DNA of 64,000 nt from Rhizobium sp. NXC14. GTDB lineage: Bacteria > Pseudomonadota > Alphaproteobacteria > Rhizobiales > Rhizobiaceae. Below, piece by piece: positions 1 through 64,000 of the stretch. Below the pieces are notes generated by a model that did not search any database, had not been told where the DNA came from, and saw nothing but the letters and a program-made list of their open reading frames with translations. The stretch's first letter is position 1. Every line of letters starts with the position of its first letter. The stretch is from positions 1,429,001 through 1,493,000 of the forward strand of contig NZ_CP021030.1 in the NCBI RefSeq assembly GCF_002117485.1, in the 5' to 3' direction. The position numbers and the translations under genes were made by a program.

Positions 1-608
1 TGTTCTACAGCTGGTGGGACGATGGTCTCTCGGGTGAAACCGACGACATCGGCTCGATCGTAACGCTGCACAACTCCATCCGCTATCAGTACGAAAGCGG
101 CGACTTCTACGCTGGTCTCAGCGTCGACGAACTGGAAGACGGCTTCTACAAGTCTGGCGAAGGCCCGAACAACGTAGGCGTTGCCTTCGGTCTCGGCGGC
201 AAGGCTGGCGCCTTTAGCTACCAGCTCACCGGCGGTTGGGACTTCGACAACGAAGACGGCGCTATCCGTGCAATGGGTACGGTTGACATCGGCCCCGGCA
301 CGCTCGGCCTCGCAGCCGTGTACTCTTCCGGCCCGAACTCCTACTACTCCGCAGCTGAATGGGCTGTCGCTGCCGAATACGCTATCAAGGCAACCGACAA
401 GCTCAAGATCACTCCTGGCGTCCAGTACTACGGCGACTACTACGTTGCTGGCGACGACTTCAGCGACGGCGATGCCTGGAAGGTCGGTCTGACGGTTGAT
501 TACCAGATCGTTGACAACTTCTACGCCAAGGCTTCGGTTCAGTACCTCGATCCGGAAGACGCTGACGACTCCACGACGGGCTACTTCCGCCTGCAGCGTT
601 CGTTCTAA
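1..608 (+). CDS. Porin, RopA-like (3' part only)
   Basis: The reading frame is open from the left edge (first full codon at base 3) to a TAA stop, about 201 codons, so the N-terminus lies outside the window. The translation alternates short aromatic/glycine-rich strands with acidic loops (FYSWWDDG, GDFYAGLSVD, GVQYYGDYYVAGDDF) and ends in GYFRLQRSF. A terminal Phe is the usual beta-signal of outer-membrane barrels. This matches the alphaproteobacterial porin_2 family, to which rhizobial RopA belongs. It would form trimeric outer-membrane pores for small hydrophilic solutes. A strong terminator follows directly, so it is probably the last gene of its transcript. The family is clear; which of the usual rhizobial paralogues it is cannot be told from the fragment. 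Confidence 0.88.
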   Translation, partial: FYSWWDDGLSGETDDIGSIVTLHNSIRYQYESGDFYAGLSVDELEDGFYKSGEGPNNVGVAFGLGGKAGAFSYQLTGGWDFDNEDGAIRAMGTVDIGPGTLGLAAVYSSGPNSYYSAAEWAVAAEYAIKATDKLKITPGVQYYGDYYVAGDDFSDGDAWKVGLTVDYQIVDNFYAKASVQYLDPEDADDSTTGYFRLQRSF

Positions 609-633
609 TCTGGTCTGATTTCGGTCGATCAGG

Positions 634-661
634 AAAGCCCGGCTCTCGAGCCGGGCTTTTT
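634..661 (+). terminator. Intrinsic terminator of the porin gene
   Basis: A GC-rich perfect inverted repeat (AAAGCCCGGCTC with GAGCCGGGCTTT, separated by TC) ends in a run of T. It starts 25 bases after the porin stop codon. It can also insulate the convergent gmd gene. Confidence 0.9.
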
Positions 662-762
662 GCGTTTGCGCAGGGTAGTGTTTGAATCTCTCAGCTGTCG
701 GAAGCGAGACGATCGCACGATCGCGGAGCCCGCCACGCCGCGGTGGCTGGCGACAGATCGCC

Positions 763-1854
763 TCAGGCATAGGCAAAGGCCCTGGTTACACTCACTGCCG
801 GGACATTTCGTGCCATGACTTTCAGATCCTCGCGGACCATCTCCGTAACCAGCTGATCAAGGCTGGTCTCGTGTTTCCAGCCAAGCTTCGTATGCGCCTT
901 CGTCGGATCACCGATCAGAAGGTCAACTTCAGTCGGGCGGAAATAAGCCGGATCGATCTCCACCACGCACCGACCGGATGTCTTGTCATACCCCTTTTCC
1001 TCGACCCCGTTGCCACGCCAATCAATCGGCATGCCCACTTTGGCAAAGGCTTTGTCGACAAAGGCGCGAACCGAATGCGTTTCGCCGGTTGCCAGGACAT
1101 AGTCCTCCGGTTCGTCCTGCTGCAGCATCAGCCACATCCCACGGACATATTCTCGCGCATGTCCCCAGTCGCGCTGTGCATCCAAATTGCCGAGATAGAG
1201 CCTCTCCTGCAGTCCAAGATGGATCGCAGCCGCCGCCCGGGTGATTTTACGGGTCACGAAGGTCTCGCCGCGGATCGGGCTTTCATGATTGAACAAGATG
1301 CCGTTCGAGGCGTGTATGCCATATGCCTCGCGATAATTGACCACGATCCAATAGGCGTAGAGCTTGGCCGCTGCGTAGGGTGATCGAGGGTAGAACGGCG
1401 TCGTTTCACTTTGCGGGACTTCCTGAACTTTGCCGTAGAGCTCCGAGGTGGACGCTTGATAGAAGCGCGTCTTCCTGGTCAGTCCCAGGAGGCGAATTGC
1501 TTCAAGCAGCCGAAGGGTGCCGGTTCCATCCGCGTTGGCCGTATATTCCGGCGTCTCGAAAGAGACTTGAACGTGGCTCTGTGCTGCGAGATTATAGATC
1601 TCGTCCGGCTGCGTTTCCTGAACGACACGGATGAGATTCGTTGAATCGGTCATGTCCCCGAAATGCAAGATGAACCGGGGATTCTCGACATGCGGATCCT
1701 CGTATAGATGCTCGATGCGGCTGGTGTTGAAGGACGATGAGCGTCGCTTGAGGCCGTGAACAATATAGCCCTTCTCCAAGAGAAACTCGGCCAGATATGC
1801 ACCGTCCTGACCTGTTATACCCGTAATCAGCGCAACCCTGTTTTTATTCTTCAC
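763..1854 (-). CDS. gmd: GDP-mannose 4,6-dehydratase
   Basis: This enzyme converts GDP-D-mannose to GDP-4-keto-6-deoxy-D-mannose, the precursor of GDP-fucose, GDP-rhamnose and related deoxysugars. The 363-residue protein is a full-length extended short-chain dehydrogenase: the NAD(P) motif GITGQDG is at residues 12-18, STSELYG at 135-141 and the catalytic YAAAK at 160-164. The family segments [13 protein letters not shown] and [13 protein letters not shown] are also present. It is the most distal gene on the minus strand of the polysaccharide locus, about 50 bases beyond the copolymerase gene. No GDP-fucose synthase (Fcl) or RMD reductase lies in this window, so the final sugar must depend on a gene elsewhere. 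The short-chain family member is identified with high confidence. Confidence 0.96.
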
Positions 1855-1906
1855 TACGGTCTCCGTAATTTGTTTCGGCGGAATCAGATGTGAATGCTGT
1901 CTCGGC

Positions 1907-4114
1907 TCAGGTGAATTCGTGGTATTTCCTCAATGATTTCACAAACAATTCCGAATCGCTGAAGTTGTACATGGCGTGTTGTTTCGGATTGACGTTGTTT
2001 ATGGCAACGCAAAGCTCCGCGTTGCGTGCGGTCCTCAGCTGATGTAAGCAAAATTCGACGGCGCGACGGCTCGTCTTACCCCATTTAACCACCACGAGCG
2101 TTCGTTCTGCTAAGGCCGTCAGATGCATCGTATCAGCCGAGGCGAGCACGGGTGCGCTGTCGAAGATGACGACTTGGCCCAGCGAGGCGGCCATCGAGAC
2201 GATGTCAGCCGCATCCGTCATACGGGCGCGCCGATGGAGAGTAGCATTGCCGGCGGGAATGAAGTCGATGCCGCTCGGATGGTGATCGATGATGTCCCGG
2301 ATTCCAGCCTGTCCACACAGGAATTCGTTCAATCCCTGCTGTAGCTCTGACTTGAAAAACGAGTCGAGATTTCCGTGTCTGAGGTCGCCATCAACAAGCA
2401 GCACCGGAATTCCGTTGGCGGCGAGATCGATTGCCAGTGATCTGGCGACAAGCGACTTGCCCTCTCCGCTGTGAGCCGACGTCACGACAATACTGTTAGG
2501 CAGCTTTCCACCGTTGGACTGCTTAAGCGAAGTTATGACAGAGCGAATTGCTTCGTCAAACATCCCGTCTTGAATGTACCCAAAGAGCATAGATGGATCC
2601 CCCCGGTCCTTCCGTTTCAGGCGCGGGATGAATCCGGCCGGCGCAATGCGAGGCATTCCGGCCATCTGATCGAAGCTGCGGACCGAGTTATCCAGCATCT
2701 CGACCACGAAAGCGGCTGTTACCGCGATCGATATCGAAGCCAGGAGGGCGCCGACCAGGTAGAAAAGTCGTCCGCGCCCCTGCGGTGCCAGCGGCACTGC
2801 TGCCGGTGACAGAACTTCCAATTCCGCTCCCGGCAGCATGGCTTGCGCAGCCAGGCCACGGCGCTGCTCCTCGAGCTTATCAAGCGCGGTCTGCTCCTTG
2901 TCAGACATGCGTTGGAGTCGCGCCAGCTCCGTTTGCGCCAGGGCAGAGCGAGCGCGTTTCTCATGAGCTACCGCCAAGGCCGACCGAACCGCGTCATCCT
3001 CATGATCGAGCGCCGCAAGCTTGGAGCGGATGGATTGAAGATATCGATCGACCGCAAGGCTGAGATCGGTGCGGGATTTAAGAATCTTCGCTCGCATATC
3101 GACCACGACTTCGGCGCTGTCGCCATATATCTCGAGAAGGCGTTCGAGATCTTGCTCCTGTGAACGAAGCTCCCGTTGCGCCGCGCCAATGCTGTCGGGA
3201 ATAACCATATTCTGCAGGGCAAGCGAGAGGTCGTCAGCCGCTTCCAGTGCAGATATCGTTGCTCTCGCTTCAGTGCGGCTTTGTTCGATTTTTGTCTGCC
3301 GCTCGCCCAGCTCCATTATTGACTTGATCTGTTCAACCTGATCGTCGTCATTTGAGACGACGTCCATCGTTTTCTGATACGCGTCGACGGCATCGCGTGC
3401 TGCCGCAGCGCGGTCCTTCTGTTCGGCGATGCGCTGGAGAACCCATTCTTCTGCCGCATCTAGGCGCCCCCGCAGACCGTCCTTCCGCTCTTCGAGATAG
3501 ATGCTGATGAGCCGGTTCGGGACCGAGGCTGCCAGTTGAGGATCGCTCGCATCGAAGCCGATCTGAATAACGTCGCTCTGGCCATCACGCCATACGCGCA
3601 GTGCCTTGTAATACTTCGGGATGATTGGCTCGATGCTGTTTCGCACCGGCGAGAGTGGTTTTTCTCTGTCGACCAGACCGCGCAACATTGCTCGGATGCT
3701 GTCGATAAGCGAGCTCTCTTGCAGCGCTGGATTGAACTCCGGCCACTGATCGAGCCGCAGGTCGCGGATTACCCGCTCTGCAATGCTTCTGGAAAGAAGC
3801 CGTTCGGTCTCCGAAGCGGCGTCCAGCGGATCGTTGCGGCCGGAATCCTCAGGGCCGAGTTTTGTCGCCAGAGGCGTGTGGATTATCAGCCGGGACTCGG
3901 CATGAAAACTCGGCTTCAATCCCGAAACCATCATTGCGGCGATCGCCATAAACAGCGTGACGATAGCCGCGATCATCACCATCCTTCGCCGGATAAGACG
4001 CAGGCCCGATGTGAGGTCAAAATCGTCCGACCTCGTTTCTACCTGAAACCGGGGATCGTAGCGCATCGAGGAGAGCGAGGTGTTGCGGTCTGGCGGGATA
4101 GTTGAAATGGTCAT
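1907..4114 (-). CDS. Wzc/ExoP-like polysaccharide copolymerase with BY-kinase-type ATPase domain
   Basis: This inner-membrane protein would control chain length and export of the polysaccharide together with the Wza-like protein. Its 735 residues show a cytoplasmic N-terminus, a transmembrane helix near 44-65, a long periplasmic region with coiled coil (about 210-430), a proline-rich segment with a second helix near 450-472, and a C-terminal ATPase. The ATPase has Walker [11 protein letters not shown] (about 546-555), Walker A' VLLVDGDLR (about 571) and Walker B VVIFDSAP (about 648). Bacterial tyrosine kinases usually end in a cluster of tyrosines. Here the tail offers only Y716 and Y731, so phosphorylation control may be reduced. 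The gene overlaps the upstream glycosyltransferase by 4 bases (ATGA), indicating one operon. S. meliloti ExoP is the closest named relative I can suggest. Confidence 0.9.
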
Positions 4115-5256
4115 CGTTCACCAACCGACGTTTGAGGTTGCGCGGAGACGGCGTCGTAGAGTTTTTCCAGCGATCGCATGTAGGCCTTCATACTGAACTG
4201 ATTGAGATAATGAGCTCGGGCCTTGGCCGAGAGGCGGTTGCGGATTTCCGGATCGCTGACGAGTTTGGCCAGCGCCGCAGCCAGGGCATCCTTGTCTCCG
4301 ACAGGCACGAAGACACCCGTTTCACCGTCGGAGATGACCTCGCCATGCGCGCCGACGCGTGTAGTAACGACCGAAAGCCCGTGGGCGAGCCCTTCGACCA
4401 CAGCCATTGCCAAGCCTTCGGCATGCGAAGGTAGGACCAGGATATCTGCTCGGGCACACAAGGCTTGCGCCTCGTCGGCGCCGAGCCAGCCCGGCATTTT
4501 CACCAGATCTGAAAGGCCCAGGGCTGCGGCTTGGCGTCGGTAGTCTTCCACAGGTCCGTCGCCTGCCAGTACGGCCCGCCACTGGAGCGCCTTCATAGTC
4601 GGATGACTTAAGGCAAGCAGAAGCTCCCCAACACCCTTGCGTTCGCTCAGTCGGCCGAGAAAGACGATCAAGGGCATCTTGCCGACGTGAACACTGCGCG
4701 CCCCGGGGTCGGGAACACAATTGCGGATGACGGCCACGCGGCGCTCGTCCACGCCCAGAAGCGTCGTTAGCGTCATACGGTCGCGCTGCCCCAGCGCTAC
4801 GACCTGGTCGGCATGTTGGAACATCCGGCGTATGAGCATTTGTTGCCGTGGCGAGCGTGCGGCAAAGTCACTCGCATAATCGTAATCGTGCAGGTGTAAT
4901 ATGTGAGAGCACCCGAGGAAACGGGCAGCCTCGGTAAGGATCAGTTTTCTTGCGGTGCTGCCGCGACCGGCGATATGGATATGGTGAATGCGTGCCGGAG
5001 CAATTATCCGATCCTTGGCCATCATCAAGATGGCGCCGAGCAGGCGCATCGGCGAGGTAACCAGGGACCAGCGAGGCCCTCTGGTGTCGGTGACGACGTG
5101 CTTTTCGCCTGCCTCCTTCGCCGTGCTTGATATATAGCCGACCAGCCTGCCAATTCCGCCGCCGTTCTCGCAACCACCCGGGACATAGTGGCGCACGGTT
5201 GCTGCGGCATTCCGCACCGCTGTCCGATTCCCCTCCGTGAGCGTCGTCATTCGCAT
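4111..5256 (-). CDS. GT4 family glycosyltransferase
   Basis: A 381-residue GT-B fold retaining glycosyltransferase that would add a sugar from a nucleotide donor to the lipid-linked repeat unit on the cytoplasmic side. The N-terminal half has HYVPGGCENGGGIGRL, a typical acceptor-side glycine-rich loop. The C-terminal half has VFLGRLSERKGV (about 198-209), LAGDGPVEDY (about 230-239) and the EX7E motif EGLAMAVVE (E280 and E288). It overlaps the next upstream glycosyltransferase by 10 bases and the downstream copolymerase by 4, so the genes are translationally coupled. Sugar and linkage cannot be predicted from sequence alone. Confidence 0.9.
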   Translation of the reverse strand: MRMTTLTEGNRTAVRNAAATVRHYVPGGCENGGGIGRLVGYISSTAKEAGEKHVVTDTRGPRWSLVTSPMRLLGAILMMAKDRIIAPARIHHIHIAGRGSTARKLILTEAARFLGCSHILHLHDYDYASDFAARSPRQQMLIRRMFQHADQVVALGQRDRMTLTTLLGVDERRVAVIRNCVPDPGARSVHVGKMPLIVFLGRLSERKGVGELLLALSHPTMKALQWRAVLAGDGPVEDYRRQAAALGLSDLVKMPGWLGADEAQALCARADILVLPSHAEGLAMAVVEGLAHGLSVVTTRVGAHGEVISDGETGVFVPVGDKDALAAALAKLVSDPEIRNRLSAKARAHYLNQFSMKAYMRSLEKLYDAVSAQPQTSVGER

Positions 5257-6350
5257 GCTCCGACCACCTCACGATAAACGGCCGCAGCCTGCGCCCCAAC
5301 CTGTTCAGGCGAATTCGGACCTCTGGCCCAGGCGAGCGCGCTGGTTCCGAAGCTGCTTCTCAGTTCGTTGTTATCAGCCAGTGTTCGGATGGCGCTGGCG
5401 AGCTGTTCGACGTCCCCTGGCCGAACCACCATTCCCAGTCCGTTCGGCAGAACGGTGGCGCGCAATTCGCCGACATCGGTCACGATGACCGGTTTGCCAA
5501 ATGCCGCGGCAAGGTTGAGTACACCGCTCTGCGAGGCTTCCGTGTAGGGAAGAACAACGATATCGGCATCCAGAAAAAGCTGGGCGACCTCCATATCCTC
5601 GATAAAGTGGTTGCGAATATCATAGCGGCCGGCTTCGCCCATAAGAGGCTGGAAGATCCAGGGATCATCGCCGCGGCCGGCGACCGTGATCCGCAGATTG
5701 GGGAGCTGGTCCTTCAGCATCGCCTCGGCACGGATCAGATGCTCCAATCCCTTGTAAGCAAAAATCCGCCCGAAAAGCAGGACGCGCAAGGTTCCATCTG
5801 CGTGGCGCCGTATCATCTTGTGCTGCCGAGCAAGTTCCGCGTAGCGATGAATGGCCGGATGCGACAGGACATGGACGCACTCGGGCGATTTTGAATATCG
5901 CTCGAGAACCATTCGTTTCAGCCCCTCGCCATGGACGACGACATGGCTCGATTGCCGCACGATCAATCGCGGAGCCCAGGCCGGCAGCGTTCGGGTGTCG
6001 GAATCGCCGGGATGCACGTCAACATCATGGACGGTCGTCACGAGCGGGATCGGCCGCCAGAATGGCGCAGCAAAGTTCAGCCAGAGCGTGGAATTGCTCA
6101 GAAGGTGAATGACATTCGGCCGCTCGTGCCGGATGAGACGCGTGAGTTGGTGTAGGAACCAGGGATTGGAGAGCGACCGGTGCCGTGGCCAGTCCAAGAG
6201 GTGCAGATCGACCGCCGGGTCGAAAGAGGAGACAAGGTTGGCGTAGCGCCGACGCGGGACTGCGAGCACGACCTGCAGGTGTTGCGCAACACCACTTGCG
6301 AACGAGATGGTGTAGTCTTCGAGTTCGGAAACCAGCATCAGCGCCTTCAT
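5247..6350 (-). CDS. GT4-like glycosyltransferase with altered EX7E motif
   Basis: A 367-residue GT-B glycosyltransferase: LLFGRIFAYKGLEHLI (about 191-206), ITVAGRGDDPW (about 221-231), and VVLPYTEASQSGVLNLAAAFGKP (about 265-287). In this last segment the first Glu of the usual EX7E pair (E271) is kept, but the second is replaced in the N279-L280 region, as in some GT4 subgroups. The start overlaps the end of the upstream GT2 gene by 4 bases and its own end overlaps the next GT4 gene by 10. It should act on the lipid-linked oligosaccharide in the same operon. Confidence 0.88.
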   Translation of the reverse strand: MKALMLVSELEDYTISFASGVAQHLQVVLAVPRRRYANLVSSFDPAVDLHLLDWPRHRSLSNPWFLHQLTRLIRHERPNVIHLLSNSTLWLNFAAPFWRPIPLVTTVHDVDVHPGDSDTRTLPAWAPRLIVRQSSHVVVHGEGLKRMVLERYSKSPECVHVLSHPAIHRYAELARQHKMIRRHADGTLRVLLFGRIFAYKGLEHLIRAEAMLKDQLPNLRITVAGRGDDPWIFQPLMGEAGRYDIRNHFIEDMEVAQLFLDADIVVLPYTEASQSGVLNLAAAFGKPVIVTDVGELRATVLPNGLGMVVRPGDVEQLASAIRTLADNNELRSSFGTSALAWARGPNSPEQVGAQAAAVYREVVGACE

Positions 6351-7297
6351 CGTGCCGACTCCGACAAGCTAACGGCCTGACCGCGTCGAGGAAGGTCGCG
6401 GGCTGTCCGCAATGCCTCACGCATACGCCTCAGCAAGTTTGGTTCTCCGGCGAAAAAAAGTCCTTCCACGCCAAGTCTGAACCGGGTGCGTGCATCTGCC
6501 CCCTCCAGCCTGGCTGAGGCGACCCGATACGGAAAGTGATCAGTCAGACGCAGCCTTCCGGCTAAACCATGCGCGGAAAGAAACTGGTTGGTCGCGTCAA
6601 CGACAGTCCGCCAATGGGCCATCCGCTTTCGCAGCATGGCGGCGTCATCGACTGGCCGATACCAGTTATTGTTGTGAATCCGGTAGAATCCGAGTGAATC
6701 CGGCAGGGCGACAACATCCCCCAGAAATGGGTAGGTGCCCGTGAGCCAGGCATCGGCGGAAATGCGGAACTGCTCGGGAATATCTCCTGCCGCATTCCAG
6801 GCGCTACGTCTTACTGCGATGGCTGATGTCATTGGGAAGGGCCACCAGCCAGCCGATCTCGCCAGCCGTGGCGATAAATCTCCCGAACACAGGGTCCGGG
6901 GGATTGGCTTGAAGGCTGTTGAGCCATCGGTCTGCGTTGGCTGAAGTCGGTGATAAACAAGCGATGCATGAGGATTCGACTGGAAAGCAGCGGCTGTTGC
7001 CGACAGCTTGCCCGGCGCCCACCAGTCATCGGCATCGAGAAAACAGAGGATGTCGCCACTGCTTGCCTTCACAGCGGCATTAATGGCGGCGGCCTGTCCC
7101 TGGTTCTCCTGGAAGAGCACCTTCACCTGCTTTTCATAACCTTCGAGAACCGAGCGCGACTGATCGCTCGAGCCGTCATCGACGACGATGATCTCGGCAT
7201 CAGACGCTCTTTGGCGCAAGGCGCTGTCGATCGACCGGGAAAGAAAGCAACCATAGTTGTAGTTGTTGATGAGGACGCTGATCGTCGGTCGCTCCAT
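6347..7297 (-). CDS. GT2 family glycosyltransferase
   Basis: A GT-A inverting glycosyltransferase of about 316 residues. It opens with TISVLINNYNYGCFL, followed by EIIVVDDGSSDQS and the metal-binding DXD region CFLDADDWW. I chose the ATG at 7297 rather than an upstream GTG/ATG because a strong Shine-Dalgarno sequence (GAGAGGGGG) lies directly before it and the residues upstream are not family-like. It is the first gene of the minus-strand operon that continues through two GT4 enzymes, the copolymerase and, slightly separated, gmd. Its promoter must lie in the 617-base divergent region upstream. Confidence 0.9.
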   Translation of the reverse strand: MERPTISVLINNYNYGCFLSRSIDSALRQRASDAEIIVVDDGSSDQSRSVLEGYEKQVKVLFQENQGQAAAINAAVKASSGDILCFLDADDWWAPGKLSATAAAFQSNPHASLVYHRLQPTQTDGSTAFKPIPRTLCSGDLSPRLARSAGWWPFPMTSAIAVRRSAWNAAGDIPEQFRISADAWLTGTYPFLGDVVALPDSLGFYRIHNNNWYRPVDDAAMLRKRMAHWRTVVDATNQFLSAHGLAGRLRLTDHFPYRVASARLEGADARTRFRLGVEGLFFAGEPNLLRRMREALRTARDLPRRGQAVSLSESAR

Positions 7298-7914
7298 GAC
7301 ACCCCCTCTCAAGTGCGTTGCTGCGCGACACATCGGTACGCCGGAGTTGCGAACGCTCGTTCGTTCGGCAACGCGAATTGATGGAAAGAAATGAGAGGCG
7401 GACAGGGATCATTCTGCGCGATCAGGCTTCCGCCCTGAGCTCGTAGGATCACCACCGCAACGCGTGACGCTTCCGTTATAGTGCATACGAAACTAGGACC
7501 ATGACGCAGAACCATAAGAATCCCAACCCTTCCAAGCGTCACCTGCCAAAGCCAGCTGCGCCAGAATTATTGCCTCGCTTCACCACCAACTGCGGCTCAG
7601 CGCGATCTTCGCGGTATGTTTTCATAGCCAAGCTACCGGCGATTGCTCACGGGTGACATCTGCTCTTATGGGCAATGCCGTTGGTCCAAGCACCAACTTT
7701 TGGGGGAGGGGTAGACCGTGAGCTTTAACCCAACCAACGTCCTTGGACGGTGGGTATGCGCGTTAGGCTTAGCTGCGCCTTCGTTTGCGTCAGTTGACTG
7801 GGGAGGTGGCGGGATGTTCGTTGGTAAGCAGCGCAGCTGTGAAAGGGGACCGATGTCTTTCCAAATTGCCGCGATCAACAGCCTCTCATCTGTCCAGGCA
7901 AATCGGGACCGATA
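7298..7914. promoter_or_regulatory. Divergent intergenic region between two polysaccharide operons
   Basis: This 617-base stretch separates divergently transcribed operons, so it must hold at least two promoters. I could not assign clear -35/-10 boxes or a known operator. It contains no convincing full-length gene; one short candidate reading frame at its right end is listed separately. Confidence 0.5.
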
Positions 7915-7915
7915 A
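7718..7915 (+). CDS. Candidate short leader peptide gene before the polymerase gene
   Basis: A 65-codon frame starts with GTG, preceded at a good distance by GGGGGAGGGG, and ends in TAATG so that its stop overlaps the start of the next gene by one base. The polymerase gene itself has only a weak ribosome binding site, so translation of this frame could be coupled to it. The peptide begins MSFNPTNVLGRWVCALGLAA, which looks like a short hydrophobic segment, but resembles no family I know. It may be chance; the evidence is the ribosome binding site and the stop/start overlap only. Confidence 0.22.
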   Translation: MSFNPTNVLGRWVCALGLAAPSFASVDWGGGGMFVGKQRSCERGPMSFQIAAINSLSSVQANRDR

Positions 7916-9234
7916 TGAGAGCCGATACGCTTAGAGCCGCGAATGGGCCGACCGTCAGTTGGCGAGCGATAGAGTGCTGGGGCGCGGGCTTCTGCCTTTT
8001 CCTTCAGACAGGCGCCCTTTTCCCGCTCATGCTGGCGGACGCTGACGGATCCCTTGGCGATCACGCCAGGTCTATATTGCGTCTGCTTTACCTACCCGTA
8101 TACGGCTTTACATTATTGATGCTGGTACGGAATTTTCCGCACTTTCTGACGGCGCTCAAGCGAAATTGGTTTGTCCCCCTGATAGTCGCCATGCCGTTTG
8201 TGTCCGTCTTCTGGTCGGTGGGCCCATCAACGACATTCAGGCGCGCCATCGGCCTGCTCTTTACGGTGCTTCTGGCTTACGTGCTGGCGATACGCTTCAC
8301 ACCACGGCAGTTGCTTCTGCTGGCATTTGCCACCTTCGGAACATGCATCGTCCTCAGCCTGCTGGTCTTGGTGGCGTCGCCGGGTCTCGCTCGCATGCCG
8401 ATGGACGGCGCCGTGCGTGGCATATTCATCCATAAGAACAGTCTCGGTTGGTATGCCGCGATGATGATACTGGTGTCGACGGCCGTTTTAATGGACGGTA
8501 GCCGGGGTTTAAGGCGAACCGCTTTGCTTTTCTTGATCGCGGCTGGGGCCTGTCTCATGGGCTCCGGATCGATGACCGCGATCATTGCGACGGTATCGGC
8601 CTATTGCTTGATCGGGTTTTATTCCCTGTTGCGGCGGATCGGTGGCATCAGCCGCATCGTCCTCATCCTGTTTTTTGTCCAAATGTTCATCGGGCTCCTC
8701 CTTTTGCTTCATGAATTCCTGGTTCCATTCCTGGAGGCGCTTGGCAAGGATGCAACTTTGACGGGCCGAGTGCCCTTGTGGGAACTGGTCGATGGTCAGA
8801 TTGCCGATCATCTGCTGCTCGGCTTCGGCTACCAGGCCTTTTGGACAGAGGCGAACCCAGAGGCCTGGATTATCTGGTCGAAGATCCAATGGATGGCTCC
8901 CCACGCCCATAGCGGATTCCGCGATACACTGCTGAACTTCGGAATAAGCGGAATGATTTTGTTCACTCTGATGCTTCTACAGGCATTGCGCCAAGGGGCG
9001 ATCCTCCAATGCCGGGACCCGCACTATTGCTGGCTCTGGCTGAATGTCTTCACAGTCGTCATTTTGGTGATGAACATGACCGAGACCATCTTCCTGATCC
9101 AGAATGACGCGATTTTCGTTCTGTTTATGTCGGGCATCATCATGTTCTCTCTATACGAGCCCGTTGTTTCAACGAGTCCCGGCCAGAAAATGCGGGCATC
9201 GGCGCGCAGAAAAACGGCGGAGCTGCAGACTTGA
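7915..9234 (+). CDS. Wzy/ExoQ-like polysaccharide polymerase (O-antigen ligase family)
   Basis: A 439-residue polytopic membrane protein with about ten to twelve hydrophobic helices (for example FTLLMLVRNFPHF and LLLLAFATFGTCIVLSLLVL) and a large loop near residues 270-330 containing LTGRVPLWELVD and PHAHSGFRDTLLNFGISG. The loop pattern of R and H-S-G-F residues is typical of the Wzy_C/ExoQ family, which polymerises repeat units at the periplasmic face. Position between glycosyltransferase genes supports this over an O-antigen ligase role. The stop overlaps the TTG start of the beta-helix gene (TTGA). Confidence 0.87.
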   Translation: MRADTLRAANGPTVSWRAIECWGAGFCLFLQTGALFPLMLADADGSLGDHARSILRLLYLPVYGFTLLMLVRNFPHFLTALKRNWFVPLIVAMPFVSVFWSVGPSTTFRRAIGLLFTVLLAYVLAIRFTPRQLLLLAFATFGTCIVLSLLVLVASPGLARMPMDGAVRGIFIHKNSLGWYAAMMILVSTAVLMDGSRGLRRTALLFLIAAGACLMGSGSMTAIIATVSAYCLIGFYSLLRRIGGISRIVLILFFVQMFIGLLLLLHEFLVPFLEALGKDATLTGRVPLWELVDGQIADHLLLGFGYQAFWTEANPEAWIIWSKIQWMAPHAHSGFRDTLLNFGISGMILFTLMLLQALRQGAILQCRDPHYCWLWLNVFTVVILVMNMTETIFLIQNDAIFVLFMSGIIMFSLYEPVVSTSPGQKMRASARRKTAELQT

Positions 9235-11360
9235 GGCTGCATTTTGCACCGATCTTGAGCATTCTGTTTGCGACGCTCTTTCCGCAGCCGAGCAACCTGG
9301 CCTCAGTGACCTCGGACGCAGATGCGCCCGATAAGCTGCAGACGGCGCTTAGGGAAGCGACTTGCGCGGAGGCGTCGCCGGCGACCTTTTCCGACAGGCT
9401 GAAGGGGACTTCACTGAGCAATGTACCAACGGGCACATCTGCGGCCCGGGCGGTATTCTATGTTTCTCCTGATGGCAAGGACGGTTGGAGTGGGCGTCTT
9501 CCCAAACCCAATCCTCAGCATACCGACGGTCCTTTTGTCAGTATCGAGAGAGCTCAGGATGCTGCGCGTAAGAAGGGCGGCCAAAACACGATCGCGTTGG
9601 GCGGCGGGGACTATTATCTCTCTGAACCGATAGTCTTCGACGCGCGCGACGCGGGCCTGGTCATCACGGCGAGGTGCAACGAAGCGCCGGTTCTGCACGG
9701 CGGCCCGCTTGTACGCAATTGGACGGCACAGGCCGATGGCCGCTGGACGGCATCACTGAAGCTGCCTCCAGGCAGGGCCGTCGGCGACCTTTTCGTCAAG
9801 GGCGCGCTGCAGACGCAGGCACGCTTTCCCAACGCCCCGTTCGATGGAGATCCGCGCAAAGGATGGCTTTTTGCGGCCAAGTGCACAGAGGATGACGACA
9901 TATGGCATGGCAACACGCGCTTTTGCTTCCATGCCGGCGATCTTCCGATCTCGAAAAATACGGTGGGGCTTGTCGCCCATATTGTCGGTGGTTTTAGCCC
10001 CGGTAGCCAATGGGGCAGTGACACCCTCCCGGTAGTTTCAATCGACACCGCCAACCGGACCATCAACACCAGAGGCACTGCCTACTTCTTCACCGCGGAA
10101 GGCAGCCGCTATTTCCTGGCGGGGGCGGCGGCCCTGCTCGATGCTCCCGGCGAGTGGTGGTATGACCGCGCCAAGGAGCAACTCGTCTATATTCCGACCG
10201 ATGGATTGCCAATCAGCTCTACGGCTGTCGCCGGCATCCTGCCGACATTCTTCAGGCTGGATGGAGCCGATGGAATGGTTGTATCCGGGCTCCAGTTCAG
10301 GGATGGGGATCCGCGCGGCAGCGGCAAGTTCGGTACCGACACCAGGAGCTTCGGTGCCATACGGCTCGACCGGGCGGACGGCGTCCGGCTGCTCGGCAAT
10401 TCCATCGACAATGTCGGTGTCGGCATCCACGTTTCCGAGAGCAAAGATGTCCTGATTGCCGGCAACGTGATTGCGGATGTGGCCGGCAACGGGATTTATG
10501 TCGGCACGACCTATGGCACCTTCCTCAAATCGCACGGTGCGGCCATCCTGTCGAACCACATCCATGACATCGGCAGGGTCTATTTCGAAACGGCCGGGAT
10601 ATGGTTCCAGGCTGCCGACAATGTCAGGATTGCTCATAATCTCATCGAAAACGCAGCCCAGTTCGGTATCGCCGGTGGCTCGCTATGGGGAGATCAGGAC
10701 GCAGTTCATGACGCGATCATCGAACACAACGTGGTCCGCAACGCCAATCAGCAAACGGCAGACGGCGGCGCCATCAAGATGATGGGTGAACAGACCGACC
10801 CTTTGAACAGCAGCATTCGCTACAATCTCGTCACCGGAACAGGTCAGCTTATGAACAGGGTCGATGGGACATTCTGGCCCCCTGGATATGAAAATACCAG
10901 TGAATGGCCTTCTCCTATCAGTTGGGCGATCTATACCGACGGCAAGGCCAGTGGAGTGCGCATCGAAGGAAATACGCTTTCGGATAATATATCGGCGATC
11001 GGCATAAACGGCGGCTGGAGCAACCTGGTGAGGGGGAACATCATTACCGGCGGATCTGGGGCTGCCTTTCGCGTCGATGACGGTACGGGCCGGGGGTGGC
11101 ATCCGCCTTGGGCAGGCCCCAATCGCATCGAGGATAATATCGTGTCGGTCGACAGCGGCAATGGGTTGGCGGCATACATTTACGTGCCTGACCACAAGCT
11201 TGGATCGGTGCAATTTGCGCGTAACCGCTACAACGGGAATCTGAACGACAAGAGCTTCAGGATACACCCGGAGATCATGCCTTCGGGAGAGTTTGGCAGT
11301 CTAAGCGATCTTCAGAAGGCTGGGATCGACGTAGGCAGCGTAGCGTCGCGCTCCAATTGA
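9231..11360 (+). CDS. Secreted right-handed parallel beta-helix protein
   Basis: A 709-residue protein with an N-terminal hydrophobic leader (about residues 3-24) suggesting export. After FYVSPDGKDGWSGRLPKPNP, a signature often seen in beta-helix polysaccharide-active proteins, the segment from about 340 to 660 shows repeated N-x-I/V strands (GNSIDNVGVGIHVSES, AGNVIADVAGNGIYVG, AHNLIENAAQFGIAGG). The likely fold is a pectate-lyase-like parallel beta-helix. It may cleave, epimerise or bind the polymer made by this locus; no catalytic residues can be assigned. It starts with TTG overlapping the polymerase stop, with GGCGGAG eight bases upstream, so it is probably co-translated with the polymerase. 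Confidence 0.85.
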   Translation: MRLHFAPILSILFATLFPQPSNLASVTSDADAPDKLQTALREATCAEASPATFSDRLKGTSLSNVPTGTSAARAVFYVSPDGKDGWSGRLPKPNPQHTDGPFVSIERAQDAARKKGGQNTIALGGGDYYLSEPIVFDARDAGLVITARCNEAPVLHGGPLVRNWTAQADGRWTASLKLPPGRAVGDLFVKGALQTQARFPNAPFDGDPRKGWLFAAKCTEDDDIWHGNTRFCFHAGDLPISKNTVGLVAHIVGGFSPGSQWGSDTLPVVSIDTANRTINTRGTAYFFTAEGSRYFLAGAAALLDAPGEWWYDRAKEQLVYIPTDGLPISSTAVAGILPTFFRLDGADGMVVSGLQFRDGDPRGSGKFGTDTRSFGAIRLDRADGVRLLGNSIDNVGVGIHVSESKDVLIAGNVIADVAGNGIYVGTTYGTFLKSHGAAILSNHIHDIGRVYFETAGIWFQAADNVRIAHNLIENAAQFGIAGGSLWGDQDAVHDAIIEHNVVRNANQQTADGGAIKMMGEQTDPLNSSIRYNLVTGTGQLMNRVDGTFWPPGYENTSEWPSPISWAIYTDGKASGVRIEGNTLSDNISAIGINGGWSNLVRGNIITGGSGAAFRVDDGTGRGWHPPWAGPNRIEDNIVSVDSGNGLAAYIYVPDHKLGSVQFARNRYNGNLNDKSFRIHPEIMPSGEFGSLSDLQKAGIDVGSVASRSN

Positions 11361-12010
11361 CAAGAACGGCAACGTGACGGGCTATGTCGCTGCTGGCGGG
11401 AGTATTGCGCTCCACACGAAGCTCAGACCACTCGCCGCCGGTTTGCTCGGCGCAAAAATGACTACTGCCGGCAAGAGCTATGACGCCATGGCTTCGGCGA
11501 GCGTGCCCAGAGCGAAAATTCCAACGGATCCTGCGTCACGACGAATCCTGCGCCGACGCAGGTGCGCGCATCAAGTTCCCGGCGCGGAAGCCTGCTAGGG
11601 TTGGTTTGTCGGGCAGTTCTGACGGTTCGTCAGCCCAGTCATCTCGCCTGTTGGGTTAATCATCTCTTCCCACGCTTTATTCGCGCGCAGGTCCGCCCAG
11701 GCTTGGCGCGAGAGTGACTATCTTCTGCGGCCTTGTGAAGGTCAAACCGCTCTTTCGGGGTCGCACTCATCAAAAAGAGCAACGCGGCAAGCCGTGGGGT
11801 ACGCCGCCTTACTTCGAATATTGTAACTTATCTCGGCCCGAAGGCGTAGGAATATGAAGTGTCTTCTACGTCCAATAGTTGGAACTGAAAGTATGGAGAC
11901 AATCGCTCTGCCGGCATATTCTGATGACAGTTTAAATCGCGAAAGCGTAGGTCATGGGAAAGCAACCGACAGACAGAAGCCAAACTTCAGTTCTTAAACA
12001 AAAGGACTCC
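11361..12010. promoter_or_regulatory. Long intergenic region with promoter for the downstream polysaccharide operon
   Basis: About 650 bases without a supported gene. A short inverted repeat (CCTGCGTC/GACGCAGG) lies at 11530-11562 without a T run. A 34-codon micro-frame starts at 11893 and shares its first bases with another at 18675 (listed separately). An alternative start for the downstream gene is the ATG at 11954. Confidence 0.4.
11893..11997 (+). other. Micro-ORF / conserved upstream motif, copy 1
   Basis: ATGGAGACAATCGCTCT opens a 34-codon frame coding METIALPAYSDD and ends at a TAA just before the glycosyltransferase start. The first 17 bases match the motif at 18675 except at two positions, and that motif also lies upstream of a polysaccharide gene and also reads METIA. 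It could be a leader peptide or a DNA/RNA regulatory site. Function is unknown. Confidence 0.3.
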
Positions 12011-12820
12011 ATGGAATGGACTAATGTTCTTGGTGTTCGCATTTCGGCAGTTAATCTTAAAAGCGCGACCGGTTTTATTCAAAAAGGGATTGAAGACGGC
12101 AGGAGGGAATATGTGTGTGTTCGCGACGCACACGGTGTCGTCCGATGTCAAGATGACCCAGAGCTCCGGTCGATACATAACCGGGCATTCCTCGTGACCC
12201 CTGACGGCATGCCGTTGGTATGGGCGTTGAAGCGTGCTGGCCATGCGGACAGCGACAGGGTGTACGGACCCGATCTGATGTTGTCTGTTTTCGAGGCCGG
12301 CACATCGAAGGGAATACGCCACTTCCTTTATGGCGCAACGCCCGAGACGCTGCAGCACTTGCAGGCGCAGCTTCTCGCGAAATTCCCGGAAGCTGAGATA
12401 GCCGGCTCCTATGCACCGCCTTTTCATAAACTGTCACCGCAAGAGGAAGCCGATATTGCGGACCGGCTCAATCGATCCGGCGCCGATATCATCTGGGTGG
12501 GGCTGAGCAGTCCCAAGCAGGAACTCTGGATGGCGCGCATGCGTGACCGTCTGGATGCATCGATGCTTATCGGCGTCGGAGCTGCATTCGATTTTCACGC
12601 CGGCCTCAAGCGGCAAGCTCCAAGGTTCATTCAAAGAAGCGGCTTCGAATGGGCCTTTCGTCTTTTGTGCGAGCCGCGACGGCTGTGGCGGCGGTATGCG
12701 CTCGTCGTGCCGACCTTCATCTCACTGACAGCATTCCAGAGACTGGGGCTTCGGAAGTTTCCGATCGAAGACGAGGTTTTTGGATCGAGTGCGCCAAAAG
12801 CAACAGCCGTAAAGGTGTGA
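12011..12820 (+). CDS. WecG/TagA/CpsF family glycosyltransferase (GT26)
   Basis: About 269 residues carrying the family hallmarks: FLVTPDGMPLVWA, RVYGPDLM, HFLYGATPETL, GLSSPKQELWM and GVGAAFDFHAG, with a C-terminal basic segment EPRRLWRRY that probably associates with the membrane. Family members transfer N-acetylmannosaminuronic acid, ManNAc, Glc or related sugars to an undecaprenyl-diphosphate-linked primer. I chose the ATG at 12011 because AAAGGA stands just upstream and MEWTNVLGVRIS is where family homology normally begins; 19 additional codons back to 11954 are possible. The initiating sugar transferase gene follows after 7 bases, so it may add the second sugar. Confidence 0.92.
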   Translation: MEWTNVLGVRISAVNLKSATGFIQKGIEDGRREYVCVRDAHGVVRCQDDPELRSIHNRAFLVTPDGMPLVWALKRAGHADSDRVYGPDLMLSVFEAGTSKGIRHFLYGATPETLQHLQAQLLAKFPEAEIAGSYAPPFHKLSPQEEADIADRLNRSGADIIWVGLSSPKQELWMARMRDRLDASMLIGVGAAFDFHAGLKRQAPRFIQRSGFEWAFRLLCEPRRLWRRYALVVPTFISLTAFQRLGLRKFPIEDEVFGSSAPKATAVKV

Positions 12821-12827
12821 AGCGATC

Positions 12828-14282
12828 ATGTCCCTATTTGCGCCGTCAGCAATCACGTCCGACCTGCGGAAGACGAAACCTTTCGTGGCAAACCCCACAC
12901 CGACCGCCGAATTCAGCAAGCGGGCAGAGCTGAAAATAACGGTTCCATTCAGGCGCAGGTTGCCTCGGCTCGCTACGTCGTCATTTCTGATTGCCGGCGA
13001 CATCGCAAGCTACCTGATAGCCTATCTTCTTCTCCTGCCGTTCCTTTCGAACGCTTCGGAGAATATGGTGCTGGAGCGCGCTTTCGCCGTCGCAGCGCTG
13101 GCAGCGATCGTTCTTTATGCATCGAACGCGCTCTATCCCGGATATCGGCTTCACGACCACGAACATCTGCGCCGCCGCACGACAGCGTCCTTCAAGGTGG
13201 TGGTCATCGCAGCGCTTGGGGCGATCCTTCTGCCGGAAGGATTAGGCGTGCTGCTTCCAATCATCGCCTTCATGGGCCTCGGATTGGTTGTTCAACCTCT
13301 TATGCGTGGGGCCGCACGAGGACTGTCCTGGAGGCTTGGTATCTGGGGTGAGCGGGCAGTGATCGTCGGTGCCCGCAATCGCATCCCTGCGCTTGTGGCG
13401 TATTTCTCAGAGCATTGGCACTATGGCATTCGGCCGGAATCCTTTTCTCCCGATACTTCGGAAGTATCAGCCGACAACGGGCCATCGATTGCCTTGATCG
13501 CTGACGATACGGGCTCATTTATCGCGGAGTTGGCAACCATGCGTCGGCAGTTCGCCGAAGTCATCCTCCTCTCCGACACGCCGAACGTCAAGATAACCGG
13601 TTTGCGACCGGCGGACGTCGGCGGAGAGATCGGTGTTCGCTTGGCCGTCGGTGGGAGATCGGCAAGCTCGAACCTGGTGCGTCGAGTCCTCGATCTCGTG
13701 ATCGCTATCCCGGCGGTGCTGGTGCTGATGCCCTGCATACTGGTTGCCGCCGCCGCGATCTATGCCATCGATCCGGGTCCCGTCTTCTTCAGACACGCCA
13801 GGGAAGGCTTGTCCGGCAAGCCGGTGCGCGTCCTGAAACTGAGAACGATGTACAGAGATGCGGAACAACGCCTCGAAACATTGTTCCGGGACAATCCGGA
13901 CATACAAGCCGAGTGGTCGAACCACTTCAAGCTTCGGCAGGATCCGCGCATCCTGCCAGTGATCGGGCATGTCCTTCGCTCATCGAGTTTCGACGAACTC
14001 CCGCAACTGGTGAACATCATTGCAGGAGAGATGTCCTTCGTGGGACCACGTCCCTTCCCGGAATATCACCTTTCGGCGATGGATAGCGAGTTTCGTGCCA
14101 AGCGGCGCTCGGTAACGCCGGGGCTGACGGGGCTTTGGCAGATATCCGAACGAAGCAATGCGGATATCGAACTGCAGCAGCAACTCGACGAGTTCTACAT
14201 CGACAATCGATCCTTGTGGTTCGATTGGCACATCCTTCTCAGCACAATTCCTGCGGTCCTGAAAGGCAAGGGAGCCTGCTGA
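12828..14282 (+). CDS. Undecaprenyl-phosphate sugar phosphotransferase (WbaP/ExoY type), initiating enzyme
   Basis: A 484-residue polyprenyl glycosylphosphotransferase that would start each repeat unit by moving a sugar-1-phosphate onto undecaprenyl phosphate. It has four to five N-terminal membrane helices (about 45-165), a Rossmann-like middle region, another helix near 280-305 (VLDLVIAIPAVLVLMPCILV) and the catalytic C-terminal domain. The catalytic domain carries PVRVLKLRTMY, LRSSSFDELPQLVNI, MSFVGPRPFPEYH and VTPGLTGLWQ. These match the DE and PRP motifs of the family. It follows the GT26 gene closely and precedes the decarboxylase gene by 46 bases. The sugar is not predictable with certainty; ExoY-type enzymes use galactose or glucose. 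Confidence 0.94.
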   Translation: MSLFAPSAITSDLRKTKPFVANPTPTAEFSKRAELKITVPFRRRLPRLATSSFLIAGDIASYLIAYLLLLPFLSNASENMVLERAFAVAALAAIVLYASNALYPGYRLHDHEHLRRRTTASFKVVVIAALGAILLPEGLGVLLPIIAFMGLGLVVQPLMRGAARGLSWRLGIWGERAVIVGARNRIPALVAYFSEHWHYGIRPESFSPDTSEVSADNGPSIALIADDTGSFIAELATMRRQFAEVILLSDTPNVKITGLRPADVGGEIGVRLAVGGRSASSNLVRRVLDLVIAIPAVLVLMPCILVAAAAIYAIDPGPVFFRHAREGLSGKPVRVLKLRTMYRDAEQRLETLFRDNPDIQAEWSNHFKLRQDPRILPVIGHVLRSSSFDELPQLVNIIAGEMSFVGPRPFPEYHLSAMDSEFRAKRRSVTPGLTGLWQISERSNADIELQQQLDEFYIDNRSLWFDWHILLSTIPAVLKGKGAC

Positions 14283-14328
14283 CATGTTCTCCATCCCGGT
14301 GGGCAAACATTAACAACGGAGCAAATCA

Positions 14329-15381
14329 ATGCACGGACAGAAGCGAATTATGGTTACCGGCGGCACCGGATTTCTGGGATCATTCCTGTGCGAAAGGCTT
14401 TTGCGAGAGGGCAATGACGTCCTCTGCGTGGACAATTTCTATACCGGCTCGCGCGATAACGTACTGCACCTTCTTGACGATCCTCGTTTTGAAATACTCC
14501 GCCACGACATCACATTCCCGCTTTATGTGGAGGTCGATGAGATCTATAACCTCGCCTGCCCAGCATCTCCGGTCCACTACCAGCACGATCCGGTGCAGAC
14601 CGTGAAGACCAATGTGCATGGGGCGATCAATATGCTCGGCCTGGCCAAGCGCACAAAGGCAAAGATCTTCCAGGCATCGACAAGCGAGGTCTATGGCGAT
14701 CCGGCGGTTCACCCGCAGCCTGAGGAGTATCGCGGAAGCGTCAGTCCGATAGGCCCCCGGGCATGCTATGACGAAGGCAAGCGGTGCGCCGAGACACTGT
14801 TCTTCGACTATCACCGTCAATATGGCGTGGAAATCCGGGTGGCGCGGATATTCAATACCTACGGGCCACGAATGCAGACCAATGACGGACGCGTCGTCTC
14901 CAATTTCATTGTTCAGGCGCTTCAAAACGAGCCGATCACCATCTTCGGCAACGGCACGCAAACGCGCTCCTTCTGCTATGTCGACGATTTGATCGAGGGC
15001 TTCATCCGCCTGATGGGTACGCCGGCCGGCGTTACGGGTCCGATCAATCTCGGTAACCCGGGAGAATTCCAGGTCCGGGAACTGGCCGAAATGGTCATTG
15101 ACATGACCGGATCGAAATCAAGCATCGTCTTCAGACCCCTGCCGATCGACGATCCGACCCAGCGCAAACCCGATATCAGCCGGGCAAAGCAGGAACTGGG
15201 CTGGCAGCCGACGGTGAGCCTGCGCCAAGGGCTCGAGAGAACGATCGCCTATTTCGAGTGGAAGCTTTCCGGCGAGGCCAGAAGCATGCCCGGCGTCAGA
15301 TTTCCGCAGATGGCCTACACCAATCCGCCCGCGCCGGCCGTCGGCGTTCCCGTTCCGCACGCCGCTCCATTGGGAACGTGA
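14329..15381 (+). CDS. UDP-glucuronate decarboxylase-like enzyme (UDP-xylose synthase)
   Basis: A 350-residue extended short-chain dehydrogenase, preceded by a GGAG ribosome binding site. It has the NAD motif [10 protein letters not shown] (about 9-18), [12 protein letters not shown] (about 75-86), TSEVYGD (about 124) and [13 protein letters not shown] with the catalytic Y-x3-K, followed by [10 protein letters not shown]. The ACPASP and GPR-x-C-YDEGKR strings are specific to UDP-glucuronic acid decarboxylases rather than plain 4-epimerases. The enzyme makes UDP-xylose, so xylose (or a derivative) is a likely component of the polymer. Confidence 0.92.
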
Positions 15382-15406
15382 TCGGCAACGTCAAAGCGCA
15401 AGTCAT

Positions 15407-15435
15407 GGCTCGGTTTGGGTTTAATGAACCGAGCC
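15407..15435 (+). other. Intergenic hairpin after the decarboxylase gene
   Basis: A perfect 9-base inverted repeat (GGCTCGGTT/AACCGAGCC) with an 11-base loop sits in the 127-base gap before the next glycosyltransferase. No T run follows. It may be a weak terminator, attenuator or mRNA-stability element. Confidence 0.4.
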
Positions 15436-15508
15436 CATATCCGGTTTGTAAAAGGGGCGGCGATCGTCGGACGTGCAAATCGCCGCAAAAACACTGAGGA
15501 CACGGGCA

Positions 15509-16318
15509 ATGCGCGTTGCTGTTATTACACCATATTACAAGGAGCCCAACGAACTCCTTGAGCAGTGCCGGGCGAGCGTTGTCGACCAGACCGTTGCATG
15601 CGACCATGTTTTTGTTGCCGATGGCTTTCCGAACAGTTCCGTCGCTCGCTGGGGCGCAAAACATTTCATCCTGCCCGATGCTCACGGCGACGCGGGCAAC
15701 ATGGCTCGCGTAATCGGCAGCCTCAGCGCCTTCGCCCAGGGTTATGACGCGGTGGCGTTTCTCGATGCGGACAACTGGTACAGATCCGACCACATCCAGC
15801 GTCTGCTTGAACTTCACCACCGTACCGGTGCTGCGGTTTGCTCATCGAGACGTTCGATGCATCGCGCAGACGGCACCTACATGTTCGACGACTCAAAAAG
15901 CGACGGCCGCACGCACGTGGATACGAACTGCTTGTTTCTCACGCGGCCGTGCCTGCCGATCGTCGCGCGTTGGGCTCACATGCCGAGGGAACTCTATCCA
16001 GTAGGAGATTCTGTCTATTGGAGCTCGATACGGAGCTCTGGGCTGTCGCGCTCTCATGAGCCGATCTCGACGGTCTGTTACCGCACGACTTGGGAAGCCG
16101 ACTACAAGCGGATGGGCGAACCTGCCCCCGCGGGCAGCAAGACCCTCGCGTTCACTGACCAGCCCTACTACTGGTTCAAGTCCCTTCCGGTCCGAGACCG
16201 CTGGCGCATCTGGCAGGATTTCGGCTTCCCGCTCAGGCGTCGCACGGTAGCAAAGCTGGTCGGTCAATATGCGCTGTCAAGACTTTCCCCGTATTCCTAT
16301 CTCGGGGCCAAAACATGA
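15509..16318 (+). CDS. GT2-like glycosyltransferase
   Basis: A protein of about 269 residues beginning MRVAVITPYYKEPNEL, with GSLSAFAQGYDAVAFLDADNWY containing the metal-binding DXD. The GT-A fold is clear, while the C-terminal part is divergent. The chosen ATG has GAGGA about ten bases upstream; an upstream in-frame GTG at 15473 would add twelve non-family residues. It should act in assembly of the same repeat unit. Acceptor and donor are unknown. Confidence 0.86.
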   Translation: MRVAVITPYYKEPNELLEQCRASVVDQTVACDHVFVADGFPNSSVARWGAKHFILPDAHGDAGNMARVIGSLSAFAQGYDAVAFLDADNWYRSDHIQRLLELHHRTGAAVCSSRRSMHRADGTYMFDDSKSDGRTHVDTNCLFLTRPCLPIVARWAHMPRELYPVGDSVYWSSIRSSGLSRSHEPISTVCYRTTWEADYKRMGEPAPAGSKTLAFTDQPYYWFKSLPVRDRWRIWQDFGFPLRRRTVAKLVGQYALSRLSPYSYLGAKT

Positions 16319-16445
16319 GTGCCGAGGCGGAAACATCTCTCAACGCACCTGCGAGCGGGAAACAAACGCCACTTACAACAAGACGATGCCGCGGGCGGAA
16401 GATCTCTCTAACCAAGCGTGGCGTTGTGCAGGCGGAGGAATAAGT

Positions 16446-17492
16446 TTGCAACGTGTTGATGTCGTCATTCCCTGCTACAACTACGCTCATTTCCTGCAGG
16501 AGTCTGTTGAGAGTGTCCTTTCACAAGCGGGCGTCGATGTGCGCGTGCTTATTCTGGATGACTGCTCGCCGGACAATACACCGGAAGTCGGAAAGGCGCT
16601 GGCATCCCGGGATGACCGGGTCACTTATCGGCGGCACACGACAAACATGGGCCACATCGCCACCTACAATGAGGGAATCGATTGGGCAGGCGGTGACTTA
16701 TTCCTGCTTCTTTCTGCGGATGATTATCTTTTGCCGGGCTCGCTGGGCCGCGCGGCGGAGCTGATGCGCACCTATCCGAATGTGGGGATGGCGTTCGGGA
16801 ACGCGCTCATAGCTGAGCCGGACGGTAATACGAGCCGCGCTGATCCTCTCGGCGACCATGACGTGCGTCATATGCAGGTCTTGTCCGGTCCACAATTCAT
16901 GCGGTTGAGTGGGGCAAGCAATCTCGTTCCAACACCGACGGCTGTCGTGAGGACGGCGCTGCAAAAGCAGGTTGGCGGCTATCTTAAGGAACTGCCGCAC
17001 GCCGGCGATATGGAAATGTGGCTGCGGCTCGCAGCACATGCTGATGTAGGCTTCATCAAAGAGGATCAAGCAGTATATCGCCGACATGCTTCGAACATGT
17101 CGCTGCAGTACTACGGCGAAAACGTTCTTTCCGACCTTCTACAAAGAAAAAAGGCTTTTGATGCCCTGTTTGGCCAAGCGACAGATAGCCTCAAAAAGGA
17201 TCAGATGCTACGACGCTTTCTTGCCATGGATCTCGGAAAGAAGGCGCTTCAACAGGCTGGCATCGCCTTCAACAACTTCGACCTTGCTACGGCCGCGGCC
17301 ATCCAGCATTTTGCCCTGGAGGTCTCTCCTGAGCTGCGAAATTCGCTGCCCTGGTTCAAACTGGCCTGCAAGCAAACGATCGGGCCAAAGCATTGGTACG
17401 CCTTGAAGTCCATCGGGCGACGAGTTGCAGGATGCATGCGCAGGAACCGGGTTAGGTCATCTGCAAGTACAGGAACAACGGTCGGCAGCTGA
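16446..17492 (+). CDS. GT2 family glycosyltransferase with TTG start
   Basis: About 348 residues of a GT-A inverting transferase: VDVVIPCYNYAHFLQES, VLILDDCSPDNTPEV, LFLLLSADDYLLPGS and the later DMEMWLRLAAHAD. I chose the TTG at 16446 because GGCGGAGGA stands six bases before it and family homology begins two codons later. An ATG at 16386 without a good ribosome binding site, or the frame opening at 16269 that overlaps the preceding gene, are less likely. It is the last gene of this plus-strand run; the convergent regulator gene follows. Confidence 0.87.
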   Translation: MQRVDVVIPCYNYAHFLQESVESVLSQAGVDVRVLILDDCSPDNTPEVGKALASRDDRVTYRRHTTNMGHIATYNEGIDWAGGDLFLLLSADDYLLPGSLGRAAELMRTYPNVGMAFGNALIAEPDGNTSRADPLGDHDVRHMQVLSGPQFMRLSGASNLVPTPTAVVRTALQKQVGGYLKELPHAGDMEMWLRLAAHADVGFIKEDQAVYRRHASNMSLQYYGENVLSDLLQRKKAFDALFGQATDSLKKDQMLRRFLAMDLGKKALQQAGIAFNNFDLATAAAIQHFALEVSPELRNSLPWFKLACKQTIGPKHWYALKSIGRRVAGCMRRNRVRSSASTGTTVGS

Positions 17493-17538
17493 GGGCTCGA
17501 TCGCACTTCACGCCCCCGCGACAGACCTGCCCGGTATC

Positions 17539-17571
17539 AAAAAACCCGGCGACGCATTTCGCGCCACCGGG
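17539..17571 (-). terminator. Intrinsic terminator of the LuxR-type regulator gene
   Basis: Read on the minus strand, CCCGGTGGCG pairs with CGTCGCCGGG (two G-T wobbles) around a 7-base loop and is followed by TTTTTT. It lies about 80 bases after the regulator stop and may also block read-through from the converging glycosyltransferase operon. Confidence 0.8.
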
Positions 17572-17650
17572 CTGATTTGAGCACAAATGTGCTGGAAAAT
17601 ACGAAAAGATTTGCCCCAAGAGTTATATCAGCACATCGCTGTATTCACGC

Positions 17651-18406
17651 TCACGCCGGAACACCACTTTGGAACAAGTCGTTGAGCTTGAAAACAACTT
17701 CCGTCCTGTTCGTCGCTTTGACCTTTTTCATGATGTTGCGAACATGCACCTTGACAGTGCTCTCACGGAGATTGAGCTCGTAGGCGATGATCTTGTTCGC
17801 CTTTCCGCGTCGGAGCGCCTCGACCACTTCTGCCTGACGATCGGTGAAGATGCCGGAGAGCGGACGGGCCGTCGAGTTGTTCGAGTCCAGCAGGTGACGC
17901 ATGGCGAACAGGGCGCTTGCAGGCACAAATATTCCCCCTGCCACCGACAGCGCGATCAGCTCCATGCAGACGCTGACGCTGACTGAGGCGGGTATGAACC
18001 CTTTGGCTCCGTACTCAAGAGCCCTGACGATTTGTCCGAAATCGTCGCTATCAGCCAACACGATAAGGGGTGTAGAGGCGAATTCCGACGAAAGCTTCCG
18101 GATTTGCTCCGAAACGGCCGGTTCATCGACCTTTTTGCCGCCTACATTCAAGAGGATTGCCGCAAGCGGAGCGTATTCGTCGCGCTTCTGCTTCCACTCC
18201 TCAATCGAACCAAACGCCAGAATCTGCAAATCCGCCTTTTGAGCAGCCATGCATTGCGCCAGGCATTGACGATCAAGTTCGCGATTATCGAGAATGACAA
18301 GCGAATGCGTCTGCCCTGCCGACAAGGCAAGTGTGTGCGCGTTATTAAGGGGAAGAGCTACGTTTTCCTGCCTGAGGTCCAAATTCGGTATAAGTGCTGA
18401 ATTCAC
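17651..18406 (-). CDS. LuxR-family regulator with degenerate receiver domain
   Basis: A 251-residue protein with an N-terminal response-regulator-like domain (about 33-155) and a C-terminal LuxR/GerE helix-turn-helix (about 185-245: FTDRQAEVVEALRRGKANKIIAYELN, STVKVHVRNIMKKV). In the receiver the strand that should end in the phosphorylated Asp reads AAILLNVGG, so the acceptor position holds Asn, and the acidic pocket LVILDN has one Asp only. The Lys of KGFIP is kept. It is therefore probably not controlled by ordinary phosphorylation. Its location amid polysaccharide genes, divergent from the acetyltransferase operon, suggests that it regulates this locus; this is inference. Confidence 0.88.
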   Translation of the reverse strand: MNSALIPNLDLRQENVALPLNNAHTLALSAGQTHSLVILDNRELDRQCLAQCMAAQKADLQILAFGSIEEWKQKRDEYAPLAAILLNVGGKKVDEPAVSEQIRKLSSEFASTPLIVLADSDDFGQIVRALEYGAKGFIPASVSVSVCMELIALSVAGGIFVPASALFAMRHLLDSNNSTARPLSGIFTDRQAEVVEALRRGKANKIIAYELNLRESTVKVHVRNIMKKVKATNRTEVVFKLNDLFQSGVPA

Positions 18407-18963
18407 AGCTTCACCCTCCCTCTAACACGTTACGCTTCACTACGACCAGAGTACCGACCCCTCTCAATACGGGGGTTTAGGAAACTCTAAAGTAGGAATC
18501 GAATACCACAATTCGCGGAACGTTACAGTAGCTAATATAGGCTAAGTACAGCACAGCTTTCATAATTGGATGAAAATTTGAAGGTAATCCTGAGTATAGA
18601 CTTAGGTCTTACTGGATTCCTTTCAGGATAGTCTCTGTTTTTACATATAAGTTTTATGGCAGGCCACTAAATGCATGGAAACAATCGCTGTCTCCGGCGT
18701 AGGCCCGCATTGCGTGCGGGAGGTGGCCCCCTGCCTCCAGTGCTGGTCGATAGAATGAGCCAAGGCGTAAGTCGTCATAAGTAGATACGCCTTTAGGTGA
18801 GTAAGCTTAACCGTTTTGTTTCTTTACTCGGATGACGAAAACAATTCTCTTTGAAGTGCAGAGAAATATTTGTCCTGTTGGTTTGAAACCTTGGACGCAA
18901 TCGCCCGATTGTTTGTTTTAACTGAAAATCGGGCCCTGTTAGGAGTAGTAGGGGTTTTCAGGG
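18407..18963. promoter_or_regulatory. Divergent regulatory region between luxR-type gene and amino-sugar operon
   Basis: These 557 bases are more AT-rich than their surroundings and must carry promoters in both directions. A hairpin (CCCGCA/TGCGGG, 18704-18720) lies within the micro-frame starting at 18675. I could not assign exact promoter boxes. Binding of the neighbouring regulator is plausible but not shown. Confidence 0.5.
18675..18758 (+). other. Micro-ORF / conserved upstream motif, copy 2
   Basis: ATGGAAACAATCGCTGT opens a 27-codon frame coding METIAVSGVGPHCV, about 200 bases before the acetyltransferase gene. Its first 17 bases are nearly the same as those at 11893. Past this the two diverge. 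It could be a leader peptide or a shared nucleic-acid site; no function is known. Confidence 0.3.
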
Positions 18964-19470
18964 ATGATTGCATCAAATGTCAAGCTGGGTGACGGTAGCG
19001 TCATCCACCATCGAGATCTCGTGAATCTGTATGGCTGCACGATCGGCGCAGGAACGCGCATCGGCACCTTTGTCGAAATTCAGAAGAATGTCGTGGTCGG
19101 GAGAGACTGCAAGATTTCCAGCCATTCCTTCCTCTGTGAGGGCGTGACGCTGGAAGACGGCGTGTTCATCGGCCACGGGGTCATGTTTACGAACGACACG
19201 TACCCGCGCGCCATTAATCCGGACGGCAGCCTGCAGACGGAGACCGACTGGATACTCATCCCTACACTCGTCAAGCGCCACGCGTCGATCGGCAGCAACG
19301 CCACCATTCTGCCCGGCGTGACCATCGGAGAGGCTGCGCAGGTCGGCGCCGGAGCGGTTGTAACAAAAGACGTGCCCGACGGCGCCATTGTCGCGGGCGT
19401 TCCGGCCAGGGTAATCGGCCGCGTCAATGACGGACCGGTAGACATGTTTGCGTTGGGAGAAATGGAATGA
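18964..19470 (+). CDS. Left-handed beta-helix N-acetyltransferase (WbpD/WlbB-like)
   Basis: A 168-residue hexapeptide-repeat acyltransferase: repeats such as [43 protein letters not shown] and the closing [36 protein letters not shown]. The [14 protein letters not shown] segment is typical of the enzymes that acetylate the 3-amino group of UDP-2-acetamido-3-amino sugars (WbpD, WlbB). The next two genes encode the oxidoreductase and aminotransferase of the same pathway, with 4-base overlaps, which supports this. The exact substrate remains inferred. Confidence 0.9.
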
Positions 19471-20504
19471 TCGGTATCGCTGTTGTCGGATATGGGTATT
19501 GGGGTCCGAATCTGGTTCGTAACATCTCTGAAGCGGCCGGCGCCCACCTTGTTTCAGTCTGTGATCTCAATGTCGAACGGTTGGGGGCCGTCAAAAGCCG
19601 GTACCCCGCAATAACGGTCACCGACAATTTCGAGGAAGTTTTGCGCGATCCGAGAGTCGACGCGATCGCCATCGCGACGCCGGTCTCGACGCATTTCAAG
19701 CTTGCAATGCAGGCGATGATGGCCGGAAAGCATGTCTTCGTCGAAAAGCCGATGGCAGCGACGGCGGACGAAGCGTCGCGAATGGTCGACGAAGCTGCGC
19801 GCCGACGCCTCGTGCTGGCCGTGGATCATACCTTCGTCCACACCGGCGCCGTGCGGAAAATGCGCGAACTGGTCGAAAGCGGCCTTGGCGACATGTATTA
19901 TTATGACTCGGTTCGGGTCAATCTCGGGCTCTTCCAGCATGATGTCAGCGTCATCTGGGACCTCGCGGTGCACGACCTTTCCATCCTGGACCACGTCCTG
20001 CAGGAAAAACCGGTGGCTGTTTCCGCGACGGGCATGAGCCACGTGCTCGGCGAGCCGGAGAACATCGCTTATCTGACGCTCTTTTTCGAGAGCAAGCTCA
20101 TCGCGCACATCCACGTCAATTGGCTGGCGCCGGTCAAGGTGCGCCGCACGCTGATCGGCGGCAGCAACAAGATGATCGTCTATGACGATCTCGAGCCCAG
20201 CGAAAAGATCAAGGTCTATGACAAGGGCATCACCATGTGCCCCAATTCCGATGCGTACGGAGAGAAGGTGCATCAGATGCTGGTCGGCTACCGCAGCGGC
20301 GATATGTGGGCACCCAAGCTCGATATGACCGAGGCATTGAAGCGCGAACTGGATCACTTCGTCGAGTGCATCGAGCAGAATTCCCGGCCCATTACGGACG
20401 GGCATGCCGGGTTGCGTGTCGTTCGGGTCCTTGAAGCCGCAAGCCGTTCGCTCGCACAGCGCGGTCGTGTCGTCGAGCTCGAAGAGGCGAGGCGCATCGC
20501 ATGA
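19467..20504 (+). CDS. Gfo/Idh/MocA-type sugar-nucleotide oxidoreductase (WlbA/WbpB-like)
   Basis: A 345-residue NAD-dependent dehydrogenase. The N-terminal Rossmann motif is [10 protein letters not shown] (about 6-15), followed by IATPVSTHF and the family EKPM catalytic Lys (about 90-93), and a C-terminal domain with [17 protein letters not shown]. In WlbA/WbpB/GnnA enzymes this activity oxidises the 3-hydroxyl of a UDP-HexNAc(A) for later transamination. Both neighbours overlap by 4 bases (ATGA), one acetyltransferase and one DegT aminotransferase, which makes a 3-amino sugar pathway the best explanation. Confidence 0.9.
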
Positions 20505-21604
20505 TCCCCTTTCTGGACCTCAGAGCACAATATCAATCGATCAAGAGCGAAATCGACGCCGCCGTGCTCGGCGTGCTCGCCTCTGGGCAATACATACTGG
20601 GCGAGGAAGTCATCCGCCTTGAGCAGGAATTTGCGGATTATTGCAACGTCAAACACGCGATCGCCGTCAACACCGGGACGAGTGCCCTGCATCTGTCTTT
20701 GCTTGCGGCGGGCATTGGTCCCGGCGATGAAGTCATCACCGTGCCGTTCACCTTTGTCGCGACTGTGTCGGCAATCTGCTATACCGGCGCAACACCCGTA
20801 TTCGTCGATGTCGAGCCGGTGACGCTCACCATGGATCCGGCTCAGTTGGAGGCGAAGATCACCTCCCGGACCAAGGCCATCATCCCCGTCCATCTCTACG
20901 GTCAGATGGCGGATATGGATGGCATCATGGCAGTCGCTGATCGCTACGGGATTCCGGTCATCGAGGACGCCTGCCAGGCACATGGCGCCCGGTATAAGGG
21001 CGCGCGCGCCGGCAGCATCGGCGCATCTGGCTGCTTCAGCTTCTATCCGGGTAAGAACCTCGGCGCCTGCGGCGAGGGCGGGATCGCCGTCACGAACAGC
21101 GATGAGCAGGCCAAGACAATGCGCATGCTGCGGGATTGGGGTCAGGAGCAGCGCTATCACCATCTGCTGAAGGGCTTCAACTATCGCATGGACGCCATCC
21201 AGGGAGCCATTCTGCGCGTCAAGCTCCGGCATCTCGAAGCCTGGACCGAAGCCCGTCGTTCGCATGGTCGCCGCTACTCCTCGCTGCTTGCAGGATCGCC
21301 GCATTTGCGAACGCCTGTCGAAGTGCCGGAGCGGCGGCATGTCTACCATGTCTACGCCATCAGAAGCCACGATCGGGACGGCCTGCAACGTGTGCTCACA
21401 GGAGAGGGCATTCCATCCGGTCTGCACTATCCTATTCCCGTTCATTTGCAGAAGGCCCATGCCGACCTCGGTTACCAAGCAGGGGACTTCCCGGTCTCGG
21501 AAGCCGCCGCACGCGAGGTTCTCTCCTTGCCGATCTACCCTGAAATGTCCGTACAGCACGTCGATCAGGTCGCGGCTGCGCTGGAGTATGCCTATGTCAG
21601 CTAG
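20501..21604 (+). CDS. DegT/DnrJ/EryC1/StrS aminotransferase (sugar transaminase), first copy
   Basis: A 367-residue PLP enzyme: [15 protein letters not shown] at the start, [35 protein letters not shown] (PLP-binding Asp) and [17 protein letters not shown] with the Schiff-base Lys in PGKNLG. The C-terminal [11 protein letters not shown] and LSLPIYPEM segments fit WbpE/WlbC/QdtB type 3-transaminases. It would aminate the keto sugar formed by the preceding oxidoreductase, using glutamate. It overlaps the next acetyltransferase gene by 11 bases. Confidence 0.93.
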
Positions 21605-22310
21605 TCCACGCGAGGCTCGTGTCGTGCAGGCCGTCCACGGCCGCAGCCAGAAGCCGGCAGATCCAGCCTATCAAGCGGGGCTCGCCGAAGAGCTCAGGCA
21701 AGCATATGGGCGCGCCGGCCTGATCGAACTCTACGGCCGCTTCGCGACAGGCGACGGCGTCGTCGACGCGCTGATGCGCAAAGCCATCTGGCGGGCTATC
21801 ACGCGCAGCTGCGGCGAAGGTTTGCAGGTCGCTAGCGGCGCCGGTTTCAAACATCCGGAAACCTTCGAAATCGGCAATGGCGTGTTCATCGGCGCTCAGG
21901 CCTACATCCAGGGACGCTACGATGGCACCTGCGTCATCGGCGACAATGTCTGGATCGGCCCGATGGCCTATTTCGACGCGCGCGACCTTGTGATCGAGGA
22001 TTCGGTCGGGTGGGGGCCGGGCGCCAAGGTGCTTGGCTCGACCCACACAGCACTGCCGATAGACGTGCCGATCATCCGTACGGATCTTGAAATCAAGCCG
22101 GTCCGCATCTGTGCCGAGGCCGATATCGGAACGAATGCGACCATTCTTCCCGGCGTGACCATCGGGAAGGGGGCGATCGTTGGAGCGGGTGCAGTTGTCG
22201 TTTCCGACGTCGAGCCGTTCTCTGTTGCCGCCGGTGTACCGGCGAAATTCATACGTTGGCGTTCGGAGAATGATCCGATGACGAACATGTCGCGTGAGGG
22301 AAGATCATGA
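21594..22310 (+). CDS. Left-handed beta-helix acyltransferase, second copy
   Basis: About 238 residues. The N-terminal 80 residues are helical and unlike the first acetyltransferase (LAEELRQAYGRAGLIELYGRF). After this come hexapeptide repeats: GNGVFIGAQAYIQG, TCVIGDNVWIGPMAYF, LVIEDSVGWGPGAKV and [22 protein letters not shown]. The ATG at 21594 has GGAG six bases upstream and overlaps the aminotransferase gene; longer frames upstream are out of phase with the family. It probably acetylates (or formylates) a second amino sugar or the polymer. Its 4-base overlap with the epimerase gene shows operon membership. Confidence 0.87.
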   Translation: MSASPREARVVQAVHGRSQKPADPAYQAGLAEELRQAYGRAGLIELYGRFATGDGVVDALMRKAIWRAITRSCGEGLQVASGAGFKHPETFEIGNGVFIGAQAYIQGRYDGTCVIGDNVWIGPMAYFDARDLVIEDSVGWGPGAKVLGSTHTALPIDVPIIRTDLEIKPVRICAEADIGTNATILPGVTIGKGAIVGAGAVVVSDVEPFSVAAGVPAKFIRWRSENDPMTNMSREGRS

Positions 22311-23281
22311 GAAACAAACGGGTGCTCATCACCGGCGGTGCCGGTCTGATCGGTTCGCATATTGCCGATCTTGTTGCATTGGAAAAACCTCGCGAGATCA
22401 TCGTCCTCGACAATTTCGTGCGCGGGCGCCGGGACAATCTCAGCACGGCAATATCAAGCGGCTCCGTCAACATCATCGAAGGCGATATCCGCGACAGGGC
22501 ACTGCTGGCGAAAACCTTCGAAGACGTCGACATCGTCTTTCACCAGGCGGCGATCCGCATCACGCAATGCGCCGAAGACCCGCGGCTCGCCTTCGATGTT
22601 CTGGCCGAAGGCACGTTCAACGTCCTCGAAGCTGCCGTGAAGGCAGGCGTATCGAAGGTCGTCGCTGCTTCCTCCGCCTCCGTGCTGGGGCTTGCCGAAA
22701 GCTTCCCGACGACCGAGCAGCATCACCCCTACAATAACCGGACGATCTACGGCGCCGCCAAGACCTTCAACGAGGGTCTATTGCGCAGTTTCGCGGAAAT
22801 GTACGGCCTGCGCTATGTGGCGCTGCGCTATTTCAACGTCTACGGCCCGAGAATGGACGTTTACGGCGCCTATACCGAAGTTCTGATCCGCTGGATGGAA
22901 CGCCTGGCAGCCGGAATGCCGCCGCTCGTTTATGGAGACGGCAGTCAGACGATGGACTTCGTCGATGCACGCGATATCGCGCGGGCAAACATCCTGGCGG
23001 CAAAGAGCGACGTTACGGACGAGGTGTTCAACGTCGCGAGCGGCAGGGAAATAAGCCTGCTGGAACTCGCGCGGATGCTGAGCGAAATCATGGGATACTC
23101 ACTCGAGCCGCAGCACAAAGAGGCGCGCGCCGTCAACGGCGTCACACGTCGTCTTGCCGACATCAGCAAGGCCGAAAGGCTTCTGGGCTTCAAGGCGGAA
23201 ATCTCGATGGAGCAGGGGCTTCGTGACCTTGTCGCGTGGTGGCAGTCGAAGACTGCTTCGGCAGGAGGCCAGGCTGCATGA
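22307..23281 (+). CDS. NAD-dependent epimerase/dehydratase (UDP-sugar 4-epimerase-like)
   Basis: A 324-residue extended short-chain dehydrogenase: ITGGAGLIGSHIAD (about 8-21), IVLDNFVRGRRDNL, VFHQAAIRITQCAEDP, ASSASVLGLA and YGAAKTFNEGLLRSF with catalytic YxxxK (about 145-149), then LRYFNVYGPRMD. The sequence resembles WbpP/GalE-type epimerases; the product could instead be a 4,6-dehydratase, as the deciding residues are not clear to me. It is flanked by 4-base overlaps with an acetyltransferase and a second DegT aminotransferase. Confidence 0.88.
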   Translation: MRNKRVLITGGAGLIGSHIADLVALEKPREIIVLDNFVRGRRDNLSTAISSGSVNIIEGDIRDRALLAKTFEDVDIVFHQAAIRITQCAEDPRLAFDVLAEGTFNVLEAAVKAGVSKVVAASSASVLGLAESFPTTEQHHPYNNRTIYGAAKTFNEGLLRSFAEMYGLRYVALRYFNVYGPRMDVYGAYTEVLIRWMERLAAGMPPLVYGDGSQTMDFVDARDIARANILAAKSDVTDEVFNVASGREISLLELARMLSEIMGYSLEPQHKEARAVNGVTRRLADISKAERLLGFKAEISMEQGLRDLVAWWQSKTASAGGQAA

Positions 23282-24495
23282 GCCCGTTATTATCGACGAT
23301 TCCCGTCGCCAAACCCGTTCTCGGAGAGGAAGAGGCTGAGGCCACGCGTCGCGTCATCCTGTCGGGATGGGTGACGCAGGGGCCGGAAGTCGCGGCATTT
23401 GAAAAGGAATTCGCAGCCCTCGTCGGCACCGGGCACGCTTGTGCCGTTTCCAACTGCACAACCGCGCTTCATCTCGCCTTGATGGCGGTCGGCATCGGTG
23501 CCGGCGATGAAGTCATCACGGTCAGCCATTCGTTCATCGCCACCGCGAATGCCGTTCGATACTGCGATGCGGTACCCGTGTTCGTCGATATCGCGCCGGA
23601 TGGCTACAATATCGACCCCAGCTTGATCGAAACGGCAATCACGCCCCGCACCAAGGCAATCCTGTGCGTGCATCAGCTCGGCATGCCCTGCGATCTCCGT
23701 TCGATCGTCGAGATCGGCAAGCGCCATTCGATACCGGTTATCGAGGATGCGGCCTGTGCGACGGGAAGCGAAATCCTTTGGGACGGGCGTTGGGAAAAGA
23801 TCGGCAAGCCGCATGGCGACATTGCCTGCTTCTCCTTCCATCCCCGAAAGGTCGTCACCACGGGTGATGGCGGCATGCTGACGACGGCGAACCCGGAATA
23901 TGACCGAAAATTCCGGCTGTGGCGCCAGCATGGCATGAGCGTCACCGACGCTGTCCGCCACGGCTCGAAACAGGTGATTTTCGAAGACTATGATGAACTG
24001 GGCTACAACTATCGCATGACCGACCTCCAGGCCGCAGTCGGACGGGTGCAGCTCCGCCGGCTGCCGGAGTTGGTTGCAGAGCGAAGGCGGATTGCCGCTC
24101 AATATTGCGAGCGCCTGTCGACGATCGCCGGCCTAACGCTGCCAATGGAGCCTGATTGGGCCCGCAGCAACTGGCAGAGCTTCTGTGTGAGATTACCTGA
24201 TGCCGTCGACCAACGGGCGGTCATGCAGGTACTGCTCGATCAAGGGATATCGACCAGGCGCGGCGTGATGAACATTCATCTGGAAGGAGCCTATTCCGGC
24301 CAGTGCGTCTATCGAGCCGCCACTGGCCTGGCGCGAAGCGTGTCAGCGCAGCAGGAAACGATAATCCTGCCGCTCTTCGCCCAGATGACGGACCTCGACA
24401 TCGTCAGGGTTGTTGAGGCACTTCGCGCAGCCCTCGAGGAGGCGACCGTCGGAGCCGCCGGCGTCCAATCTCACATGGATATTGCTGTCGCCTGA
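23278..24495 (+). CDS. DegT/DnrJ/EryC1/StrS aminotransferase, second copy
   Basis: About 405 residues. PLP-fold motifs: VSNCTTALHLALMAVGIGAG, VIEDAACATGSE and ACFSFHPRKVVTTGDGG with the Schiff-base Lys in PRKVVTTGDGG. The TTGDGG form is typical of 4-amino-4-deoxy sugar transaminases (PglE/ArnB/perosamine synthase group) as opposed to the GKNLGA form in the first copy. The ATG at 23278 overlaps the preceding stop (ATGA). It may build a 4-amino sugar from the product of the adjacent epimerase/dehydratase; substrate is inferred only. It is the last gene of this operon. Confidence 0.92.
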   Translation: MSPLLSTIPVAKPVLGEEEAEATRRVILSGWVTQGPEVAAFEKEFAALVGTGHACAVSNCTTALHLALMAVGIGAGDEVITVSHSFIATANAVRYCDAVPVFVDIAPDGYNIDPSLIETAITPRTKAILCVHQLGMPCDLRSIVEIGKRHSIPVIEDAACATGSEILWDGRWEKIGKPHGDIACFSFHPRKVVTTGDGGMLTTANPEYDRKFRLWRQHGMSVTDAVRHGSKQVIFEDYDELGYNYRMTDLQAAVGRVQLRRLPELVAERRRIAAQYCERLSTIAGLTLPMEPDWARSNWQSFCVRLPDAVDQRAVMQVLLDQGISTRRGVMNIHLEGAYSGQCVYRAATGLARSVSAQQETIILPLFAQMTDLDIVRVVEALRAALEEATVGAAGVQSHMDIAVA

Positions 24496-24529
24496 ACGCC
24501 ATCTGCCTCACGCGGCAATTTGCATAACA

Positions 24530-24563
24530 AACAATGCGCGGATCTGAGGATGCGCGCATTGTT
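24530..24563. terminator. Hairpin terminator between convergent operons
   Basis: A perfect 11-base stem (AACAATGCGCG/CGCGCATTGTT, loop of 12) lies between the stop codons of the aminotransferase and flippase genes. T tracts are short, but the stem ends in TTGTT on either strand, so it may serve both directions. Confidence 0.65.
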
Positions 24564-24581
24564 CGTTAGAGCGCCAGGTAA

Positions 24582-24625
24582 GTGCGAAGCGGTTTTCCCA
24601 GGCAAAGCGCGAAGCGCTTTTGCCG
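24582..24625. repeat. Intergenic palindromic element with GTGNGMAGCGGTTTT core, copy 1
   Basis: GTGCGAAGCGGTTTT is followed by a small perfect palindrome (AAAGCGC-GAA-GCGCTTT). The same core occurs at 40574 (GTGAAGCGGTTTT) and 45685 (GTGCAGCGGTTTT), all between or at the edges of genes. This looks like a dispersed intergenic repeat family of rhizobia. Confidence 0.5.
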
Positions 24626-24688
24626 ACAATTTACCGTAAATACAAATGGTTGGAATGGTCTTGCATTTCCGTGATGAGCTGAATCGCT

Positions 24689-26194
24689 CTAGGCTGACTT
24701 CGTGATCCATCCGCGAATCATGGCCGGCACGGACTCCGGCGGAAGCAGGTCGACCAGCATGCGCAGTGAATACAACCCACAGACAAGGACGGCGACGAAG
24801 CCGATCACCGTCGCCGGCCACAGCGGCAAGATCGAGAACATCAGGAATACCAGTCCCGATGCGGGCAAGAAAAGCAACGCATGTCGGCGATTGGCGGCGG
24901 ACCAGCGAAAACCGGTCAACTTGCGGACGATCACATAGATCAGGATGCCGTGCCAGACATAGAGGCCAAAAAACGCCATGCCGGCTCCTTGGGTACCGAG
25001 CAGCGATACTAGGAGCCAGGCAAGCCCAACATGCACGACTGCAGCCGCAACCTCAGTCCAGAAGAAAATCGCCTGGGTGTTCTTCGCCACGACGATGAAA
25101 CCCATCGGCCAGGAAATAATGCGCAGCATCATGCCGAGACAGATCCAGCGCAGAAGTTCGACTGCCCCGTGGAATTCTGCCGAATAGAACAGGCTCATCA
25201 TGAGCGGCGCCAGCGTCAGCGTGCCGAGCAGGCCGGGACCGGCGAGCAGCATGCTGGCTTCGGCCTGTTCGTTGACGAGCCGGTTGCATTCGACATCGTT
25301 GTCGATCATTGCAGTCAGGCGAGGATAGAAATCCGTCCCCATGGCCTGCAGGATGAAGCCGGCGTAGAGACCGCCGAGACCCCAGGCAGCTTGATACAAT
25401 CCCGCCGCCATGACGCCGCCTTCCTTCAGCACGATGATGCGGATGGCATAGGCCGCGCCGAAGGTCAGAAGCCCGCTTGCCATAAAGACGAACCCGAGCC
25501 GGAGCAGAGCCGACACCTGCCGGCTGAACTGGCGCGCCGACATCGGGTATGGATTTGGAAAGATCCGCCGGCTGTACCACCACGTCGGAACGATTGAGGC
25601 AGCTGCAATGACCACGAGCGACGGTGCGATCGCCTGCACCCCGAAGAGATAGATCAGAGGGATACTCACCGCTGTACCGAAGAGCCCGGCAAGCACGTTG
25701 ATGCGGGCAAGATCCGCAATTCCGCGCATACCCTGAATCAATGCGCCTTGCCCCGCAGACACCAGCCGGAAGAAAACGGCGAGCGACAGCAGCACAATGC
25801 CCCCGACGTGCTGGTAATCACCGAAGGTGAAACTTGAGACAGGATACGCCAATGCGGCAAGAAGGAGCGCCCCAAAGAGCGCCAGCACCACTGATATGCG
25901 TCTCAGTACGGTCGCCGATTGGGCAATCCTGGTTGTATCGCCGGTGCCGGCTGCCTCAGCGACCTGACGCACGCCACTGCCGCCGACGCCCAGACCAGCG
26001 AGGGACTGCGCCATATCCACGATCGAGCTGTAAAGGCCCATCAGCCCGATGCCTTCCGGCCCGAGCAGGACGGCCATGGCTTTGTTTCTGACGATGCTGA
26101 GTGCGACGTTGACCAGCGAAGAGCCGCCCATCAGCATCGTCGATTTGAGGATCTGGGTATAGGTCTGGCTTGGTGGGATCATTCTGAAAGTCAT
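24689..26194 (-). CDS. Wzx-type lipid-linked oligosaccharide flippase
   Basis: A 501-residue protein with about 12-14 transmembrane helices and few charged loops, typical of the MOP superfamily polysaccharide biosynthesis proteins. The N-terminus has GGSSLVNVALSIVRNKAMAVLLGPEGIGLMGL, the usual opening of this family (flippase helix 1 then LGP-x-G-x-G). It would move undecaprenyl-diphosphate repeat units across the inner membrane for polymerisation by the Wzy-like protein. The gene follows the export protein gene by 27 bases on the minus strand, so the two are probably co-transcribed. Confidence 0.92.
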   Translation of the reverse strand: MTFRMIPPSQTYTQILKSTMLMGGSSLVNVALSIVRNKAMAVLLGPEGIGLMGLYSSIVDMAQSLAGLGVGGSGVRQVAEAAGTGDTTRIAQSATVLRRISVVLALFGALLLAALAYPVSSFTFGDYQHVGGIVLLSLAVFFRLVSAGQGALIQGMRGIADLARINVLAGLFGTAVSIPLIYLFGVQAIAPSLVVIAAASIVPTWWYSRRIFPNPYPMSARQFSRQVSALLRLGFVFMASGLLTFGAAYAIRIIVLKEGGVMAAGLYQAAWGLGGLYAGFILQAMGTDFYPRLTAMIDNDVECNRLVNEQAEASMLLAGPGLLGTLTLAPLMMSLFYSAEFHGAVELLRWICLGMMLRIISWPMGFIVVAKNTQAIFFWTEVAAAVVHVGLAWLLVSLLGTQGAGMAFFGLYVWHGILIYVIVRKLTGFRWSAANRRHALLFLPASGLVFLMFSILPLWPATVIGFVAVLVCGLYSLRMLVDLLPPESVPAMIRGWITKSA

Positions 26195-26221
26195 CGAAAG
26201 CCCCAGCCCGTCATCATCGGC

Positions 26222-27523
26222 TTACCTGACTGACATTGTCTGGACAGGCAGCGCAGCGGCGTCTTCTGATGACACATCGGCGGTGCGTACCCGAGTCACC
26301 CTGACCACGTCGCCCGGTGCCAGCTCCGTCATTTCGGAAGCCTGGAACTGACTGACCTCACCCTTTTCCCGCCGACTCACGATGAACGTCAGCGGCAATT
26401 CTTCATTGTAATTCTTCACGCTGGCGCCGCTCGACAGTTCTTCGAGAAGCAGTTGTTGCGTGGTGTCACGCTTCAATTTGAGCTGATCGAGATTGGCCTT
26501 TTCCGCCTGCACCTCGGTAGCGAGCTCATTGCGGCGAGTGTCGGAAAGTCCCTCGAGACTGCGCGTCGTCTCGTTGATTGCCTGGCGTCCCCGCATGATG
26601 GCAGTCACAAGATCGAGCCGATCGGAGCGATAGGTGGTGAGCAATCGTTCCAGATCCATCTGACGTGAGGAGATCGTCAGGCCTTTCTGGACCAACGTCT
26701 TCACGCTCGTCAGTTGTTCCTCCACTGACTGGATATTGTCATCCGAGCCTTTCAGTTTTTCTTGCAGCGTTTCGACTTCCGCAGTCAAGAGATTACGCAA
26801 TTCGACGAGCGCTACCGACTGTCTGTCCAGCGCGCTTGCACGGGCCTGAAAAATGACCCGCTCCTCCTCGTAGATACTCTCGGCATATTGCCGATCGGCG
26901 GCGGACGGCTGATCGAAGACTATCTCCTTCGCGTCCGCCATCTCCGCCTGCAGCCGCGCGAGCTTTGCAGAACTGCGCAGCAGCGAGTGGTCAATGTCCC
27001 GCAAATCGCCGGCAAGCCTGATCGCCTGCGATTGCTGCTGCGCCGCCGCCCGCAACGGGCCGCCGCTCATGGCGAGGGATTGCAAGACACTGAGGCCGGA
27101 GCGAAACTTGTATTCTCCCGGCGCCATCACGTCTCCCACCACGTAAATGGAGGAATAGTCCAGAACGTCGATGGTCACTGCAGGTGCCTGGGCCAGACCC
27201 ATCTTCGCCTGAAGGCGCTTGGCAATCTCGATGGTAAGGCCCGCATTGTCGAGATTGGCGACGGCCAACGACCCCAGGAAGGGCAGGGAGATTATACCTG
27301 AATCCGAAACAGTGTATTCTCCACTGATCCCATCCAACCGATCAAACTGCCCCTTGGACGGTATCCATTGCACGACACTCAGACGGATTTTCGTTTGTGG
27401 AGCGAAGAACGCGCTATCGGCGAGAGCCGGCGACACCGCTCCGGCAAGAAATGCGAGTGCACCGATGACAAACGTCGTGCGAAAGAGCAGCTGAGGGATG
27501 CGGTGCGATGAATTCATATACAT
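26222..27523 (-). CDS. Polysaccharide export protein, Wza/ExoF-like (OPX family)
   Basis: About 433 residues with a signal peptide (hydrophobic core VIGALAFLAGAV, likely cleavage after PALA). The Poly_export domain follows (about 45-140: GEYTVSDSGIISLPFLGSL), then a SLBB-like segment (IYVVGDVMAPGEYKF, about 135) and a long coiled coil (about 180-370). The ending LAPGDVVRVTRV resembles ExoF. There is no lipobox Cys, so it is probably periplasmic or peripheral, unlike classical Wza. I start it at the ATG with AGGCGAG just upstream; an ATG at 27541 adds six residues but has its AAGG directly against the start. First gene of the minus-strand pair with the flippase. Confidence 0.9.
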   Translation of the reverse strand: MYMNSSHRIPQLLFRTTFVIGALAFLAGAVSPALADSAFFAPQTKIRLSVVQWIPSKGQFDRLDGISGEYTVSDSGIISLPFLGSLAVANLDNAGLTIEIAKRLQAKMGLAQAPAVTIDVLDYSSIYVVGDVMAPGEYKFRSGLSVLQSLAMSGGPLRAAAQQQSQAIRLAGDLRDIDHSLLRSSAKLARLQAEMADAKEIVFDQPSAADRQYAESIYEEERVIFQARASALDRQSVALVELRNLLTAEVETLQEKLKGSDDNIQSVEEQLTSVKTLVQKGLTISSRQMDLERLLTTYRSDRLDLVTAIMRGRQAINETTRSLEGLSDTRRNELATEVQAEKANLDQLKLKRDTTQQLLLEELSSGASVKNYNEELPLTFIVSRREKGEVSQFQASEMTELAPGDVVRVTRVRTADVSSEDAAALPVQTMSVR

Positions 27524-28144
27524 ATCTCGCCTGCGAAGCATCCTTGAACGGATGCTGATCCAATGCCTTCACGCTGTTCGACCGCCGGCTGGCAGGTCCG
27601 AAGCCGCATCGTTAGTGTGCCGTCTGACGAAGGCTTGAGGAAGGTGAAGGTCGCTTGCTTTGCCTCATCACTATTGATGAGATGGGGTGGGTGCCTCAGT
27701 CTAAATCGAGCAGGAGCGTATATCTCAGAGAGGGATCATCCTGAAAAATCACGAGATCATGCACGCAGGAATAGGTGCGCTCGCCGTGAAGGACCGCGAT
27801 CGCATAGGCGTGCCGGATCGAAGGCGCCCCGATGCAGACGGCCTTTGCCATCGCTTGGTCGACCCGATCCGTTGCTTCCTGCCTGGGCGTTTCCAGCGTC
27901 AGTGCCGCCAAGTGGAGATGGTGGCCTAAGCCGCCGCCGCGGCTTCCTGCACCGGACGCGGCGAAGCTTTACGGCCCGTCGCACCCGTCACTATTTCATA
28001 AAACACGGCTGTTGCCCAAAGGATGGCGCCCGTAGAGCGAAAGGCGTAGGATATACTCGCTTATTTTTCGACTATACTTCCTGGAGTCGTATCAAACGAT
28101 CCTCATAGATTTGATCCCGATTAATATAGCGAGAGGTACCCGCC
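27524..28144. promoter_or_regulatory. Divergent intergenic region before the giant-protein operon
   Basis: 621 bases between the export protein gene and the first giant gene. The right end is AT-rich and should hold the promoter of the giant-protein operon; AGAGG lies eight bases before that start. I looked for a Zur-like inverted repeat, because of the CobW genes, and did not see one. One weak small frame on the minus strand is listed separately. Confidence 0.45.
27696..27911 (-). CDS. Possible small hypothetical protein
   Basis: A 71-codon frame opening with TTG (internal ATG at 27851). The translated C-terminal half, HAYAIAVLHGERTYSCVHDL followed by VIFQDDPSLRYTLLLDLD, has a natural-looking composition. 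No ribosome binding site is visible at either start, and I do not recognise a family. It may be a real short gene or a degraded remnant. Confidence 0.28.
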   Translation of the reverse strand: MAALTLETPRQEATDRVDQAMAKAVCIGAPSIRHAYAIAVLHGERTYSCVHDLVIFQDDPSLRYTLLLDLD

Positions 28145-31100
28145 ATGTATCGCAACGCTCGCCGGTGGATTTCGCACTCACTTCTCGTGGATTCCTTGGT
28201 GCCCCGATGGTTGACCGTCGGCGGAAAAGAAAGATCGCGCAAACCTGCCGAAAAGCATAAGGATAGTGCTCAACTAGCGGCATCTGTGCAAACCGCCGAG
28301 GGACACAAGCAGGGCATTCTTGTCGACGATCCCTATAAGGATGCGGCCCTCAACGAGCATGATGGCGGGCAGAGAGAGCGCGTGAACGGCGACGCGGTCA
28401 ACAGCCTCGAAGAGCGGCCGTTGCCTGACACTTTCGCAACGCCTGGCGAAATGGGAATTCGAAGCGGCGATGTGGCCGCGCTGTCGGCGCTTAAGCCGGA
28501 TTTTGCACGGTTCCAGTGGCACGCGGATGGAGTTGCGTTCGGGGCCGCATCGTCCCTTCAGCGCACCGATACCGCAATGAGCTCCATGGGCGACGATCCT
28601 CTGGCTCCCTATCTGCCGCAAAGCCCCGCACCGACAGCTTCGGGGCATGGTGCTCCTAAGGTGGCGGCCGGGCGTGCTCATTCGGGCAAGGTCGTCATTC
28701 TCGAATCGAGTCCGTCAGGGCAGGCGACTGCGCACGACGCCGGCGCGAATTCGCTGGCCTTCGGCATGCCCTTTGGCGTGTGCGGGTGCGGCTACTTTAC
28801 CTCCCCCACGCGGATTCTCGATTGGGCTCATGGCGGCGCCCTGCTTCAACAGGACGGTCAATTGCCGGGGACCAGGCTGATCGAAGGGCCGGACTATGTG
28901 GCGACGATCAAGCAGGCCATCGGCGCCTCGGTCAGCGATCCGCTTCTCGATCGTGACGTGTCCCCACTCTCGGGCTGGACCGGCACTGCAACATGGTCGG
29001 ACGCGGCGCTCACCAATGGAACCCTGCCAGGCGGGGGAGAGACGGGAACGGGAACAAAGTCCAAGGATATCGGTATCCTGTCCGGCTCTGTGACGAAGCC
29101 ACCTAAGCCTTCTACGCAGGGGTCATCGACAACGCAGGGCCTGGCGGCTGCGGCGGTGGCCAGCAACGCCATCGTGCTAGAAAACCAGAAGCAGGGCAAT
29201 CCAGAGAGCGAGTGGGGCATCGACGGTGCCGGCAGCTCCAACATCGAAGGGTTCGCGACCGATATCAGCGTCGATAATGGAAAGACGATCAGCTTCAAGA
29301 TCAATACCAATTCTACCAACTACCGGATCGATATCTATCGCCTCGGCTATTATGGCGGCATGGGGGCGCGCAAGGTCGCGACGATGCAGCACACCGGATT
29401 GCAGACCCAACCTAGTCCGTTGCGCAATGCGACGACCGGCACGGTGGACGCCGGTAACTGGGCCGTCTCGGCGTCCTGGACCGTACCGGATGATGCCGTT
29501 TCAGGCGTCTATATCGCCAAGCTCGTCCGTCAGGATGGCACCTCCGGCGAAAATCACATCCCGTTCATCGTGCGCGACGACGACAGCCACAGCGACGTTG
29601 TCTTCCAGACCGCGGATGAGACCTGGCAAGCTTACAATGGTTGGGGTGGCGCAAACCTCTATGGCGGCAACGGTCCAGCGACAGGGCAGGGTGCCGGTCG
29701 CGCCTATGCGGTCAGCTACAACAGGCCGATCGCGACGCGCGGCGGGGTCGGCACTTACGCCGGTCCCCAGGACTATCTGTTCGGTGCTGAATATGCGGGC
29801 ATCTACTGGCTGGAACAGAACGGCTATGACGTCTCCTATCTGTCGGGTGTCGACGCCGATCGCTATGGCAGCCTGCTGCTCAATCACAAGACTTATGTCG
29901 ATGCCGGGCATGACGAATATTGGTCGGGGCAGCAGAGAACCAATGTCGAGGCCGCGCGCGATGCGGGCGTCAACCTGATGTTCTGGAGCGGCAACGAAGT
30001 CTATTGGCGCACTCGCTGGGGCAATGCCTATAGCGCCGACGGCACGCCCTACCGCACCCTGATCACCTACAAGGAGACATGGGCGGGCGGCGATATCGAT
30101 CCTTCCGACCAATGGACAGGCACCTTCCGCGACCCACGCTTCAGCCCACCTGCCATCGGCGGCGGCAATCCGGAGAATTCGCTGACCGGCCAGCTGTTCA
30201 AGGTCGACGATGTCGGCAGCAACCTCGGTGCGATCACCGTTGGCTATGATGATGCCAACCTTCGCTTCTGGCGCAATACGAGCGTTGCCAATCTTCAGCC
30301 CGGGCAGACGGCAACGCTCACCAAAAACTATCTCGGTTACGAGTGGGACGAAGCACCCGATAACGGCTTCGATCCGGCTGGCCTGGTGAAGCTGTCGTCG
30401 ACGACGCTTCCGGTCAGCAGCTATTTGCTCGATTACGGAAACACGACCGGCAATGCGACGGCGACCCACAATCTGACGCTCTATCGCGCGCCCAGCGGCG
30501 CGCTGGTGTTCGGCGCCGGCACGGTCTACTGGACATGGGGTCTCAGCGACAATCACGACCTCACGGCGACCCGGACGGACTCGCGCGTACAGCAGGCAAT
30601 GGTCAATTTGCTTGCTGACATGGGCATTCAGCCTGGAACGCTACAGTCCGGGCTCACCGCCGCGACCGCTTCGTTGGACCACACTGCGCCGACATCGGTC
30701 ATCACGGTGCCCGCCACGGCGACCGTTGGATCCACCGTGACGATTACCGGCACCGCTGCCGATACCGGAGGCGGGGTCATCGCCGCGGTCGAGGTTTCGA
30801 CCGACAATGGGGCGAGCTGGCATCCGGCGACGGGCGATGAGAACTGGACTTATACCTGGCAGCCGCAAACCGCGGGCACCTATACCATCCGGTCTCGCGC
30901 AGTCGATGATAACGTCAATCTGGAAACGCCCTCTGCGGGACGAACGGTCACCGTCAGCGGGCCGAGTTACACCTCTCTCTTCGGTTCGGGGACGCCAGCG
31001 GTCGTCAACACCAACGATACCTCGGCGGTTGAACTCGGCTTCAAATTCCAGACGTCTGTGGCAGGTACTGTCACCGGCATTCGTTTTTATAAGGGCAGTC

Positions 31101-33286
31101 AGGATACCGGCACGCATACCGGTTCACTGTGGTCGAGTACCGGCACGCGGATTGCGACCCTCACCTTCACGAACGAGACTGCCAGCGGCTGGCAGACCGC
31201 CTATTTCACCAGTCCGGTATCGCTGACGGTCGGACAAACCTACACTGCATCTTACCATACCAATACCGGTCACTATTCGTCGACGACCGGCTACTTCACC
31301 TCAAATGTAACCAGCGGTCCGCTCACGGCGCCGGCCAGCGGCAACGGCGTCTATGCCTATGGCAGCAACAGCCTATTCCCCACGAGCACCTTCCAGTCGA
31401 CGAACTATTGGGTCGATGTGATGTTTACGACGCCGAGCTCGAATGCGACGCCGACGGCGGTTGCCGATACGGGGGATGCGACCGAGAAGGGTGGTGTGGC
31501 CAATGGTTCGGGCGGCGTGGTTGCGAGCGGCAACGTGCTGACCAACGACACCGATCCGGATACCGGTGACACCAAGACCGTCACGGCAGTCCGTTTCGGG
31601 ACGACGTCAGGCACGCTCGGCTCGGCGCTGAACGGCACCTATGGCAGTCTCGTGCTCAATGCATCGGGTGCCTATAGCTATGCGGTCAACGAGAACAATG
31701 CGACCGTCCAGGCGCTGCGACAGTCGACCAACACGCTGAGCGATGTCTTCAGCTACACGATGCGCGACAGCGCTGGCGCCACGGCCACGGCGAACCTGAC
31801 GATCACCATCCATGGCGCTAACGATGCGCCGGTGCTGGCCGTCCAGACGACGACCCAGAACGCCACCGTCGGCTCTGCCTTCTCCTTCACGCTGCCGACG
31901 ACCACCTTCACCGATGTCGACAGCGGCGACACGCTCGCTTATGCGGCAACGTCCGCCGATGGCACGGCGCTGCCTTCCTGGCTGAGCTTCAACGCCTCGA
32001 CACGCACTTTCTCCGGCACGCCGACGACAACTGGCACTTACGGCATCAAGGTGACGGCAACCGATCTCGGCAGCCTTGCCGCCAACGAGACCTTCAATAT
32101 CGCCGTGTCGACATCAGGCAATGCGACGCCGACGGCGGTTGCCGATACGGGGGATGCGACCGAGAAGGGTGGTGTGGCCAATGGTTCGGGCGGCGTGGTT
32201 GCGAGCGGCAACGTGCTGACCAACGACACCGATCCGGATACCGGTGACACCAAGACCGTCACGGCAGTCCGTTTCGGGACGACGTCAGGCACGCTCGGCT
32301 CGGCGCTGAACGGCACCTATGGCAGTCTCGTGCTCAATGCATCGGGTGCCTATAGCTATGCGGTCAACGAGAACAATGCGACCGTCCAGGCGCTGCGACA
32401 GTCGACCAACACGCTGAGCGATGTCTTCAGCTACACGATGCGCGACAGCGCTGGCGCCACGGCCACGGCGAACCTGACGATCACCATCCATGGCGCTAAC
32501 GATGCGCCGGTGCTGGCCGTCCAGACGACGACCCAGAACGCCACCGTCGGCTCTGCCTTCTCCTTCACGCTGCCGACGACCACCTTCACCGATGTCGACA
32601 GCGGCGACACGCTCGCTTATGCGGCAACGTCCGCCGATGGCACGGCGCTGCCTTCCTGGCTGAGCTTCAACGCCTCGACACGCACTTTCTCCGGCACGCC
32701 GACGACAACTGGCACTTACGGCATCAAGGTGACGGCAACCGATCTCGGCAGCCTTGCCGCCAACGAGACCTTCAATATCGCCGTGTCGACGGCGCCGACG
32801 AGCTACAGCCTGTTCTCTGCCTCCAGCACGCCGAGCCGCACCTTCAACGATGGTCAGCAGCTCGAACTTGGCGTCAGGTTCACGTCGAACGTTGCCGGAG
32901 ATGTCACCGGTATCAGGTTCTATCGCAGCGCCAATGACAACGGCCAGAATGTCGTCGACCTTTGGACCGCGACAGGCACCAAGCTTGCCACCGCCACCTT
33001 CACCACCACCACCGCGAGCGGCTGGCAGACGGTGAACTTCACAAACCCAGTCACCATCGCCGCCAATACCACCTATGTCGCCTCCTATCACACGACAGGC
33101 GCTTACGTGGCGACCAGCAATTTCTTTACGGCCGCTGTCAGCAACGGTCCGTTGACGGCGCCGGCCAGCGGCAATGGCGTCTATGCCTATGGCGGTTCCG
33201 CCACCGCAGGTCTTTTCCCGACCAACAGCTACAATTCAACCAATTACTACGCCGACGTCGTCTTCCGGCCGCAACTGGTCGCGTGA
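28145..33286 (+). CDS. Giant modular protein 1: DMFase-like domain with Ig, DUF4082 and VCBS/He_PIG modules
   Basis: 1713 residues, no signal peptide. A low-complexity N-terminus (1-340) precedes an N,N-dimethylformamidase-like domain (about 345-815) with [39 protein letters not shown] (H589, E591, Y592) and WSGNEVYWR (E618). An Ig-like module follows (about 847-938), then DUF4082 (about 941-1098), two identical VCBS-plus-He_PIG blocks (about 1100-1548) and a second DUF4082 (about 1552-1713), ending [16 protein letters not shown]. No GGxGxD RTX repeats are visible. It is probably exported by the type I system encoded downstream and acts outside the cell. Enzyme activity is inferred from the domain only; DMFase itself hydrolyses small amides with a mononuclear iron site. 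The next gene, a CobW GTPase, begins 42 bases after the stop. Confidence 0.88.
31442..32790 (+). repeat. Perfect in-frame tandem duplication, period 678 bp
   Basis: Bases 31442-32112 and 32120-32790 appear identical over 671 positions; only the 7-base joint separates them. The period (226 codons) keeps the frame and duplicates one VCBS plus one He_PIG module. The identity at the DNA level implies a recent event or continuing gene conversion. Confidence 0.93.
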
Positions 33287-33327
33287 TGCAAAGGATAAGA
33301 GTAGGATCGGTTTCAAATGAGGATGAC

Positions 33328-34569
33328 ATGACGCAAATGCGGATCGCAGAGAGGGACGCGGCCTCCGCTCCCACTCAAGCGACAGCGATGAACAAGGGCC
33401 GGCTCCCGGTGACAGTGCTCGCCGGCTTTCTCGGCGCCGGCAAGACGACGCTTCTCAGCCACGTGCTGACCAATCGTCAGGGCCTCAGGGTAGCCGTCAT
33501 CGTCAACGATATGAGTGAAGTGAATATAGACGCCAGTCTCATTCGAGACGGCGGCTGCAACCTGTCGCATACGACGGAGGCATTGGTTGAACTCAGCAAT
33601 GGCTGCATATGCTGTACCCTGCGCGATGACCTCCTGACGGAAGTGCGGCAACTGGCCGAAGAGGGGCGGTACGACTATCTGCTGATAGAGGGAACCGGCA
33701 TTGCCGAGCCGCGCCCCATCGCTGCCACCTTTTCCTTCCGCGACGAGAATGGTGTTTCGCTCTCCGATTTTGCCAAACTTGACACGATGGTGACTGTCGT
33801 GGACGCCGCCAGCCTCTTGGCTGATTACAGCAGCGCCGATCTGCTTCGCGATCGCGGCATGCAGCGGGACGGCGAGGACCGGCGGACACTCATCGACCTC
33901 TTGGTGGACCAGATCGAGTTTGCCGACGTTGTCGTGATCAACAAGATCTCGGACGCGACCGAGGAAATCCGCGCAGAAATTCGCAAAACGGTGGCTGCGC
34001 TCAACCCGGATGCGCACCAGGTGGAGACGGACTTCGGCAAGGTTTCTCTTGCAAGCATTCTCAGTACGGGCCTCTTCGACGAAGCAAAGGCCGCCGCTCA
34101 CCCGTTATGGCACAAGGAACTGTACAGCCCGGGTGCTCATGTTCCGGAGACGGAGGAATATGGGGTATCGAGCTTTGTCTATCGCACGAGGCGTCCCTTC
34201 GACCCGACACGGTTTCGGGCATTCCTGGACGAGCCCTGGCCAGGGGTCATCCGCGCCAAAGGTCATTTCTGGCTGGCCACGCGCCCGCGTCACGTGGGTC
34301 TGATGTCGGCGGCCGGAGCGCAACGACGCTGTGAACCAATGGGGCTCTGGTGGGCGGCCGTTCCCCGGCAGGACTGGCCGAGCCACCACCAGTTTCGCCA
34401 GCATATCGAGCGCCGATGGGACAGCGCTTGGGGCGATCGTCGGCAGGAACTCGTGTTCATTGGTGTTGACATGGACGAGACAGGCGTCCGCAGCGCGTTG
34501 GACGACTGCCTGGCCAGCTCGGATCCGCGGGACTGGTCGGCTCTCGAAGATCCCTTTCCGGCCTGGTAG
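33328..34569 (+). CDS. CobW/COG0523 family GTPase (putative metallochaperone), first copy
   Basis: About 413 residues. N-terminal G domain: Walker [15 protein letters not shown], the metal-binding GCICC motif ([12 protein letters not shown]), [24 protein letters not shown] and the base-recognition NKIS. C-terminal CobW_C domain ends with [19 protein letters not shown], as in the ZigA/YciC-type members that handle zinc. The ATG at 33328 has GAGGA four bases before it; an ATG overlapping the giant gene stop (TGATG at 33284-33288) is an alternative without a ribosome binding site. The tight position behind a putative metalloenzyme gene, repeated in the second pair, suggests metal delivery to that enzyme or to the secretion complex. 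Confidence 0.9.
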
Positions 34570-34717
34570 CACGGGGCGGCGCCGGAGTTTGCCGGCTCGA
34601 CCAGCCGGACCGGCAACACAAGACCGACCAGCTTTCTCTTACACAGCGTCCGCCGCTTAGCGGGAGCACCAGACGGGTCCAGAACCGGATATGCGGTGAG
34701 GATCATCATATCGGCGT

Positions 34718-37700
34718 ATGGAGTACCACCAACATACCCAAGATTGCTGTCGTACGTTCCGCTCCGAAAGCTGGCAGGATGAAGCTATTCAATGCTGGTC
34801 GACGGGAATGGGGACGCCGCTCTTGGTGAGATTTCATGTGAGGAATCGCAAATACTTGACTGCTGCCGGCGGCACGCCGTGCATCAGTCACGCAACCTCG
34901 GCCTGGGCCGCGCTGCTTGGAACTCCGACCGTCGTGTCTTCGAGCACTCAGGGTTCTTCCGACTTTGCCAATCACGGCAGCGCAACCGTTCAATCCTATC
35001 TCACCGGCACGGTTACATCTTCCTTGATATCATCAGGCGACATGCAGTCGTCGCCTGCATCGTCGAGGCCGATGTCGCCGCCTGCCGCCGATGGCGGCGC
35101 GCAGGACACGTCCACGAAGACGGCGTCGGCTGCGACGATCTTCGACACGACCTCCTCGGCATCGCAAGACACCGTACTTGCCCCAGATCCCTACGAAGAG
35201 GCTGCTACACTGCCTGCCGCCCCCGCATTGACGGGTATTACCAGCGATGCCGGCACCGGAAGCGCCACGGCGACGGCGCCGGTCACTTCTTCAAGCACTC
35301 TCGACACGGCTTCGTTGCGCCTTCAGGCCTCGATAGCATCCCTCACGGTGGAGCCGAGCCAGGACGCTTCCGCCGATACGACCGCGGTCTCAGCGCTGGC
35401 CGCACCAGCGGCGGCTCCGGCTGCGGTCACGCTCAACAAGATCGCACTGGAAAACCTGAAACAGGGCAGCCCGATCAGCGAGTGGGGCCTGGAGGGCGAT
35501 GGCAAGGGCACCATCCAGGGCTTCGCAACTGAAATCAGTACGAATATCGGCCAGACGGTCGATTTCAAGATCGCCACCGATTCCACGCATTACCGCATCG
35601 ATATCTACCGGATGGGTTATTACGGCGGGGCCGGCGCGCGCAAGGTCGACTCGATCGAGCAGCAGCTGACCACGGCGCAGATCCAGCCGCATCCGATCGT
35701 CGACATGTCGTTCGGTCTCATCGACTGCGGCAACTGGTCGGTCTCGGCGAGCTGGCAGATTCCGACCGATGCCGTCTCCGGGGTCTATTTCGCCAAGCTG
35801 GTGCGTGAGGACGGCACCGAGGATGCCAGCATCATCCCCTTCGTCGTGCGCGACGACTCCTCGCACAGCAATATCGTTTTCCAGACCTCGGACACGACGT
35901 GGCAGGCCTATAATGCCTGGGGCGGCGCCAGCCTCTATTACGGCGATGTCCCCGTCGATCCCGCTGACATGATCGGCTACTTGCCGCCGAACTGCAGCTG
36001 CGGCCTGACCGCAATCGGTCGCGCCTCGGCGATCAGCTACAACAGGCCGATCATCACCAATACGAGCCCAGTCGGCGGCTCGCACGACTTCATTTTTGGC
36101 GTCGAGCATTCAGCCATCCAGTGGCTGGAGCAGAACGGTTACGACGTCTCCTATATTTCCGGTGTCGATGCGACGCGTAGCGGTAGCCTGCTGCTGAACC
36201 ATGATGCCTTCCTGTCGGTCGGACATGACGAATACTGGTCGGCCGAGCAGCGCACCAATGTGGAGGCCGCGCGCGATGCCGGCGTGAACCTCGCCTTCTG
36301 GAGCGGCAACGAAGTCTATTGGAAGGTTCGCTGGGAAAGCAGCATCGATGGCAGCGGCCAAGCCTACCGCACCATGGTCTGCTACAAGGAGACCTACGGC
36401 ACGGGCACGGACCCGAGCAATATCGGCACCGGAACCTGGCGCGATCCGCGTTACGCCGATCCGGGGCAGGAGCCGGAAAATTCGCTGACGGGGACGATGT
36501 TTCAGGTGGACGGCTACCGCCAGGATACGATCTCCATCCCCTACGACTATTCGAACCTTCGTTTCTGGCGCAATACCGATGTGGCAGAGCTGCAGCCGGG
36601 CGAGACTTACAATCTGGTGCAGAACCTGCTTGGTTACGAATGGGATTCGGATGTCGAAAACGGATTCCGTCCAGCTGGACTGATCAACCTGTCGCTCTCC
36701 TCGGTGGCGGTCAACACTTATCTGCGCGATTACGGTTCGACGGTCGGCGATGCGGTGGCGACCCACAGCCTGACCATGTACCGGGCGGCAAGCGGCGCGC
36801 TCGTCTTCGGCGCCGGCACCGTCTTCTGGTCCTGGGGGCTGAACGATCAGCATCAGGGGCCGGCAACGTCAACCGATCGCAACGTGCAGCAGGCGATGGT
36901 CAACATGTTCGCGGACATGGGCATCCAGCCGACGACGCTCGATGCGAGCCTGATCCTCGCGACCCAATCGAGCGACACGCTGAAGCCCACCTCGTCGATT
37001 ACCTCGCCCATCGTCGGCGCAAGCTTCCTCGAAGGGCAGCATGTGACGATATCAGGAACGGCGCAGGATTTCGGCGGCGGCATCATTGCCGGCGTCGAGG
37101 TCTCCACCGATGGCGGCCAGCACTGGTTCAAGGCCACGGGCCGCGAGAACTGGAGCTATAACTGGGTCGTCCAGGCGAGCGGCACCTATACGATCCTGTC
37201 ACGCGCCGTCGACGACAGCGTCAATCTGGAGGCGCCATCGGCCGGCAAGCAGGTCACCGTCACGCTGCCGGGCACGCAGGGCCTGTGGACGCTGGCGGAA
37301 AAGCCCGCGACCGAAGTAGCGGTCGATCGCGATTCAGTCGAGCTCGGCCTGCGCTTCCAAGCGACGACGGCAGGCTCGGTGGAGGGCATCCGCTTCTACA
37401 AGGGCTTCTATAACATCGGCGAACACGTCGTCAGCCTCTGGAGCAGCACCGGAACGCTGCTGGCGACCGGCGTAGCGACAGGGGAATCGCTCTCAGGATG
37501 GCAGACGGTGATGTTCTCCAGCCCGATCCAGATCGCGGCCGGCACGACCTATGTGGCCTCCTATCACAGCAATGGCTACTACTCGCTCACCCAGAACTAT
37601 TTCAACGAGCCCTATGCCAGCGGCCAGCTGAAGGCCGTCGATGGCGGCGGCGTCTTCGCCTACGGCACTACGCCCAGCACATTCCCCGGCCAGAACCCCG

Positions 37701-39298
37701 GAGGCAGCAATTACTGGGTGGACGTGGTCTTCGATGCCGGCCCCAACAGCCAGCCGGTCGCGACCGACGACAGCGGGCTGATCACCGGCCACAACGCAAC
37801 GCTTGTTATCTCCATTGCCTCGCTCCTGGCAAACGATACCGATCCCAATGGCGATGCGATGACCATCACGGCCGTCGGCAATGCCGTCAATGGCACGGTC
37901 GCTCTCAACAAGCAGACCGGCGCCATCACCTTCAGGCCGGCCAACGATTATTCAGGACCGGCGAGCTTCAGCTATACGCTGTCTGACGGGCGCGGCGGCA
38001 CGGATCAAGGCAATGTCAGCCTGACCGTCCAGACGGGTTCGGCTGGCGAGACACTGTTTACGGCAAGTGAGGGACCGACCGGCGGCAGCTTCAACGACAA
38101 TACGGCGTTGGAACTCGGCATGAAGTTCGTCGCTTCCTCGACCGGCACGATCTCGGGCATCCGCTATTACAAGGCTGCCGGCGATACCAGCCTGCATACC
38201 GGCTCCATTTGGAGAGCCGACGGCACGCTCGTCGCAACGGTCACCTTCACCAACGAGTCGCTCTCCGGCTGGCAGACCGCGAACTTCGCCACGCCGCTGC
38301 AGATCACCGCGGGTGCGACCTATGTCGCCTCATACCACACGACCGGCACCTATGTGGCGACGTCGAATTATTTCAACACGGCACATACCAATGGCTCGCT
38401 GACGGCGCTTGCAGGCAGCAATGGCGTCTACTCGGTCGGATCAAGCTCGATCTTCCCGACGTCAAGCTATCAGTCAACGAATTACTGGGTTGACGTCGTC
38501 TTCAATCAATCGACGGGCAATGCGGTGCCGGTCGCCGCCAATGACAACGGCTATACGACTTATACCAATACGGCTCTGTCGATCGCCGCCGCAAATCTGC
38601 TCGCAAATGACAGCGATGCGGATGGCAACCCGCTTGTCATCACCGGCGTCAGCGGCGCGGTCAACGGTTCGGTGTCCTACGAGAACCAGACGCAGACCGT
38701 CACCTTCACGCCGACGGCAGGATATACCGGGCCGGCGAGCTTCAGCTATTCCATCGCCGACGGTCAGGGCGGCACGGCATCCGCCCAGGTTGGGCTTACC
38801 GTCAACGCCCAGGGGAGCGAGCAGAACCTCTTCAGCGCCAATGAAACGCCTGCAGTCGTCTCGGTGAACGACAATCACCCGGTCAATCTCGGCATGAAAT
38901 TTCAGGCGGACACGGCCGGCTGGGTCACAGGGATCCGCTTCTATAAGGGCGCCGACAATACCGGCCCGCATAACGGTTATCTCTGGACCGCCTCGGGCAC
39001 GCTGCTTGCAACCGTCACCTTCAGCAACGAAACGGCAAGCGGCTGGCAGACTGCCACGCTCACCCAGCAGGTCGCGGTCGCAGCGGATACGGCCTACGTC
39101 GTTTCCTACAGCACAAACGGCAATTACTCGGCGACGGGCAATTATTTCAGCACTGAGAAGACCAGCGGCGACCTCAGGGCGTTCAGCGGCGACAATGGCC
39201 TCTATGCCTATGGATCGAGCGGGTTGTTCCCGACCAGCAGTTACAACAGCACAAACTACTATGTGGACGTGGCGTTCAAACTGCAGCTCGCGGCGTAA
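34718..39298 (+). CDS. Giant modular protein 2: DMFase-like domain with Ig, DUF4082 and cadherin-like modules
   Basis: About 1526 residues, no signal peptide; the start is uncertain (the ATG used has GTGAGGA rather far upstream; an ATG at 34808 is possible). Layout: Ala/Thr/Ser-rich N-terminus (1-235), DMFase-like domain (about 240-730) with NLKQGSPISEWGL, GHDEYWS (H503, E505) and WSGNEVYWK (E532), Ig-like module (about 756-849), then DUF4082 (854-1006), cadherin-like (1008-1106), DUF4082 (1108-1264), cadherin-like (1266-1364) and DUF4082 (1367-1526), ending STNYYVDVAFKLQLAA. It is a diverged paralogue of giant protein 1 with the same architecture and tail. It is followed by its own CobW GTPase gene, which makes the two-gene unit a repeated one. 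Confidence 0.87.
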   Translation: MEYHQHTQDCCRTFRSESWQDEAIQCWSTGMGTPLLVRFHVRNRKYLTAAGGTPCISHATSAWAALLGTPTVVSSSTQGSSDFANHGSATVQSYLTGTVTSSLISSGDMQSSPASSRPMSPPAADGGAQDTSTKTASAATIFDTTSSASQDTVLAPDPYEEAATLPAAPALTGITSDAGTGSATATAPVTSSSTLDTASLRLQASIASLTVEPSQDASADTTAVSALAAPAAAPAAVTLNKIALENLKQGSPISEWGLEGDGKGTIQGFATEISTNIGQTVDFKIATDSTHYRIDIYRMGYYGGAGARKVDSIEQQLTTAQIQPHPIVDMSFGLIDCGNWSVSASWQIPTDAVSGVYFAKLVREDGTEDASIIPFVVRDDSSHSNIVFQTSDTTWQAYNAWGGASLYYGDVPVDPADMIGYLPPNCSCGLTAIGRASAISYNRPIITNTSPVGGSHDFIFGVEHSAIQWLEQNGYDVSYISGVDATRSGSLLLNHDAFLSVGHDEYWSAEQRTNVEAARDAGVNLAFWSGNEVYWKVRWESSIDGSGQAYRTMVCYKETYGTGTDPSNIGTGTWRDPRYADPGQEPENSLTGTMFQVDGYRQDTISIPYDYSNLRFWRNTDVAELQPGETYNLVQNLLGYEWDSDVENGFRPAGLINLSLSSVAVNTYLRDYGSTVGDAVATHSLTMYRAASGALVFGAGTVFWSWGLNDQHQGPATSTDRNVQQAMVNMFADMGIQPTTLDASLILATQSSDTLKPTSSITSPIVGASFLEGQHVTISGTAQDFGGGIIAGVEVSTDGGQHWFKATGRENWSYNWVVQASGTYTILSRAVDDSVNLEAPSAGKQVTVTLPGTQGLWTLAEKPATEVAVDRDSVELGLRFQATTAGSVEGIRFYKGFYNIGEHVVSLWSSTGTLLATGVATGESLSGWQTVMFSSPIQIAAGTTYVASYHSNGYYSLTQNYFNEPYASGQLKAVDGGGVFAYGTTPSTFPGQNPGGSNYWVDVVFDAGPNSQPVATDDSGLITGHNATLVISIASLLANDTDPNGDAMTITAVGNAVNGTVALNKQTGAITFRPANDYSGPASFSYTLSDGRGGTDQGNVSLTVQTGSAGETLFTASEGPTGGSFNDNTALELGMKFVASSTGTISGIRYYKAAGDTSLHTGSIWRADGTLVATVTFTNESLSGWQTANFATPLQITAGATYVASYHTTGTYVATSNYFNTAHTNGSLTALAGSNGVYSVGSSSIFPTSSYQSTNYWVDVVFNQSTGNAVPVAANDNGYTTYTNTALSIAAANLLANDSDADGNPLVITGVSGAVNGSVSYENQTQTVTFTPTAGYTGPASFSYSIADGQGGTASAQVGLTVNAQGSEQNLFSANETPAVVSVNDNHPVNLGMKFQADTAGWVTGIRFYKGADNTGPHNGYLWTASGTLLATVTFSNETASGWQTATLTQQVAVAADTAYVVSYSTNGNYSATGNYFSTEKTSGDLRAFSGDNGLYAYGSSGLFPTSSYNSTNYYVDVAFKLQLAA

Positions 39299-39346
39299 CG
39301 CCCACAAGGATGCAAGCCGACCATCGAGTAAAGAGTGAGAGTATCG

Positions 39347-40579
39347 ATGATGCGTGCAGACAACAGATTGCCGGTTACGGTTCTCGCGGGGTTTCTCGGC
39401 GCAGGGAAGACGACTGTCCTCAATCATGTCCTGAGTAATCGGGAGGGCCGTCGGGTTGCGGTCATTGTCAACGATATGAGCGAGGTTAACATTGATGCGG
39501 ATCTCGTGCGCGAGGGAGGTGCAGACCTTCTGCGCACCGATGAGACGCTGGTAGAGCTCACCAATGGATGCATCTGCTGCACGCTCCGCGAAGATCTCCT
39601 CAGCGAGGTGCGGCGGCTGGCGGCCGCCGGCCGTTTCGACTATCTGCTGATCGAGGGCACGGGGATCGCCGAGCCTCTGCCGGTAGCAGCGACATTCTCC
39701 TTCCGCGACGAGAGTGGAGCTGCCCTTTGCGACGTGGCAAGGCTCGACACCATGGTCTGCGTCGTCGACGCGGTCAATCTGCTTGCCGATTACCGCAGCG
39801 ACGAGTTCCTGGCCGATCGCGGCGAAAGGCGTGACGGGGACGATAAGCGCAAGCTGGTGGAACTGCTTGTCGAGCAGATCGAATTTTCCGATGTCGTCAT
39901 CATCAACAAGGCGGGCGACGTGCCCTGCGCCGACCTTGCCGAGGTTCGCCGGGTCGTCGCGGCACTCAATCCGGATGCCCGCGTCATCGAGACGGTGTTC
40001 GGCCAGGTGCCGCTTGGCACGATCCTGGATACCGCCCTTTTCAGCGAAGCCAAGGCCGCCCGCCATCCGCTCTGGCACAAGGAGCTCTTCGGCTGGGACG
40101 ATCATGTGCCGGAGACCGAGGAATACGGCATAACAAGCTTCGTCTATCGCAGCCGCCGGCCCTTCGATCCGGCGCGGCTGGGCCGCATGCTCAAGCAGCC
40201 ATTGCCCGGCGTCATCAGGGCGAAAGGCCATTTCTGGCTGGCGACCCGGCCGGACGAGATCGGTCTGCTGTCGATTGCCGGTACGCAATGCCGCATCGAT
40301 ACCAGAGGGTTCTGGTGGGCCTCGGTGCCGCGGGCGCACTGGCCGCGCCATCCGCAATTCCGCCAGTTACTCGACCGGCATTGGGACGATGTCTGGGGCG
40401 ACCGCCGCCAGGAGCTGGTCTTCATCGGCTCCGGCTTCGACGAGGGCGCCATCCGCATCGCGCTCGACGATTGCTTGACCGGCGAGGAGACGGGTTTCGA
40501 TCCTCAGACCGCCGTCGGTCTTCGCGATCCGTTTCCGCCATGGCGGCACGATACGCACGCATCGAACGGAAAAATGTGA
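39347..40579 (+). CDS. CobW/COG0523 family GTPase, second copy
   Basis: About 410 residues, clearly a paralogue of the first copy: [66 protein letters not shown] and the C-terminal [21 protein letters not shown]-dependent metal transfer (zinc, iron or cobalt) is the usual role. The ATG has GAGAG five bases upstream; ATG 39350 and GTG 39335 are alternatives. It sits 48 bases after giant gene 2, mirroring the first pair, and 73 bases before the small gene that leads into the secretion genes. Which metal it serves cannot be read from the sequence. Confidence 0.9.
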
Positions 40580-40615
40580 AGCGGTTTTCGGATAATCCGA
40601 TGCGTCGACTCAAAG
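40574..40615. repeat. Intergenic element with GTGNGMAGCGGTTTT-like core, copy 2
   Basis: GTGAAGCGGTTTTCGGATAA begins at the stop codon of the second CobW gene. It shares its core with elements at 24582 and 45685. Here the palindromic part is weak. Confidence 0.4.
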
Positions 40616-40652
40616 GTGAACAGGTTTTGATTATCAACCAGAGGAGAGAACA

Positions 40653-40958
40653 ATGAGCAGCGAACTTTATGCAGACGGTATAGGCGAAATCACCGTCACA
40701 GGAACGATCGTGCGCATCGACCTGATGTCGCTCTCGGCCACCGATCGGGACGCCAACAACAATCCGAAGCCGGTTTTCCGCCAGCGCATCATCATGCCTG
40801 TCGACGCCTTCGCCAATGCGGTTGATCTCATGCAGAAGGCGCTTGGCGGCTTGGTCGAGGCGGGCGCGGTCCGTCGCATCGGTGACGTGTCGGCTGCAGC
40901 CGCCACCGATATCCAATCGGTGCAGGGCGCTTCAAACGCCTCGCCGAATTTCAACTGA
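40653..40958 (+). CDS. Small protein of unknown function preceding the secretion genes
   Basis: A 101-residue soluble protein (MSSELYADGIGEITVTGTIV) with a very strong ribosome binding site (GAGGAGA, five bases before ATG). The order of beta segments, RQRIIMPVDAFANAVDLMQK and an Ala-rich tail distantly recalls the DUF3467 group, but I do not claim the family. It has no signal peptide or membrane helix. The strong translation signal and the place between CobW and the ABC transporter suggest a co-expressed accessory factor, for instance a substrate chaperone. Function unknown. Confidence 0.8.
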   Translation: MSSELYADGIGEITVTGTIVRIDLMSLSATDRDANNNPKPVFRQRIIMPVDAFANAVDLMQKALGGLVEAGAVRRIGDVSAAAATDIQSVQGASNASPNFN

Positions 40959-40999
40959 CAACAGGGACAGCCTCGGTCTCGTAATGTTTCGGGTGGGCC

Positions 41000-43144
41000 A
41001 TGAGTGGTTTTCTGCATACCAACCTGCATTGTCTTGCGCTCGTCGCGCGTCACCACGGCGTCGACCTTTCTCCTGAGCGATTGCAGCACGATTATTGCGT
41101 CGGCAACGATCCGGTGGCGGTGCGGCAAATGCTCAGAATGGCGAAGGATGCCGGTCTGAGGGCCAGGCATCTGGCCCTCGACTGGCGAAGCCTGTTCCAA
41201 CTCGGCGAGGCTTTCCCGGTGCTTGCCGAACTTTCGAACGGCAACTGGGTGGTCATCGCTGGCGCTCTCGGGGAGGGTGAGGATGAGCGGATCCGCGTTC
41301 TCGACCCGCTCGCCACGCGCCCTGAAGTCATGCTGCTGAGCGAGGAGCAATTCGCCAAGGCCTGGCTCGGATCGGTGGTTCTGCTGAAGCGCAACTACCG
41401 CATGTCGGATGAGGACCGGCCCTTCGGCTTCCGCTGGTTCATCCCCGAAATTATCCGGCAGCGCAGCTTCTTCCGCGATGTGGCGCTCGCAGCCTTCGTG
41501 CTGTACGGACTGGGTTTGACGACGCCGATGTTCTTCCAGCTCGTCATCGACAAGGTGCTCGTGCATCAGAGCTACGCGACATTGACGGTCCTGACCGTCG
41601 GTATCGCGGTGGCGCTCGTCTTCGACGCGACCTTCAGCTTCCTGCGCCGCTATCTGCTGCTCTACGCCACCAACAGGATCGACATCCGGGTGGCGACGCG
41701 CACCTTCGGCCATCTGCTCAACCTGCCGATCGCGCTCTTCGAACAGGCCTCGGCCGGTGTTCTCGTCAAGCATATGCAGCAGACGGGGCGCATCCGCGAA
41801 TTCCTGACCGGCCGGCTGTTCCTGACGCTTCTCGACGGTGTTTCGCTCTTCGTCTTCGTGCCGATCCTGCTTCTCTACAGCGTCAAGCTGACCCTCGTGG
41901 TGCTGGGTTTTGCGGCGCTCGTCGGGCTTGTGGTGATGATGCTCGTCGGGCCGTTCCAGCGTCGCCTGCAGGCCCTCTATCAGGCCGAAGGCGACCGGCA
42001 GGCCCTGCTTGTCGAAACCGTGCACGGCATGCGCACGGTGAAATCACTGGCGCTGGAGCCGCGACAGCGCAAGGTGTGGGACGATTATTCGGCGCAGTCG
42101 ATCTCGGTGCGCTTCCGGGTCGAAAAAATCTCCACCATCGCCCAGTCGCTGACCGGGCTTCTGGAAAAGCTGATGAGCGTGGCGATCATCGGGCTCGGCG
42201 CGCTCGATGTCTTCAGCGGTTCCATGACGATCGGCGCGCTGGTCGCCTTCAACATGCTGGCCGGCCGCGTCTCGGGGCCGCTGGTGCAGATCGTCACCAT
42301 GGTGCATGAATATCAGGAAGTGGCGCTTTCCGTGCGCATGCTCGGCGAGATCATGAACCAGCGGCCGGAACAGGCCGGACGCGGCCGAGGTGTGCGGCCG
42401 CATCTGCATGGCCGCATCGAATTCGACAGGGTCACCTTCCGCTATGCTCCCGATGCGGCGCCTGCGCTCGACAATGTGTCCTTCGCCATTCCGGCGGGCT
42501 GCGTCTTCGGCGTCGTCGGCAAGAGCGGCTCGGGCAAGACGACGATCACCCGACTCATCCAGGGCCTCTATCAGAGCCAGGAGGGGCTGGTGCGCATGGA
42601 TGGCTACGACAGCCGCGAAATCGATCTCGTGCATCTGAGAACCAGCATCGGCGTCGTGCTGCAGGATAATTTCCTCTTCCGCGGCACGGTGCGCGACAAT
42701 ATCGCTGCCGCCAAACCCGATGCCAGCATCGAGGAAATCATGGAGGTCGCCCGCGTCGCCGGCGCGGAGGAATTCATCGAGCGCCTGCCGCGCGGCTTCG
42801 ACACGATGCTGGAAGAAAACGCCGCCAACCTCTCCGGCGGCCAAAGGCAGCGGCTTGCCATTGCGCGCGCGCTGATCACCGATCCGAAGCTCCTGATCTT
42901 CGACGAGGCGACGAGCGCGCTTGACCCAGACAGCGAGGCGATCATCCGCGAAAATCTGAGCCGGATCGCCGCCGGGCGCACCGTCGTCATCGTGTCGCAC
43001 CGGCTTTCGACGCTTGTGGATGCCGATGCCATTCTCGTCATCGATCGGGGCAAGGTCGCCGATATCGGCCGGCACGACCAGCTGGTGTCGCGCTGCATGA
43101 CTTATCGCCACCTGTGGGCCCAGCAAATGAGGCAGGTCGCATGA
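41000..43144 (+). CDS. Type I secretion ABC transporter with C39-like domain (HlyB type)
   Basis: A 714-residue exporter: N-terminal C39-like domain (about 1-130), six-helix membrane domain (about 155-440) and ABC ATPase (about 475-705) with GKSGSGKTT, VVLQDNF, NLSGGQRQRLAIARAL, LLIFDEATSAL and SHRLST. In the C39 region (HTNLHCLALVARHHGVDL) the position of the protease Cys appears to be Thr, so it should be a non-cleaving HlyB-like domain. This predicts substrates exported through a C-terminal signal without leader cleavage, as would fit the giant proteins upstream. It overlaps the membrane fusion gene by 4 bases (ATGA). No TolC gene is present in the window. Confidence 0.94.
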   Translation: MSGFLHTNLHCLALVARHHGVDLSPERLQHDYCVGNDPVAVRQMLRMAKDAGLRARHLALDWRSLFQLGEAFPVLAELSNGNWVVIAGALGEGEDERIRVLDPLATRPEVMLLSEEQFAKAWLGSVVLLKRNYRMSDEDRPFGFRWFIPEIIRQRSFFRDVALAAFVLYGLGLTTPMFFQLVIDKVLVHQSYATLTVLTVGIAVALVFDATFSFLRRYLLLYATNRIDIRVATRTFGHLLNLPIALFEQASAGVLVKHMQQTGRIREFLTGRLFLTLLDGVSLFVFVPILLLYSVKLTLVVLGFAALVGLVVMMLVGPFQRRLQALYQAEGDRQALLVETVHGMRTVKSLALEPRQRKVWDDYSAQSISVRFRVEKISTIAQSLTGLLEKLMSVAIIGLGALDVFSGSMTIGALVAFNMLAGRVSGPLVQIVTMVHEYQEVALSVRMLGEIMNQRPEQAGRGRGVRPHLHGRIEFDRVTFRYAPDAAPALDNVSFAIPAGCVFGVVGKSGSGKTTITRLIQGLYQSQEGLVRMDGYDSREIDLVHLRTSIGVVLQDNFLFRGTVRDNIAAAKPDASIEEIMEVARVAGAEEFIERLPRGFDTMLEENAANLSGGQRQRLAIARALITDPKLLIFDEATSALDPDSEAIIRENLSRIAAGRTVVIVSHRLSTLVDADAILVIDRGKVADIGRHDQLVSRCMTYRHLWAQQMRQVA

Positions 43145-44604
43145 ACGCGCGTGTCACAAAATCCAGCGAGAACCTGCCAATTTCATCAGACAAGGGCGCC
43201 TCGGACCATGGCCCCTCGAATAAGGGGCCAGACGGAAGGACCGGGCTGCTCGTCGCCCGCCCGCCGCTGCCGCCTGTTATCGCGGAATTTCAGTCCGATG
43301 CCGTCGAGCTCGAGGAACGTGCTCCGCCGCGCATTGCGCGCATGACGCTCTATTGCGTGACGGCGCTGATCGCTGCGACCATCATCTGGGCGTCCGTCTC
43401 TGAGATCGACGAGGTGGTGATTGCGCCCGGCAAACTCGTCACCACGCAACCGACCATCGTCGTCCAGCCGCTGGAAACCTCGATCATCCGCACGATCGAT
43501 GTGAAGGCCGGCGAGGTGGTGCGTGCCGGACAAACGCTCGCAACGCTCGACGCCACTTTCAGCCAGGCCGATGTCGACCAGCAGCAGGCGAAGTTCTCCG
43601 CACTCGACGCCCAAGTGAAGCGCATCGAGGCGGAACTCGCCGGCGATGACTACACGATGATGGCCGGATCGACGCCCGACGAGATGCTGCAGTTGCAGCT
43701 CTTCGGCCAGCGGCGGGCCTTCTACACGGCGCAGCTGCAGAATTTCGAGCAGCAGATCGCCGGCCAGTCGGCAGCGCTTGCCGCGGCCAAGAACCAGGAA
43801 GCCGTGCTCATCGACCGACGCGACACGCTCTCGCAGATCGAAGGCGCGCGCGAGCGGCTCTTTAACACGCAGAGCGGCTCGCTGATCACCATGCTCGGCT
43901 CGCGCGACGCCCGCCTCGACGTCGAGTCCGATCTGACGGCCGTGCGCGGCAAGGCCGACGAAGCCGCGCATACCTTTGCCAAGCTGAAAGCCGACCGGCA
44001 GGCCTTTATCGAGGATTTCCGCCGCGCCGCGATGGAACAGCTGGTCGAGCTGCGCGGCCAGCGCGACATGGCGGATGAAGAGCTGAAGAAGATGGAGCTG
44101 CGCCGCAACATGGTGTCGCTGACAGCACCTGCCGACGCCGTCGTGCTCGACCTCGCCCAGCGCTCCATCGGCTCCGTGGTACGCGAAGCCGAACCGATAG
44201 TCACACTGGTGCCGATCAACGTGCCGCTCGAAGCCGAAGTCTCGATCAACACCCGCGACATCGGCCGCATCGCGGTGGGTAAGGAGGCCCGCATCAAGCT
44301 GGACGCCTACCCCTTCCAGAAATACGGCACCGCGTCGGGCGAGGTTCGCACCATCAGCCAGGACACGTTCATGACCGGCCAGCAGCAGGAACAGACCGCC
44401 ACCCCGGGCCAGCCGGCCGCGCCCTTCTTCAAGGCTCGCATCCTGCTTGCCGATACGAGGCTGAACGTCTCGGACGTGCCGGTCAGGCTGCTGCCGGGCA
44501 TGACCGTCTCCACAGAGATCAAGGTGGGCAACAGAACGGTGATCTCCTATTTCCTCTATCCGCTGCTGCGCGGCCTGGATGATGCCATCCGGGAACCGAA
44601 CTGA
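43141..44604 (+). CDS. HlyD-family membrane fusion protein
   Basis: About 487 residues: cytoplasmic N-terminus, one transmembrane helix (about 74-93, LYCVTALIAATIIWASVSEI), a biotinyl-lipoyl-like segment (VVQPLETSIIRTIDVKAGEV, about 115), a long periplasmic coiled coil (about 150-345) and the C-terminal beta-barrel with LNVSDVPVRLLPGMTVSTEI, the HlyD signature. It joins the inner-membrane ABC transporter to an outer-membrane TolC protein coded elsewhere. The start overlaps the transporter gene stop. Confidence 0.94.
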   Translation: MNARVTKSSENLPISSDKGASDHGPSNKGPDGRTGLLVARPPLPPVIAEFQSDAVELEERAPPRIARMTLYCVTALIAATIIWASVSEIDEVVIAPGKLVTTQPTIVVQPLETSIIRTIDVKAGEVVRAGQTLATLDATFSQADVDQQQAKFSALDAQVKRIEAELAGDDYTMMAGSTPDEMLQLQLFGQRRAFYTAQLQNFEQQIAGQSAALAAAKNQEAVLIDRRDTLSQIEGARERLFNTQSGSLITMLGSRDARLDVESDLTAVRGKADEAAHTFAKLKADRQAFIEDFRRAAMEQLVELRGQRDMADEELKKMELRRNMVSLTAPADAVVLDLAQRSIGSVVREAEPIVTLVPINVPLEAEVSINTRDIGRIAVGKEARIKLDAYPFQKYGTASGEVRTISQDTFMTGQQQEQTATPGQPAAPFFKARILLADTRLNVSDVPVRLLPGMTVSTEIKVGNRTVISYFLYPLLRGLDDAIREPN

Positions 44605-44737
44605 GGGGGCCGCAGACGAGGTGTGGGCGAGGGGCGTCCTACACACGCCGGGGATGGAGGTGGCGCCAGGCCTCCAGGCGGCCGCCCCCAAAAGCGTCTG
44701 TGTATCAGCGGAAGCCGCATCCGTTTGCAGATACAGC

Positions 44738-45631
44738 CTACCGGCAAGTGGCCAGAAAAGCGCGAATTGCTGCAGAGATATTGCCGAGATGGAGGAGGGG
44801 CGCATGTCCTTGCCCTCCGGCGGTATGAAGGACCAATCCGGGATGCAGTCGGGCCATTTCGTTCACTGTTTCCTGCGACAGCAGCGGTGAATTTTCACCG
44901 CGGATCAACATCAGCGGAAAGCGGCTCAGGCTTTCGAATTGTGCCCACAGATCGGGCAGCGGCTGGCTGAAATCGATCGATCTCAGTGCCTCGGCGATAG
45001 CCGGATCGAAGTCGGCGACCGGCCTTCCGCCGACGTCGCGATATAGCGCAAGCGCCATTTCGCGCCAGTCCTCGCCCGTAAGCGCAGTAAACGAGGCGCC
45101 ATGATTCACCTGCAATATATCGGCCGCCTCTTTCCAGTCGGCCGGCTTCCTGCCGTTGAGGTAGTCGCGAATGAGCGCCAGCCCTCCTGCCTCGATCGCC
45201 GGTCCGATATCGTTCAGGACCACGGCTTCGAGAAGATCCGGCCGTGCCGCCGCGATCAAGTGCAGGATCAGGCCGCCGCGCGACGTGCCGATGAAAACCG
45301 CCCGCTCGATGCCGAATGCCGTGCAGGCGGCAATGATGTCGCCGGTCTCGACAGCGAGATTGTAATTGGCCTTGTTCTCATCCCATGCGGAATTTCCGCG
45401 CCCGCGCGAATCGACGGCGATCACTCTACGCGGGCCAGTTCTGTCGCGGCTGAGAAGCAGCGCAAGCGGATGAAAGTCCCGGGCATTGCGGCTCAGGCCG
45501 GGCAGGCAGATCACCGGCAGCCTTTCGGCGGCTGCGGCCCCGGGGGGCCGGTAGTCGCGGGCATAAAGCGTCAGCCCATCGGAAGAATGGTAAAATCGTT
45601 CCTGGAAACTGCCTGCATCCACGTCCGGCAT
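44738..45631 (-). CDS. Alpha/beta hydrolase
   Basis: About 297 residues with an alpha/beta-hydrolase fold: ICLPGLSRNARDFHPLA (oxyanion region), VIAVDSRGRGNSAW, the nucleophile elbow VFIGTSRGGLIL (G-x-S-x-G, Ser) and the final His in GGQGHAPLLH. I begin at the ATG preceded by GAGGA. The frame stays open for 27 codons upstream to 45712, but those codons come from an intergenic palindromic repeat. Substrate unknown; similar genes are annotated as general hydrolases or esterases. The gene points towards the secretion operon and is separated from it by about 130 bases. Confidence 0.88.
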   Translation of the reverse strand: MPDVDAGSFQERFYHSSDGLTLYARDYRPPGAAAAERLPVICLPGLSRNARDFHPLALLLSRDRTGPRRVIAVDSRGRGNSAWDENKANYNLAVETGDIIAACTAFGIERAVFIGTSRGGLILHLIAAARPDLLEAVVLNDIGPAIEAGGLALIRDYLNGRKPADWKEAADILQVNHGASFTALTGEDWREMALALYRDVGGRPVADFDPAIAEALRSIDFSQPLPDLWAQFESLSRFPLMLIRGENSPLLSQETVNEMARLHPGLVLHTAGGQGHAPLLHLGNISAAIRAFLATCR

Positions 45632-45670
45632 CGCATTCCTCGAGACCTGTCTGATCTGGAAGGTGTAGAG

Positions 45671-45713
45671 CATGTCTCGCAAAAGTGTGCAGCGGTTTTG
45701 CGATAAAGACATG
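45671..45713. repeat. Dispersed palindromic element, copy 3 of the AGCGGTTTT family
   Basis: CATGTCTCGCAAAA and TTTTGCGATAAAGACATG form an imperfect inverted repeat with GTGTGCAGCGG between. From general memory of rhizobial genomes this element is widespread between genes, and the core also occurs at 24582 and 40574 in this window. It creates a false N-terminal extension of the hydrolase gene. Confidence 0.7.
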
Positions 45714-45756
45714 CGGAAAAAAGACCAGCCTGCTTTTCAAGCCGCGCCAAACGACT

Positions 45757-47832
45757 TCAGGAGGCGCCGCGTCCGCCGATCAGGTCGCGCTCGATATCCG
45801 TCGGCTGGCCGAGGCGGGCCTTGTAGACTTCATAATTCTCCATCACCCGCTGTACGTAATTGCGCGTCTCGGGGAAGGGGATGCGTTCGATCCAGTCGAT
45901 GATTTCGTCGATCGGCCTGCCGCGTGGGTCGCCGTAGCGTCCGATCCATTCCGGCACGCGCTTCGGCCCGGCATTATAGGCGATGAAGGTGAGGATATAG
46001 GAGCCACCGAAGGCTTCGATCTGCTCGCCGAGATAATGCGCACCGAGGGTCGCATTGTAGCCCGCATCGGCCGTCAGCTTGTCCTTCGAAAAGGTGATGT
46101 TGTGGCGTTTGGCCACCGCCTGAGCAGTGCCGGGCAGAAGCTGCAGCAGGCCGCGTGCATTCGCTGCCGAAACGGCGGCCGGATTGAAGGCGCTTTCCTG
46201 CCGGGCAATGGCATAGGCGAGCGCCTTGCCGGAGCCGGAGATATTGGCATTCGGCGGGATTACGCCGACGGGAAAGGCGAGCGCGGCGACATCGATCCCT
46301 CGGCCATAGGCGATTTTGCCGACCTGCAGCGACAGATGATGATTGCCTGATTGCTCGGCCTGCGCCGCAAGGATCGCCAGTTCACCGGGACTTTGCAGCT
46401 GATCGGCGAGTGCGAGATAGAGGATGTCGGCCCGCCAACCGTGGCCGGCTGCCTCAAGCCGGGCGATTGCCTGCACGGCCTCGCGCGCCTGGAAACGCTG
46501 GCGGTCGGCTGCGCTCGGCGTGGGATAGCTGACGTTGAGCGTCTTGCGTCCAAGCCTTTCGGCAGCGAGCTGTCCATAGAAGGTGCCGGGAAAATTCGCG
46601 GCCTTGCCGTAGAATTCGCCGGAACTGCCGGGGCCGCCGGCCTCGGCTGCTCGCCCGAGCCAGTACCAGGCGCGCGACACCGAGATGGGACCGTTGGAAG
46701 TCGCCAGAATCTTGCGGAAATGCTTTTCCGCCGTTGTCGGGTCTTGCAGCCCGCGCAGCGCATACCATCCGGCATGGAATTCGGCCTCGACGATATCAGT
46801 CGGGCTGGTTGCCGCAGAGCTTGCGACGATGCGATAGGCCGGTCTGAATTGTCCCTGGTCGACGAGGCCGCGGCTGACGATCCGCTGCTCGTTCCACCAT
46901 TCTCCGGAATTGACGAGTTCGCCCGGCTCGCGCGGCATCTTTTCCAGAAGCGCCGCCGCTTCGGCATATTTGTCCTGCCTGCGCAGATATTCGATGCGCG
47001 CGAACAGCAGGCCGGCATCGCCACGCCATTTCGCCTCGACGCTATTGAGCAGCGCGTCGGCATTGGCAGCTTTGGCGTCGACGGCGGCCCAGGCTTTGTA
47101 GAGGGACTGCGCCTCGCCCATGTCGCCGAAGCGCTTGGCCTGCGCCACCCGGCCACGATACATCAGATAGTCCATCCGCGCCTTGTGGTCGGCTGGCGTC
47201 AGCAGGGCGGAAAACTCGAGGAGGATCTTGTCTTCGCTTGCCTTGTCGAGCGCCTCGGTGCGCCAGACCGTGCGGATATATTTTGCTGCCTGCGCCTGCT
47301 TGCCTGTCGCAATCAGCGCCCGCCCGAGAATGATGGCGCCCTGCATCGTCTCCGGCGCGGTGTCGCCGAAGGCGGCGAGCACGGCTGACGGGTCGGGGTT
47401 TTCGTCGTAGAGCGCGCGTTCGGAATAGGCGCGCAGCCTGGAAAGGCCAGGCCATCCCTTGAGCTCCTGCGCAGCACTGGCGATTTGATAGGAGGGAACG
47501 CCCTTCAAGCCGGAGACGGCGATCGCCCAGGTGAGGATATGGCGATCGAGCGTATCCTCGCGCATGCTGTCGCGGATTGACAGAGCCAGTTGCGGGTTCT
47601 TGGCAGAGAGCGCGTCGAGTCCGGTTTTCAGATCATTGGCGACCGGCGCGACGGCCTGATTGCGCGGGATGGCGCCGGTTGTCAGCGCTTCCGGTATGGA
47701 GGTCTCTGGGACGAAGCCGATCGGCCTGACTTCAGGCGTCGGAATGCTTTCGCCGGGAAGCGGGGACGCAACGCTGCCCCACGCGGCGGCAACGAAGCCG
47801 AAGGCGGTCAGAATCAGGACAGCTTTCTTCAT
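45757..47832 (-). CDS. Soluble lytic murein transglycosylase (Slt70-like)
   Basis: About 691 residues with a signal peptide (MKKAVLILTAFGFVAAAWGS). The alpha-superhelical U/L domains (about 60-500) precede the C-terminal SLT domain (about 520-660). The SLT domain has IARQESAFNPAAVSAANARG (catalytic Glu), LLQLLPGTA, GAHYLGEQIEAF and IAYNAGPKRV. It cleaves peptidoglycan with formation of 1,6-anhydro-muropeptides in the periplasm. The start follows GAG...CCGG and gives a normal leader; eight more residues are possible. It diverges from dapA. Confidence 0.93.
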   Translation of the reverse strand: MKKAVLILTAFGFVAAAWGSVASPLPGESIPTPEVRPIGFVPETSIPEALTTGAIPRNQAVAPVANDLKTGLDALSAKNPQLALSIRDSMREDTLDRHILTWAIAVSGLKGVPSYQIASAAQELKGWPGLSRLRAYSERALYDENPDPSAVLAAFGDTAPETMQGAIILGRALIATGKQAQAAKYIRTVWRTEALDKASEDKILLEFSALLTPADHKARMDYLMYRGRVAQAKRFGDMGEAQSLYKAWAAVDAKAANADALLNSVEAKWRGDAGLLFARIEYLRRQDKYAEAAALLEKMPREPGELVNSGEWWNEQRIVSRGLVDQGQFRPAYRIVASSAATSPTDIVEAEFHAGWYALRGLQDPTTAEKHFRKILATSNGPISVSRAWYWLGRAAEAGGPGSSGEFYGKAANFPGTFYGQLAAERLGRKTLNVSYPTPSAADRQRFQAREAVQAIARLEAAGHGWRADILYLALADQLQSPGELAILAAQAEQSGNHHLSLQVGKIAYGRGIDVAALAFPVGVIPPNANISGSGKALAYAIARQESAFNPAAVSAANARGLLQLLPGTAQAVAKRHNITFSKDKLTADAGYNATLGAHYLGEQIEAFGGSYILTFIAYNAGPKRVPEWIGRYGDPRGRPIDEIIDWIERIPFPETRNYVQRVMENYEVYKARLGQPTDIERDLIGGRGAS

Positions 47833-48046
47833 CCGGGATCTCGCAACGGAAAACACGCCCTGTTCATTTGGCTAGAGGCTTCTTAACGAAACCTTACCGT
47901 ACCAGGTAAAATTCATTCACATCTGCTATCGGAATTTGCCCTAAACCGAACTCTCCGCGCTTGTCGCGATGATTTCAGCGCTTTATGGTGCGCAAAATAT
48001 TCATGGAATGCGGCCGAAGCAAGGATTTGGTCGTGAGGAGCTTTGC

Positions 48047-48931
48047 ATGTTCAATGGGTCCATTCCCGCCCTCGTCACCCCCTTCACCGATGCCGGACTG
48101 ATCGACGAAGCGAGCTTCGCTGCCCATGTCGACTGGCAGATCAAGGAAGGCAGCAGCGGTCTCGTTCCGGTGGGAACGACCGGCGAATCGCCGACGCTGT
48201 CGCATGCCGAGCACAAGCAGGTCGTGGAACTCTGCATCGAAGTGGCGGCAAAACGCGTTCCGGTCATGGCCGGCGCCGGTTCGAACAATACGCGTGAGGC
48301 GGTCGAACTCGCCCAGCACGCCGAAAAGGTCGGCGCCGACGCCGTGCTCGTCGTCACGCCCTATTACAACAAGCCGACGCAGAAGGGGCTGATTGCGCAT
48401 TTTTCTGCGATTGCCGAGGCCGTTGCCCTGCCGATCTATATCTACAATATTCCGGGCCGTTCGGTGATCGATATGACGCCCGAAACGATGGGTGCTCTCG
48501 TCAAGGCACATAGCAATATCGTCGGCGTCAAGGACGCGACGGGCAAGATCGAGCGTGTTTCCGAGCAGCGCATCACCTGCGGCAAGGATTTCAGGCAATT
48601 GTCCGGCGAGGACGCGACAGCCCTCGGTTTCAACGCCCATGGCGGCGTCGGCTGCATCTCGGTGACGGCCAATGTCGCCCCGCGCCTCTGCGCCGATTTT
48701 CAGGCCGCGACGTTGGCCGGTGAATACGCCCGCGCGCTCGAATATCAGGACCGCCTGATGCCGCTGCACAAGGCAATTTTCCTTGAGCCTGGTCTCTGCG
48801 GCGCCAAATACGGTCTCTCCAAGCTCGGCCGCATGAGCCGTAACGTCCGCTCGCCGCTGCTTTCGACGCTGGAGCCGGCAACCGAAGCAGCGATCGATGC
48901 CGCCATGCGTCATGCAGGATTGCTGAACTGA
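48047..48931 (+). CDS. dapA: 4-hydroxy-tetrahydrodipicolinate synthase
   Basis: This enzyme condenses pyruvate with aspartate semialdehyde in the lysine and meso-diaminopimelate pathway. The 294 residues equal the family's usual length. [14 protein letters not shown] (about 43-56), the YYNKP Tyr motif (about 133) and the Schiff-base Lys in VGVKDATGK (about 161) are all present. The ATG is placed by GAGGAG seven bases before it; an upstream in-frame start would add 26 unrelated residues. smpB follows after about 96 bases, the usual order in rhizobia. Confidence 0.97.
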
Positions 48932-48936
48932 GGAGA

Positions 48937-48958
48937 CCGGCCGCCTTCACAAGGCCGG
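48937..48958 (+). other. Hairpin between dapA and smpB
   Basis: CCGGCC and GGCCGG form a stem with a 10-base loop just after the dapA stop. There is no T run, so this may only reduce read-through. Confidence 0.35.
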
Positions 48959-49027
48959 CTCGTTCCCTTACATAAGGGGTAAGCAATGAGGGCGCGGCTT
49001 TTCGCGCGCCCCGAAGGGAATATCGTC

Positions 49028-49507
49028 ATGGCCCCCAAAGGCAGCCAGCGCGTGGTGAACAAGGTCGTGGCCGAAAACCGCAAAGCCCGCTTCAACTACG
49101 AGATCATCGATACTTATGAGGCAGGTCTGGTGCTGAAGGGCACGGAGGTCAAGTCGTTGCGCGAAGGCAAGGCCAATATCGCCGAATCCTACGCGTCGGA
49201 TGAGGACGGCGAGATCTGGCTGATCAATTCCTACCTGCCGGAATATCTGCAGGCGAACCGTTTCAATCACGAGCCGCGCCGGCGCCGCAAGCTGCTGCTG
49301 TCGGGCCGTGAAATCCATCGCCTGCGCTCCGCCGTCAACCGCGAAGGCATGACGCTGGTCCCGCTGAAGATCTATTTCAACGATCGGGGTCGGGCGAAGA
49401 TGGAGCTGGCGCTCGCCAAGGGCAAAAAATTGCACGATAAGCGCGAATCCGAGAAGGAGCGCGACTGGAACCGGCAGAAGAGCCGCTTATTGAAGGATAA
49501 CGGCTAA
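49028..49507 (+). CDS. smpB: SsrA-binding protein
   Basis: SmpB carries tmRNA to stalled ribosomes for trans-translation. The protein has 159 residues, the usual length. It shows [49 protein letters not shown] and the basic tail [12 protein letters not shown]. The ATG follows GAAGGGA; a frame extension to 48986 would add 14 residues without family homology. Confidence 0.97.
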
Positions 49508-49545
49508 CCCATCACGCCGCAGCCGATCGGCTCGCGACGCTTCGA

Positions 49546-50127
49546 TTAGTCCCCGAAATCGCTGGCTGGGGCGACTTCGACCGGGCGCGGCGCCCGTTCC
49601 GCGGGATCGCGACCGATCTCAGCCTTCAGCGACAAGAGATCAATGAAATGGTCGGCCTGTCGGCGCAGGTCGTCGGCGATCATCGGCGGCTGCGTCGCCA
49701 TGGTCGAGATCACCGAGACTTTGCGGCCTCTGCGTTGCAGCGCTTCGACGAGGTTCGTGAAGTCGCCGTCGCCGGAGAAGATGACGAGATGGTCGACGGT
49801 TTCCGACTGCTCCATGGCGTCGATCGCCAGCTCGATGTCCATGTTGCCCTTGATCTTCCGCCGGCCCATGGAGTCGGTGAATTCCTTGGCGGGCTTGGTG
49901 ACGACTTTGTAGCCGTTATAGTCGAGCCAGTCGATCAGAGGACGGATCGATGAATATTCCTGGTCCTCGATCAACGCCGTATAATAGTAGGCGCGCAGGA
50001 GGTAGCCGCGTTTCTGGAATGCCTTCAAGAGCTTGCGGTAATCTATGTCGAAACCGAGGCTCTTGGATGCAGCGTAGAGGTTGGCGCCGTCAATGAAGAG
50101 TGCAATTTTTTCGCGTGGGTCAAACAT
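49546..50127 (-). CDS. NYN domain (LabA/DUF88) putative RNase
   Basis: 193 residues with a PIN-like NYN fold: IALFIDGANLYAASKSLG (first acidic site), KGNMDIELAIDAME and LVIFSGDGDFTNLVEALQRRG (second and third Asp sites), VSVISTM. Such proteins are thought to be metal-dependent RNases. The last 25 residues are Pro/Ala-rich and not part of the domain. It converges on smpB and diverges from rpoZ. The specific target is not known. Confidence 0.92.
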   Translation of the reverse strand: MFDPREKIALFIDGANLYAASKSLGFDIDYRKLLKAFQKRGYLLRAYYYTALIEDQEYSSIRPLIDWLDYNGYKVVTKPAKEFTDSMGRRKIKGNMDIELAIDAMEQSETVDHLVIFSGDGDFTNLVEALQRRGRKVSVISTMATQPPMIADDLRRQADHFIDLLSLKAEIGRDPAERAPRPVEVAPASDFGD

Positions 50128-50425
50128 CGCTTACCAATTCCAATGAGAGAAATCGAAATTCGCAGGGCATCAAATTGCAATAAATACAAGGGCTTATCGT
50201 GATCCTTGATCTGATGCTTACTTTACCATCTATTCATATAAGAGAGATTTAGGGCACGATTCCGCATATTCCAAGCAACCTTTGGTAGAATTGTCACATT
50301 CTCCATGGAAATTTAGCTCGGCACCGGATAAAGACGAGGGGAGCCGGAACGAAAAACTTGTATTTGCCCGGTTTTAATTGTATCGGGCGTGCTAATCCCG
50401 AAATGACGACCGTAAAGGACAGGCA
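50128..50425. promoter_or_regulatory. AT-rich promoter region between NYN gene and rpoZ
   Basis: These 298 bases are AT-rich for the window and lie between divergent genes. They should hold promoters for both; TTGATC near 50205 and TCTATTCAT near 50231 are possible elements, but I do not assign them firmly. A weak AAAGGA precedes the rpoZ start. Confidence 0.45.
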
Positions 50426-50830
50426 ATGGCCCGTGTCACAGTTGAAGATTGCATCGACAAGGTGGAGAACCGCTTCGAGCTGGTTCTGCTCGCCAGCCAC
50501 CGCGCCCGGCTGATTTCCCAGGGTGCCTCGATCACCATCGATCGGGACAACGACAAGAATCCTGTCGTGGCGCTGCGCGAAATCGCCGACGAGACGCTTT
50601 CCCCCGATGATCTCAAGGAAGATCTGATCCATTCGCTGCAGAAGCATGTCGAAGTCGACGAGCCCGAGCCCGATCCGGCCAGCATGATCGCCGCCGGCGG
50701 CGCTGCTGCCGCCGATAGCGAGGAGCAGGATGACCTGCCGGAGACGATCACTTTCGACCAGATGTCGGAAGAAGAGCTGCTTGCCGGTATCGAGGGCCTC
50801 GTGCCGCCGGAAAAGAGCGACGATTATTAA
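50426..50830 (+). CDS. rpoZ: RNA polymerase omega subunit
   Basis: 134 residues: [20 protein letters not shown] and the helix [12 protein letters not shown] are those of omega. The acidic C-terminal extension (ending [12 protein letters not shown]) is seen in alphaproteobacterial members. It aids folding and assembly of beta' and links ppGpp to polymerase in many bacteria. It stands next to relA, but a strong terminator separates them. Confidence 0.97.
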
Positions 50831-50922
50831 GCGTCTCGACCGGATCTGAACCGGAAAAGAGCGACGATTACCAATCGTCAATCTTGCGCCTTTATTGCTT
50901 AGGCATATTATTGCCCATGTGT

Positions 50923-50956
50923 GCGCCAATCGTTGATTGGCGCGCTTTTGTTTTTG
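50923..50956 (+). terminator. Intrinsic terminator after rpoZ
   Basis: A perfect 9-base stem (GCGCCAATC/GATTGGCGC) with a GTT loop is followed by GCTTTTGTTTTT. It ends just before the relA start, so relA needs its own promoter or read-through. Confidence 0.88.
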
Positions 50957-50972
50957 TCGGAGTGGCTTTGGA

Positions 50973-53207
50973 ATGATGCGGCAGTACGAGCTCGTGGAGC
51001 GGGTTCAGCAATACAAGCCCGATGCCAATGAAGCACTGCTGAACAAGGCCTATGTTTACGCCATGCAGAAACATGGCCAGCAGAAACGCGCGAGCGGCGA
51101 CCCGTATATTTCCCATCCGCTCGAGGTCGCCGCCATCCTGACCGATATGCATCTCGATGAATCGACGATCGCGGTCGCCCTTCTGCACGACACGATCGAG
51201 GATACGACGGCGACGCGCGCCGAAATCGACGAACTCTTCGGTGAGGACATCGGCCGCCTGGTCGAGGGGCTGACGAAGATCAAGAAGCTCGATCTCGTCA
51301 CCAAGAAGGCCAAGCAGGCGGAGAACCTGCGCAAGCTGCTGCTCGCCATATCAGATGACGTGCGGGTGCTGCTCGTCAAGCTCGCCGACCGCCTGCACAA
51401 TATGCGTACCCTCGATCACATGTCGGCCGACAAGCGTGCCCGCATCTCCGAGGAGACGATGGAAATCTATGCGCCGCTCGCCGGCCGCATGGGCATGCAG
51501 GATATGCGCGAGGAACTCGAGGAGCTTTCCTTCCGGCACATGAACCCGGAGGCCTACGAGACCGTCACGAAAAGGCTGGAAGAGCTCTCCAAGCGCAACG
51601 AAGGCATCGTCAAGAAGATCGAGGCCGAATTGCGCGACCTGCTGGTCGCAAGCGGCCTGACGAGCGCCTATGTCAAGGGCCGGCAGAAGAAGCCCTATTC
51701 GGTCTTTCGCAAAATGCAGTCGAAGTCGCTCTCCTTCGAACAGCTTTCCGATGTCTACGGCTTCCGTCTGATCGTCGAGGACATTCCATCCTGTTACCGG
51801 GCGCTCGGCATCGTCCATACGCGCTGGCGCGTCGTGCCCGGCCGGTTCAAGGATTATATCTCGACGCCGAAGCAGAACGATTACCGTTCGCTCCACACCA
51901 CCATCGTCGGCCCCTCCAGCCAGCGCATCGAGTTGCAGATCCGCACCAAGCGTATGCACGAAATCGCCGAGTTCGGCATCGCCGCTCACACGCTCTACAA
52001 GGATGGCGCCACCAATGCCGATGGCGACATTCTTTCGCGCGAATCCAATGCCTATTCCTGGCTGCGCCATACGATCGAGGCGCTCGCCGAAGGTGACAGC
52101 CCGGAGGAATTCCTTGAGCACACCAAGCTCGAACTCTTTCAGGATCAGGTCTTCTGCTTCACGCCGAAGGGCAAGCTGATTGCCCTGCCGCGTGGTGCCA
52201 CCCCGATCGATTTCGCCTATGCGGTGCACACCAATATCGGCGACACGACGGTGGGCGCCAAGATCAACGGCCGCATCATGCCGCTGGTGACGCGGCTGGC
52301 GAATGGCGACGAAGTCGAGATTATCCGCTCCGGCGTGCAGGTTCCGCCGGCGGCGTGGGAAGAAATCGTCGTCACCGGCAAGGCGCGGGCTGCCATCCGC
52401 CGCGCCACCCGCATGGCGATCCGCAAGCAATATGCAGGCCTCGGCCACCGCATTCTCGAGCGCACCTTCAACCGGGCCGGCAAGATTTTCTCGCGCGAGG
52501 CGATGAAGCCGGCGCTCCACCGTCTGGGCCAGAAGGATGTCGAGGATGCAATCGCCGCCGTCGGTCGCGGCGAGATGTCCTCGCTCGACGTGCTGCGCGC
52601 CGTCTATCCTGATCACCAGGACGAGCGCGTCACCGTCAAGCCTTCAGGCGATGACGGCTGGTTCAACGTCCGCAGCGCCGCGGGCATGATCTTCAAGATT
52701 CCCGGAAAGGCTAAAACAGGGGCCGAAGGCGGCCATTCGGAACTCGATGCCGATGTCGATGTCGGCCCGATCCGCGGCCTGTCCGGCAATGTCGACGTCA
52801 AGTTCGCCTCGACCGGCGCCGTGCCCGGCGACCGCATCGTCGGCATCATGGATCAGAGCAAGGGCATTACCATCTATCCGATCCAGTCGCCGAGCCTGCA
52901 GCGTTTCGACGATCAACCCGATCGCTGGATCGACGTGCGCTGGGATCTCGACGAGGCCAACAAGTCGCGTTTCATGGCGCGTATCATGGTGAATGCATTG
53001 AATGAGCCCGGCACGCTTGCCAAGGTCGCCCAGACCGTGGCCGGGCTCGACGTCAATATTCGCATGCTGAACACGGTGCGCGTGGCAGCCGATTTCACCG
53101 AGATGATGCTCGAAGTCGAGGTGTGGGACCTGCGGCAGCTCAACCAGTTGCTCGCCCAGATGAAGGACCTGGATTGCATCGCCACGGTCCGGCGGCTCTA
53201 TGAGTAG
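50973..53207 (+). CDS. relA: Bifunctional (p)ppGpp synthetase/hydrolase (RelA/SpoT, Rsh)
   Basis: 744 residues, the single long Rsh enzyme usual for alphaproteobacteria. HD hydrolase domain (about 35-180): HPLEVAAIL, LLHDTIEDT; synthetase domain (about 230-350): GRFKDYISTPKQNDYRSLH and EIAEFGIAAH; TGS (about 390-450): VFCFTPKGKLIALPRGATP; C-terminal ACT (about 665-740). RFKDYI belongs to the bifunctional class. It mediates the stringent response and, in rhizobia, symbiosis and polysaccharide control. The ATGATG start has GGAG upstream; twelve extra residues in frame before it look unrelated and overlap the terminator. Confidence 0.96.
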   Translation: MMRQYELVERVQQYKPDANEALLNKAYVYAMQKHGQQKRASGDPYISHPLEVAAILTDMHLDESTIAVALLHDTIEDTTATRAEIDELFGEDIGRLVEGLTKIKKLDLVTKKAKQAENLRKLLLAISDDVRVLLVKLADRLHNMRTLDHMSADKRARISEETMEIYAPLAGRMGMQDMREELEELSFRHMNPEAYETVTKRLEELSKRNEGIVKKIEAELRDLLVASGLTSAYVKGRQKKPYSVFRKMQSKSLSFEQLSDVYGFRLIVEDIPSCYRALGIVHTRWRVVPGRFKDYISTPKQNDYRSLHTTIVGPSSQRIELQIRTKRMHEIAEFGIAAHTLYKDGATNADGDILSRESNAYSWLRHTIEALAEGDSPEEFLEHTKLELFQDQVFCFTPKGKLIALPRGATPIDFAYAVHTNIGDTTVGAKINGRIMPLVTRLANGDEVEIIRSGVQVPPAAWEEIVVTGKARAAIRRATRMAIRKQYAGLGHRILERTFNRAGKIFSREAMKPALHRLGQKDVEDAIAAVGRGEMSSLDVLRAVYPDHQDERVTVKPSGDDGWFNVRSAAGMIFKIPGKAKTGAEGGHSELDADVDVGPIRGLSGNVDVKFASTGAVPGDRIVGIMDQSKGITIYPIQSPSLQRFDDQPDRWIDVRWDLDEANKSRFMARIMVNALNEPGTLAKVAQTVAGLDVNIRMLNTVRVAADFTEMMLEVEVWDLRQLNQLLAQMKDLDCIATVRRLYE

Positions 53208-53402
53208 GCTTTTGTTAGCCTGCCATGGAGCTGATCGACCAAAATGCACATTTTATGATCGGTCTGTACTCGCGACGGCGCAGCAATAAGGCAAGGAATG
53301 CGTTGTGCGCATAGCTGTGTCCATGTTGCGGCGGTGGTAATTAACCTTTGCCGGGACTATCTTCTGGTCATCGAAAACGTAAACAGAAGATGAGACAAGG
53401 TA

Positions 53403-53552
53403 ATGTTTGATCCTATCAGGAAAATCGCTCGCGCCTTTCGCGCGCCGACCACGCAGGAACGTGAAATGGCCTATCTGAACGGCTCGCTGGATCGTATCGA
53501 TCTCGAGTTTCGTCAGCGTCAGGTCGATCGCGGTCTGTTCCGCAATCGCTGA
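53403..53552 (+). CDS. DUF3563-like small protein
   Basis: A 49-codon gene: MFDPIRKIARAFRAPTTQER, then AYLNGSLDRIDLEFRQRQ and DRGLFRNR. This is the DUF3563 pattern: an N-terminal amphipathic segment, E-R-E-x-AYL-x-x-(S/A)-x-D, a D-L-E-x-R-x-R motif and a basic tail. AGACAAGG lies two bases before the ATG. Function of the family is unknown. The antisense strand has longer open frames that I treat as chance. It stands alone between relA and the DUF2062 gene. Confidence 0.85.
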   Translation: MFDPIRKIARAFRAPTTQEREMAYLNGSLDRIDLEFRQRQVDRGLFRNR

Positions 53553-53706
53553 CACCGCCTTTATACTTTGTCGAGTGAGGGACGTTACGATAATGAGCGC
53601 GCCTCGGCATGAAGATGCTCCTTTGCAAGAAAGATAAGGGGGCTGTTTCGGGCGGTACCATTGGCCGCTCTTGTCATGGTCCGGTGCACTGCACTAAATA
53701 GCGGCC

Positions 53707-54297
53707 ATGTTGTTTCGCCGTCGCAAGCCTGCGGGTTTCAAGGAAAAGATGCGGGAGCTTCTATGGCCCCGAAAAGGTTTCCTTCGCCCGATCCGTTACC
53801 TGACAATGCGCATTCTGCGCCTGAGCGCTTCGCCGCATGCGGTTGCGGCCGGTGTTGCCGCCGGCGTCTTTGTCTCGTGGACGCCGTTCATTGGCGTGCA
53901 TTTCGTCATGGCTTTCGTCATCACCTATTTCCTCTCCGGCAATATGGTGGCCGCGGCTCTCGGCTGCGCGGCCTTCGGCAATCCGCTGACCTATCCTTTC
54001 ATCTGGGGTATCACCTGGGAAATCGGCCATCTGCTGCTCAGCCGTGAGGATCATCTGGCCGGTCAGGCGGTGGATCTCGCCGCGCTCTTTCACAAGCTGA
54101 ACTTCACCGAATTGTGGAAGCCCGTGCTGGAGCCGATGTTGATCGGCGCCATCCCACCGGGAATCGTAACCGCCGTTGCGCTCTATGCGCTGACGTTCTA
54201 CACCGTCAAAGGTTTTCAGGCCCGCCGCCGCACGCGACTGCTGGAGCGGGCACGTCTGCGCCTGGCGGGTGCGGCCAGCGACATGCCGAGCATATGA
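53707..54297 (+). CDS. DUF2062 membrane protein
   Basis: A 196-residue protein with a basic N-terminus and three hydrophobic segments: AAGVAAGVFVSWTPFIGVHF, a second helix (MVAAALGCAAFGNPLTYPF) and a C-terminal helix (PPGIVTAVALYALTFYTV). F-(I/V)-x-x-TPFIG and GNPLTYPFIW are DUF2062 signatures. The role is unknown. It precedes acpS by 37 bases and is probably co-transcribed with it. Confidence 0.92.
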   Translation: MLFRRRKPAGFKEKMRELLWPRKGFLRPIRYLTMRILRLSASPHAVAAGVAAGVFVSWTPFIGVHFVMAFVITYFLSGNMVAAALGCAAFGNPLTYPFIWGITWEIGHLLLSREDHLAGQAVDLAALFHKLNFTELWKPVLEPMLIGAIPPGIVTAVALYALTFYTVKGFQARRRTRLLERARLRLAGAASDMPSI

Positions 54298-54334
54298 ACC
54301 GGTACAGAATTCTTGAGCGACGGAAGGTTCCGGC

Positions 54335-54739
54335 ATGATCATCGGCATTGGCAGCGATCTGATCGACATTCGTCGTGTCGAGAAATCGATCGAGCGCTTC
54401 GGCGAGCGCTTCACTCATCGCTGCTTCACCGAGATCGAGCGCGCCCGTTCCGACCGCCGGGCAAACCGCGCCGCATCCTATGCCAAGCGTTTCGCCGCCA
54501 AGGAGGCCTGTTCGAAGGCGCTCGGCACCGGCATAGCCCAGGGCGTCTTCTGGAAGGACATGGGCGTCGTCAACCTGCCGAGCGGCAAGCCGACCATGCT
54601 ACTGACCGGTACCGCCGCCGCGCTCCTGGAAGCGATGCTGCCCGCGGGCCATAGACCCGCCATTCATTTGACAATAACCGATGATTATCCCTTGGCGCAG
54701 GCCTTCGTTATCATCGAGGCGTTGCCCGAAAGGCCATGA
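54335..54739 (+). CDS. acpS: Holo-[acyl-carrier-protein] synthase
   Basis: 134 residues. [18 protein letters not shown] provides the metal-binding Asp and [13 protein letters not shown] the second metal ligand (Glu) and CoA-binding Lys. It transfers phosphopantetheine from CoA to apo-ACP for fatty acid synthesis. GGAAGG precedes the start. The order acpS-lepB-rnc-era is usual for rhizobia, but here a 22-base tandem repeat stands between acpS and lepB. Confidence 0.96.
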
Positions 54740-54741
54740 TG

Positions 54742-54866
54742 GCGACCCCGGGGAGCGTTTCAACGGGACCCGGGGGCGTTTGGTAGCGACCGCAGAAGCG
54801 TTTCAACGCGACCCTGGGAGTGTTTGATCGCGACCACGGAAGCGTTTCAACGCGACCTCTCGTCGC
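54742..54866. repeat. Imperfect 22-bp tandem repeat before lepB
   Basis: About 5.5 units of GCGACC-x2-GGAAGCGTTTCAAC: units begin at 54742, 54765, 54786, 54808, 54830 and 54852. Units at 54786, 54808 and 54830 are exactly 22 bases; the first two are 23 and 21. Unit 2 and unit 4 have diverged. The array lies immediately after the acpS stop and about 100 bases before lepB. Confidence 0.88.
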
Positions 54867-54963
54867 TTTTCATGTTGTCGCCATTGCCGCAACCGGCCGA
54901 AGCCGCTAGAGAGAACGGCAGAAAGAATTGCGCCTTTACGGCGTCTTGAAGGAACAAGACTGC

Positions 54964-55707
54964 GTGTCCGAAAAAGTCGATACCAAGCCGAACGCCCTCT
55001 GGGAAAACATCAAGGTCATCATTCAGGCGCTGATTTTGGCGATGGTGATCAGAACCGTGCTGTTCCAGCCCTTTACCATTCCGTCCGGTTCAATGATGCC
55101 GACGCTGCTCGTCGGCGATTATATCTTCGTCAATAAGTTCGCTTACGGCTATTCGAAGTATTCGCTGCCCTTCTCGCCTGATCTCTTCAGCGGCCGCATC
55201 TTCGGCTCCGATCCGAAGCGCGGCGATATCGTCGTCTTCCGCTTCCCGCCGAATCCCGATGTCGATTATATCAAGCGCTGCATCGGCCTGCCCGGCGACC
55301 ATATCCAGGTCACCGACGGCGTCCTCTACGTCAACGGCAAGCCGGTTCCGAAGGTGGCGGATGGCAGTTTCACCTCGGACTACAAGCTCGATCCGGGCGA
55401 GGACGTACCGGTCTTCCGCGAAACCCTTGATAACGGCAAGACTTACGACACGCTCGACCAGTCGCCGGTCTCGCGCGGCGACAACACCCGTGAGTTCATC
55501 GTGCCGGAAGGCCATTATTTCATGATGGGCGACAACCGCGATAACTCGCTCGACAGCCGCTTCGACGTCGGCTTCGTGCCGGCTGAAAATCTTGTCGGTC
55601 GCGCCAGCGTCATCTTCTTCTCGCTCGGCAACGACACGTCTTTCCGCGAAATCTGGAAGTGGCCGACCAACATGCGCTGGGACCGCCTTTTCAAGGTCGT
55701 TGAATGA
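54964..55707 (+). CDS. lepB: Signal peptidase I
   Basis: 247 residues from a GTG start (VSEKVDTKPNALWENI) with GAAGGA ten bases before. A transmembrane helix (about 15-35) is followed by the catalytic Ser in TIPSGSMMPTLLVGDYIFV and the catalytic Lys in VDYIKRCIGLPGDH; GDNRDNSLDSR is also present. It removes signal peptides at the outer face of the inner membrane. A TTG at 54928 is an alternative start. The rnc start overlaps its stop by 4 bases. Confidence 0.96.
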   Translation: MSEKVDTKPNALWENIKVIIQALILAMVIRTVLFQPFTIPSGSMMPTLLVGDYIFVNKFAYGYSKYSLPFSPDLFSGRIFGSDPKRGDIVVFRFPPNPDVDYIKRCIGLPGDHIQVTDGVLYVNGKPVPKVADGSFTSDYKLDPGEDVPVFRETLDNGKTYDTLDQSPVSRGDNTREFIVPEGHYFMMGDNRDNSLDSRFDVGFVPAENLVGRASVIFFSLGNDTSFREIWKWPTNMRWDRLFKVVE

Positions 55708-56423
55708 GTAAGGCGCAGACGCTTTCTGCGGCGGATCGCGCAAAGCTCGAAAGCCTGATCGGCCATGACTTCGCCGAAAAGGCACGCCTGGACCGGGCAC
55801 TGACCCATGCCAGCGCCCGTACCGAAAAGGGCGGCAACTACGAACGGCTGGAGTTTCTCGGCGACAGGGTCCTCGGGCTCTGCATCGCCGAGCTTCTGTT
55901 CCGCACCTTCGGCACGGCGGGGGAAGGCGAGCTCTCGGTTCGCCTCAACCAGCTCGTCAGCGCCGAAACCTGTGCAGCGGTCGCCGACGAACTCAATCTC
56001 CACCTTTATATCCGCACCGGCGCCGATGTGAAGAAATTGACCGGCAAGCGCATGATGAATGTGCGCGCCGATGTCGTCGAGAGCCTGATCGCCGCGATCT
56101 ATCTCGATGGCGGTCTCGAAGTCGCCCGCCGGTTCATCCTGCGCTATTGGCAGGGCAGGGCGGTCAGGGCCGACGGCGCCAAGCGCGACGCCAAGACCGA
56201 GCTGCAGGAATGGTCACACGCGAAATTCGGCGTCACACCGATCTATCGGGTTGATGAACGCAGCGGACCGGATCATGATCCGCGCTTCAAGGTGACGGTA
56301 GAAGTTGCTGGCATAAAGCCGGAAACCGGCGTAGAGCGGTCGAAGCGTGCCGCCGAACAGGTTGCGGCGACCAAGATGCTCGAGCGTGAAGGCATTTGGC
56401 AGCAATCGTCTGCCGGAAACTGA
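55704..56423 (+). CDS. rnc: Ribonuclease III
   Basis: 239 residues: RNase III domain (about 10-150) with ERLEFLGDRVLGLCIAELL and ADVVESLIAAIYLDGG, which carry the catalytic acidic residues, and a double-stranded RNA-binding domain (about 165-232: TELQEWSHAKFG, KRAAEQVAATKML). It processes rRNA precursors and some mRNAs. ATGA overlap with lepB and an 8-base gap to era show one operon. Confidence 0.97.
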   Translation: MSKAQTLSAADRAKLESLIGHDFAEKARLDRALTHASARTEKGGNYERLEFLGDRVLGLCIAELLFRTFGTAGEGELSVRLNQLVSAETCAAVADELNLHLYIRTGADVKKLTGKRMMNVRADVVESLIAAIYLDGGLEVARRFILRYWQGRAVRADGAKRDAKTELQEWSHAKFGVTPIYRVDERSGPDHDPRFKVTVEVAGIKPETGVERSKRAAEQVAATKMLEREGIWQQSSAGN

Positions 56424-56430
56424 CGGTACA

Positions 56431-57372
56431 ATGACACAAGAAGAAGATATCGCGGCCGAAGCTGCCGTAGAAGCCAATGGTCCGACACATTCGGGTTTCG
56501 TTGCGCTGATCGGGCCGACTAATGCCGGCAAGTCGACGCTGGTGAACCGCCTCGTCGGCGCCAAGGTGTCGATCGTCAGTCACAAGGTGCAGACGACGCG
56601 CGCGATCGTCCGCGGCATTGCCATTCATGACAATGCCCAGATCGTCTTCATGGATACGCCCGGCATCTTCAAGCCGCGCCGTCGGCTCGACCGAGCCATG
56701 GTGACTTCTGCCTGGGGCGGCGCCAAGGATGCCGATCTGATCATGCTGCTGATCGACAGCGAGCGCGGTTTGCGCGGCGACGCCGAAGCCATCCTCGAGG
56801 GCCTGAAAGAAGTCCAGCAGCCGAAGATCCTGGTGCTCAACAAGATCGACCGCGTCAACCGCGAGGATCTGCTGGCGCTGGCCGCCGCCGCCAATGAGAA
56901 GATTGCTTTCGATCGCACTTTCATGATCTCGGCCGAAACCGGTTCCGGTTGCGACGATGTCATGGACTATCTGGCCACCACCTTGCCGGAGGGGCCGTGG
57001 TACTATCCGGAAGACCAGATCTCCGATCTCCCCATGCGTCAGCTCGCCGCGGAGATTACCCGCGAAAAGCTGTTCCTGCGCCTGCACCAGGAGCTTCCCT
57101 ATTCCTCGCATGTCGAAACGGAAAAGTGGGAAGAGCGTAAGGATGGCTCGGTTCGGATCGAGCAGGTGATCTATGTCGAGCGTGATAGCCAGAAGAAGAT
57201 CGCCCTCGGCAAAGGTGGCGAAACCATCAAGGCGATCTCGACCGCCTCCCGCAAGGAATTGTCGGAAATATTAGAGCAGCCGGTCCATCTCTTCCTCTTC
57301 GTCAAGGTCCGCGAGAACTGGGGCGATGACCCCGAGCGCTTCCGCGAAATGGGCCTCGAATTCCCTAAATAA
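56431..57372 (+). CDS. era: GTPase Era
   Basis: 313 residues. G1 LIGPTNAGKSTLVNR, G2 VQTTRAIVRG, G3 VFMDTPGIF, G4 LNKIDR, and the C-terminal KH domain (about 220-305) with KIALGKGGETIKAIS. It acts in assembly of the small ribosomal subunit through binding near the 3' end of 16S rRNA. The ATG begins 8 bases after rnc. Confidence 0.97.
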   Translation: MTQEEDIAAEAAVEANGPTHSGFVALIGPTNAGKSTLVNRLVGAKVSIVSHKVQTTRAIVRGIAIHDNAQIVFMDTPGIFKPRRRLDRAMVTSAWGGAKDADLIMLLIDSERGLRGDAEAILEGLKEVQQPKILVLNKIDRVNREDLLALAAAANEKIAFDRTFMISAETGSGCDDVMDYLATTLPEGPWYYPEDQISDLPMRQLAAEITREKLFLRLHQELPYSSHVETEKWEERKDGSVRIEQVIYVERDSQKKIALGKGGETIKAISTASRKELSEILEQPVHLFLFVKVRENWGDDPERFREMGLEFPK

Positions 57373-57517
57373 GGACGGCAACGATTTTATCGAGAAGCCT
57401 CCAGCCCCTTGTTTCTTAGGAAAAAATCCGTCTCGTTGCGGAACGAATCCGAGCTTTGCGCATTCCTCGGTCAACGGCGGCCAGACGGGCCGTCGTTTGC
57501 GCGACCGCGGGGCAGGC

Positions 57518-58270
57518 ATGGCGACGTCGAGACGCATCCATTCATTCAAGACCCCTTGCGAATTATGTCCATTGCGGCCTCTGCCGCATTTCAGGGAGTT
57601 CAGCCGAGACGAGCTGGAATTCGTTTCACGTTTCAAACGCGGCGAGCTTGCCGTCGATGCCGGCTCCACCATTCTTGTCGAAGGCGCCCACAGCGCTCAT
57701 CTTTTCACCGTGCTGTCCGGTTGGGGCTTCCGCTACAAGATGCTGGAGGACGGGCGCCGCCAGATTCTGAATTACATCATGCCGGGCGACCTGATCGGTC
57801 TTCAGGGAACGATCGCCGGCGAAATGCAGCATTCCATCGAAGCGCTGTCGCCCGTTTCCCTTTGCGTCTTCGAGCGCGACCGGCTGATGACGCTCTACAA
57901 CAAACATCCTTCGCTCGCCTTCGACATCACGTGGATTGCCGCGCGCGAAGAACGAATATTGGATGAGCATCTCCTCTCCATCGGCCGTCGCACTGCATTG
58001 GAAAGAGCGGCCTATCTGATCGCTTTCTTGTATGAGCGCGGCAGGAAGCTCGATCTCTTCAACGGCCGCAAATTCATCCCCATCACTCAACAGCACATCG
58101 CCGACACTCTCGGTCTTTCCATCGTTCACACCAACAAGACGCTGAGAAAGCTTGGAGAACGCGGTTTGATCCGCTGGCAGGAACGCGGCTGCGAAGTTCA
58201 AAACGGTGAGGAGTTAATGGCGATCGCCGGTTGGGAAGGACTTGGGGAGGGCAAGCGTCCCTTCATTTAG
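57518..58270 (+). CDS. Crp/Fnr family transcriptional regulator
   Basis: About 250 residues: cyclic-nucleotide-binding-like beta barrel (about 30-145: AGSTILVEGAHSAHLFTVLSG, YIMPGDLIGLQG), dimer helix, and a C-terminal helix-turn-helix (about 170-230: ITQQHIADTLGLSIVHTNKTLRKL). The N-terminus has the C-x2-C pair CELCPLRP but not the four-Cys set of a canonical FNR iron-sulphur cluster. The effector is unknown. I use the ATG with GGGGCAGG before it; the frame stays open further upstream but overlaps era. Confidence 0.9.
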   Translation: MATSRRIHSFKTPCELCPLRPLPHFREFSRDELEFVSRFKRGELAVDAGSTILVEGAHSAHLFTVLSGWGFRYKMLEDGRRQILNYIMPGDLIGLQGTIAGEMQHSIEALSPVSLCVFERDRLMTLYNKHPSLAFDITWIAAREERILDEHLLSIGRRTALERAAYLIAFLYERGRKLDLFNGRKFIPITQQHIADTLGLSIVHTNKTLRKLGERGLIRWQERGCEVQNGEELMAIAGWEGLGEGKRPFI

Positions 58271-58495
58271 CCCGATGGCCTATGTCTTTTTTAAATGCAG
58301 TTAAGCTTTTCGGAAAATAAGGTCGGTCGTCATCTTTCCTCCGATTTTGATTCTTATCGACCGGGCAGAAAAATGGTTTATTCAGAACTGGTGGCGCAAT
58401 TCACCGATAGCGTGCCATGCGGGGCACCGGAGGGCAATGATGTTGGCGAAAGGGCCAAGGCGCTGCGAAAAGCGCCCGACGAGGGGCGCGGAAGC

Positions 58496-58858
58496 ATGAA
58501 CGCACTCCGTGTTTTGGTTCTCGAGGACAGTCTGATCATCGCGATGGAGGCGGAGGATATCCTGCGCATGGCCGGTGTCGAGAGCATCGATATTGTCGGC
58601 AGTCTCGATCAGGCAAGAGCCGCCATCGCTGCGGAGACGTATGATTTCGCTCTTCTCGACGTCAACCTCGGCGAGGGCATGAGTTTCGGATTTGCCCGCC
58701 ATCTTCTCGATGCCGGCATCCCCTTCGGTTTTGTCAGTGGCTATTCCGATATACGTGACTTCCCGTGCGACCTTCAGCACATACCGCTGCTGGTGAAGCC
58801 GTTCGACGAAAAGGCGATGCGCGAATTCCTGCAGAGGCTTCTGCCGGCTGCGGCCTAA
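58496..58858 (+). CDS. Single-domain response regulator
   Basis: 120 residues forming only a receiver domain: RVLVLEDSLIIAMEAEDIL (acidic pair E/D), phospho-acceptor Asp in FALLDVNLGEGMS, then FVSGYSD and the conserved Lys in LLVKPFDEKA. There is no output domain, so it acts through protein contacts or a phosphorelay. Upstream frame to 58295/58373 remains open and could add an N-terminal segment; GGGGCGCGGAAG before the chosen ATG argues for the short form. Confidence 0.85.
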   Translation: MNALRVLVLEDSLIIAMEAEDILRMAGVESIDIVGSLDQARAAIAAETYDFALLDVNLGEGMSFGFARHLLDAGIPFGFVSGYSDIRDFPCDLQHIPLLVKPFDEKAMREFLQRLLPAAA

Positions 58859-58997
58859 CGTAGTCCGTGATGGACACGGGATCTGCTTGAGAGCGCCTGA
58901 TGCGATCGCTTTGAAACTGCGGGCAATCCTTCGGGAAATCGATTCCGGTTTCCCGATTTATGCGCTACGATAAGGTAATCGGCCGCAGGAACTTCTT

Positions 58998-59768
58998 ATG
59001 CAGTGGCAGGACCAGGCAATCATTCTGGGTGTCAAACGCCACGGCGAGACGAGCGTCATCGCCGAGGTTATGACGCGTGGTCGCGGCCGTCACCTCGGCC
59101 TGGTGCGTTCCGGCCGTTCGCGCGCCATGCAGCCGGTGCTGCAGCCGGGCAATGCCGTCGAGGTCGTCTGGCGCGCCCGGCTCGACGAACATCTCGGCGA
59201 ATTCCGCGTCGAGCCTGTGACGCTGCGCGCCGCCCGTCTGATTGAAACGGCGACCGCCGTCTACGGGGTCCAGGCGATGGGCGCTCTGCTGCGGCTGCTG
59301 CCGGAGCGAGACCCGCATCCGCATCTCTTCGACGCGCTGGAGGTGATCCTCGATCATCTGCACAACCCCGCCGATGCCGGTGAGCTTTTCGTACGTTTCG
59401 AGCTGGCGGTGCTGAACGATCTCGGCTTCGGGCTCGATCTTGCCGAATGCGCGGCGACCGGCGCCCGCTCTGATCTCGTCTATGTCTCGCCGAAGTCCGG
59501 CCGCGCCGTGAGCCGTAGCGCCGGGGCGCCGTGGGCCGACAAGATGCTGGTCCTGCCGCCCTTCCTCGGTGTCAAAGGCAATCACGCGGCGGACTTCGAC
59601 AGCCTTGCTGCCGCGTTCCGTCTGACCGGGTTCTTCCTGCATCGCCATGTTTACGAGCCGCGCGGCATCGAGGCTGCGGCAGCCCGTGACGGTTTCGTGC
59701 GGGCCGCGCTCAGGGCGCTTGATCCAGCCTCGCGGACGCTTTCCGATCCGAACGGCGTCCCCGCCTGA
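58998..59768 (+). CDS. recO: DNA repair protein RecO
   Basis: 256 residues: N-terminal OB fold ([37 protein letters not shown]) and the helical C-terminal domain ([33 protein letters not shown]). It loads RecA onto SSB-coated single strands with RecR in the RecF pathway. The zinc-finger cysteines found in some other bacteria are not visible here. Confidence 0.95.
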
Positions 59769-59839
59769 CCTGATTTTTTACTGCTGCAAAATATCCTCCG
59801 GATTTGGCGGTTTACCCGCTGATCGGTGGCTCCTATCTC

Positions 59840-59860
59840 TTGATTGCCAATCAAGGAGGA
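59840..59860 (+). promoter_or_regulatory. Palindrome abutting the ribosome binding site of the aldo/keto reductase gene
   Basis: TTGATT-GCC-AATCAA is followed directly by GGAGGA and the ATG of the next gene. Bases upstream (GGCTCCT) could also pair with AGGAGG. It may serve as an operator or as an mRNA structure that limits translation. Confidence 0.4.
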
Positions 59861-59864
59861 TTCC

Positions 59865-60869
59865 ATGCTGACCAAGACCGCATCACCGACGACGATCACG
59901 CTCTGGAACGGTCGCGAAATCCCGCGCCTCGGCATGGGGTGCTGGGCAATCGGCGGCCCTTTCTTCGCTGGTGACACGCCGCTTGGTTGGGGCGAAGTCG
60001 ACGACAATGAATCCGTCGAAGCGATCGATCGCGCCATCGCGCTCGGCATCCGCTTCTTCGATACCGCCTCGAACTACGGCGCCGGCCACTCGGAAGAGGT
60101 GCTCGGCCGGGCGGTCGGCAATCGTGACGGCATCATCGTCGCCACCAAATTCGGCTTCGCGACCGATCCGGAGACGAAGCAGGCAATTGGGGCCTTCGCC
60201 GATGAGGCGTTCATTCGCAGCTCGGTCGAGACATCGCTGCGCCGACTCAAGCGCGATCGCCTTGATCTGCTGCAGTTTCACATCAATGATTTTCCGCTGG
60301 AACAGTCGGATGCTGTCTTCGATACGCTAGAGGCGCTGCGAGCCGAAGGCAAGATCGACGCATTCGGCTGGAGCACCGATTTTCCCGATCGCGCCGCCCG
60401 CCATGCCGACCGCGCCGGCTTTGTCTCGGTCCAGCATACGATGAACGTCTTCGATCCGGTGCCGGAGATGATCGCTGTGATCGAAGGGAAGGGTCTGATT
60501 TCCATCAATCGCGGTCCGCTGGCCATGGGGCTGCTCACCGGCAAGTTCACCGCCGACAAGGCGGTAGGCGCCAAGGATGTCCGCGGCGCGGCACTCCCCT
60601 GGATGGTCTATTTCAAGGACGGGCGCATGGCTCCGGAATTTTCCGCAAGGCTCGATGCCGTCCGCGATCTCCTGACGTCAGGCGGCCGCACGCTGACACA
60701 GGGGGCTCTCGCCTGGCTCCTGGCGAGGTCGCCGCGCACTTTCCCCATTCCGGGCTTCCGCACCATCAGCCAGGTGGAGGAAAATGCCGGCGCACTGGAA
60801 AAGGGACCGCTGTCGGCTGACGTCATGGCGGCTATCGATGCCGCACTCGGCATGGGTGAGAGACGGTGA
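59865..60869 (+). CDS. Aldo/keto reductase
   Basis: 334 residues with a TIM-barrel AKR fold: RLGMGCWAIGG at the start, FFDTASNYGAGHSEEVLG (catalytic Asp and Tyr), VATKFGF (catalytic Lys), LLQFHINDF (His) and C-terminal FPIPGFRTISQVEENAGA for NADPH. It likely reduces aldehydes or ketones; the substrate is not known. GGAGGA five bases before the ATG is strong. Confidence 0.94.
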   Translation: MLTKTASPTTITLWNGREIPRLGMGCWAIGGPFFAGDTPLGWGEVDDNESVEAIDRAIALGIRFFDTASNYGAGHSEEVLGRAVGNRDGIIVATKFGFATDPETKQAIGAFADEAFIRSSVETSLRRLKRDRLDLLQFHINDFPLEQSDAVFDTLEALRAEGKIDAFGWSTDFPDRAARHADRAGFVSVQHTMNVFDPVPEMIAVIEGKGLISINRGPLAMGLLTGKFTADKAVGAKDVRGAALPWMVYFKDGRMAPEFSARLDAVRDLLTSGGRTLTQGALAWLLARSPRTFPIPGFRTISQVEENAGALEKGPLSADVMAAIDAALGMGERR

Positions 60870-60882
60870 AACTCTCCCCACG

Positions 60883-60919
60883 CTCCCTCATTCCTGTGCC
60901 TGTCACAGCAATGAGGGAG
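60883..60919. terminator. Cruciform terminator between convergent genes
   Basis: CTCCCTCATT and AATGAGGGAG form a perfect 10-base stem, and within the loop CTGTG and CACAG can add a second stem. It lies 14 bases after the aldo/keto reductase stop and faces the MOSC gene, so it may end both transcripts. T tracts are short. Confidence 0.7.
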
Positions 60920-60971
60920 AATGTTGCGATGTATAAGGGACAAAGCGCCCTCAGCCCTTCCGCAATTCAAC

Positions 60972-61829
60972 CTACTCTCGTGCGCGAACCTTCATCGCCC
61001 AGCCCTCCGGCCGCGCCTCGATGATCTTCACCTCGTCGCCGATGGCGATCCGTCCGCTGCCGCGAGGCGTGACGTTCCAGCCAAAGAGCGGCCCTGGCAC
61101 ACGCCGGTCAGCAGACATGCGGATGCGACCCATGGCCGGCATCGGGTTCGGCCCCTCGCGTGAACCGGTCAACTGGTCCTGCGTCGTCATGATGCAGCGG
61201 GAGCAAGGTTTGACGAGATCGAAACGAACGCCTGATATTTCGATCGCCGCCCAGCGATCCTCCGGCCATGCCTCATCGATGTCTATGACGATGTTCGGAC
61301 GGAAACGTTCCATTCCGACGCTGCCTTCGCCATGCGCGGCGAGATCGGCATTCAGCGCCTTCAGTGAGCCCGTCGTCGTCACCAGGATCTGGTATCCGTC
61401 GGTAAAGGTGACGGGCGAGCTTTCGCCGGCCCATTCGGCGTTCGCCGTCCGCCGTGCCTGCCCGTCGAAGAAGACCAGCAGCACCTCGCGGCCGAGCCAT
61501 TCGGAAAGCTGCCTGTTGCTGTCGGGATCGGCGACCGCGGCGCTGACGGTCGATTTCCATACGGTCACATCCATGCGGACTTCAGGCCGAGGCGGAGGCA
61601 CCGCTAGCTCAGACTTTCCCTGCATCAGCAGCCGAAAGGCGCCCGGTTCCGGACGGATCTCGATGCGCGCGAGGTCCAGCAGTTCGCGCTGGGTGATGAA
61701 GTGACCGTTCAAATCGGTAATCATCGCCCGCCGGTCGCCGGCAAGCCCCTCGGCGCCAATATCGGCGGCGGGCAGCGCAATGGCGCGAGCGCTCTTGAGC
61801 GGGTATATGAAGAGGTCGCTGATGCGCAT
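60972..61829 (-). CDS. MOSC domain protein
   Basis: 285 residues: N-terminal MOSC_N beta-barrel (LFIYPLKSARAIAL, AEGLAGDRRAMITD) and C-terminal MOSC domain with the Moco-ligand Cys in VKPCSRCIMTTQD and the end IAIGDEVKIIE. It resembles YcbX/mARC-type molybdenum proteins, which reduce N-hydroxylated compounds, but no ferredoxin domain is attached. It stands 24 bases downstream of the HD gene on the same strand. Confidence 0.92.
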   Translation of the reverse strand: MRISDLFIYPLKSARAIALPAADIGAEGLAGDRRAMITDLNGHFITQRELLDLARIEIRPEPGAFRLLMQGKSELAVPPPRPEVRMDVTVWKSTVSAAVADPDSNRQLSEWLGREVLLVFFDGQARRTANAEWAGESSPVTFTDGYQILVTTTGSLKALNADLAAHGEGSVGMERFRPNIVIDIDEAWPEDRWAAIEISGVRFDLVKPCSRCIMTTQDQLTGSREGPNPMPAMGRIRMSADRRVPGPLFGWNVTPRGSGRIAIGDEVKIIEARPEGWAMKVRARE

Positions 61830-61853
61830 GCCGTTCTCCCTGGATATAGTTCT

Positions 61854-62498
61854 CTAGATTTCATCCATGAACGCCGCGAGAAAATCGCGCAGGCTCTTGT
61901 CGCGCGCGGCCGCAATCCGGCGGCCGGTCTCGGTCTGGAATCCCTCCGCCAGTTTGAACAGCTTCGTCTGGAAGTGGTCAATGGCATAACGCTTGTCGTC
62001 GAAGGGCCGGTTCGTTGCCGCGGGGTCGAAGGGATCGTAAAGTCCCGATCCCATTCGTCCGCCGATATAGAAGCAGCGTGCGACGCCGACCATGCCGATC
62101 GCGTCCAGCCGGTCGGCATCCTGCAGGATCTTCGCCTCGAGCGTCTGCGGCGCCACCCCGGCGGAAAAACTATGAGCGGTGATGGCGTGGGCCGCGGCTT
62201 CGATATCCGCTTCGCTCCAGCCGAGTTCGGAAAGGATCACCGAAGCCTTTTCCGCCGCCAAGGCCGATGCTTTTGCCCGCAAGGGTGAGTTCTTCTCGAC
62301 GGCGACGCAGTCGTGCAGCAGCACGGCGGCGGCAAGGATGCGCCCATCTCCGCCTTCTCCCGCATGGATGCGCATGGCGTTCCTGAAGACGCGCAAGATA
62401 TGGGCAAGATCGTGTGAGCCGTCGTCGCCTTCGGCGGCGTGTGCGATCAGCGCAGCGGCGAGCGTTTCATGAGGGGAGAAGGCTTCGGCCTCGAACAT
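61854..62498 (-). CDS. HD domain phosphohydrolase
   Basis: 214 residues: metal-binding His in GSHDLAHILRVFRNAM, the HD pair in AAVLLHDCVAVEKNS and the distal Asp in ILQDADRLDAIGMVG. The pattern is that of the YedJ/YpgQ-type phosphohydrolases, which act on nucleotides. Substrate unknown. It appears to be in an operon with the MOSC gene. Confidence 0.9.
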   Translation of the reverse strand: MFEAEAFSPHETLAAALIAHAAEGDDGSHDLAHILRVFRNAMRIHAGEGGDGRILAAAVLLHDCVAVEKNSPLRAKASALAAEKASVILSELGWSEADIEAAAHAITAHSFSAGVAPQTLEAKILQDADRLDAIGMVGVARCFYIGGRMGSGLYDPFDPAATNRPFDDKRYAIDHFQTKLFKLAEGFQTETGRRIAAARDKSLRDFLAAFMDEI

Positions 62499-62641
62499 TG
62501 TGCCACCTCTTGTCGGAAGAAAAACGTCGAGGAGCGCCGGCCGAAAGCAAAGGGAGCTTCACAGGAAGACGCCGCTACGAAAAACGGAGATCTCGAAGCC
62601 GGTTTGTAGCGGCTCAACGTGCGAGTCGCAATCGAGGGAGG

Positions 62642-64000
62642 TCAGCGCTCGAGCGTCTGAAAAGCTGTCGCGCCGCTGCTCTTCGGCGGCGGGGAGAGAA
62701 GATGGGGCACGTCACGGACCGGGCGCGGCGGACTGATGTGATAGCCCTGGATCTCGTCGCATTCCTCGCTTTCGAGCAGCGTCAGCTGGGCCGCCGTCTC
62801 GACGCCTTCGACGGTGACGCGCATGCCGAGCGCATCGCCGAGCAGGATGATTGCGCGCATGATCGCATGCGCTTCCTTGCTGTCGACAATGTCGTTCACG
62901 AAGGATTTGTCGATCTTGATCTTGTCGAAGGGAAAGCTGGAGAGATAGCTCAGCGAGGAATATCCGGTGCCGAAATCGTCCATCGAGATGCGGATGTCGC
63001 GGTCCTTCAGGGCATGCAGGATCGGCAGCACCTCGCTGAGGTTTTCCATCAGCACGCTCTCGGTGATTTCCAGTTCGAGCCGCGATGGCGAGAGCCCGGC
63101 GGCGGCAAGCGCTTCGCTGACGTCATGCGTCAGGTTGCCGCTGCGGAACTGGATCGCCGAAACATTGACTGCGACCTTGATGTTTTCCGGCCATTGGGCC
63201 GCATCCCTGCAGGCCTGGCGTAAAACCCAGCGGCCGATATCGACGACGAGGCCGACCTCCTCGGCAAGCGGAATGAAATCCATCGGCGGCACTCGGCCTC
63301 GGAACGGATGGTTCCAGCGGATCAACGCTTCGAAACCGCAGATCCGCCGCTCGGCAAGATCGTAAAGCGGCTGGTAATGCAGCTCGAATTCCCCGTTCTC
63401 GACGGCGGCTCGAAGATCTGCCTCCAGCGCATGGCGCAACTGCATTTGCGCTTCCATTTCGCCGGTGAAGAAGCGCTCGCGCTTGCGTCCGTCCGCCTTG
63501 GCATGCGACAGCGCCACGCCGGCATTTTTCAGCAGGATATCGGTTTCCCCGCCGTTCTCAGGAGCGATTGCAATACCCATGGAGACACTGAGCGTCACCT
63601 GTTTTTCGCCGTTCAGGAATGGCTCGGAAAGCGCGCGGCGGATTTGGTCGGCCAGCACCGTCACGTTTTTAGGCTGCTGCTTACCCGTCTGCAGGATGGC
63701 GAATTCGTCCGAACCGAGGCGCGCCAGCGTGTTTTCCGATCCAGCCGAAGCTCGGATGCGCTCCGCAACCTGCTGCAGGATCTTGTCGCCGACCGATACG
63801 CCGATCGTGTTGTTGATCGATTTGAAGCGGTCGAGATTGAGATGGACGAGGGCGATCTGCTCGTGCGGCTTGCGCTCGGCGAGCGTCGCATCGACCTGCT
63901 CGCGGAAATACATCCGATTGGGAAGACCCGTCAGGGGATCGTGATGGGCGAGATAGGTGATGCGCTGGGCGGCCTTTCGATCCTCGGTGATATCGGCATG
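62642..64000 (-). CDS. GGDEF/EAL domain protein (3' part; N-terminus outside window)
   Basis: The frame is open to the right edge; the visible 452 codons begin with HADITEDRKAAQRIT, the typical end of a PAS/PAC domain, then GGDEF (DPLTGLPNRM, with active-site variant ARLGSDEFAIL) and EAL (GFEALIRWNHP, MDDFGTGYSSLSYL, ETAAQLTLL). The GGDEF signature reads GSDEF, so cyclase function is possible but uncertain, whereas the EAL motif is intact. It probably hydrolyses c-di-GMP, the signal that often controls polysaccharide synthesis and motility. Regulation by the N-terminal part cannot be seen here. Confidence 0.93.
   Translation of the reverse strand, partial: HADITEDRKAAQRITYLAHHDPLTGLPNRMYFREQVDATLAERKPHEQIALVHLNLDRFKSINNTIGVSVGDKILQQVAERIRASAGSENTLARLGSDEFAILQTGKQQPKNVTVLADQIRRALSEPFLNGEKQVTLSVSMGIAIAPENGGETDILLKNAGVALSHAKADGRKRERFFTGEMEAQMQLRHALEADLRAAVENGEFELHYQPLYDLAERRICGFEALIRWNHPFRGRVPPMDFIPLAEEVGLVVDIGRWVLRQACRDAAQWPENIKVAVNVSAIQFRSGNLTHDVSEALAAAGLSPSRLELEITESVLMENLSEVLPILHALKDRDIRISMDDFGTGYSSLSYLSSFPFDKIKIDKSFVNDIVDSKEAHAIMRAIILLGDALGMRVTVEGVETAAQLTLLESEECDEIQGYHISPPRPVRDVPHLLSPPPKSSGATAFQTLER

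Follow-up and report, generated by a model that had tools for sequence, protein, structure and literature searches.

We report here, as a new observation, that giant proteins with a CobW GTPase gene as neighbour carry a Cys-x-Cys (CxC) motif. Among the 90 giants with readable flanks, 69 had both the motif and the CobW neighbour and 19 had neither, while one had only CxC and one only CobW. This co-occurrence suggests that the motif is the place where the GTPase acts. We infer with moderate confidence that each CobW is a COG0523 GTPase dedicated to one client, the adjoining giant, whose CxC site it would mature in the way that Nha3 serves Fe-type nitrile hydratase. The giants are huge and probably exported surface proteins of rhizobia.

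The window, that is, the whole stretch of 64,000 nucleotides of Rhizobium sp. NXC14 that was analysed, contains the seven open frames listed in the first-pass annotation, at its coordinates and all on the + strand. They run giant 1, CobW 1, giant 2, CobW 2, small protein, HlyB-type ABC and HlyD, an order that bears out the earlier claim that the unit of giant plus CobW occurs twice. The features are as follows.

18964..24495, + strand: amino-sugar cassette of acyltransferase, Gfo/Idh, DegT, acyltransferase, epimerase and DegT (both acyltransferase labels taken from annotated orthologues)
24689..27541, - strand: polysaccharide flippase and polysaccharide export protein
28145..33286, + strand: giant 1 (1713 aa), with an N-terminal extension carrying CGCGY, a DMFase-like domain, Ig/cadherin-like repeats and two DUF4082
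28781..28795, + strand: CGCGY motif of giant 1, residues 213-217
29324..30553, + strand: DMFA2_C domain of giant 1, residues 394-803
33328..34569, + strand: CobW 1, ZigA-type COG0523 GTPase with CxCC (ATG start chosen by eye)
34718..39298, + strand: giant 2 (1526 aa counted from the first ATG), with a DMFase-like domain and PPNCSCG insertion, cadherin-like repeats and three DUF4082
35594..36850, + strand: DMFA2_C domain of giant 2, residues 293-711
35984..36004, + strand: PPNCSCG insertion of giant 2, residues 423-429 (C426, C428)
39335..40579, + strand: CobW 2, ZigA-type COG0523 GTPase with CxCC
40653..40958, + strand: small protein (101 aa), found alongside the ABC and HlyD genes in relatives
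41000..43144, + strand: type I secretion ABC of the HlyB kind, its N-terminal domain C39-like
43114..44604, + strand: HlyD-family type I secretion adaptor

The gene order goes beyond chance, because the block from giant 2 through CobW 2, the small protein and the ABC to HlyD recurs in relatives, both within the genus and in further genera of its family, and beyond these in additional families of the order and in a single genome from a different order. In the culturable Rhizobium johnstonii 3841, the locus lies on pRL9 (RL_RS26640 to RL_RS26670). Giants beyond the order were few. Matches in the class sample came from 3/385 genomes (two being the own genome, one of the same order), the family and the order of G1146, each represented by two genomes in the collection, yielded no further giants, and no relative was found on viral contigs.

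Performing profile searches, we found DMFA2_C (PF20254) in the two giants at 326.5 and 347 bits, against a cut-off of 27. Both also contain Ig/cadherin-like repeats and DUF4082 (two stretches in giant 1; three in giant 2, of which one is C-terminal), so the common domain plan claimed in the first-pass annotation holds. Neither start shows an obvious Sec signal when judged by eye, in agreement with its statement that signal peptides are lacking. The true start of giant 2 is probably about 30 codons past the first ATG, near 34808, because its orthologues start at the position corresponding to MGTPLLVRFHVRNRKYL. The proposed likeness to DMFase stood in part. The giants score over the PF20254 cut-off and match the DMFase fold, and equivalents of DMFase Y399, H519, E521, N547 and probably E657 are invariant in 27/27 rows. 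However, the 2-Tyr-1-carboxylate iron site of DMFase consists of Y399, Y440 and E521, and the alignment of these 27 rows gave no sure equivalent of Y440, one of the three ligands. We considered whether the second Cys of PPNCSC replaces Y440. The spacing allows it, but another Tyr is invariant in 27/27 rows, and we do not claim the replacement. AlphaFold modelled giant 1 with its N-terminal extension poorly (mean pLDDT 50.4). For giant 2, the mean pLDDT was 75.8, with the CxC loop below 50 and hence unplaced.

The CxC motif occupies three different places in giants of three lineages, namely the N-terminal CGCGY, the PPNCxC insertion and a CxC near PENSLTG. C213 and C215 of CGCGY are the sole cysteines among the 1,713 residues of giant 1. 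Among the matches listed, 117/120 relatives of giant 2 have the motif; for the third type, 72/118 of the listed relatives have CxC and 46/118 do not. The gene context of this third type comprises two loci (L271 and L306), and at both of them a CobW gene lies directly upstream. Three giants (L120, L127 and L314) have a four-Cys variant, CCGxCGYxNCP, and no adjoining CobW. We counted a CxC when it lay within the DMFA domain or the extension N-terminal to it, and not elsewhere. A rule that any CxC means CobW was rejected, as giants of Paenarthrobacter and Arthrobacter (L307, L308) contain CPC in the linkers of DUF4082 while their surroundings have no annotated CobW; these two were scored CxC-negative. 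Most of the 69 rows having both motif and CobW are close kin.

Sampling 37 genomes of the same genus, our own one included, we detected a CobW of the giant-linked class in 19/19 genomes with a giant and in 0/18 without. The conserved pairing of giant and CobW proposed earlier is thus upheld, and CobW genes scattered independently of the giants, the case named as its refutation, were looked for and not found in these genomes. Rhizobium sp. T136 has lost one cysteine of the motif, and of its CobW there is only a frameshifted remnant. The fallback of the first-pass annotation, that CobW serves another partner, has become less likely, as CobW tracks the CxC of the giant and both decay together in this strain. 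Two cases deviate: in Pararhizobium sp. A13, an intact CobW 2 adjoins a giant without the insertion, and in G345 the motif is present with CobW 2 on a different contig. The statistics of the covariation are weak because there are only four independent evolutionary contrasts (three concordant, one not; sign test p 0.25). This p value, the kinship among most concordant rows and the intact CobW beside a giant without CxC would all suit the account that the covariation reflects a few old inherited units plus chance, with CobW an operon passenger and CxC in an unrelated role. We consider that account rather unlikely, since it sits poorly with three motif places, a second recruitment of CobW and the joint decay in T136.

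Are the CobW proteins simply zinc-starvation GTPases? In CobW 1 and CobW 2, the cobW and CobW_C domains both score over cut-off, as in COG0523 G3E GTPases, and the CxCC motif is present in 47/47 giant-linked CobW rows (L271 left out). On the ZigA model NF038288, CobW 1 reached 563.3 bits and CobW 2 557 bits, both below the cut-off of 600, and the other copy in the same genome, ZigA, reached 601.1 bits. The near-threshold scores and the CxCC would suit general zinc-starvation GTPases, or those of another partner, that came to lie beside the giants by accident. This seems very improbable to us, as the genome has its canonical ZigA paralogue elsewhere, beside znuA and Zur-like sites, and same-genus genomes without giants have no CobW of this class. 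Also, 47/48 giant-linked rows group together with CobW 2 of G345, a relocated copy, in a single clade (SH-aLRT 100), which stands apart from 88 rows without giants. The CobW of L271 is probably a separate recruitment because it falls outside this clade. Scanning with a consensus palindrome, we counted 5 Zur-like sites in 19,901 bases of the zigA/znuA locus, 2 over the 616,347 bases of giant loci and none anywhere in the window. The same palindrome occurred just upstream of ZigA at L087, L289, L303 and L304, and not at L297 and L298.

We also checked the export genes. The ABC is HlyB-like, with 685.6 bits on its best model, TIGR01846 (under the cut-off of 725.55), and the HlyD adaptor scored 310 bits on TIGR01843 (over the cut-off of 208.65), so that both partners of a type I secretion pair, an HlyB-type ABC and an HlyD-type adaptor, are present. 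The small protein had no match in Pfam or NCBIfam. Synteny alone supports the type I secretion link of the first-pass annotation, in which the giants would leave through this pair by a putative C-terminal signal. A YLSxxGG-like N-terminus occurs in 31/63 giant 2 frames by a loose pattern. We rejected cleavage of a double-glycine leader of giant 2 by the C39-like domain of the ABC, as the Cys-Gly pair of the C39 motif was seen in 0/32 of the distinct ABC N-termini listed.

Type I substrates are thought to leave the cell unfolded, which fits poorly with metal loading before export. This paradox would vanish if CobW acted on CxC as a GTP-driven export chaperone that prevents the N-terminal half from folding or shields its thiols until export, loading no metal. 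Such a chaperone would show the same covariation with CxC and the same joint decay, and it agrees with a giant 1 otherwise free of cysteine. We hold it to be unlikely: the known COG0523 roles, in the excerpts consulted, are metal roles, and giants without CobW (L127, L270, L313) retain the same small-ABC-HlyD genes.

We favour the maturation GTPase because of the conserved pairing, the covariation, the three motif places, the joint decay in T136, the separate clade, the lack of nearby Zur-like sites and the Nha3 precedent; A13, G345, the CCGxCGYxNCP giants without adjoining CobW, the small number of contrasts, the poor fit with unfolded export and the unplaced CxC loop count against it. In this mechanism, the GTPase would bind the newly made giant in the cytosol via CxC, the presumed docking or metal-acceptor site, and transfer zinc or iron, coupled to GTP, to the DMFase-like N-terminal half, which is synthesized long before the C-terminus. 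The giant would then exit through the adjoining HlyB/HlyD pair with the small protein, to act as a DMFase-fold amidohydrolase at the surface or in the matrix. By gene neighbourhood, its likeliest substrate may be an N-acylated sugar of exopolysaccharide, of which the amino-sugar cassette is a possible source. A bolder version, which we regard as quite doubtful, makes CxC a grafted metal site in which the dedicated GTPase installs the metal, and the giant a type I-secreted matrix amidohydrolase editing exopolysaccharide N-acyl groups. Cys-x-Cys metal sites with two thiolates and backbone amides occur in nitrile hydratase (CSC) and acetyl-CoA synthase (CGC). If this version is true, CxC would mark the clients of COG0523 GTPases as a portable tag, placed at three spots within a single protein family.

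Large repeat adhesins of rhizobia and other bacteria are also secreted by type I systems. As here, the genes of an HlyB-like ABC and an HlyD adjoin those of large repeat proteins that show no obvious Sec signal, but the present operon adds a metallochaperone gene and a dedicated small protein, and the N-terminal half of its giants contains an enzyme-like domain. The best fold matches to the giants are two PF20254 proteins, the dimethylformamidase large subunit (6lvb) and N-acetyl-(R)-beta-phenylalanine acylase (8huy, 8i5a), most of whose catalytic residues are kept. Unlike DMFase, the giants have extra size, repeats and CxC, Y440 lacks a sure partner as above, and the stretch of about 260 residues of domain II (residues 74-337; PMC7686228) is absent from the match. 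Searching the literature, we found no paper joining dimethylformamidase and type I secretion, and one secretome paper, a mere listing, for DUF4082 alone. No paper with DUF4082 and CobW was found; the pairing may already be listed among the COG0523 gene contexts of the PMC2770081 supplement.

The ZigA/YciC zinc metallochaperones provide the nearest family model and have CxCC and the domain plan in common with CobW 1 and CobW 2, which differ in scoring below the ZigA cut-off, in forming a separate clade without nearby Zur-like sites and in being tied to giants. For most COG0523 GTPases no client is known, and many sequence clusters have no characterised member, according to the review sections consulted (PMC9164220). 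This locus puts forward a named client together with a candidate acceptor motif; gains, losses and a single joint decay have arisen naturally in rhizobia that can be cultured, and the locus poses the paradox of cytosolic metal loading against unfolded type I export. Its closest parallel in working, by analogy and not by membership, would be Nha3 (P44K/P47K), the activator of Fe-type nitrile hydratase. In the portions of PMC2770081 and PMC9164220 that deal with it, Nha3 is a COG0523 GTPase clustered with the Fe-type nitrile hydratase genes, likewise encoded beside its one client, whose Cys-rich metal motif ends in Cys-Ser-Cys (also in the corresponding part of PMC7329996). The giants have only the two cysteines of CxC and not the CxLCSC motif of nitrile hydratase. 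In contrast to the Nha3 pair, the GTPases here belong by their model scores to the ZigA kind, and the client combines giant size and repeats with a DMFase-like domain and has export genes of its own.

Open frames bear out the gene order and strand proposed in the first-pass annotation. Seven genes occupy 28145-44604, all on the + strand, in the order giant 1, CobW 1, giant 2, CobW 2, a 101-aa protein, ABC and HlyD. The window spans G000:C1:1429001-1493000 in a 6.69 Mb genome (4 contigs). The closest named matches to this part of it are Rhizobium plasmids, with ~85% identity over the locus, and pRL9 of R. johnstonii 3841 has the same gene order. Each giant contains a DMFase-like domain (PF20254), Ig/cadherin-like repeats and DUF4082. 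CobW 1 and CobW 2 are ZigA-type COG0523 GTPases that score slightly below the ZigA cut-off (NF038288, 600 bits), and ABC and HlyD belong to the type I secretion class. No Pfam or NCBIfam family matched the 101-aa protein encoded between CobW 2 and ABC; in a set of 5.8 billion proteins, 539 of 565 candidates were its relatives at E <= 1e-5.

Within giant 1, a repeat unit is duplicated almost exactly (31415-32812, residues ~1091-1556), with a period of 226 residues and 225 of 240 compared positions identical. Since the copies are nearly identical, this suggests a recent repeat expansion. Longer giants with more repeat units are present among its relatives. Giant 2 orthologues frequently have a short conserved N-terminal stretch ending in YLSxxGG (from ~34808 in the window), and a loose pattern found this kind of N-terminus in 31 of 63 giant 2 frames.

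The first-pass annotation had proposed giant, GTPase and secretion genes as one candidate system, and comparison across the genus supports the giant-CobW pairing in it. A DMFA/DUF4082 giant is present in 19 of 37 same-genus genomes (G000-G036), and all 19 have a CobW of 556.9-573.1 bits, mapped beside the giant or <=700 bases from a contig start (G014:C31, G033:C4, G032:C79). No CobW in that range was found in the 18 giant-less genomes; these include G017, whose 633-aa DMFA protein is divergent, and four genomes with stand-alone DMFase-like proteins (G004, G010, G018, G024). Giant 2, CobW 2, the 101-aa protein, ABC and HlyD form a single block across the genus, and the giant 1-CobW 1 pair adjoins this block or sits elsewhere in the genome. 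A giant-1-like protein of the genus without a CobW (L045 in G001) also has no Cys-x-Cys (CxC) motif. Beyond the genus, the giants' profile matched in 29 of 297 sampled family genomes and in 25 of 397 order genomes, five of the latter being same-genus. One genome of another order (G1146, L310) has the whole block. In Rhizobium wenxiniae (L187), giant 1-CobW 1 adjoins its own HlyD-ABC-small genes, and in genus g143 (L256-L258) the CobW lies upstream of the giant.

ZigA-type CobWs mostly have no adjoining giant: 73 of the best 80 named loci retrieved with CobW 2 were without giant parts and 7 had them. Performing a quick tree search on 137 CobW rows (no bootstrap), we obtained one clade (SH-aLRT 100) comprising 47 of 48 giant-linked rows and the relocated CobW 2 of G345; the 17 CobW 1 rows form a clade within it (SH-aLRT 99). 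The Acuticoccus CobW (L271), a long branch whose placement is unsure, fell outside this clade, as did the 88 rows without giants. The genome's own ZigA adjoins znuA and genes for an ABC ATPase and a Fur-family protein. A scan with a Zur-like consensus palindrome gave 5 sites in 19,901 bases at this ZigA locus; the window had none, and the giant loci (33 overlapping stretches, L038-L070; 616,347 bases in all) had 2. Such a site lies just upstream of ZigA at three of five further loci, and at the other two it is missing. Given the separate clade and the few Zur-like sites, the CobWs linked to giants appear uncoupled from the zinc regulon.

We then considered cysteines in the giants. Giant 1 has only two among 1,713 residues, C213 and C215, both within CGCGY in an N-terminal extension conserved in CobW-linked giants 1. 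Giant 2 has further cysteines elsewhere and a PPNCSCG insertion inside its DMFA domain. PPNC[SN]CG occurs in 117 of the best 120 of 7,936 relatives; the other three show 55-58% identity, one being labelled Mycobacterium. The Acuticoccus sediminis giant (P0124, at L271) has YCHCG in a third place, near a PENSLTG segment. Among the matches listed, which include the query itself, 72 of 118 P0124-like proteins carry a CxC, in nearly all cases near PENSLTG, and 46 carry none. A Paracoccaceae plasmid giant of this third kind (L306) has LCNCAEN and overlaps a gene directly upstream that is annotated as 'Putative metal chaperone YciC'.

Motif and GTPase vary together. Giants for the count came from genome searches, a few named loci and later-added loci; more distant stand-alone DMFase proteins fell below threshold. 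We dropped 12 entries: a partial gene, the second piece of a split gene, a weak 528-aa relative (L273) and, for the most part, second copies from overlapping stretches. Of the 92 giants left, 67 had CxC together with CobW, 14 had neither and 1 had CxC alone; the other 10 lay at contig edges without a readable flank (7 with CxC, 3 without). Adding 8 loci with states set by hand gave 100 rows, 90 of them usable: 69 with both, 19 with neither and one exception each way. The CxC-only case, G345, has its giant-type CobW 2-small-ABC-HlyD on another contig; in the CobW-only case, Pararhizobium sp. A13 (L315), giant 2 has no insertion. In Rhizobium sp. T136 (L312) both partners have decayed: the giant reads VWGCGY, one cysteine being lost, and CobW 1 downstream is a frameshifted, shortened remnant, scored as no CobW. 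L123 (G267), where CobW 1 is broken into two frames next to a giant with intact CGCGY, was scored CobW-positive; the split gene may be a pseudogene or a sequencing error.

On the tree, each trait needs 4 changes, and the 4 independent contrasts gave 3 in the same direction, 0 opposite and 1 without difference (sign test p 0.25). The covariation is thus suggestive, and by itself not significant. The three motif places, a probable second CobW recruitment and the joint decay in T136 lie outside the count's reach. Speaking against the covariation are L120, L127 and L314, three giants 1 with no CobW next to them, in whose N-terminal extensions CCGxCGYxNCP takes the place of CGCGY. This four-Cys form may be a site independent of the GTPase. 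G147 (L127) has no CobW 2 relative genome-wide at E <= 1e-80, and G123 (L120) has two, one adjoining its giant 2.

The 101-aa protein, ABC and HlyD genes also stand beside CobW-less giants (L270, L313 and L127, the first two without CxC and the last with the four-Cys form), so the trio goes with the giant, not with CobW. Upstream of the giants, the window has a polysaccharide cluster. At least 3 genes of its amino-sugar cassette (18964-24495) occur in 17 of 115 giant-set loci, a set with overlapping stretches, stand-alone DMFase loci and many short stretches; L266 and L272 are among the 17 only through weak or overlapping matches. The 17 also include Acuticoccus (L271), with identities of 54-65%, and G147 (L127), with 73-75%. 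The cassette was found in 0 of 73 ZigA loci without giants, a control set unmatched for polysaccharide regions. Its presence next to giants in Rhizobium, Acuticoccus and G147 holds with or without CobW. This distribution is no more than a hint that exopolysaccharide is where, or on which, the giants may act. Paenarthrobacter and Arthrobacter plasmid giants (L307, L308) have a hydrophobic Sec-like N-terminus; copper and zinc genes surround them and no CobW is annotated nearby.

The catalytic half resembles DMFase. A profile built from eight DMFA rows aligns with 8i5a/8huy and 6lvb across the initial part of this half, and the same entries came first in a PDB search with the predicted giant 2 model (TM-score by query <= 0.65). 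Counting by hand along alignments, we find giant 2 Y398, H503, E505 and N531 to be the equivalents of DMFase Y399, H519, E521 and N547, and E641 probably that of E657 via an acylase alignment; these five giant 2 residues are each invariant in 27 of 27 rows. Residue roles follow PMC7686228. The DMFase ligand Y440 has no sure partner in giant 2; by sequence, the PPNCSC insertion falls in its region.

We propose that CobW would meet the newly made N-terminal half of the giant via CxC and pass metal to it with GTP, and that the finished giant would be exported to act at the surface; the pairing, the covariation, a single joint decay and the family assignments are what we observe, and contact, metal, export and substrate are what we infer. 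We found no earlier report of the giant-CobW pairing in the open-licence literature, covered partly by best matches only. The nearest comparison is Nha3 with Fe-type nitrile hydratase (PMC9164220, PMC2770081 and PMC7329996), which CobW and giant would resemble in working, not in membership.
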